From Victivallales bacterium (GTDB lineage: Bacteria > Verrucomicrobiota > Lentisphaeria > Victivallales > GWF2-38-69), in NCBI GenBank assembly GCA_021733985.1, contig JAIPJT010000029.1:1-33060 (forward strand): a stretch of 33,060 bases of DNA, given 5' to 3'. Below are positions 1-33,060 of this stretch, in pieces. Both the position numbers and the translations under genes were made by a program. The notes beneath the pieces were generated by a model. It was not told where the DNA came from. It made no database searches and saw only the letters and a program-made list of their open reading frames with translations. Within the stretch, counting starts at the first letter, position 1; every line of letters begins with the position of its first letter.

Positions 1-531
1 TGAAGTTAAATTAAGATTTTTTTTAGTATTTTTTATATAAAAAAATATACACCAAAAGTAAAAGGCAGTACAAACAACATCTTTCCTTTCTGATAACCAG
101 ACTACAGACTCAATCCTTTGTGGATGAACAGCAAAAATTAATGTTAATAAAAAAGCTATAACTGGTTTTATTCTGAACAAATTTAAAATTTGATAAAAAG
201 CTATTGAAGCAGCTATGAACCAAAATATATTCTGTAAATGATAACCAAATGAATAAAATCCCCATATATTATAATCAAACACATAAGAAAACATTGTTAT
301 CGGAGTATACATCTTATTATAAGGTTTTAAGCAAAATTCTAATATATTTTTTAAGGAGAATTTCAAATATGGATTACTAAGTATATACTCCTTGTCATCC
401 CAGCCCTGCAGTATAGGAAATTTCCATGAAAAAGAATACAGCAGTACAATTAAAATGGTAAGTGCAATTATGTAAATAGTATTATATTTGGGAGAAAGGT
501 ATTTTTTAATAAAAAATAAGTTTTTTAGCAT
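1..531 (-). CDS. GT-C/PMT-like membrane glycosyltransferase, N-terminal part (cut by window edge)
   Basis: The reverse strand is open from an ATG at 529-531 to the first base of the window, giving 177 residues with no stop, so the gene continues to the left. An N-terminal membrane segment (about residues 19-37) is followed by a short stretch with a GWDD motif (about residue 44) and more hydrophobic segments. The motif HPQRIESVVWLSERKD lies at residues 136-151. HPxxxESVxWxxxRKD with an earlier acidic DD pair is characteristic of bacterial TPR-containing O-mannosyltransferase-like (PMT/GT-C) membrane proteins, which are thought to move sugars from lipid carriers on the outer face of the inner membrane. 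The substrate cannot be told. No clear Shine-Dalgarno sequence precedes the ATG. Any C-terminal TPR repeats would lie outside the window. Confidence 0.8.
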   Translation of the reverse strand, partial: MLKNLFFIKKYLSPKYNTIYIIALTILIVLLYSFSWKFPILQGWDDKEYILSNPYLKFSLKNILEFCLKPYNKMYTPITMFSYVFDYNIWGFYSFGYHLQNIFWFIAASIAFYQILNLFRIKPVIAFLLTLIFAVHPQRIESVVWLSERKDVVCTAFYFWCIFFYIKNTKKNLNLTS

Positions 532-723
532 TATTAATATTTCTCTATATAAGTTTTGTAAAAAATAACTTATCTACTAAGGTAATTAAATCATAAAAAA
601 ATTAAATATGAAATACCCTTTCAATGAAGAATTTTACTATAATACTATTCAAAAAACAATCAGATTAAGGTAAACTTTAATTGAATAATTTTTATAAAAT
701 GTTTAACCCCCCTTCTATAAATA

Positions 724-1608
724 ATGGATAAAATAAAACTTTTTTTAAAGGAAAAAAAAAATCAGAAAGCCGCAATTTTTTTAAGCCGTACCGGGACAAA
801 TGCTGAAAAAATCCTGGAGTGCCGGGAAAAAAAAGAAAACCCCTCATGGGAACCTGCTGTAATAATAACCGACGCACCTGACAAAAGCCGGGCATCTGAA
901 ATTGCTAAAAAATTCAACATTCCGTTGGTATCCCACGATATAAAATATTTTTATAAAAATAAAGGATTAAAAAGAGTTTCTATTAAAACAGAAATAGAGC
1001 AGAAAACACGACAGGAATGGACTGAAGATTTAAGAAATATGATTTCCAGGTTTGACATAGATTTCGGTATTCTTGCAGGTTTTATTCCACTTACAAATAT
1101 TACATCGGATTTTCCCTGTCTGAATGTCCACCCCGGCGACCTGACAGTTGAACAACAGGGAAAACGTTTACTGGTAGGTTTGCACACTCTACCAATCGAA
1201 CGTGCAATTATCAGCGGTTTCGATTATATGAGGTCAAGTGTTATAATTGCGCAAACTTATACCGGTTCAGGGGGCGAAATGGACAGCGGGCCTATATTGG
1301 GAATTTCTGATGAAATACCGATTGATTTATGTTCTTACTCCAGAAAATACCTTATTGGAAATTACAAAAACCGCTCATCAAAACGCCCTCAAGGCGGTTA
1401 CAATGATATTCTGGAAAAAATCGCCAGACACAACCAGGAACAGTTAAAAATACATGGAGACTGGGTAGTTTTTCCAAAAACAGTCAATGATTTTGCAAAA
1501 AACAGGTTTTCACTTGCTCCGGATGGTTCTCTATTTTACCGGACAGAAAGATCCTGGAAGAAAATTCACACAGTAATTTATAGAAAAAATGTAAAGGAAC
1601 TTATTTGA
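724..1608 (+). CDS. Formyltransferase-fold protein (PurN/Fmt-like)
   Basis: A 294-residue protein with the hallmarks of the formyl_transf_N fold. SRTGTN at residues 21-26 matches the phosphate-binding GxGTN loop of PurN, AGF at about 118-120 matches the PurN core, LNVHPGDL carries the catalytic Asn134 and His136, and EMDSGPIL supplies the likely catalytic Asp187. The Asn-His-Asp triad therefore seems complete, so a 10-formyltetrahydrofolate-dependent formyl transfer is plausible. It is longer than PurN (about 210 residues). It has an inserted stretch of about 30 residues before the core and a C-terminal extension of about 90 residues ending in basic and aromatic residues. It lacks the Fmt tRNA-binding domain as far as I can see. 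No other purine or folate gene lies nearby, so the substrate is unknown; a sugar-nucleotide or amino-sugar formyltransferase is an alternative. A run of ten A (752-761) lies within codons 10-13. No Shine-Dalgarno sequence is obvious. Confidence 0.75.
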   Translation: MDKIKLFLKEKKNQKAAIFLSRTGTNAEKILECREKKENPSWEPAVIITDAPDKSRASEIAKKFNIPLVSHDIKYFYKNKGLKRVSIKTEIEQKTRQEWTEDLRNMISRFDIDFGILAGFIPLTNITSDFPCLNVHPGDLTVEQQGKRLLVGLHTLPIERAIISGFDYMRSSVIIAQTYTGSGGEMDSGPILGISDEIPIDLCSYSRKYLIGNYKNRSSKRPQGGYNDILEKIARHNQEQLKIHGDWVVFPKTVNDFAKNRFSLAPDGSLFYRTERSWKKIHTVIYRKNVKELI

Positions 1609-1690
1609 AAAAACTAAGTTTTGAACTAAAATTAGATTAAATTGGATTTTTTTTGTTGTGATTTATTAATAAAAAAAAAGAGGTTTAGAG

Positions 1691-1891
1691 ATGGTTAAAT
1701 TTTACAATGTAAAAAAACGTGAATCTGTTGAGGTAGATGAAAGTTCCTGCTACAAAGTAGTTTATAAGAAAGAAACCAAAAAAGGTGTTCAGGAAAGATA
1801 TGCTGTTCGTGCTAAAGATGACGATGGAACAAACTTGACAAAATTCATAAACAAAGCAACATTTGACAGCCTTAGCTGCCCACAGCAGTAA
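1691..1891 (+). CDS. Small conserved-looking hypothetical protein (66 aa)
   Basis: I do not recognise this family. The 66-residue product is charged and soluble, with no signal peptide or membrane segment. It has a Lys-rich N-terminal half, a DDDGTN stretch at about residues 43-48 and a Cys near each end (C20 and C63). Evidence that it is a real gene: a purine-rich ribosome-binding site (GAGGTTTAGAG) just before the ATG, balanced composition without low-complexity runs, and a textbook intrinsic terminator starting 27 bases after the stop. It stands alone between the formyltransferase and the PHP gene, so context gives no function. Confidence 0.6.
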   Translation: MVKFYNVKKRESVEVDESSCYKVVYKKETKKGVQERYAVRAKDDDGTNLTKFINKATFDSLSCPQQ

Positions 1892-1917
1892 ATTAAATAT
1901 TTATTTAGTATTTGTCA

Positions 1918-1947
1918 AACACTCCTTTTTACGGGGAGTGTTTTTTT
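1918..1947 (+). terminator. Intrinsic terminator after the 66-aa gene
   Basis: AACACTCC (1918-1925) pairs perfectly with GGAGTGTT (1935-1942), and T residues continue to 1947. The stem is 8 bp with a loop of about 9 nt, a classic rho-independent terminator for the plus-strand gene ending at 1891. Confidence 0.9.
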
Positions 1948-2336
1948 ATATCTGAAGATATAACAATTACAAACTCAAATTATGCGTTTCACTGTATCTG
2001 CATCGTTAACAGCAATTCAAGTACCGTCGCATGACTGGTATGCAGTCAATGTCATTGAATTAAGGATTATGCATTCGGAATCAAAGGATTGATTCCCTCC
2101 ACAAAATACAGAATTTGTGGTGAAGGGAACCAGTCCCCCCGGTGTCTTGGCGTAGCTTCAAGCGAAGACTGATGGTTCCGTAGACTAAGCAAAATCAATA
2201 ATTTTGTTTTAATTCAACGGCATTGGGTATGCAGTAGTAACTACAGCAGCATTTTGTTGCCTTGCAGTTACAGCATACTGTATAGTTGCATAATCCGGGA
2301 TAAAAGTTAACAGTTTTAATTTAAGAGAGTCATTTT
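1948..2336. repeat. Structured intergenic element with several hairpins and terminal inverted motif
   Basis: No convincing gene is present in this 389-base gap. It holds: a palindromic motif TCAATGTCATTGAATTAA at about 2038-2055; a near-inverted copy TAATTCAACGGCATTG at about 2211-2226; a hairpin at about 2091-2127 (TTCCCT..CCACAAA against TTTGTGG..AAGGGAA); a second hairpin from GAACCAGTC (about 2128) to GACTGATGGTTC (about 2167-2178); a short CAAAAT/ATTTTG hairpin at about 2189-2206; and a hairpin of two helices at 2227-2278 (GTATGC/GCATAC and GTAACT/AGTTAC). The inverted end motifs around a folded core resemble a miniature non-autonomous element or a structured RNA. No ORF for a transposase is present. 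Confidence 0.55.
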
Positions 2337-3179
2337 ATGATTGATTTACATATTCACAGTACGGCATCTGACGGGACAGATTCACCTGCTAAAATTATTG
2401 ACAAAAGCATAGATTTGAATCTATATGCAATAGCTTTAACAGACCATGACACAGTATCTGGAATTGATGAATTCTTAAATAATGTAGCAACAAAAAATAT
2501 TATAGGGATTCCCGGAGTCGAAATTGCAATGCTGTGGAAAAATCGTGAATACCACATTTTAGGTTACTGGATTGATCATAAAAACAGGAGACTTCTTGAT
2601 CTTTTGCAATTGATAAGAGACAATAGAAAAAGCAGAAATCATAAAATAATTTCCAAATTAAACAATAATGGACTTAATATAAACTTAGAGGAAATATTAC
2701 AGAAAGCCAAAGGCGAAAGTGTAGGCCGCCCGCACATAGCATCTGTCCTTGTTGAAAAAGGCTACTTTCCCACAATCAAAGATGTTTTCAGCACTTGTCT
2801 TGCGACCGGAGGCACCGGATATGTCCCGCGCATTCTGCCCACTCCTGAAGAAGCAATAAACACAATAAAAGAAGCCGGTGGAATAGCAATCTGGGCACAC
2901 CCTTTTCACAGAGGAAAAGCGGGAAATAATTTTCAGGAAAACCTGGAATATTTTATAAAACTTGGTCTTGCCGGAATCGAGGCTTACTATCCAGAATTTT
3001 CACAAAATCAGCATAATAAAGCTATACAGGCTGCTTCAGATAATGGATTAACTCTTAGCGGCGGCACAGATTATCATGGAAGCAATCAGCCCGGAATAAA
3101 TTTGGGTACCGGAAGAGGTAATCTTCAAATACCTAACAAAGTATATGACAAATTGCTGGATTATTATTCTAAGAGCTAA
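2337..3179 (+). CDS. PHP-domain metal-dependent phosphoesterase (YciV/RNase AM-like)
   Basis: A 280-residue protein made of a single PHP domain. The metal-binding motifs appear in family order: DLHIHSTASDG at residues 3-13, LTDHDT at about 35-40, GVEI (about 61-64) carrying the conserved Glu, RPHIA at about 131, WAHPF at about 191-195, GIEAYYPEF at about 217-225, and GGTDYHG near residue 242. Length and motif set match the YciV/TrpH-type subfamily, whose studied members hydrolyse 3',5'-nucleoside bisphosphates or trim short RNA 5' ends using two or three metal ions. The exact substrate here is inference. It is too short for the PHP domain of DNA polymerase III or X, and lacks the HisK signature context. 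The start has an upstream AAGAGAG. It lies 136 bases before leuS and may be transcribed separately. Confidence 0.85.
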   Translation: MIDLHIHSTASDGTDSPAKIIDKSIDLNLYAIALTDHDTVSGIDEFLNNVATKNIIGIPGVEIAMLWKNREYHILGYWIDHKNRRLLDLLQLIRDNRKSRNHKIISKLNNNGLNINLEEILQKAKGESVGRPHIASVLVEKGYFPTIKDVFSTCLATGGTGYVPRILPTPEEAINTIKEAGGIAIWAHPFHRGKAGNNFQENLEYFIKLGLAGIEAYYPEFSQNQHNKAIQAASDNGLTLSGGTDYHGSNQPGINLGTGRGNLQIPNKVYDKLLDYYSKS

Positions 3180-3265
3180 GGTTTCAGCTTTCATTTTCAT
3201 ATAAAATACTTTCCACCATCGGGTAGAAATAGCTGTTTACCTGATATAAATTACTGTTTTTAATT

Positions 3266-3293
3266 TTGACACTAGAATATTACTAATTATTAA
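3266..3293 (+). promoter_or_regulatory. Putative sigma70-type promoter for leuS
   Basis: TTGACA (3266-3271), a perfect -35 match, is followed after 16 bases by TATTAA (3288-3293, 4 of 6). This lies about 20 bases before the leuS ATG, so the leader would be short. The call rests on sequence match only. Confidence 0.4.
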
Positions 3294-3315
3294 CTTTCAG
3301 AGAAAAACAGACAAA

Positions 3316-5883
3316 ATGGTTAAGAATAAAGAATATAATTTTACAGAAATAGAAAAAAAATGGCAGAACTACTGGGAAAAAAATAAAACTTTTAAAACAG
3401 AAGATTTTGTAGATAAACCAAAATTTTATGCGCTTGATATGTTTCCTTATCCCAGCGGATCCGGCCTGCATGTCGGACATCCGGAAGGTTATACTGCTAC
3501 AGACATTACCTGTAGATACAAAAGAATGCAGGGATATAATGTTCTCCATCCAATGGGATGGGATGCGTTCGGCCTGCCCGCAGAACAATATGCTGTAGAA
3601 ACAGGAACTCATCCCTCTATAACGACAAAGAGAAATATAGAGGTTTTCAGAAAACAGATAAAGTCGCTGGGATTCAGCTATGACTGGGACAGAGAAATTA
3701 ATACCACTGATGAAAAATATTACAGATGGACACAATGGATTTTTATTCAGCTCTACAAAAAAGGCCTTGCATATATTGACGAGGTCCCTGTAAACTGGTG
3801 TCCAGCTTTAGGGACCGTCCTTGCGAATGAAGAGGTCATCGATGGGAAAAGTGAGCGCGGCAATCACGATGTCATACGCAAGCCGATGAAGCAGTGGATG
3901 CTGAAAATAACAGCTTATGCTGAAAAGCTGCTCGAAGGTTTAGAGGAACTGAACTGGCCTGAAGGAATAAAGGAGATGCAGCGCAACTGGATAGGTAAGT
4001 CTACCGGCGCTGATGTTGATTTTGAAGTCGTCAACAGCAGCGAAAAAATAAGAGTGTACACCACTCGTCCTGATACACTTTTCGGAGCGACATACATGGT
4101 ATTGGCTCCTGAACATAAACTTGTGAAAAAAATCACTTCTCAGGAACGAAAGGCAGAAGTTGAAGCTTATGTAAAGCATGCGGCAAAGATGAGTGAACTT
4201 GAGCGTACAGGGCTGAACAAAGAAAAAACGGGAGTTTTCACTGGAGCTTATGCTGTTAACCCGGTTAACGGAAATAAAATTCCAGTCTGGATAGCAGATT
4301 ATGTTATGTTAAGTTACGGGACAGGCGCAATCATGGCTGTCCCTGCACACGATACAAGAGACTTTGAATTTGCAAAGAAGTTTCATATTCCCATAATTTG
4401 CATTATTTCGCCGAATAAAAAAGAAGCAAAAGCTGCAGGTGCCAATATTCAAAAAATCCTAAACGGAAATGAATGCTGGGTCGGCGATGGCAAAATGATA
4501 AATTCTTCTAATGATAAGGGACTTGATATAAACAATCTTGAAGTAACAGAATCAAAAAGAACAACCATTGAATGGCTCGAAAAAAAAGGGTTGGGGAAAG
4601 GGACAGTAAACTACAAATTAAGAGACTGGCTCTTCAGCAGGCAGAGATACTGGGGTGAACCCTTCCCTGTTATTCATATGGAAGACGGCTCAATTAAACT
4701 CGTACCGGAAAAAGATCTTCCACTGACCCTGCCAAATATAGATAATTTTAAACCCTCGGGCTCCGGCGAATCTCCTCTTGCAAATGCAGAAGAGTGGCTG
4801 AGTTATACTGATCCGGAAACTGGAATGAGGGGAAGAAGAGAAACAAACACTATGCCACAGTGGGCAGGCTCATGCTGGTACTATCTTCGTTATATTGATG
4901 CCATAAATGATAATGCCGCATGGGATAAGGACAAAGAAAAATACTGGATGCCTGTCGATCTATATATTGGAGGCGCTGAGCATGCAGTACTTCACTTATT
5001 ATATGCGCGCTTCTGGCACAAGGTATTATATGACCTTGGCTACGTTTCTACAAAAGAACCATTCCGGAAACTTGTAAACCAGGGAATGATTCTCGGACTT
5101 TCATATAAAGACAAACGCGGTGTACTTGTTCCTGCCGACAAGGTAGACAGCTGTGACGGCAGATTTTATCATAAAGATACTGGTGAAGAGTTAACAGAAT
5201 TTCCTGCTAAGATGTCCAAATCATTAAAAAATGTAGTTAATCCTGATGACGTCATCAAAGAATACGGAGCAGACAGTATGCGTCTGTATGAAATGTTCAT
5301 GGGTCCTCTGGAAGCTACAAAACCCTGGAACACTGCAGGCGTTGAAGGGGTACACCGTTTTTTGAAAAAATCCTGGAAAATGATAACAGAGGCTGAAATA
5401 ACAAATACACAACTGAGCAGAAAACAGCTTTTTGTCCTTCATTCCACCATTAAAAAAGTTACTGAGGATACAGAGAACTTAAGTTACAATACGGCTATCA
5501 GCCAGATGATGATATTTGTAAATGAATTTAGCAAAAACAGGGAACTGCCAAAAGACGCAGCACAAACTTTTATAAAACTTCTCGCCCCCTATTCACCTCA
5601 TATAGCCGAAGAAATGTGGCAGATTTTAGGTAATGACAATACGTTAGCTTATGGAAAATGGCCGGAGTTCAACGAAGAATACCTTAAAGAGGAGGAAGTG
5701 GAAATACTTGTCCAGATACATGGTAAACCAAAAGCAAGAATCATGATGTCTCCTGAAACAAAGCAGGATGAAATGCGAAAAATAGCTATGGGAATCCCTG
5801 AAGTAGCAAACGCCCTTGAGGATAAAACAGTCCGTAAAGTTATCTGTGTACCTGGAAGATTAGTCAACATTGTGGCTAATTAG
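3316..5883 (+). CDS. leuS: Leucyl-tRNA synthetase
   Basis: An 855-residue class I aminoacyl-tRNA synthetase that charges tRNA-Leu in the cytoplasm, of normal length for bacterial LeuRS. The HIGH-type ATP motif is HVGH (52-55), within [13 protein letters not shown]. The CP1 editing domain shows the threonine-rich TTRPDTLFG (249-257) and the conserved VPAHDTRD segment (about 342-349), so post-transfer editing should be intact. A leucine-specific insert precedes the KMSKS loop (632-636), which is canonical. The C-terminal anticodon-binding domain and a small C-terminal tRNA-contact domain follow. The ATG at 3316 puts the [13 protein letters not shown] segment, typical of the LeuRS N-terminus, about ten residues in. 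A hairpin directly after the stop probably ends transcription. Confidence 0.98.
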
Positions 5884-5885
5884 CG

Positions 5886-5916
5886 TTGAACTTCGCACGA
5901 CGAAGTTTAATCTTTT
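5886..5916 (+). terminator. Probable terminator of leuS
   Basis: TTGAACTTCG (5886-5895) pairs with CGAAGTTTAA (5901-5910) around the loop CACGA, a 10-bp stem with one G-T pair. The weakly T-rich TCTTTT follows. The stem starts 3 bases after the leuS stop. The T tract is short, so efficiency is uncertain. Confidence 0.6.
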
Positions 5917-5932
5917 CTGAAACAAAACGGTA

Positions 5933-5996
5933 GGGCGCGATCTCCGACCGTGTGAGCCATAACCCCGCTACTCCGGGGCGACGGCTTAGCGCGCCG
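5933..5996. repeat. GC-rich nested stem-loop
   Basis: GGCGCG (5934-5939) pairs with CGCGCC (5990-5995). Inside it, AGCC (5955-5958) pairs with GGCT (5983-5986), and CCCCG (5963-5967) pairs with CGGGG (5974-5978). This segment is far richer in GC than its AT-rich surroundings, which suggests an inserted repeat or a folded RNA element. No coding potential is seen. Confidence 0.55.
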
Positions 5997-6111
5997 CAAT
6001 ACAGCATTATTGTTAAATGTATAATAAAATTATACGATTTAATGCAATATTTTACTGTATAGTAATTTTTTGTTTCAGGGGAGAGCTAATCAGAAAAGGG
6101 TCAGAGAATCA

Positions 6112-6155
6112 TTTTGAACTGAAATCTCGTCTGAGTTCACAATTTCAGTTCAAAA
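6112..6155. repeat. Perfect 14-bp inverted repeat
   Basis: TTTTGAACTGAAAT (6112-6125) and ATTTCAGTTCAAAA (6142-6155) are exact reverse complements with a 16-base spacer. No T run follows on either side that would make it a standard terminator. It lies in the 428-base non-coding gap between convergent leuS and the mop gene. Confidence 0.65.
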
Positions 6156-6187
6156 ACTTCTTCCAAACTTTCCAGAAAGGGTCTATT

Positions 6188-6240
6188 TATACACACTACG
6201 ATTGATTTTTCCGTAAAAATCAACCTTTAATTCGTGTATA
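6188..6240. repeat. Nested hairpin, 9-bp perfect inner stem
   Basis: TTGATTTTT (6202-6210) and AAAAATCAA (6215-6223) pair perfectly around CCGT. TATACAC (6188-6194) and GTGTATA (6234-6240) form an outer stem. A further palindrome AACTTTATAAAGTT lies at 6280-6293. No gene is seen in 5884-6311 apart from these structures. Confidence 0.6.
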
Positions 6241-6311
6241 TAAATTAACTCACGATTTCAGGTATTTTTGTACTACTTAAACTTTATAAAGTTCAAATGC
6301 ATAATTTAGGT

Positions 6312-6524
6312 TTAATGTTCTACTCCCATCATAACGTTCGAAGCTTTAATTACAGCGTAAGCATCTTTGCCTTCTCTTAAGCCGAGGCCTTCAGCCGATT
6401 CATTTGTAATGATCGAACAGATTTGTTCTCCACCATTCAATTCAATTGTAATCTCGCTGTTAACTGCACCTTTAACAACTTTTTTAACTGTACCTTTTAA
6501 GCAGTTTCTTGCAGAAATTTTCAT
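6312..6524 (-). CDS. Mop/TOBE-domain molybdate-binding protein (molbindin-like)
   Basis: A 70-residue protein consisting of one TOBE/Mop domain. It begins SARNCLKGTVKKV, contains GAVNSEITIEL and ends in AVIKASNVMMG, which follows the conserved Mop pattern (SARNxLxGxVxxVxxGxVxxEV... AxIKASxVM). Molbindins of this size assemble into oligomers that bind molybdate or tungstate oxyanions between subunits and store or buffer them in the cytoplasm. A ribosome-binding site AGAAAGG precedes the ATG. It lies 83 bases downstream of the iron alcohol dehydrogenase on the same strand and may share its transcript, although that enzyme does not need molybdenum. No molybdate transporter or molybdoenzyme is in the window, so its partner lies elsewhere. 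Confidence 0.9.
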   Translation of the reverse strand: MKISARNCLKGTVKKVVKGAVNSEITIELNGGEQICSIITNESAEGLGLREGKDAYAVIKASNVMMGVEH

Positions 6525-6607
6525 ATTCTCGTTGCCTTTCTCTTAAAGAAATTATGTTTCTGTTTATTCACACTAAAAACAGAAGCGGTCTTATTTATTG
6601 AATAGTC

Positions 6608-7771
6608 TTATAAAGCTGATTTGTAAATTTCGATTATCTCTTCGAGCGTAGCGCTTCTTGGATTTGCAGGAGCGCAAGCATCTTTCATTGCATTTTCCGC
6701 CATTAATTTAAGCTTTTCTTCTTCTACTCCAAGCTCTCCAAGACCGGCAGGTATTCCTACATCCGCTGCTAATGCCTGAATAGACTCAATCGCTATCTCC
6801 GCTGCGTCTCTTGCAGCCAGACCATCTATATTTTCGCCCATCGCTACAGCAATATCCACAAATTTGTCAATATTTGCAATCATGTTAAACCTTTCAACAT
6901 GCGGTAGAATTATTGCATTGCATACTCCATGAGGAAGATCATAAATCCCTCCGGCCTGATGTGCCATAGAGTGAACATAACCTAATCCTGCATTATTAAA
7001 AGCCATACCTGCCAGGTATTCCGCATAAGCCATCTTATCCCGGGCTTCCATATCCTCTCCGTTTGCAACCGCTGCTCTAAGATACTGTGAAACGAGGCTG
7101 ATTGCTTCCAGGGCACATGCATCTGTTACAGGAGTTGCACCGAGCGAAACATATGCTTCAACGGCATGTGTAAGTGCGTCCATTCCGGTCGCTGCAGTTA
7201 AAGCAGGCGGCATACCAACCATTATCTCGGGGTCATTAATGGCAACATCCGGAGTTATTTTCCAGTCGACAATTACCATTTTAATATGCCTTGAAGTATC
7301 AGTTATTACAGCAAACCGGGTCATTTCGCTTGCAGTCCCCGCGGTTGTATTCACAGCTACAAAAGTCGGCATACGTTTTGACAGTTTATTCAACCCCTCG
7401 TAATCAGCTATTTTTCCGCCGTTTGTAACTATTGTCGCAATCCCCTTACCGCAGTCATGAGGGCTTCCGCCGCCAAGTGTTAATATAGAATCACAATTAC
7501 TTTTCTTATATATTTCAACACCTTCTTCAACATTCTTATCTGTAGGATTTGGTACAGTTCCATCAAACACTTCTGATTCAATGCCTGAATCTTTAAGGAT
7601 ATGTACGAATTTGTTTACTAATCCTGCCGCAGCAATACCCTTGTCAGTAACTATTAGGGTCTTTTTGCAGCCCCTTGAGTACAGTTCTTCACCTGTTCCT
7701 GAATGACACCCTACTCCCATAAGCGATACATTCGGGATAAAAAATTCATAAGTCTGTCTTCCTGTAGCCAT
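6608..7771 (-). CDS. Group III iron-containing alcohol dehydrogenase
   Basis: A 387-residue NAD(P)-dependent alcohol/aldehyde oxidoreductase. The nucleotide-binding motif GGGSPHDCGK spans residues 100-109. The metal ligands expected from FucO fall at D198, H202, H267 and H281 with the family spacing: MDALTHAVEAYVS, then GYVHSMAHQAGG and LPHGVCNA. From memory, the whole chain resembles Bacillus methanolicus-type methanol/1,3-propanediol dehydrogenases, including NPTDKNVEEG, TTAGTASEMTRF and INDPEIMVGMPP. A likely role is interconversion of a short-chain alcohol or diol and its aldehyde in fermentation or aldehyde reduction; the physiological substrate is not visible. The start is well supported by AGGAGG six bases before the ATG, the strongest ribosome-binding site in the window, which suggests high expression. 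The dispersed structured repeat lies just upstream in its leader region. Confidence 0.95.
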   Translation of the reverse strand: MATGRQTYEFFIPNVSLMGVGCHSGTGEELYSRGCKKTLIVTDKGIAAAGLVNKFVHILKDSGIESEVFDGTVPNPTDKNVEEGVEIYKKSNCDSILTLGGGSPHDCGKGIATIVTNGGKIADYEGLNKLSKRMPTFVAVNTTAGTASEMTRFAVITDTSRHIKMVIVDWKITPDVAINDPEIMVGMPPALTAATGMDALTHAVEAYVSLGATPVTDACALEAISLVSQYLRAAVANGEDMEARDKMAYAEYLAGMAFNNAGLGYVHSMAHQAGGIYDLPHGVCNAIILPHVERFNMIANIDKFVDIAVAMGENIDGLAARDAAEIAIESIQALAADVGIPAGLGELGVEEEKLKLMAENAMKDACAPANPRSATLEEIIEIYKSAL

Positions 7772-7810
7772 TTTTTTCCTCCTGCTTTTTGTTTTACTTT
7801 AAAGTTACAC

Positions 7811-7980
7811 ATATACACAAGTGTATGCGTTTTTTTTAATCCGGCGTAGTTCCGCAATAGCGAAAACGAAGACTGGATGGTTTTTGTCCTTCGTAGCTGA
7901 ACTTGAACATACATTTTATTTTTCGACCTTATCATTCGATACAGGTCATATCGTATTGTGTTATGGATAAATAACCCAAA
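7811..7980 (+). repeat. Dispersed structured intergenic repeat, copy A
   Basis: This stretch matches 13908-14088 over its full length with small gaps. Shared blocks include ATATACACAAGTGTATGCG plus a T run, TTCCGCAATAGCGAAAACGA, TGTCCTTCGTA, and TTATTTTTCGACCTTATCAT continuing into ATTCGATACAGGTCATA. The copy can fold: AAGTGTATG pairs with CATACATTT (one G-T), CGAAGAC with GTCCTTCG, and GACCT with AGGTC. It sits between the yjbQ stop and the alcohol dehydrogenase start. Orientation is given relative to copy B, which reads the same way. Confidence 0.85.
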
Positions 7981-8040
7981 AATTTTAATTGAAAATTGCT
8001 CTGTTTTGAATTATTCTGAATCTGCTAATCTTTTTTAGTT

Positions 8041-8460
8041 CTATTCCCCTATTACAGTGACAATAATTTTTCTGTTTCTCGGTTTATTATCTGCCTCATA
8101 ATGAAAAATCTGCTGCCAGGTACCGTTTAAAATACGACTTTCCTCTACAGGAACAGTGATATCGGGGCCTGCAAGAGAAGCCTGCAAATGAGAATGGCCG
8201 TTACCGTCATGCCATGTTAACTCATGTCCATAGTTTCTATTCTGAGGTATAAGTCTGTTTAACAGTTCAGGAAAATCTTTTTCAAGGCCGGGTTCAAACT
8301 CAATTGTACCTATTATACCAGTTGAACCAACATTAAATATATGACATATACCAGTTTTTATATTTGAATTATCAAGAATCCTATTTACCTCCGGTGTGAT
8401 ATCAGTCATATCACATTTTCCGGAAGTTTTGATTCTTATTGTTTCCCTATAAACAGTCAT
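8041..8460 (-). CDS. YjbQ-family protein (UPF0047; secondary thiamine-phosphate synthase-like)
   Basis: A YjbQ/UPF0047 protein, 139 residues from the ATG at 8460, close to the usual 138. I chose this start over an ATG 21 bases upstream because GGAAAGGA precedes it at normal spacing and the mature family start (V-Y-R-E-T-I) follows at once. Family features: the HIFNVGSTG segment followed by IEFEPG, the HDGNGHSHL motif with the conserved histidines, GPDITVPVEESRILNGTWQQI, and the C-terminal R-x-R-K-I-I-V-T-V-I-G-E strand. The family is a trimeric beta-sandwich. Weak thiamine-phosphate synthase activity has been reported for some members, but the cellular role is unsettled. It is 44 bases downstream of aspS and probably co-transcribed with it. 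Confidence 0.92.
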   Translation of the reverse strand: MTVYRETIRIKTSGKCDMTDITPEVNRILDNSNIKTGICHIFNVGSTGIIGTIEFEPGLEKDFPELLNRLIPQNRNYGHELTWHDGNGHSHLQASLAGPDITVPVEESRILNGTWQQIFHYEADNKPRNRKIIVTVIGE

Positions 8461-8485
8461 CGGCTGTTCCTTTCCGGTCATGCAG

Positions 8486-8509
8486 AGTAGGAAGCGGTCG
8501 TTTCCTACT
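8486..8509 (-). promoter_or_regulatory. Hairpin across the aspS stop codon
   Basis: AGTAGGAA (8486-8493) and TTCCTACT (8502-8509) form a perfect 8-bp stem with an 8-base loop. It contains the aspS stop codon (8505-8507) and lies just before yjbQ. No T run follows in the direction of transcription, so it is not a standard terminator. It may stabilise the aspS message end or modulate yjbQ translation. Confidence 0.5.
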
Positions 8510-10295
8510 TACTTTTTTTGGGAATATCAAGCTTTATACTAAGTTCTTTCAGCTGTCTTTCACTAACTGAATTAGGTGCGCTCATCATTAAGTCCTGTGC
8601 CTGTTGATTAAACGGGAAAGCGATAACTTCACGAATATTAGGTTCATCTGCCAGTAGCATAACTATTCTGTCTACTCCGGGGGCTATACCGCCATGAGGT
8701 GGAGCACCATATTTGAATGCATTTATCATACCGCCGAATTTTTCATTAACAACCCTTTTATCATACCCCGCTATTTCAAAAGCTTTGTACATTATTTCAG
8801 GTTTATGATTTCTTATAGCTCCGCTGGAAAGTTCTACTCCGTTACAAACAATGTCATACTGATAAGCATAAACATCCAGAGGATTTTTTTCTAAAAGGTC
8901 TTTCATTCCTCCCTGAGGCATTGAAAAAGGATTATGACTGAAAATAACTTGACCGGCATCCTCATCCTTTTCAAACATAGGAAAATCTGTGATCCAGCAG
9001 AATTTATAGCAGTCTTTATTGATAATGTCCAAACGATTTGCAAGCTCTGTCCTTACTGCACCGGCAATATTATTTGCATTTTTTTCTTTGTCGGCAACAA
9101 AAAAGACAACATCACCATCTTTAACACCGGTTATACTTTTTACTGAACTGAGCTCTTTATCTGAAAGAAATTTAACAATAGGGCTTCTTTCTTTGCCGTT
9201 TTGAAAAATTATATAAGCCAGTCCCTTTGAACCTTCAGACTGTGCATATTTAACCATACTGTCAAAAAAGCTTCGCGGTTTATCAGCTATGTTCTCGACT
9301 TTCAGCGCACGAACTACACCGCCCTTTTTTACTGTCCCGGAAAAAGCGTTAAATTTACTGTTTTTAAAAACTTCAGAAACGTCCTGAATAATAAGAGGAT
9401 TTCTCAGGTCAGGCTTGTCTGTTCCATATTTCAGCATTGATTCTTCATAGGGAATCCTTATAAATGGAGCCTCAATAACCCCCTTTTTACTGTATTTATT
9501 AAAGACATGGACGAACAACTCCTCCATTGCCGAAAAGATATCCTCCTGTGTCACAAAACTCATTTCCACGTCTAACTGATAAAATTCCCCGGGCGAGCGG
9601 TCAGCTCTGGCATCTTCATCTCTAAAACAGGGAGCTATCTGAAAGTATTTGTCAAACCCTGCAACCATTAAAAGCTGCTTGAACTGCTGCGGCGCCTGTG
9701 GCAGGGCATAAAATTTCCCGGGATGAAGTCTGCTGGGTACCAGATAATCTCTTGCACCTTCAGGAGAACTGCTCGTTAAAATGGGAGTCTGGAATTCCGT
9801 AAATCCAATATCAATCATTTTTTTGCGGATTTCAGATATTATCGCTCCCCTTAAAAGAATATTATTTTTGAGTTTTTCCCTTCTCAGATCGAGAAACCTG
9901 TGTTTAAGCCTTATTGCTTCAGAGCATTTATCATCTTTTGCAATTTGAAATGGTATAATTTCAGCTTCTCCTAATATTTCCATTTCATCTGCAACTATTT
10001 CGATTTCACCTGTTGCAAGCTTTGGATTAACAGACTCCACAGAGCGCTCTACAACTTTACCGGCAAAGCAGATTACCGTTTCAAGGCGCCAGTGTTCAAG
10101 TGTTTTATAAAAATCACGCTTGGGATCTATAACTATCTGGACAAGACCTGTTTTATCTCTAAGATCTATAAAAATAATACCACCATGATCTCTAACACTG
10201 TGAACCCAGCCCGATACTTTTACTGTTTTATCAATATCATTTTTCGATATTTTACCGCAATAAATAGTTCTATATCTTTGGCTTTCTTTAAACAT
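8505..10295 (-). CDS. aspS: Aspartyl-tRNA synthetase (bacterial type)
   Basis: A class IIb synthetase that charges tRNA-Asp. The ATG at 10295 is preferred (596 residues; GAAAGGA before it) over one 24 bases upstream. Domains in order: an N-terminal OB-fold anticodon-binding domain ([19 protein letters not shown], about 29-47); the class II core with motif 2 [22 protein letters not shown]; a bacterial GAD insertion in the middle; and motif 3 [14 protein letters not shown] near the C-terminus. Position 37 is His in VRDHGG. In studied enzymes His here, with a Gly in a later loop, marks non-discriminating AspRS that also charges tRNA-Asn. The later loop here ([10 protein letters not shown]) lacks that Gly, so specificity is unclear. 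It reads divergently from tig and is followed by yjbQ. Confidence 0.97.
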
Positions 10296-10481
10296 TTCAG
10301 TCCTTTCATAAAATAGCATAAGCTGTTCAAATAAATTTATAATTTAATATATTTACGACGCCAAACAAATTAAAACTGAAATTTTATTTGCATAAAAAAA
10401 TAATTCTAAATAAATATTTGAACATACGTAGAAATTAATATCTTTTATACTAAATTAAAAAACTTATTACTATAAGATATT

Positions 10482-10510
10482 TTGATCATTTTAACAGTAA
10501 ATTGTAAGAT
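10482..10510 (+). promoter_or_regulatory. Putative promoter of tig-clpP-clpX
   Basis: TTGATC (10482-10487) and TAAGAT (10505-10510) are separated by exactly 17 bases, 66 bases before the tig ATG. Both boxes are imperfect. The 280-base divergent gap between aspS and tig is very AT-rich, so chance matches are likely. Confidence 0.3.
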
Positions 10511-10575
10511 AAAATATAAACTTGCAGATTTTTAAGTATATATTTTTTCCGATAACGAAATGAAAGGTAAATAAT

Positions 10576-11949
10576 ATGGATTTAATTAGAAATATTGTAA
10601 AAGATTCTGTAAAGATTGAGAAAGAACAACTTGAACCCTGTCTGAAACAGGTTGATTTCACCGTTCCATCGGATAAAGTCGAAGCCGGTTACAATAAGAT
10701 AGCAAAAGCTTTCGCGAAAGAAGCTAAATTACAGGGATTCAGGCCGGGAAAAGCTCCTGTTTCAATGGTTAAACAGATTTACAAAAAAAATATTGAAGAA
10801 GAAATGGTTAAAGAACTCTGCTCTATTGCTTTTCAGCCTATAACCGAAGAATTTGATATGCTTTCGTATAATTTCGCTGATAATAAAGAGCCTGAAGTAA
10901 ATCTCGGTTCAGATTTTAAGTTTTCATTAAAAATCAATGTTGCTCCTGAAATACAGCTTCCAGAATATAAAGGTGTCAAAGTTGAGCTTGAAAAGAGTGA
11001 TCTGAAAGAAGAAGATATAACAAAAAGAATAGATTATTTTCGTGAAATTTACGGTAAATTTGAAAAAATAGACGGAGTGGCGGAAGAAGGAGATATGCTT
11101 AAAGTATCTTATTCTTCAAGTGCTGTTTTACCTGAAGATGTAAAGGAGAACATTAAAAATCTTGTTAATTCAGAAGAAAATTATATCTGGCTGAACAAAA
11201 ATCAGGATATGATTCCCGGAATAAATAATGCTTTAATCGGTAAAAAAGCAGGTGATGAAGTCAACCATACAGCTGATTTTGCTGAAGATTTTGAAGAACA
11301 AGCTCTGGCAGGACAAACAGTAGACTACAAAATAAAAATAGAAGAAGTACAGAGAAAAGTTCCCCTGAACTCTGATGAAGAGTTATGCTCTAAATTAATG
11401 GTTAAAAACTTAGATGAACTCAAAGATAGAATCAGAACAATGGCTGAAAGTGAGCTTGAACAGGCTAATTCTAATATTAAGAAAACAAAAGTTGTAGACA
11501 AAATAACCGAAAACCTCGATTTCCCAGTACCCCCAGGTATTCTTCAGGAAGCTATATCCAATGAGTTTTCCAATATGGTAAATGAAATGATGAAAGCTAA
11601 AAAAAGTGAAGAGGAAAAAGCTAAGGTTTCAGAAGAGATAAAGCAAAAAAGAGAAGAGCTTATGGAGGAAGCAAAAGAAAAGGCAGAAAAAAGAGTAAAA
11701 AAGTTCCTCCTTTTAAGAAAAATTGGCAAAGAAGAAAATATTGAGGCTAATGAACAGGAACTGGATAAATATATTCAGCAAATGAGCTATTATTATGGCC
11801 AAAAACCGGAAGAACTTAAGAAAAGACTGGTTGACACAGGTAATATATCTCAAGTATATGATGAAGTTCTGGTAAATAAAGTTACCGATTTTTTAGCCGA
11901 TAATGCAGAGGTAACATATATGGAGACGAAAGAAGAATCAGACAAATAA
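10576..11949 (+). CDS. tig: Trigger factor, ribosome-bound chaperone
   Basis: A 457-residue trigger factor that binds the ribosome exit tunnel and shields nascent chains. The N-terminal ribosome-binding domain carries the signature GFRPGKAP at residues 54-61. The middle region (about 150-245) has FKBP-like peptidyl-prolyl isomerase character, with [18 protein letters not shown] typical of that fold. The C-terminal helical chaperone arms are rich in Lys and Glu (about 260-440). The N-terminal tail before the domain ([13 protein letters not shown]) is slightly longer than in E. coli. GAAAGG lies before the ATG. It is the first gene of a tig-clpP-clpX run, with clpP 14 bases after its stop, an arrangement seen in many bacteria that ties folding to degradation. 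Confidence 0.96.
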
Positions 11950-11963
11950 CCAAGGAGATAATT

Positions 11964-12557
11964 ATGTCAGTTTTAGTCCCTATGGTAGTAGAGCAAACAG
12001 GTAGCGGAGAACGTGGTTATGATATTTATTCGAGGCTTTTAAAAGATCGAATAATAATGCTTGGAACACCGATTGATGACCAGCTATCTAACCTCATAGT
12101 TGCACAGCTCTTATATCTTCAATCCGAAGATCCCAAAAAGGATATTAATATGTATATTAACAGCCCCGGAGGTTCAGTAACTGCAGGGCTTGCTATTTAT
12201 GACACAATGCAAATTTTAACTTGCGATATAAATACTTACTGCGTAGGCCAGACGGCAAGTATGGGCGCTGTCCTGCTCGCGGCAGGGACTCATGGAAAAA
12301 GATTTGCCCTTCCTAACTCGCGAATCATGATTCATCAGCCCTGGGGAGGAGCTCAGGGAACTGCATCGGATATAAGTATTCACGCAAAGGAAATCTTAAA
12401 AATACGCAAAACCCTCAATGAGATACTTGCACATCACACAGGCAAAAAAGTAACTCAGCTGGAAAAAGATACAGAAAGAGATTTCTTTATGACCGCTAAA
12501 GAAGGAAAAGAATATGGATTGGTTGATTCCGTACTGTCTTTTTCAAAAGGTATATAA
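11964..12557 (+). CDS. clpP: ATP-dependent Clp protease proteolytic subunit
   Basis: A 197-residue ClpP, the serine peptidase that forms a double heptameric barrel and degrades proteins fed by ClpX. The catalytic triad reads S99 ([14 protein letters not shown]), H124 (IMIHQPWGG) and D173 (TERDFFMTA), each in its usual context. [18 protein letters not shown] forms the oxyanion/handle region. The N-terminus ([26 protein letters not shown]) matches the mature ClpP start with almost no propeptide. A good ribosome-binding site (AAGGAGA) precedes the ATG. It lies between tig and clpX on one transcript. Confidence 0.98.
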
Positions 12558-12583
12558 AATTTGTTATTTCATAAGAGGAATTA

Positions 12584-13891
12584 ATGGATAATAAAAATAA
12601 TAATAAAGATAATAATAATGCTTCAAATATGCCGAAATGTTCTTTCTGCGGGAACACACCGGATAAAGTCGGTCAGCTTATTACAAGCCCGACTCAGGCA
12701 CACATCTGCCGTACCTGCGCAGAAGTATGTCTTGAAATGTATGGAAAAACAGAAGAGGCTAATAATAAAGATGAAGTAAATATCCCTGAATTAGAAGTCC
12801 CCAAACCGGTACAAATTAAAAATTTTCTTGACACTTATGTCATAGGACAGGAACACGCAAAGAAAACTTTATCTGTTGCTGTACATAACCACTATAAAAG
12901 GCTTCAGATTAACAGAGAAAGGCAGCTCAAAAATTCAAAAAGCATATCAGGGGATATTGAAATAGATAAAAGCAATGTTTTATTAATTGGCCCTACGGGT
13001 TCAGGAAAGACACTGCTGGCTAAAACACTTGCCAGGCTTCTTGATGTACCTTTTACAATTTGCGAAGCCACGCCCTTGACAGAAGCCGGTTACGTTGGTG
13101 AAGATGTTGAGAATATAATTCTCAACCTTGTACAGGCTGCTGATTACGATATCGAAAAGGCCCAGATAGGCATTATCTATATTGATGAAATTGACAAAAT
13201 TTCACGCAGGAACGAAAATGTTTCGATAACCAGGGATGTATCGGGTGAAGGCGTCCAGCAGACACTGCTTAAAATTCTTGAGGGAACAACAGCCAATGTA
13301 CCGCCTAAAGGTGGAAGAAAACACCCTCAGCAGGAATACTTAAAAGTCGATACAAGTAATATACTTTTTATCTGCGGAGGTGCATTTGTAGGTTTGGACA
13401 AAGTCATTAAAAGACGTGTTGGAAATCAGGTACTCGGGTTTACTCTCGATGAAGAGAAAATGAAACAGCATGAAATAGTCGAAAGTGACGATGTTTTGAC
13501 ACTGGTCGAAACAGAAGATTTACTGAAATTCGGTCTAATCCCTGAATTTATAGGACGACTTCCTGTTATCTCGTCTCTCAACCAGCTTGAAAAAAAAGAC
13601 CTTGTGAGAATACTTAATGAACCCAAAAATGCGTTGATAAAGCAATTTATAAAGCTATTAAGCCTTGACAATGTAAAGCTTGAATTCAGAAGCTCAGCTT
13701 TGGATGCTCTTTCAGAGAAAGCTATTTCAAAAGGAACAGGCGCACGGGGGCTCAGGTCGATTCTTGAAGAACTTATGCTTGATATTATGTTCAATGTCCC
13801 TTCAAGAAAAGATGTGGAAAAATGTATAATTACTAAAAAGACTGTAGAATCCGGAAAGCCTTCCCTTGTATTAAAAAAAGACAAAAAATAA
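12584..13891 (+). CDS. clpX: ClpX, ATP-dependent protease ATPase subunit
   Basis: A 435-residue AAA+ unfoldase that recognises substrates and threads them into ClpP. A C4 zinc-binding domain at the N-terminus has C19, C22, C42 and C45. Walker A is GPTGSGKT (136-143), the pore loop is GYVG (169-172) and Walker B ends IDEID (200-204). The ClpP-docking loop has VLGF where most proteins have IGF. A sensor-2 region follows ([18 protein letters not shown]). The Asn-rich start ([11 protein letters not shown]) is a low-complexity tail ahead of the zinc finger. An AGAGGAA ribosome-binding site supports the ATG. The gene is last in the tig-clpP-clpX run and is followed by the structured repeat copy B. 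Confidence 0.98.
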
Positions 13892-13907
13892 CATAAAGCC
13901 GGGCTAA

Positions 13908-14088
13908 ATATACACAAGTGTATGCGTTTTTTTTCAATCCATCGGCGTACTTCCGCAATAGCGAAAACGAAGACGGAATGCTTTTTTGTCCTTCGTACGT
14001 AAATGAACTTGGACATACACTTTATTTTTCGACCTTATCATTCGATACAGGTCATACCGTATGGTGAGATGTATAAATAAACCAAATC
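13908..14088 (+). repeat. Dispersed structured intergenic repeat, copy B
   Basis: Second copy of the element at 7811-7980, in the same orientation, about 10 bases longer because of small insertions. AAGTGTATG (13916-13924) pairs perfectly with CATACACTT (14014-14022), closing a stem over about 90 bases. GACCT and AGGTC at about 14031-14053 form a second small hairpin, kept in both copies. It lies between the convergent clpX and LCAT-like genes, where it could also act in transcription termination. Nothing else is seen in 14089-14184. Confidence 0.85.
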
Positions 14089-14184
14089 GTTTTGGGCATA
14101 ATAACAGAAGAAAAAATTACTGTGTTCAGCCCGGACAGTTCTTTTCTATTAGTTTTTAAAGAAAGTTTTCCTGCTCTCGGTGAT

Positions 14185-15669
14185 TTACTGTTTTCCTTTG
14201 TTGTTTAAAACTCTAGATAGCAGCTTTTTTTGTTTCGGGCTTTCCTGCATTGGAAGTAATAATAAGATATTATCAACAAATACTTTTGAATTGAGAATTC
14301 CCATATGCGCCGCTCTTATTGCCAGCATATTACGCCATTGTATAGAGGTCCGGAGGAAAAAACTTTTGTTGTTTATATCAAGAATACTTTTATCCCATAA
14401 CGCACTGGTAGCTGTTATTTTACCGTCACCTGTTGTATAATCGATTTTTTCAATTTTACCGGTTTCCCTATTTACATACGCCCTCCTGGAAGTCCTGAAA
14501 CCAATTCCAAACACAAGATACATCTGCAGATCGGCAGGTGGAACGGCTTCTACAGCCATTGCGGCAATAAACTGTTTGGCTCTTAAAAGACATTTTTTCA
14601 GATGATCTTTGGCTATTTTCATTCTCATTTCTTTTGTTTTAACTTCCGGTAGAAGCTTCTTTAACGTCTCATCGGCTTCCGGGCTTACAAGGCCCCATTT
14701 CTTTTTAATCCATATTTCAGGGTTAAATATATCCACTGGTTCTTCCGGATTATCAGAATAAACTACAGACTTTCTCTCAGGAGCAGGCAGCATCTGATAA
14801 TAAGTAGGAAATGTACCCAACAAAGCAGGCTTGAAAGGTTTAAGTTCTCCTCCCTGAAGCAATTCTATGAATGTATCAAGATAACCTGCATTCGGCGTTC
14901 CGCATGCAATCAGCCTGTCAATATATTTGTTTCCTGACCAGTTTAAATCAGGCATTGAGCCATCTTCCGGTAAGTCCTGTGTTCCGTACTGTAGATAATA
15001 TCTCGCGAGAAGCCCCCCCATTGAATGAGCAATAACATCGAACTGAACATTAAAATCCTTTATTCCGTAAAGTTTTTCATATTTTTTCTGTATATATTTT
15101 CTTTTTATTTCAATAAATTTTTCAAGTCTTTCAGTATTGGACGGAATATCTTCTCTCCAGTCATAAGCAAATTCGAAAAGAGAATAAAAATGTTTACCTT
15201 TATTAAAAGGCATTCCCTCAGGCTGATAACCGGTCTGTCTAAGAACTTTTATCAGAACTTCATAAGCAGGAAAGGTTAAAGGAATTCCAAGAACAGTAAT
15301 ATTAACCTTTCTCATCATATGACTTGCTTCAACGGTATCTTTTATTTTATTTATCGGTTTACCGTGTTTCATCGGAAAAGCCAGTGCACGCGTTTTTTCT
15401 TCCGGAAAATAGAATATGTTACTTGCGTCGAAATAACCCCATATTTTTTCCTTACTTTTCATGTTCAATAGTTGTGCACCTTGGAAACCGTGTATAACTA
15501 TCACCGGATTCCTGCTAATCCCTTCATAATGCATAGATTCCTTTGTTACTTTTCCGAAATAAGCTTTATCGGTTTTTGCCGTGGAAACATAAGAACCCGT
15601 AGGTGAAGTACAAGCTGATACTGTAATAAAGAAAATTACCGGTAAGAAATATTTGATATAACTTTTCAT
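14185..15669 (-). CDS. LCAT-like alpha/beta-hydrolase lipoprotein
   Basis: A 494-residue exported lipoprotein: a hydrophobic signal peptide ends in a lipobox with C20 (VSAC). The chain has the layout of the lecithin:cholesterol acyltransferase/phospholipid acyltransferase-like hydrolases: an oxyanion-hole segment PVIVIHGFQGAQLL (about 55-68), a nucleophile elbow AHSMGG with S216, and a downstream HMGIL near the C-terminus that can supply the catalytic His. An acidic residue is available in between (TTGDGKITATSAL), a context typical of the LCAT Asp loop. It probably acts on lipids or lipid-linked esters at the cell envelope; hydrolysis versus acyl transfer cannot be decided. It is downstream of a GT-C membrane protein on the same strand, separated by 125 bases, so linked envelope work is possible but unproven. 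Confidence 0.82.
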   Translation of the reverse strand: MKSYIKYFLPVIFFITVSACTSPTGSYVSTAKTDKAYFGKVTKESMHYEGISRNPVIVIHGFQGAQLLNMKSKEKIWGYFDASNIFYFPEEKTRALAFPMKHGKPINKIKDTVEASHMMRKVNITVLGIPLTFPAYEVLIKVLRQTGYQPEGMPFNKGKHFYSLFEFAYDWREDIPSNTERLEKFIEIKRKYIQKKYEKLYGIKDFNVQFDVIAHSMGGLLARYYLQYGTQDLPEDGSMPDLNWSGNKYIDRLIACGTPNAGYLDTFIELLQGGELKPFKPALLGTFPTYYQMLPAPERKSVVYSDNPEEPVDIFNPEIWIKKKWGLVSPEADETLKKLLPEVKTKEMRMKIAKDHLKKCLLRAKQFIAAMAVEAVPPADLQMYLVFGIGFRTSRRAYVNRETGKIEKIDYTTGDGKITATSALWDKSILDINNKSFFLRTSIQWRNMLAIRAAHMGILNSKVFVDNILLLLPMQESPKQKKLLSRVLNNKGKQ

Positions 15670-15794
15670 TTAATAAGAACTTTCTATTGTATTTTCCATT
15701 TAATTAATAGTTTTATTTTGCATTTCATATATAGAAGCTAATTCAATATAACAAATACAGATTTGCAGAACTATTATGTTCCATCAAAATATTG

Positions 15795-17198
15795 CTATAC
15801 CTCAGATTTCTTTCTATTTTTAAAATATTCAAACAACAGTATTTTAAATTCACTAATTGCAGCACCAATAAACAAGAAAGCGAAAGGCAGGAACGGATAG
15901 GTAAACCTTAAATCGACTCCCCGGTTTGCAGGATTATTCACCCAAATACCGGTAGTGTCCAGTGGAAGTATAAATGCAAAGGGCAATAATACTAAAATTG
16001 AAAACAGCACTGTCATTGCTTTTTCGCTTTTCTTATTTTTATTGAGAAAACTTAAAATTACTCCGATAGGAACTAATAAACACAGCCAGGGAAAATATAC
16101 TGTAGTTGATATATTTTTTATAAATTTATTTTTAAATATATAATGCTGTAATCGTGGTAGATATTTGTAGAAAGCCTGAAAATACCCTAACGTATAACGT
16201 TTAATAATCTCAGGAAAAGTATGCAACTTGAAAACATAATCATAAAAGGTAATGTTTTCACCGCAGTAAAGATTTCTTTGTATTTCTGTTTTTGTCGGGA
16301 AGCCCGGTTTACCTGCAAATTCATGATTTCGCCAATATTTTGCATGTTTGTGCATAAAAGGTGCAGCGGTACCTGCAGCACGGTAATTATATAGGAAATA
16401 AGGTAATGAGAGAAAAAAACACCCGATAAATATCCCAGAACTTACAATAAGCAGTTTAAGATTCCAGTTTTTAAAAAACATTGCTATAAAATTAACAATT
16501 AATACTGTAGCAACCAGTACAGGAAAATAGCTTATTCTTGTAAGTATCAAAGCTGTGCCGGAAATTATTGAAATAACTGCAGCAGTGATAATATATTTTA
16601 TTTTGGATGAATACTTCTGTATAAAAATAAAACAGATAAGAACAATCAGGGAAAGGAAAATAGTGAGATCCCCTCTGAAGTAATCATATGAAAAAGTTAT
16701 ACTGAAAGTATTTACGGTCCACAAAAAAGAGGCAATAAGAGCTGCGGTTCTACCGAAAACCAATAATGCAAGTATAAATAATGCTGTTATTGCCATCAGA
16801 TTGTAAAAGATAGAAAAATATCGCAGAATAATATGATTATACAATATCTTTCTTTTAGCGACCATAAATTCCTTTTCTAATAAAGCCTCCTTTTCCTTTT
16901 TTAGTTCTTTCAAGGTCCCGGCATTTATATATCCAAAATTTTTAATTGCAAAGCGTGTTATTAAAAGGAAAAAAGGAGGCCTTTCTGTTGTAAAACATGG
17001 ATATTCGTTTTCGATAGCATTTTTGTAGTATCCCAACGCATCGGAAATAAGGAATTTTGTAACATATTCGGGCTGATTGTGTAACTTACAAGCAACAGCT
17101 TTATATAAAAAATCCTGTCGTAAAAAGAATGCATAAACAATAATCAAAATAAAAAAGAATACCGTCAGATAGTTTTTGTTTCCGGAGCTTAGCTTCAT
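15795..17198 (-). CDS. Polytopic membrane protein, GT-C/GT39-like glycosyltransferase
   Basis: A 467-residue integral membrane protein with about ten hydrophobic segments, the first at residues 9-26. The first periplasmic loop has an Asp in SDALGYYKNA (D53, Y57) and TERPPFFLL (71-79). This D..Y..., then RPP pattern in loop 1 is typical of GT-C enzymes of the PMT/ArnT/GT39 group, in which the loop-1 Asp is catalytic and sugars come from polyprenyl-phosphate carriers. The C-terminal end is a short basic tail (FKNRKKSEV). Overall similarity to a named member is not evident, so the donor and acceptor are unknown. It begins 106 bases after the jetD stop, on the same strand. Its function looks unrelated to the Wadjet system, and it may mark the edge of the defence cluster. 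Confidence 0.7.
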   Translation of the reverse strand: MKLSSGNKNYLTVFFFILIIVYAFFLRQDFLYKAVACKLHNQPEYVTKFLISDALGYYKNAIENEYPCFTTERPPFFLLITRFAIKNFGYINAGTLKELKKEKEALLEKEFMVAKRKILYNHIILRYFSIFYNLMAITALFILALLVFGRTAALIASFLWTVNTFSITFSYDYFRGDLTIFLSLIVLICFIFIQKYSSKIKYIITAAVISIISGTALILTRISYFPVLVATVLIVNFIAMFFKNWNLKLLIVSSGIFIGCFFLSLPYFLYNYRAAGTAAPFMHKHAKYWRNHEFAGKPGFPTKTEIQRNLYCGENITFYDYVFKLHTFPEIIKRYTLGYFQAFYKYLPRLQHYIFKNKFIKNISTTVYFPWLCLLVPIGVILSFLNKNKKSEKAMTVLFSILVLLPFAFILPLDTTGIWVNNPANRGVDLRFTYPFLPFAFLFIGAAISEFKILLFEYFKNRKKSEV

Positions 17199-17304
17199 TC
17201 TTTTTCCGCTCTGTAAATGTTTTGCATTATCACCAACTGCATGGCAGATGGATATTTCAATTTGCTTTGTTTATGTGCATCGGCTTTTGTATAGTTGCTG
17301 TTAG

Positions 17305-18522
17305 TTACCAGTTTTCCTGCTCAAGCCAACCGTTTTGCAATGTAAACCGGAGTTCATTTCTAAATGGAAACTTTGGATTTTTTTCTAAGAACCGTTCTAT
17401 TCTCGAAATTTTTTCAGGATCTTCAATTTCAATAAGTTTCTCATGTCTTTTTTTAAGGTCTTCTATGTTACACCGCCATAATTTAACAGGGATAAAGCTA
17501 TCGATGATCGATGCAATATAATATCCGTCAAAATCACTGTCTCCCCAGTGGAAAACATATTTTCTTTTTTCTTTCAGGAGCTCTAATACCTTCTTAACTG
17601 CTGAGTTAGGATACCCGGAGGTAAAGATAAGCCCTTTGTTGCTCGAATTTCTTTTTAAAGCATTAAACGGAGATTCATTTTCACAGGTAAATAGTTCGAA
17701 ATTTTCATCCAATCGAAAAGATTCAATCCCCTGCAGATTATCCATGGAAAGTGTTACGCTTTCCCCGACTTCCCAGAGCCTTTTGATAAAACAGTACTTC
17801 TGCTGTTTTTTTAAAAAAGTAAAAGGACCGTACAGCGTCACCTTTACTGCAGTAGGATTAGTTATTATTTTAAAATATTCAAATACTGAAAATTGTGTGT
17901 TCCATTTTTCTTTAATTCCCCGATTTTCCAGTATTTTTAATAACAGTTTATAAACAATATTAAATATTTCGGTACCTTCCCTTACGGCCTTGCTGTCATT
18001 TAAAACTTTTGACCCCAGTTCGGAAAAATCCAATATGTTTTTATTTGAAAGAATATATTCAAAAACTTTCAGGGAATCTAAAATTAAATCCTTTTTATAT
18101 TTTTTTAAAAAACCTTTTTCTTTTAAGAAAAAGAGAAGGTTTGAATCCAGAAACGGAAAATTAAGCTGCAGCTTTTTAAGCAAAATTTTCTGACTCTCTT
18201 TTTTCTCGGCCTCTGCCAGAGATTTAGGTTTCTTAGTTATACCGGAAAGCTCAAATATTTTTTGTAACCATTCTTCTTTCTGTAATTTACTAAATGATTC
18301 AAAAAATAATTTTAAATCAATATATGTATTTTTAAAACAATCAGAGTTAAATGCAAATTGCAATTTTTTTGTTAAGACTTCAGAAGGCTTTGATATTGTA
18401 AGCTTATTCTGTACTTTCCCATTAGTATTATAGTATCTGCATATCCTACTTATAAGAGCTGAAAATTCATTATCGTCTCGAATAAAAGCTGCTATCTGTT
18501 CAAAATATTTGTCTTTATTCAT
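17305..18522 (-). CDS. jetD: JetD/MksG-like Toprim nuclease of Wadjet
   Basis: A 405-residue protein, predicted nuclease subunit of the system. The N-terminal half is helical and poorly conserved, as in JetD, where it forms winged-helix/arm domains for dimerisation and SMC contact. The C-terminal Toprim domain is clear: TCENESPF with the catalytic Glu E281, a strand plus GYPNSAVKKVLELL, then HWGDSDFDGYYI with D328 and D330 as the metal-binding DxD. The chain ends in WLEQENW, and a terminal LEQE motif is shared by JetD/DUF2220- and DUF2399-type proteins. Toprim similarity to topoisomerase VI A/Spo11 is known for JetD. No ribosome-binding site is obvious before the ATG at 18522. The 94-base gap from jetC contains competing hairpins, so this toxic subunit may be expressed separately. 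Confidence 0.88.
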   Translation of the reverse strand: MNKDKYFEQIAAFIRDDNEFSALISRICRYYNTNGKVQNKLTISKPSEVLTKKLQFAFNSDCFKNTYIDLKLFFESFSKLQKEEWLQKIFELSGITKKPKSLAEAEKKESQKILLKKLQLNFPFLDSNLLFFLKEKGFLKKYKKDLILDSLKVFEYILSNKNILDFSELGSKVLNDSKAVREGTEIFNIVYKLLLKILENRGIKEKWNTQFSVFEYFKIITNPTAVKVTLYGPFTFLKKQQKYCFIKRLWEVGESVTLSMDNLQGIESFRLDENFELFTCENESPFNALKRNSSNKGLIFTSGYPNSAVKKVLELLKEKRKYVFHWGDSDFDGYYIASIIDSFIPVKLWRCNIEDLKKRHEKLIEIEDPEKISRIERFLEKNPKFPFRNELRFTLQNGWLEQENW

Positions 18523-18532
18523 TATAATGTAT

Positions 18533-18575
18533 ACCCAAATCTAATTAATTTTGGGGGTCATCAATATAAAACCCC
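18533..18575 (-). promoter_or_regulatory. Mutually exclusive hairpins in the jetC-jetD gap
   Basis: In transcript sense, GGGGT (18575 side) can pair with ACCCC near 18558-18554. The same CCCC segment can instead pair with ATTTGGGT (18540-18533), 10 bases before the jetD ATG. Only one helix can form at a time, as in attenuators. The stems are short (5 to 8 bp with a bulge), so this may be chance. Confidence 0.3.
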
Positions 18576-18616
18576 GAAAGAAAGGTAAAAGTGTATACAA
18601 GTTATATGGTACAATA

Positions 18617-21600
18617 CTACAGTTCTTTTTCAAACTGTATTTTTTCTTCGTTTTTATCTTCATCGAACAGCTTAAATTTTCCCTGTTTGTCACTATCCGG
18701 ATTTTTCCAGTGGAAAGGGTACAAATGAACATCGTAATTAATATCTTTTACAATGAGTAATGAAGTAGAATGTGATATTTCTTTTCTTACGCCGTCCTGG
18801 TCTGGAGTTGCTATAAATATCTGCAGTCCAATATCACCTGCAAACCCCATTAGTTGGTCGCGCCTGCCGGCATCAATGCCGTAAAAAGCTTCATCAAAGA
18901 TTAAAACTGGAAGTTTGATTTTCGTGCCACTGTACAGAAAGTGTGAAATAGTAAGAACCAGTAGGTAATTTGGTACAGACTGTTCACCGCCGGATCCTAT
19001 ACTTTTAACCCTTTTATCCATTACATTATCTTTAGATTCTGGTGATTTTACATACATTTCGTAAACATACCAGTTTCTGTAATCGAGTATTTCGGGTATT
19101 TCGTTTGGCTCTGTATCAACAATTTCATTTCTATAATCTTTAAAAAAGTTCTGCAGTTCTTTTTCTATCTCTTCATTCATTGGATTATATTTCTTAATTA
19201 TTGATATGAACCTCTCATACTGTGGCTGCACCTTAATTTTAAAAACATACTGATTGTTGCCAAAATATCTGTTACCAAGAAGTGAATTAATATTTTTCAC
19301 CATTGTCTGAAGGTGTTCTATTCTTTCCCGTAAATAATAGACAAGTTCATCCATAATAATTTTTCTAAAAAGTTCAGTAGTCCGCTCATTTATTATTTCC
19401 TGTTGCTCACGTATTTCAGCGTCATATCTGTTGCAAATATCTTTAATATTTCTATTAGCTCTGTCTACAAGCAGATTTTTATCTTCACTATAATTAAATC
19501 CGAATTCAATGCTGTATCTTTTATCATAAATCCTTTCTAAGATTCTGGCCTTGTACTTAACTTCATCAAGCTTGGCTTTCCCCGCCATATTCCTGCAGTC
19601 ATCAGCATTATGGAGATTTAATGTACTTCTCTGCTCATTAAAATAACTTTCAATATCGCTCTCTTCAGATTTTTCAGTAAACTTATGAAGTACTTTCCGG
19701 TAGTTTGTTTTTTTTTCCGTTAACTTTTTTATTTTTTCCTGTAATTCTATTTCAGTTTCACTTTTGAGTGTCTCATTTGACCAGATTTTCCTCTCGATAT
19801 TTTTTATCTGTTTATCACAACCCTTTAATTTCTGTTGAAGTTCTTTTATTTTATCTTCTACATTCTTCAAACCTTCAGTTCTGATAATTTCCTGTATATT
19901 CTTCAACCTCATTTTAAGATTTTCATCTTCAGAAATTAAATTGACCAAATCGCCCTGTTTTTCTCTGATAAGAGAATTAGTAGTCTTAATTAATAAAGAA
20001 TCATTATTCAATTTTGATAAACAGTTTTCTAATTGCCTTGTATTTTTATTTGTATATTCTATGAAATGCACCAGTGTTTGTTTTAACCGGTTATTCTGCT
20101 TTATTTCCTCGTTTACTTCTGTTTCAGCTTTATTTAAATTTTTCAAGTCTAACCTTAAACTTTCAATCAGTTTTTTGATTTTCAATTTACGGTTTTCCTC
20201 TCCAATTATATATGACTCCAAACCGGAAAATCCCCTTTTATGCGCACGGAATGATACAGATACACATTCTTTGTCAAACGAAAGCTCAACTTTATCATCA
20301 GCTATCATTTCTATTGCAAGGGCTTTAACTGAATCCGGATCACTTTCTCCCAGGTCAAAATATTTTTTTATCCATTGCGGGATATCAATATCAATTAGAT
20401 TCAATCTTTTTTCAGGAATTATTCTAATACCGGGGTAATCACTGAATACAAATTCAGAAACTTTTCTAAAATCCTGTTCTTTGAGAATTAACGAACATAA
20501 AATATTGTTCCCTATAAATTCCTCAACTGCATCCATTTCGCGCGGTTCCACCCCCGAGTTCCAGACAAGTCCCTTATATAAAGGCTTATAATCTACCATT
20601 GTCTGATCAAACTCAGTTACAATTTCAGAATAATATTCTACTTCAGGCACAAACTCCAGCTGTTCTTCCCGTTTTTTGATTTCGTCCTCTATATCCTGAA
20701 TATCTTGTAAATGTTTTGTGTGAATGTTTTCAAGTTTTGTATTTTTTCCAATGCAGCTGTCTTTATGAGCCGAAGCTTTTTTGTAGTATTCCTCAAAGTT
20801 GATTTCCTGTACAGATTCAGTCGTTGCTTCCACTTTCATATGAATAAATTTTTCAAAAGTTGAAATCAATTCACCAATAGAAAAAGGCAAAGCAACACTT
20901 ATTTTAGAAAATTTCGCAAGAAAACTTTGGTAATGACCATATATTTTTTTTATATTCTGTTCATAAGTTTTTTTTACGTTATTAAGTTCTACCCGGAACT
21001 TTTCAAGGTTTCTTTCCCTTGTTTCTTTTTCGTCAGCAATCTGTTTTATTCGTTCTCTGATATTTTCTTCTTCACGGATTAAACCGCCAGCATCTTTCTG
21101 CTTGTAATCTTCGATCTGATTAACAATATATTTCCTATTCTTATCAGCTGAAGAATAAGTTATTTCAAGCTCGGATAATTCTTTTTCTAAGTATTTTTCC
21201 CTGTTTTCTAAAACAACAATTGTATTTTTTAAATCTTCAATTTCAAACTGCAGGGCAAGGCATTCTCCCGCGACAGCGTGTTTTCGCTTATACTTAACCT
21301 CCTGTACCAGCTCCAGCAAGCTTTTAATATACTCATACTTCCCCTTGAGTGTCTGGATTTCATTTTTACTCATATCCAGAGACCTGAGAGAATCGATAAT
21401 TTTTTCAAACAAATCTTTCCTTGGTTTTGGTAAAAGCCGTTTAAACAGTTCATGATAATCTGAAGTCTGTGATGCTATTTCTCTATAAGCCTTCCCGATT
21501 GAAAGGAACATACAAAAATCTTTAAATTGTTTTTCTCCGCCAAGAAACTGCTGAGCCAAATTATTTTTGTATGTTTGAGGCTGAAGATGTACTACTGCCC

Positions 21601-22105
21601 CTCCTAACACTTTTTTTATTTCATAAGCTGTTCGGGGACGAAACTCACCTTTGCTATTCTCAATCAAAAAAGGGAGAGACTCAATATTTCCAGGACGAAT
21701 TATTCCCCAGCGTTTTAAGTTTTCCTGTGGAGAATTGACAGACATACCAACCGCAACTGTCCAGGGGTTTCCGTTATATCCAATGATCTCAAGAGCAGCG
21801 TAAGTTATTCCTCCATTGGGGTTTAAATGCCCCTTATCGATATTATACCTTGTTATTATTCCCTGGGCTCTCCTTCCTTCAGATTTACTGCCGGCAATTC
21901 TTGCGGCAGAATTAAATTCCATCGACTCCCCCGCTGTAAGAACATAATGCACAGCATCAATCAACGTTGTTTTTCCGGAACTGTTGTCTCCAAGTACAAA
22001 AAGATGACCGCGATCGACGATCTCTATAGTTTCATTTACAAAATTATGAAAATTGATCAGACGAATTTTCTTTATATAATAATTATTATTTTTATCCATT
22101 TTCAT
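18617..22105 (-). CDS. jetC: JetC/MksB-like SMC-family ATPase of Wadjet
   Basis: A 1162-residue SMC/MukB-like motor subunit. Walker A is GDNSSGKT (39-46) in an N-terminal head that begins KIRLINFHNF. Long heptad-rich coiled coils (about 275-500 and 645-960) flank a globular hinge at about 515-645. The C-terminal head has the ABC signature-like GSGGEQS (1037-1043) and Walker B VLIFDEAF with D1071 and catalytic E1072, followed by FIATPDQD as the switch region. ATP-driven head closure powers loop extrusion with JetA and JetB. The start overlaps jetB by 14 bases, which suggests translational coupling; a second ATG lies 6 bases in. SbcC/RAD50 is an alternative label, but the signature and neighbours fit JetC and no zinc hook CxxC is at the hinge. 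Confidence 0.92.
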   Translation of the reverse strand: MKMDKNNNYYIKKIRLINFHNFVNETIEIVDRGHLFVLGDNSSGKTTLIDAVHYVLTAGESMEFNSAARIAGSKSEGRRAQGIITRYNIDKGHLNPNGGITYAALEIIGYNGNPWTVAVGMSVNSPQENLKRWGIIRPGNIESLPFLIENSKGEFRPRTAYEIKKVLGGAVVHLQPQTYKNNLAQQFLGGEKQFKDFCMFLSIGKAYREIASQTSDYHELFKRLLPKPRKDLFEKIIDSLRSLDMSKNEIQTLKGKYEYIKSLLELVQEVKYKRKHAVAGECLALQFEIEDLKNTIVVLENREKYLEKELSELEITYSSADKNRKYIVNQIEDYKQKDAGGLIREEENIRERIKQIADEKETRERNLEKFRVELNNVKKTYEQNIKKIYGHYQSFLAKFSKISVALPFSIGELISTFEKFIHMKVEATTESVQEINFEEYYKKASAHKDSCIGKNTKLENIHTKHLQDIQDIEDEIKKREEQLEFVPEVEYYSEIVTEFDQTMVDYKPLYKGLVWNSGVEPREMDAVEEFIGNNILCSLILKEQDFRKVSEFVFSDYPGIRIIPEKRLNLIDIDIPQWIKKYFDLGESDPDSVKALAIEMIADDKVELSFDKECVSVSFRAHKRGFSGLESYIIGEENRKLKIKKLIESLRLDLKNLNKAETEVNEEIKQNNRLKQTLVHFIEYTNKNTRQLENCLSKLNNDSLLIKTTNSLIREKQGDLVNLISEDENLKMRLKNIQEIIRTEGLKNVEDKIKELQQKLKGCDKQIKNIERKIWSNETLKSETEIELQEKIKKLTEKKTNYRKVLHKFTEKSEESDIESYFNEQRSTLNLHNADDCRNMAGKAKLDEVKYKARILERIYDKRYSIEFGFNYSEDKNLLVDRANRNIKDICNRYDAEIREQQEIINERTTELFRKIIMDELVYYLRERIEHLQTMVKNINSLLGNRYFGNNQYVFKIKVQPQYERFISIIKKYNPMNEEIEKELQNFFKDYRNEIVDTEPNEIPEILDYRNWYVYEMYVKSPESKDNVMDKRVKSIGSGGEQSVPNYLLVLTISHFLYSGTKIKLPVLIFDEAFYGIDAGRRDQLMGFAGDIGLQIFIATPDQDGVRKEISHSTSLLIVKDINYDVHLYPFHWKNPDSDKQGKFKLFDEDKNEEKIQFEKEL

Positions 22106-22820
22106 GTTCTTCCACCCCTAAATTATCATCATTATATCCATGGTCCTGAACATTACTATTGTCTCGATCCTCCTTTTCATAACTCCCAACAACCTCCCCT
22201 GTGAGCCTTCCGGTATTATAATGGTAAAGAGCCGGTAAAGCTTCATATATAAAATCATATTTGTATCTGTTGAGCCCATGCATCTTCCCTTCAGGCCTAA
22301 TTTCTTTTAAAAACCTGAACTGTAGTAATTTTGGCATTAGCTGCCTCAAAATTTTCGAACGTATATATTCCTCATTATAACGGTCTTTTTTATTTTCAAA
22401 AAGCTGTATAAAGCGTTTGTGGCAGTACTGCAGTAAATCACCGAACGTGAACCTTAAATTATGCTTATCTTCCGCTGTTATTGAATTGTCATCAAGCTGC
22501 CTTTCAAAGAACTCGAGGAGACACATAAAGGCAATAGCTTCATCACGGCCAGTAACCCTGAACTGTGCTCTCTGTTCGGGCTTAACAGCATCATTGTACC
22601 ATTTATTTTTGTAAACTCTCGCGCATTTTGAATCAATTATAAATTCCCAGTCATAATATTTCCTGAAGAAATCACCAAATTCATTTCTGTACCTGTGCAT
22701 AAAATAATAGAGATTTTCATTATCATCTTTATAAAAATACGGGCATTCGACAAGAACATTTAATACAGCAGCAACTTCGTCTCTGTACTTTTCCAACAAA
22801 CTATCGATATCATTATTCAT
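22092..22820 (-). CDS. jetB: JetB/MksE-like subunit of Wadjet
   Basis: A 242-residue protein in the position and size range of JetB (KITE/MksE-like, winged-helix). It opens with a helical segment (LLEKYRDEVAAVLNVLVECPYF), then RNEFGDFFRKYYDWEFIIDSKCARVYKN, a wing-like strand pair with the ARVYK segment typical of DUF4194/DUF2398-type subunits, and a GRDEAIAFMCLLEFFERQ helix. The last 35 residues are acidic and Gly/Asn/Asp-rich and probably disordered. In the complex, KITE-type dimers bind the kleisin and DNA. Assignment rests mainly on context plus the fold pattern, since this family is weakly conserved. It overlaps jetA by 8 bases upstream and jetC by 14 bases downstream. Confidence 0.8.
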   Translation of the reverse strand: MNNDIDSLLEKYRDEVAAVLNVLVECPYFYKDDNENLYYFMHRYRNEFGDFFRKYYDWEFIIDSKCARVYKNKWYNDAVKPEQRAQFRVTGRDEAIAFMCLLEFFERQLDDNSITAEDKHNLRFTFGDLLQYCHKRFIQLFENKKDRYNEEYIRSKILRQLMPKLLQFRFLKEIRPEGKMHGLNRYKYDFIYEALPALYHYNTGRLTGEVVGSYEKEDRDNSNVQDHGYNDDNLGVEEHENG

Positions 22821-24372
22821 AATCGTGTTTCTTCTTTAAAATCATTTCACTAAACTTTAAATTTGCTCGTTTTAATTCAATACTGACAAGATTGTCGATT
22901 ACTTCCAATTCCATCCCCAGTTTATTTAGTTGTTTACCTTTACTCAGTATTCCAGCTTCAGCAAGTTCTACAATTTTCTCAAAATCTTCGAAAGAATCAA
23001 AATCCCAATTAGAAACTTTTTTCCCCAGGCTCTCGTTATCGGCAGTTTTACATTGAATCCATTCATTGAGTTTTTCCAGTTTGTACTGTTCTAAACTTTG
23101 GACAGGCCCGCTCCCGCTTTTTTTTCTGATTTTTATAAAATGCTTAGGTTCTTTGATTTTTTTATCACTTATTAATCTTGGCAGTGGTGGATTAGCTTTT
23201 TCGAATCCTTCTTTCCAGTAATTACTGTCAGTTGACATTTGCGTATACGATAAAAGCTCAAAAAAGAAACTATCAAAAGTTTGACTTTCATCACTTTCAG
23301 ACATCTCCTTAATTCTGGCTTTCAAATCTTCCAACCGGGTATTTTTCCTTTCAAGTTCCCGTAAGTAAGCACTGATTTTGCCCCAGACCTTAATTGCTGT
23401 ATCATTTATTCTTCTGCATAGCTGATCAAGTTTTCCTGAACTTTTATAAAAATTTTCCAATGCGTTAAATATTCTTATAGGCGACTGTTTTAAAAATTTT
23501 CTATTTGACATAAATGGAAATTTAGTATAATATTCAGCAGTCAATACTGCGCAGTCATTCAATGCATATTCAATTTTTTTGTCCTTCTTTATCCTTCTTA
23601 AAAGTTCAAGAATTTCCCGTCTTAATTTATCTAACTGTTTTAAATATGCTGTAGTATAAAACTCCAGTTCAAAAACAGCGTCTTTAGCTTTTTCAAGTTT
23701 ATAGTTTGATAAAAGGAATCCTAAAAGTCTGGCATTTAATTCTCCAAGCTGATTACTGATTCTTAATGTTAAGTCATCGAGCAGATTTACACCGTAAACA
23801 ACTGAAACCGCCTCCTGCATTTTGCTGTCTTTTTCGGAGTAATTATCTTTCAAAATTCTATTTAAAGCTCTCATTATTTCTTTTAAACGCCCGATAAAAT
23901 CTATTAGAAAATTTCTCGAGTCAATTGGATTACTGTCTTCGTCATTACGATAACATTCTTCTAACCAGTTTATAAATAAAACAGCTTCATCAGTTAAACT
24001 GAATCTGAATTTTCTGCGCCTGATATCTTTGTAACCGCGCAGCCTTTCTTTTTCAATTCTTCTTGACACAATTTCCCAGTCATAAAGCTGCTGAATATCT
24101 CTATTAAAAGCTTCTACCGGATATTCTTCACCGGAAAAGACTTCCTGGGCGGGTTTTACTGCAGAGTAAATTTCTTCATTTAACGGTTCGAGCTCATGTT
24201 CATTCCTGTAATAAAGCATCCTTAAAAGAATATTTACATAAAATATGCTTCTTTCGGATGCAAACATTATACCTAAATTCTGATTGCGGCTTAAAACAAG
24301 ATTTGCACCTTCACCCCGATTGAAAGCTGAAATACGGTCGACATCCAAATTAACTTTATTTTCTCCTGCCAT
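22813..24372 (-). CDS. jetA: JetA/MksF-like kleisin subunit of Wadjet
   Basis: A 519-residue protein from the ATG at 24372 (a GTG two codons upstream is possible). The N-terminal 130 residues look like a winged-helix region: YVNILLRMLYYRNEHELEPL, then DIQQLYDWEIVSRRIE and RRRKFRFSLTDEAVLFINWLEE. This pattern is found in JetA/MukF-like and DUF2397/DUF3375-type proteins. A long helical middle (about 150-370) and a C-terminal domain follow. The kleisin role is to bridge the two JetC heads. The gene starts 10 bases after the dxr stop with no clear ribosome-binding site, so it probably depends on dxr translation. The exact Wadjet subtype cannot be settled by eye; JetA and JetB look closer to the DUF2397/DUF2398 style than to classic DUF3375/DUF4194, but this is impression only. 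Confidence 0.8.
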   Translation of the reverse strand: MAGENKVNLDVDRISAFNRGEGANLVLSRNQNLGIMFASERSIFYVNILLRMLYYRNEHELEPLNEEIYSAVKPAQEVFSGEEYPVEAFNRDIQQLYDWEIVSRRIEKERLRGYKDIRRRKFRFSLTDEAVLFINWLEECYRNDEDSNPIDSRNFLIDFIGRLKEIMRALNRILKDNYSEKDSKMQEAVSVVYGVNLLDDLTLRISNQLGELNARLLGFLLSNYKLEKAKDAVFELEFYTTAYLKQLDKLRREILELLRRIKKDKKIEYALNDCAVLTAEYYTKFPFMSNRKFLKQSPIRIFNALENFYKSSGKLDQLCRRINDTAIKVWGKISAYLRELERKNTRLEDLKARIKEMSESDESQTFDSFFFELLSYTQMSTDSNYWKEGFEKANPPLPRLISDKKIKEPKHFIKIRKKSGSGPVQSLEQYKLEKLNEWIQCKTADNESLGKKVSNWDFDSFEDFEKIVELAEAGILSKGKQLNKLGMELEVIDNLVSIELKRANLKFSEMILKKKHDYE

Positions 24373-24382
24373 ATTCACTTGT

Positions 24383-25513
24383 TTATTTTAACCTGTTTTT
24401 TGCCCAGCTGTCAGCGTCAATAATTTGTTCCAGAGTTGGATTTTCTACAACTTTATGTTCGTTCATTATGTTCTCTATTATATCCCATATTTCAGTAAAA
24501 TATATTTCTCCTCCGATAAACTTTTCAACTGCTAATTCGTTTGCAGCATTCATTACGGCCGGCATAGTGCCCCCGGTTTTCAAAGCATAAAAAGCAAAAT
24601 CCAGGCTGGGAAATTTTGTTCGATCTGGTTCATAAAAGGATAAGCTTTTAATTTCAGCCAGGTTTAACTTCTCGAGACCTCCGGGTATTTTTTCGGGATA
24701 AGCCAATGCGTACTGGATAGGAAATTTCATATCAGTTACGCTTAACTGAGCTAAAAAAGTTCCATCCACAAATTCTACCATTGAATGAATAATAGACTGA
24801 GGATGAATAAGAACATCTATCTGGTTCGGTGTTACTCCAAACATCCATTTCGCCTCAATAATCTCCAGTGCCTTATTCATTAAGCTGGCAGAGTCAATAG
24901 TAACTTTCCGCCCCATGCTCCAGGTTGGATGTTTTAAAGCATTTTCCAATGTTGCTTTTTTCAGTTCAGCCTTATCAGTATTCCTGAAAGCTCCACCGCT
25001 GGCAGTTAGAACAAGTTTTGAAATATCGTTCTTCTTTTTCCCTTCAAGACACTGAAAAATAGCACTGTGTTCACTGTCAACAGGCAGCAACCTGACATTA
25101 TTCTTTTCAGCAGTTTTCATTACAATCTCACCGGCCATAACTAAGATTTCCTTACTGGCAATTGCAATATCTTTTCCGTTTTTTAAAGCTTCAAGGACAG
25201 GCAGCAAAGCAGCGGTTCCTACAACTGCACAAAGGACAATATCAACTTCGGTCTGAACTGATAATTCGACCATACCTTCAGTTCCATGCTCAACCTCAAA
25301 ATCTTTCCCTAACCTTTTCTGCAGTTCTCGAACATATTCTTTATTACAGACAATCTTTCTGCATCCCAGCTCTCTCGCCTGTTTTTCAAGTAATTCAATG
25401 TTTTTATTTGCAGCTAAACCCACAACTCTAAACATATTTTTCAGGTTTTTTACAACCTCAACCGTATTCCTGCCTATTGAACCGGTTGATCCTAAAATAA
25501 CAATATTTTTCAT
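24383..25513 (-). CDS. dxr: 1-deoxy-D-xylulose 5-phosphate reductoisomerase
   Basis: Second enzyme of the MEP isoprenoid pathway, converting DXP to MEP with NADPH. I start it at the ATG at 25513 (376 residues) rather than 45 bases upstream, because GAAAGG precedes it and it begins directly with KNIVILGSTGSIG, the N-terminal NADPH-binding loop (GSTGSIG). Other family motifs: IASKEILVMAG, LLPVDSEHSAIFQ with metal-binding residues, LTASGGAFR, and HPTWSMGRKVTIDSASLMNKALEIIEAKWMFG, which carries the catalytic and flexible-loop region. Length is slightly below the E. coli enzyme (398). Its usual neighbours (uppS, cdsA, rseP, bamA) are absent. Instead it sits between an SNF2 helicase and jetA, which is unusual. 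Confidence 0.97.
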   Translation of the reverse strand: MKNIVILGSTGSIGRNTVEVVKNLKNMFRVVGLAANKNIELLEKQARELGCRKIVCNKEYVRELQKRLGKDFEVEHGTEGMVELSVQTEVDIVLCAVVGTAALLPVLEALKNGKDIAIASKEILVMAGEIVMKTAEKNNVRLLPVDSEHSAIFQCLEGKKKNDISKLVLTASGGAFRNTDKAELKKATLENALKHPTWSMGRKVTIDSASLMNKALEIIEAKWMFGVTPNQIDVLIHPQSIIHSMVEFVDGTFLAQLSVTDMKFPIQYALAYPEKIPGGLEKLNLAEIKSLSFYEPDRTKFPSLDFAFYALKTGGTMPAVMNAANELAVEKFIGGEIYFTEIWDIIENIMNEHKVVENPTLEQIIDADSWAKNRLK

Positions 25514-25620
25514 AATAACCTTTCTAAAAAAACTATTTTTACGCATGAAAATCTGCATTCATTCAGCGAACTCTGCTGTTATAGGCTTGTTTACAACTGC
25601 TCTATGTACTTCAACGCAAT

Positions 25621-28600
25621 TTAACTTCTTATTAATTTAAGTAGCTCGTCTTCGTTTATTCTTGAAGCAGTGTCTGTTCCTTCAAGGATGTCTTCCGCCA
25701 GGCCTCTTTTTTCATTATGTAAGTGTATAATTTTCTCCTCAATCGTATTTTTCATAATCAGTCTGTAAATCGTAACCGGTCTTTGCTGACCGATCCTGTG
25801 AGCACGGTCGGAAGCCTGATCCTCAACAGCTGGATTCCACCACGGATCAAGATGAATAACGTAATCCGCAGCAGTTAAATTGAGACCGGTTCCACCCGCT
25901 TTTAAACTTAGTAAAAAAATGTCACTTTTGCCGGTCTGAAATCTTTCCACTGCTTTTTTTCTGTCATTTGGCTTAGTGCTTCCGTCAATATACTGGTATG
26001 TGATATGATTTTTGTCAAGCAGCCGCTTAATCATATTCAGGAAACGTACATACTGGCTGAAAACTAATGCTCTATGATTATTATCTTTTAGCTTAACCAC
26101 AGTTTGTAAAAAGGTCTTTATTTTACTATTTTCTATTTCTACATTTTTATTGACTAATGAAGAATGGCAGCAGGCCTGTCTAAGCTTAGTTATTTCTGCG
26201 AGCATATTGAAGCGTTTATTTTTATTATCAGTTTCAGATATATTTTCTATATTTTCGACAGCCTTCTGTCTGCAAGCCTCATAAAAAGTTTTTTCTTCAT
26301 CAGAAGATTCAATAAAAATATTCTGCTCAGTTTTTGGTGGAAGTTCTTCAAGAACATCAGTCTTTATTCGCCTTAATATAAATGGACTCATTAGATTTTT
26401 CAGTATTCTTTTTTCCTGAGTATTTCTGTCATTTTCAATAGGATTTATGAATTTTTTTTGAAAAGACTGCAGTGAACCTAACTGGCCGGGATTCAGAAAC
26501 CTAAAAATACTCCAAAGTTCACCAAGATGATTTTCGATAGGTGTACCGGTCAAAGCAAAACGGGTTGCTGCATTTAGTGAAACAGCGGCTTTCCATCGTT
26601 TTGTAGTTGGATTTTTTATGGCCTGCGCTTCATCCATCAGTATAAGCTGCCATTTCTTAGCAGCCAAATCGTCATTATTAATCTGCATTAAACCATAACT
26701 GCAAATTAGAACATCCATTTTCTTGAGAGATTTTATAAGCTGTACCCGGTTAGAAGATTCAGCAAAATAATGAATATTTAACGTTGGCGCAAATCTGCTA
26801 ATTTCATCTATCCAGGTAAAACAGACAGAAGTTGGTGCAACAACTAATGAAGGCCCATGTTTTGCTTTCTCAAGGAGCAGGGCAATTGACTGAACAGTTT
26901 TTCCAAGCCCCATATCGTCTGCCAGACAGCCGCCTACCCCCCAGTGAGCCAGCCTTGAAAGGAATTTATAACCGTCTTTCTGATAATCTCTTAGGTCTGC
27001 AGCCAACGTTCCCGGTATTCTCGGATTATGCTTTTCAAGTTTATTTAATTTTTCAATATGTTCAGTCCACTGTTTGTCAACTTCAGTTTTAGCCCCTTCG
27101 TTTTGGAAATTCTGCAGAACACGCGATCCAAGTTTATGAACCTTATTTTTTTCTGCTACAAACTTCAATTCTTCAATATGTTTTCTGAATTTTTCCGTCA
27201 GGCCTAAAAATTTACCTTCGCTCAGTTTTATAAAACGCCCTTCAGGCGAATTAAAGTTGTCGAGAAGGTATTTTAGTTTTACGATACCGCCATCATCAAG
27301 TTTTATATCGCCATCGAATTCGAACCAGTCATTTTTAGTTCTTAACTTCAAACTCATGTTTTTATATGAAACAGTCTGCTTTAAATTAAGACTTTCCCCC
27401 TTCGGCCATTCTATTAACAGACTGTGCTCTTCTTTATATTTTTTAACCTGTTCTAAAAGTTCAAGGCAGTCCTGTAAATCTTCGAAAATCCATTCATCGT
27501 TATTTGCATTAGTTTCCTGGAGCACTTGTATATTTTCTATAACTGTATCTGCATTTTTTCTTTCTTCCTTCAAATTTCTTATAACTTTATACCGAGTTCC
27601 AAGCTTTTTATTATTATTGCCTTCCGATAGAAAAGTCTGTATTTTTTCACCGTGCCCCGGACGAAGATAAGGTCCTTTATTATCAAACGGCCTTACCCAT
27701 AAATTTATTTTAAGGCCACGGTTTATCGGTATAAAATGTAAAATCATACAGGTACTGGGGTTTAGAGTCGGTAAGTCTATATTTTCAATATTTGAACGTA
27801 AAGCATATTTTCCTTTAAGATTCTTTTGAATTTCTTCAATTTGTTCTTTCTTTTCAAGGGGAACATTTAAACCTTTTTTTGTTAACAAATCTGCAGCTTC
27901 TACTGCATTGTCATCAAAGTTAATTAACTTATACCTTGTTTCTGTTTCTCGAACTAAGATCGGTTCCGGTTTATAATGATAATTAGACAAAGTTATTTTA
28001 TAGCCGTCTTTGTTTTCCTTAATAATTACCTCTATATTCCCTTTAACAATTTCAATATTTAAACCGTTGTCCTCATTAAAAACTAAAGAATGGCCGATCA
28101 TTGCTTCAAGAGCATCTGAATGGTTAAAGCTGTACTCTGCGTTGTGGTAATATCCGCCGCTGTATTTCTTTACGCAACGTGCTATTTTCCAGTCTTCCTC
28201 AGTGAAATATACAAGTTTACTATCTTTATTATATAATCTTGAAAGTGCAATTCTTTTACCTTTGGACCAGTTTCCATTTTTTAAAACTTTCTGTTCAACA
28301 GGTGTAATAAATAATTCATCAACATCAAGTTTCCATATTACACGATTTTGTTCTACGGTTGAACTTTTATCAGTTTTCTTTTTATCAGAAATCAGTTTTG
28401 TCAGAATTTCAAACTTATATTCCCAAAAGTCTTTTTTTCTGAAAAGTGATAAAAACCTTAATTTTTTATATGGGGTAACATTTTCTAAAAAATGCCTGCA
28501 GTTATTATTATCCTGAAATTTCAAGATTAATTCAGCCATTATATGTGCATGCAAAACCAGGCCTTCATCACGATAAACCTTAAACTTACCAACGTATTGC

Positions 28601-29943
28601 GACAGAGATTTTTTTACCCTCTCTTCATTAAGTAAATATTCTAAAATTATATATAACAATAAATTTCCAATATCATCTTTTAATTCGGACACAGAAAGCT
28701 TCAGGTTAAAAAAGTAGTTTTTAGCATATTGATAATTCCCCTCCTGCAGTTCAAGCAGAATATCCCAGTAATTTATTTCTTTGTATAAATCATCAAAATT
28801 ACGCCTTAACTTATTAATTTCAGTTTTAGCTTTTCTCATAGTCTTACTATCAGATAAATAGATCAATATAAGAAATTTTACAGCAATACTTTTATTAGTA
28901 AAACCGGCACCTTCCTTTTTTCTCTGTTTATTCATTGTATTTATCAAACTGCTTTTAGCTTCTGCAAAATTCCCGTTAATAAATTTTTCTATACCAGAAA
29001 TGAATAAAGTTTCAGCCTCTTCTCCATACATTTTTTCGTATTTCTTTTTAGAAAATATCCCAAGGGCTAAATCCAAATCAACAAAGTAATTCACTATAAC
29101 TTTATCGAGATAAATTTGATGGAGACCTTCATTGTTTTTATATAAATCAAGCCAGTAACCAAAATTGGCCTGCCTAATTCGTGTTAATCCCATAATTGAT
29201 GAAAATTTCGTAAAACTGAATAACAATTTTATATAATTATTTCGTTCTTCAAACCATTTATCATCATCAAAATCAGCATTATTGAAAAGTTTTATAAAAG
29301 TATTGAATAAATCTATTATTTTTTTTGACTTAGGAGCATACGACATTCCGGACATCTTTTTTGCTATATCCTGGAAACTGCTGTCAATATCATTCTTGTC
29401 ATCAGTTTCACCTTCTTCATCAGCTATAAAATACTTTTTGAAGAAATTCGAATTATTTTCATAAACTGCAAGATACAAACTTTGCGAAAAAACTGTTTCC
29501 TGTTTTTTCACAAAATCATAACGCAGAAAAAAATGTTCAGGCATAGCCTCTACACGTTTATTGTTGTAGTTTTTTATGATATCTGCTGTACTGTCGTGTT
29601 TGATAACCTTTTCTACATTCAAAAGCTGATCTTCCTCAATTATCCTTTTTTCATAGCTTTGATCCTGAACAGTTTCTTTGGCAATATAATGCCTCAGAGC
29701 AAGGTTGAGAAATTTACCATCTTCGAGGAGTCCCTCATTTTCGAATATGGAAAAGACCATTTTTAAATGAGAATGAGTAAATACTTTATCAGATTCTGTT
29801 TTAATACCAGCACTTCTGATACAATTTAAAAACTCGTTTTTATTCTCAGCTAAAAACAAAGCTTTAAACTGCAGTATCTTCTTATAAACTTCCGGTAAGC
29901 GGTTATATGCTCTTATTAGTTTTTCTGTATCAATATTCTTCAT
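25621..29943 (-). CDS. Large SNF2/Swi2-family helicase-like ATPase (1440 aa)
   Basis: The C-terminal third is a full SNF2 motor: motif I ADDMGLGKT (K1015), motif II LMDEAQ (D1104, E1105), motif III LTGTPIENHLGELWSIF, then the second RecA lobe with VFSQY, GGTGLNLTAADYV and QASDRAHRIGQQRPV as motif VI. Such proteins translocate along double-stranded DNA to remodel DNA-protein complexes rather than unwind it. The first roughly 950 residues are not recognisable: mostly helical from 1 to 600, then beta-rich from about 600 to 950. I see no SWIM zinc finger and no nuclease motif. Large bacterial SNF2 proteins with undefined N-termini are common, and some belong to defence systems (DISARM and others). 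Proximity to jetABCD makes a DNA-surveillance role plausible, but no Wadjet system is known to need it. It starts 16 bases after the dtd stop. Confidence 0.9.
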   Translation of the reverse strand: MKNIDTEKLIRAYNRLPEVYKKILQFKALFLAENKNEFLNCIRSAGIKTESDKVFTHSHLKMVFSIFENEGLLEDGKFLNLALRHYIAKETVQDQSYEKRIIEEDQLLNVEKVIKHDSTADIIKNYNNKRVEAMPEHFFLRYDFVKKQETVFSQSLYLAVYENNSNFFKKYFIADEEGETDDKNDIDSSFQDIAKKMSGMSYAPKSKKIIDLFNTFIKLFNNADFDDDKWFEERNNYIKLLFSFTKFSSIMGLTRIRQANFGYWLDLYKNNEGLHQIYLDKVIVNYFVDLDLALGIFSKKKYEKMYGEEAETLFISGIEKFINGNFAEAKSSLINTMNKQRKKEGAGFTNKSIAVKFLILIYLSDSKTMRKAKTEINKLRRNFDDLYKEINYWDILLELQEGNYQYAKNYFFNLKLSVSELKDDIGNLLLYIILEYLLNEERVKKSLSQYVGKFKVYRDEGLVLHAHIMAELILKFQDNNNCRHFLENVTPYKKLRFLSLFRKKDFWEYKFEILTKLISDKKKTDKSSTVEQNRVIWKLDVDELFITPVEQKVLKNGNWSKGKRIALSRLYNKDSKLVYFTEEDWKIARCVKKYSGGYYHNAEYSFNHSDALEAMIGHSLVFNEDNGLNIEIVKGNIEVIIKENKDGYKITLSNYHYKPEPILVRETETRYKLINFDDNAVEAADLLTKKGLNVPLEKKEQIEEIQKNLKGKYALRSNIENIDLPTLNPSTCMILHFIPINRGLKINLWVRPFDNKGPYLRPGHGEKIQTFLSEGNNNKKLGTRYKVIRNLKEERKNADTVIENIQVLQETNANNDEWIFEDLQDCLELLEQVKKYKEEHSLLIEWPKGESLNLKQTVSYKNMSLKLRTKNDWFEFDGDIKLDDGGIVKLKYLLDNFNSPEGRFIKLSEGKFLGLTEKFRKHIEELKFVAEKNKVHKLGSRVLQNFQNEGAKTEVDKQWTEHIEKLNKLEKHNPRIPGTLAADLRDYQKDGYKFLSRLAHWGVGGCLADDMGLGKTVQSIALLLEKAKHGPSLVVAPTSVCFTWIDEISRFAPTLNIHYFAESSNRVQLIKSLKKMDVLICSYGLMQINNDDLAAKKWQLILMDEAQAIKNPTTKRWKAAVSLNAATRFALTGTPIENHLGELWSIFRFLNPGQLGSLQSFQKKFINPIENDRNTQEKRILKNLMSPFILRRIKTDVLEELPPKTEQNIFIESSDEEKTFYEACRQKAVENIENISETDNKNKRFNMLAEITKLRQACCHSSLVNKNVEIENSKIKTFLQTVVKLKDNNHRALVFSQYVRFLNMIKRLLDKNHITYQYIDGSTKPNDRKKAVERFQTGKSDIFLLSLKAGGTGLNLTAADYVIHLDPWWNPAVEDQASDRAHRIGQQRPVTIYRLIMKNTIEEKIIHLHNEKRGLAEDILEGTDTASRINEDELLKLIRS

Positions 29944-29959
29944 TAGTTCTCTCTAAAAA

Positions 29960-30397
29960 TTATTTTTCTATCATTAAGGTAACCGGGCCTGAGTTATGGA
30001 TATCCACTTCCATGCCGGCGCCGAAAATCCCGGTCTCTACCTTTACACCTGTCTTTTTAAGTTGTTCAACAAAATACTCATAAAGAGGTATTGCATGTTC
30101 CGGCCTTGCCGCTTCTACAAAACTCGGGCGCCTTCCTTTTCTGCAGTCACCGTAAAGTGTAAACTGTGAAATTACCAGAAGTTCTCCTTCTACTTCCTTT
30201 AATGATAAATTCATCTTACCGTGTTCATCTTTAAACACCCGTAAATTAGCTACTTTATCTGCTACAAAATCTGCTTCTTTTTTCGTGTCTTTATGAGTTA
30301 TCCCAAGCAGAACCACAAAACCTTTATCTATCCTGCCTTTCGTCTCATTTTCAATAGTAACAGAAGCTTCTGAGACTCTCTGAATCAATGCTTTCAT
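29960..30397 (-). CDS. dtd: D-aminoacyl-tRNA deacylase
   Basis: A 145-residue DTD, which removes D-amino acids (and glycine mischarged on tRNA-Ala) from tRNAs. It starts [15 protein letters not shown], contains the active-site motif SQFTLYGD near residue 77, GRRPSF, and ends with the second signature [11 protein letters not shown] that carries the cross-subunit Gly-cisPro-type loop. Length equals the family norm. AGGAG stands nine bases before the ATG. It is the first gene of the minus-strand run dtd-SNF2-dxr-jetABCD and reads divergently from the lipoprotein gene at 30614. Confidence 0.97.
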
Positions 30398-30580
30398 TTT
30401 ACTTAACTCCTGAAGTTTTTATTTAAATCGTATTTTGAATTGGTTTTTCTTTATACGAGATTGTAATAAAAAATGATCATACTATAATTCATTATTATAA
30501 GGAACAAGAAATATTTTATTACAAATACTACTGTTTTTAATCTAATATTTTGAACTTAAGGAAAACTTGTAAAAAATTAA

Positions 30581-30586
30581 TATAAT
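30581..30586 (+). promoter_or_regulatory. Putative -10 box of the lipoprotein operon
   Basis: A perfect TATAAT lies 27 bases before the ATG at 30614 in the divergent dtd/lipoprotein gap. The nearest -35-like TTGAAC (30550-30555) is too far away (25 bases), so the match is incomplete. Confidence 0.35.
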
Positions 30587-30613
30587 ATAAAAATAGAAGT
30601 TTGAGATAATACA

Positions 30614-31018
30614 ATGAAAATTAAATATTTCTACTTTTTGTTTTCTCTATTTCTTTTACTCTTGCTTTGCGGTTGCAATTCATCTGAATATGGAAGTAAA
30701 AAGAATTCTCCTTTTACGCAGGGTAATGTCCAGTTAACACTGAAAAAGAATAAAACAACACAGGCTGAAGTGCTTGATAAATTCGGCCCTCCAAATGTTA
30801 TGACAATCGATTCTGACGGAAATGAGGTCTGGACTTACCAGAAAAACGCAATGGTGACACACAGCAAAAAATCAGGATTCTACGGCTCTGTCATATTAGC
30901 CGGTGGAGAGTCCGGGGCAGCCGGCTTTGAACAGACTGTAAGATCTATGACACTTATTATCAAATTTAATGAAGAAAAAAAAGTTGTCGGGTTTAAAAGT
31001 ATGTCCACAAGCTTTTGA
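30614..31018 (+). CDS. BamE/SmpA-like outer-membrane lipoprotein
   Basis: A 134-residue lipoprotein: a very hydrophobic signal peptide ends at C21 (LCGC lipobox). The mature part begins with a Ser/Lys/Asn linker and then follows the SmpA/OmlA/BamE pattern: LTLKKNKTTQAEVLDKFGPPN, where a short helix with T-x-x-E-V-x-x-x-F/L-G-x-P leads into a beta-hairpin ending in VWTYQ. A Gly-rich stretch (YGSVILAGGESGAAGF) is inserted before the final strand, where BamE is usually shorter. BamE assists beta-barrel assembly, but this two-layer fold is also used by other envelope proteins, so it may be a paralogue. It stands first in a run of four exported proteins. Confidence 0.75.
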   Translation: MKIKYFYFLFSLFLLLLLCGCNSSEYGSKKNSPFTQGNVQLTLKKNKTTQAEVLDKFGPPNVMTIDSDGNEVWTYQKNAMVTHSKKSGFYGSVILAGGESGAAGFEQTVRSMTLIIKFNEEKKVVGFKSMSTSF

Positions 31019-31035
31019 TATTAATTATTAAAGCA

Positions 31036-31533
31036 ATGAAAACACTATTTTACAATAAACATTTCTTATATGCCTTATTTGCAGCAGCACTTCTGACGAC
31101 AGCCGGCTGTGTTGCTCCTCAAAAACCGCAAATGACTTCTCTTCAGCTTCAATCCATTCAGGCAAGAACTTTTAAAACCACTAAAAGGCTGGCCTTCAAT
31201 TCAGTATTAACTGTATTTCAGGACCTTGGATATATTGTTTCTTCTGCAAACTATGATACCGGCTTTATAACGGCCGAGAGCCCAACTACTACTGAATTCT
31301 CTTTCATTGACGGAGGCAGAGTAATAAAAAAAACAAAAACAACGGCATTTATCAGAAAGCTTAGAAACGGAAAAACAAGAGTACGCCTGAATTTTGTCAA
31401 TCATAAGGAGATCCCTCTGAATAAGGGCAGTAAAACAGTTCAGGATAAAGCAGTAATTACACCTTCAGTTTACCAGAATGCCTTTAACAAAATACGCGAA
31501 TGTCTATTTATAACTTCTAATGTTGACGCATAA
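31036..31533 (+). CDS. Lipoprotein of unknown function (165 aa)
   Basis: I place the start at the ATG at 31036; a TTG 21 bases upstream overlaps the previous stop and would lengthen the signal peptide needlessly. The signal peptide ends in a TAGC lipobox with C25. The mature domain looks alpha/beta: SVLTVFQDLGYIVSSANYDTGFITAES, then a strand-rich Lys/Thr stretch and TRVRLNFVNHKE. The repeated helix followed by GYIVSSANYDTGFITA resembles small lipoproteins in which one helix packs on a sheet, but I do not recognise the family with certainty. The only gap from the previous gene is 17 bases, so the genes are likely co-transcribed. Confidence 0.75.
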   Translation: MKTLFYNKHFLYALFAAALLTTAGCVAPQKPQMTSLQLQSIQARTFKTTKRLAFNSVLTVFQDLGYIVSSANYDTGFITAESPTTTEFSFIDGGRVIKKTKTTAFIRKLRNGKTRVRLNFVNHKEIPLNKGSKTVQDKAVITPSVYQNAFNKIRECLFITSNVDA

Positions 31534-31558
31534 CTATAAAAATAATTAAGGGAGAAAC

Positions 31559-32113
31559 ATGGATACAAAAAAAGTAATTAACTATTTAATTTTTCTAATA
31601 ACGGTTTGTGTTTTTACCTCATGCGAAACTGTTCCCCCGGGAACTGCACCGACAAAAACAATAGCACCGGTAAAAACCATTTCACGGGACAAAACTCTTA
31701 CTAAAAATACAGCTGTTAACGCAATGGTTACTCAAATAATTTCAAGCCGGATTATAATATCACAGGATACCCCCCCTACAGTTAAGTTTATCCCTATACC
31801 CATTGACTTAAACTCCCAATTAGAAACTGAAAGAATTCATCAGTTTAACAGACTTGCTTTAAGGGTGTATAAAAAACTTCTCTTTTCAGAACTTATAATT
31901 CCGACGACTTCATTAACAGATTTTGATTATGCCCTTGTTTCCAGCTTTATAGAAAAACCTTTTTTTGAAAGCCATATAGAGAAATTTAAAATATATACAT
32001 GGCACCTCTCTTTATATTCTCCTTCTGATAGGAGAAATGCAAAATGGTCTTACAGCCTGGATGTATCCATGCCAAAACATAAAAAAAATAAAAAGGATTT
32101 GAAGGATGGGTAA
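31559..32113 (+). CDS. Lipoprotein of unknown function (184 aa)
   Basis: A 184-residue lipoprotein with lipobox FTSC (C22). It begins with a Thr/Pro/Lys-rich linker of about 25 residues, often used to span the periplasm. The folded part has TKNTAVNAMVTQIISSRII, a strand VKFIPIPID, a helix with RIHQFNRLALRVYKKLLFSELI, then DFDYALVSSFIEKPF and YTWHLSLYSPSDRRNAKWSYSLDVSM. The order, a long helix then a strand pair reading out an S/T-containing activity segment, has some likeness to LpoB/DUF4136-type envelope proteins, but the match is too weak for a name. GGGAG precedes the ATG. The 3' end overlaps the next gene by 8 bases. Confidence 0.72.
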   Translation: MDTKKVINYLIFLITVCVFTSCETVPPGTAPTKTIAPVKTISRDKTLTKNTAVNAMVTQIISSRIIISQDTPPTVKFIPIPIDLNSQLETERIHQFNRLALRVYKKLLFSELIIPTTSLTDFDYALVSSFIEKPFFESHIEKFKIYTWHLSLYSPSDRRNAKWSYSLDVSMPKHKKNKKDLKDG

Positions 32114-32660
32114 AACTGCACTCAAACCATTTCTAATTATTATATTTATTACTTTAACCGGTTTAGTCTCTCAGGCATATCAAAGTTCAAATAATGAATT
32201 TACTCTGCATTTAACCGGGTTAAAGAATAACCAAGAAGCACCCCTATACTGTATAAGTACTTCTCTTGGAGGAAAAAATATCTCTCCGGAAGTAACATGG
32301 AAAAATCCTCCTAAAGATACAAAATCTTTTGTCCTAACCTGTATAGACAAAAATCCGGTAGCTAATAACTGGGTACACTGGATGCTGTTAAACATTCCTT
32401 CCTCAGAAAGAAAAATACCTGAAAACGGTCCGGTAAAAGGAATTATATGTAATAATTCTTTTGGATATCCGGGATATGGAGGGCCGCAGCCGCCTAAAGG
32501 CACTGGCGATCATAAGTATGTTTTTACACTCTATGCACTGGATAAAATATTAAAAGATGTAACAGCTAACAGCTTTTATTCAGAAGCAGTACTTCTGAAT
32601 ATGATCAAAGGGAACATCATTGACAAATCTACCTTTGTACTGAACTACAAAAATAGTTAA
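32106..32660 (+). CDS. Secreted PEBP-family protein (YbhB/YbcL-like)
   Basis: A 184-residue protein with a cleavable signal peptide (likely cut after SQA, residue 24) and no lipobox, so it is probably periplasmic. The mature domain is a bacterial phosphatidylethanolamine-binding protein: GGKNISPEVTWKNPP, SFVLTCIDKNPVANNWVHWMLLNIP, GYGGPQPPKGTGDHKYVFTLYALD. These carry the ligand-pocket Asp, His and the PPxGxHxY loop typical of YbhB/YbcL. The biological role of the bacterial family is unclear; YbcL-type members have been linked to host-response modulation in uropathogens. It overlaps the upstream lipoprotein gene by 8 bases, so translation is likely coupled. It is the last gene before the non-coding end region. 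Confidence 0.92.
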   Translation: MGKTALKPFLIIIFITLTGLVSQAYQSSNNEFTLHLTGLKNNQEAPLYCISTSLGGKNISPEVTWKNPPKDTKSFVLTCIDKNPVANNWVHWMLLNIPSSERKIPENGPVKGIICNNSFGYPGYGGPQPPKGTGDHKYVFTLYALDKILKDVTANSFYSEAVLLNMIKGNIIDKSTFVLNYKNS

Positions 32661-32958
32661 GCCGGATCATTAATTGCGTAATATGTGTAGTTGTAAGGCA
32701 GTAAAATACAGTTGTACAAAGGCTTGCTTTGCACTGATACAGTTAGGAAATATACTTATGTTTTATGATCATAAGTAATTTTACGAGTTAGAAAAAATAC
32801 AGAATTTTTAACAACTCTTTCCGCTTTACATCCGTTATTATTTTATGGAACCGTTATTAAAGAATAATTCTGTTTTTTAATAAACAGCCCTTGAATGCGG
32901 AAATTCTTCCGGCTGTTTATTACTCAATGTCATTGAATTAAGAAATTGAGCATCAAAT
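32661..32958. other. Intergenic region with inverted repeats, no gene seen
   Basis: Contains ACTTATG (32754-32760) pairing with CATAAGT (32770-32776); two copies of CCGTTATTA at about 32832 and 32851; ACAGAATT (about 32799) against AATTCTGT then T6 (about 32866-32878), a possible long-loop terminator; and a perfect 11-bp stem AATAAACAGCC (32879-32889)/GGCTGTTTATT (32911-32921). It also carries the palindromic TCAATGTCATTGAATTAAG at 32923-32941, shared with about 2038. No promoter or ORF with support was found. Confidence 0.5.
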
Positions 32959-33059
32959 TTTAGTGTATGGTTGGAGTTCAAGCTCTTGTCGTGTCGAATG
33001 ACGTGATTAGCTTGTCTGGCTGAATATTCTGCCTAACACACTAAAGTGCGAACTCCAAC
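32959..33059. repeat. Hairpin-bounded element at the window end
   Basis: GTTGGAGTTC (32970-32979) and GAACTCCAAC (33050-33059) are perfect 10-bp inverted arms of a 90-base unit. Inside, CAAGCT (32979-32984) pairs with AGCTTG (33009-33014). TTTAGTGT (32959-32966) is complementary to ACACTAAA (33038-33045) in crossed order, so a pseudoknot or an alternative fold is possible. Nothing codes for protein here. The far side may extend past the window. Confidence 0.55.
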
Positions 33060-33060
33060 G

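Follow-up and report, generated by a model that had tools for sequence, protein, structure and literature searches.

The locus analysed here raises the question of whether four consecutive open reading frames on the minus strand of a Victivallales contig (GenBank assembly GCA_021733985.1, contig JAIPJT010000029.1) encode a complete Wadjet anti-plasmid system and, if so, which of its types they represent. The window, meaning the whole stretch of 33,060 nucleotides that was analysed, contains an intact jetA-jetB-jetC-jetD operon at positions 17305–24378, with the following features:

22813–24378, minus strand: jetA, kleisin subunit, DUF2397-like, starting at GTG 24378 or at ATG 24372
22092–22820, minus strand: jetB, KITE (MukE-like tandem winged-helix) subunit, 242 aa, short form
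18617–22105, minus strand: jetC, SMC ATPase, 1162 aa, with short coiled-coil arms and a type II-like hinge region
17305–18522, minus strand: jetD, Toprim-type nuclease subunit, 405 aa, with a C-terminal LEQE

An earlier note on this DNA had described four adjacent minus-strand genes, the first three of them overlapping, and this layout was recovered: jetA and jetB overlap by 8 bp, jetB and jetC by 14 bp, and jetD follows jetC after a gap of 94 bp. The in-frame ATG at 24372 is the jetA start used in that note, and the GTG lies at 24378. A single copy of the operon is present in the source genome.

The catalytic subunits were recognised from sequence families and motifs. JetC scored above the Pfam cut-offs for AAA_29 and SbcC_Walker_B, and carries a Walker A motif (GDNSSGKT, residues 39–46), a signature motif (GSGGEQ, 1037–1042) and the Walker B acidic pair DE (1071–1072). 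Across 17 JetC relatives, residues G39, D40, N41, S43, G44, K45 and T46 were invariant, as were the stretches 1037–1042 and 1070–1078, and position 42 was conserved in at least 90%. JetD passed the cut-offs of JetD_C (33.8 bits, cut-off 22) and DUF2399 (31.9 bits, cut-off 23.4), consistent with the Toprim-type domain proposed for it, and reached only 35.7 bits against TIGR02679 (cut-off 196). In 39 JetD homologues, E281, N282, D328, D330 and E401-Q402-E403 were invariant, the last three being part of the terminal LEQE (400–403). All the JetC motifs and JetD residues named in the earlier note were thus located at the positions given there. As these catalytic motifs are intact and conserved, we infer that the system is functional.

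The identity of the two small subunits was less evident. Both had been regarded as divergent from the DUF3375 and DUF4194 forms, and the searches agreed: JetA matched neither DUF5716 nor DUF3375 (Pfam, PADLOC), and JetB remained below the cut-offs of DUF4194 (19.4 bits, cut-off 32.7) and DUF2398 (24.3 bits, cut-off 26.9). JetA did pass DUF2397, by a small margin (30.6 bits, cut-off 28.5). Single-sequence and profile searches of the PDB sequences retrieved no relative of JetA, JetB or JetD, and PDB relatives of the first two surfaced only by fold comparison, using AlphaFold models built from 50-sequence alignments each (mean pLDDT 85 for JetA and 84 for JetB). The best Foldseek match of JetA was the type II JetA of Neobacillus vireti (9qe0_E, E 9e-10), followed by MukF. 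The overall TM-score of this best match was low (0.42), probably because a long multi-domain kleisin was compared in one frame, and the family assignment is based on the Foldseek E-values and on the agreement among the matches. For JetB, the best folds were the N. vireti Wadjet II JetB (E 8e-5), the E. coli Wadjet (type I) JetB and then MukE. The kleisin and winged-helix relationships expected for these proteins were hence recovered, and the modelled folds identify JetA as a kleisin and JetB as a KITE protein. MukBEF, whose MukF and MukE rank high in the structural comparison, shares the kleisin, KITE and SMC folds, but it lacks a JetD nuclease, and its sequence identity with the proteins studied here is very low. 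With a kleisin-fold JetA, a KITE-fold JetB, an SMC ATPase as JetC and a JetD of the JetD/DUF2399 (Toprim) kind, the operon is a Wadjet system by anatomy.

The assignment to a type was approached with relatives of the operon gathered from one genome per species (103 found, 80 kept), which define a clade that numbers 80 loci or more, the majority from metagenome-assembled genomes of Lentisphaerota, Kiritimatiellota, Verrucomicrobiota and Desulfobulbales. Type II Wadjet systems are characterised by the families DUF2397, DUF2398, TIGR02680 and TIGR02679/DUF2399, and type I systems by a JetA of DUF5716 or DUF3375 and a JetB of DUF4194. The PADLOC search against JetA–D models gave matches that were split over types I and II: JetA matched type II only (JetA2, 3e-8, covering part of the protein), JetB matched models of both types, JetC was best matched by JetC1 of type I (1e-53) and then by JetC2 of type II (5e-25), and JetD matched both types, with type I better. 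The same pattern was seen clade-wide for JetB, and JetA of the clade matched type II models only, any single model reaching fewer than half of the members. No type III match appeared at E values up to 1 in PADLOC, whose models include JetA3 (PDLC00566), and a search with PDLC00566 found no genuine type III system in the phylum of the window. Judged by its sequence, the operon matches no curated Wadjet type, since JetB falls under both Pfam cut-offs, JetC scores 62 bits against a TIGR02680 cut-off of 463, and type III is not matched.

A profile-profile comparison was then used to relate the clade to types I and II. JetA of the clade was matched to type II with 97–98% probability and to type I (DUF5716) with 68–72%, against 2–28% between types I and II themselves; the probability against the DUF3375 branch was at most 1.5%. 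JetC scored 509 between the clade and type I, 428 between the clade and type II, and 302 between types I and II, and the corresponding JetD scores were 187, 198 and 80. In the JetD profile alignment, the TCEN, HWGDxD and LEQE motifs of the clade lined up with the equivalent motifs of type I; in type II, JetD retains CEN and GDxD but lacks LEQE. The clade is therefore nearer to each of the two types than these are to each other, and by profile comparison it appears as a bridge between them.

Trees were built with the clade, type II (9 references) and two type I branches, one with DUF5716 (n = 6–8) and one with DUF3375, genuine type III being absent from them. The references with a DUF3375 JetA had been considered as type III, a reading that was rejected because they fall under type I in PADLOC and the Mks system of C. 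glutamicum is likewise described as type I (PMC10123090); they were taken as the second type I branch. The clade was monophyletic in JetC (support 97/93), JetD (100/97) and JetB (99/98), and a split joining it with type II against both type I branches was obtained in JetC (100/98) and JetD (98/94). Forcing the clade onto either type I branch was rejected by the AU test for JetC (p about 0.01) and marginally rejected for JetD (p 0.03–0.05). These trees are unrooted, so that a description of the clade as sister to type II assumes a root off the clade–type II branch, and the JetB tree, which has long branches, supports a distinct clade and no finer placement.

These trees bear on the possibility that the operon is a recombinant mosaic, in which a type II JetA would have been combined with JetB, JetC and JetD of type I. 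The PADLOC output could be read in this way, with JetA of type II and JetC and JetD best matched to type I. However, the clade falls with type II in the trees of both JetC and JetD, the AU tests agree, and on the strength of these two trees we reject the mosaic as scarcely tenable. The type I appearance of JetC and JetD is a matter of common length and motifs, not of common descent.

A second alternative, that the operon is no more than a diverged type II system, deserves more attention. Type II (N. vireti JetABCD, PDB 9qe0 and 9qe1) shares with the clade the JetA family and fold, the winged-helix core of JetB and the sequence of the hinge region: JetA passes DUF2397 and is nearest to type II JetA by profile and by fold, and the region of JetC between the arms (approximately residues 460–690) matched the type II hinge with 95.5% probability, against 36% for the type I hinge. 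In addition, clade and type II fall in one group in the JetC and JetD trees. Nevertheless, type II forms its own clade without these sequences, with support of 100/100 in JetC, 100/99 in JetD and 98/96 in JetB, and the scores for TIGR02680 and TIGR02679 (62 against 463 and 36 against 196) are far under their cut-offs. The dimensions of the proteins also differ. The distance from Walker A to the signature is 942–1014 residues in the clade (mostly 995–999, and about 997 at this locus), compared with 951–996 across both type I branches and 1192–1249 in type II, and the coiled-coil arms of JetC are, in total, about 200 residues shorter than those of type II. JetB measures 208–259 aa in the clade (median 222) and 202–251 aa in type I, but 395–491 aa in type II, whose C-terminal extension of about 180 aa is missing from the clade; and JetD has the LEQE terminus that is seen in type I. 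Membership of type II is for these reasons regarded as unlikely, although less so than a mosaic.

Type I (E. coli GF4-3, P. aeruginosa PA14, C. glutamicum MksBEFG) resembles the clade in JetC length, in the distance between Walker A and signature, in JetB length, in the LEQE ending of JetD and in JetC as a whole by profile, with a score of 509 where type II reaches 428. It differs in that the JetA of the clade belongs neither to DUF5716 nor to DUF3375, JetB is under the DUF4194 cut-off, the hinge region is of another kind, and the JetC AU test excludes the clade from type I. From its sequence, then, JetC of the clade seems to combine a type II-like hinge with short arms. Altogether, the operon is very likely a complete Wadjet (JetABCD) anti-plasmid system of a distinct fourth branch, which groups with type II and has the compact build of type I. 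The suspicion in the earlier note that the subtype might be uncommon was right, and it can be made more precise: the branch stands apart, groups with type II and has type I-like dimensions. No description of the clade was found in the open-access literature, bioRxiv and other preprints and most subscription journals being outside that search, and the branch is apparently undescribed.

The carriers of the clade belong to Lentisphaerota, Kiritimatiellota, Verrucomicrobiota, Desulfobulbales, Acanthopleuribacter, Fibrobacterota and Candidatus Electryoneota, including isolates such as Pontiella sulfatireligans and Acanthopleuribacter pedis; the nearest publicly named relatives are Lentisphaerota metagenome-assembled genomes, e.g., GWF2_38_69. 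The four genes lie on one strand in 54 of the 80 loci (order A-B-C-D in 44 and B-C-D-A in 10), many of the remaining loci being interrupted by contig ends, and the recurrence of this set in 54 independent loci excludes a chance arrangement. The B-C-D-A permutation corresponds to loci L083, L086, L090, L092, L093, L098, L106, L119, L123 and L125, several of them from rumen Kiritimatiellota. Extra genes were found within the operon, mostly in the jetC-jetD interval, in L086 (5317–7483), L106 (13644–16077), L082 (8520–9989 and 13562–14710) and L121 (7993–9090), encoding DUF4143 AAA ATPases, a Schlafen/AlbA_2 protein, a YhcG PDDEXK nuclease and a T5orf172 protein, and in L058 an opposite-strand SNF2/Helicase_C gene (6195–9287) separates jetA from jetB. 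Finally, JetC is split into two ORFs in L124, L125, L104 and L120, as is JetA in L124, which suggests that these copies have decayed or were misassembled.

No member of the clade was detected in viral contigs or in plasmids, the latter searched by JetA. When plasmids were searched for genuine type III systems, with JetC and JetD of type I as queries, the intact operons examined were all of type I. In a conjugative plasmid of Vibrio nigripulchritudo (L149), the Wadjet system is broken, since an IS3 transposase interrupts its type I jetC (5617–6767).

Regarding the surroundings of the operon in the window, jetA starts 4 bp past the stop codon (junction at 24378–24383) of dxr, the gene for 1-deoxy-D-xylulose 5-phosphate reductoisomerase, and transcription may be common to this housekeeping gene and the defence operon. 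The dxr neighbour was not seen in the nearest relative, where the neighbourhood differs, and the base composition of the operon resembles that of its surroundings. The only known defence gene nearby encodes a SNF2 helicase of the DpdE/ZorD kind (1440 aa, 25621–29943, minus strand), with DpdE as best PADLOC match (1e-178) and ZorD next. No further Dpd or Zorya partners were found for it among the window proteins scanned, and a second, weaker copy of this helicase is present elsewhere in the source genome (G000, contig 10).

The proximity to dxr and the native base composition would suit another explanation, namely a chromosome-organising SMC complex similar to MksBEF, with a regulatory nuclease and no part in plasmid defence; in P. 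aeruginosa, complexes that resemble JetABC but have no JetD act in chromosome segregation (PMC10586767). Against this, JetD has been retained and its active site is invariant, the nearest relative does not share the neighbourhood, and the distribution is patchy: two of three genomes of the family carry the system, and in the phylum-level group of the window a JetC of the clade kind was found in 22 of 388 sampled genomes, which represent 19 of the 198 genera, a spread that fits the expectation for defence and not for a housekeeping function. We find this explanation highly improbable, nearly as much so as the mosaic. The absence of the clade from plasmid and viral records and the scarcity of defence neighbours were counted against the reading as an anti-plasmid system.

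For the fourth-branch Wadjet system, loop extrusion followed by cutting is the likeliest mechanism, given the conserved catalytic residues, the full operon and the patchy distribution; the model itself is carried over from the type I and type II systems that have been tested (PMC10586767, PMC12647877). By analogy with them, the dimeric JetC ATPase would be closed into a ring by JetA and a JetB dimer, and two such JetABC motors, joined through JetA, would extrude a loop of DNA. Once a small circle had been reeled in whole, the motors would collide and the Toprim sites of JetD, with a metal presumably held by E281, D328 and D330, would cut the DNA, while linear DNA and the large chromosome would be spared. 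Plasmid cutting by this operon is thus expected from its relatives, and its job is probably ordinary, the unusual aspect being the branch to which it belongs.

In conclusion, the chances seem about even that the clade is a fourth Wadjet type, sister to type II, which has retained an ancestral compact build. If so, type II would have arisen from a compact ancestor through longer SMC arms and the JetB extension, and the clade suggests in which order the changes between types I and II took place. It also helps to show that types I and II are one system, as profile comparison hardly connects the JetA proteins of the two and those of the clade match both. As current models divide its subunits between the two types, present tools likely misfile the clade or use a catch-all category. 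According to Liu et al. 2025 (PMC12647877), type I passes tethered obstacles by means of a hinge channel that is missing from type II, and SMC proteins without such a channel tend toward longer arms; Wadjet II, Wadjet III and MukBEF, none of which has this channel, are mostly built with long coiled coils. A hinge of apparently type II kind joined to short arms would thus make this clade a natural test case for weighing the hinge channel against arm length in SMC motors, and for whether long arms compensate for a closed hinge.
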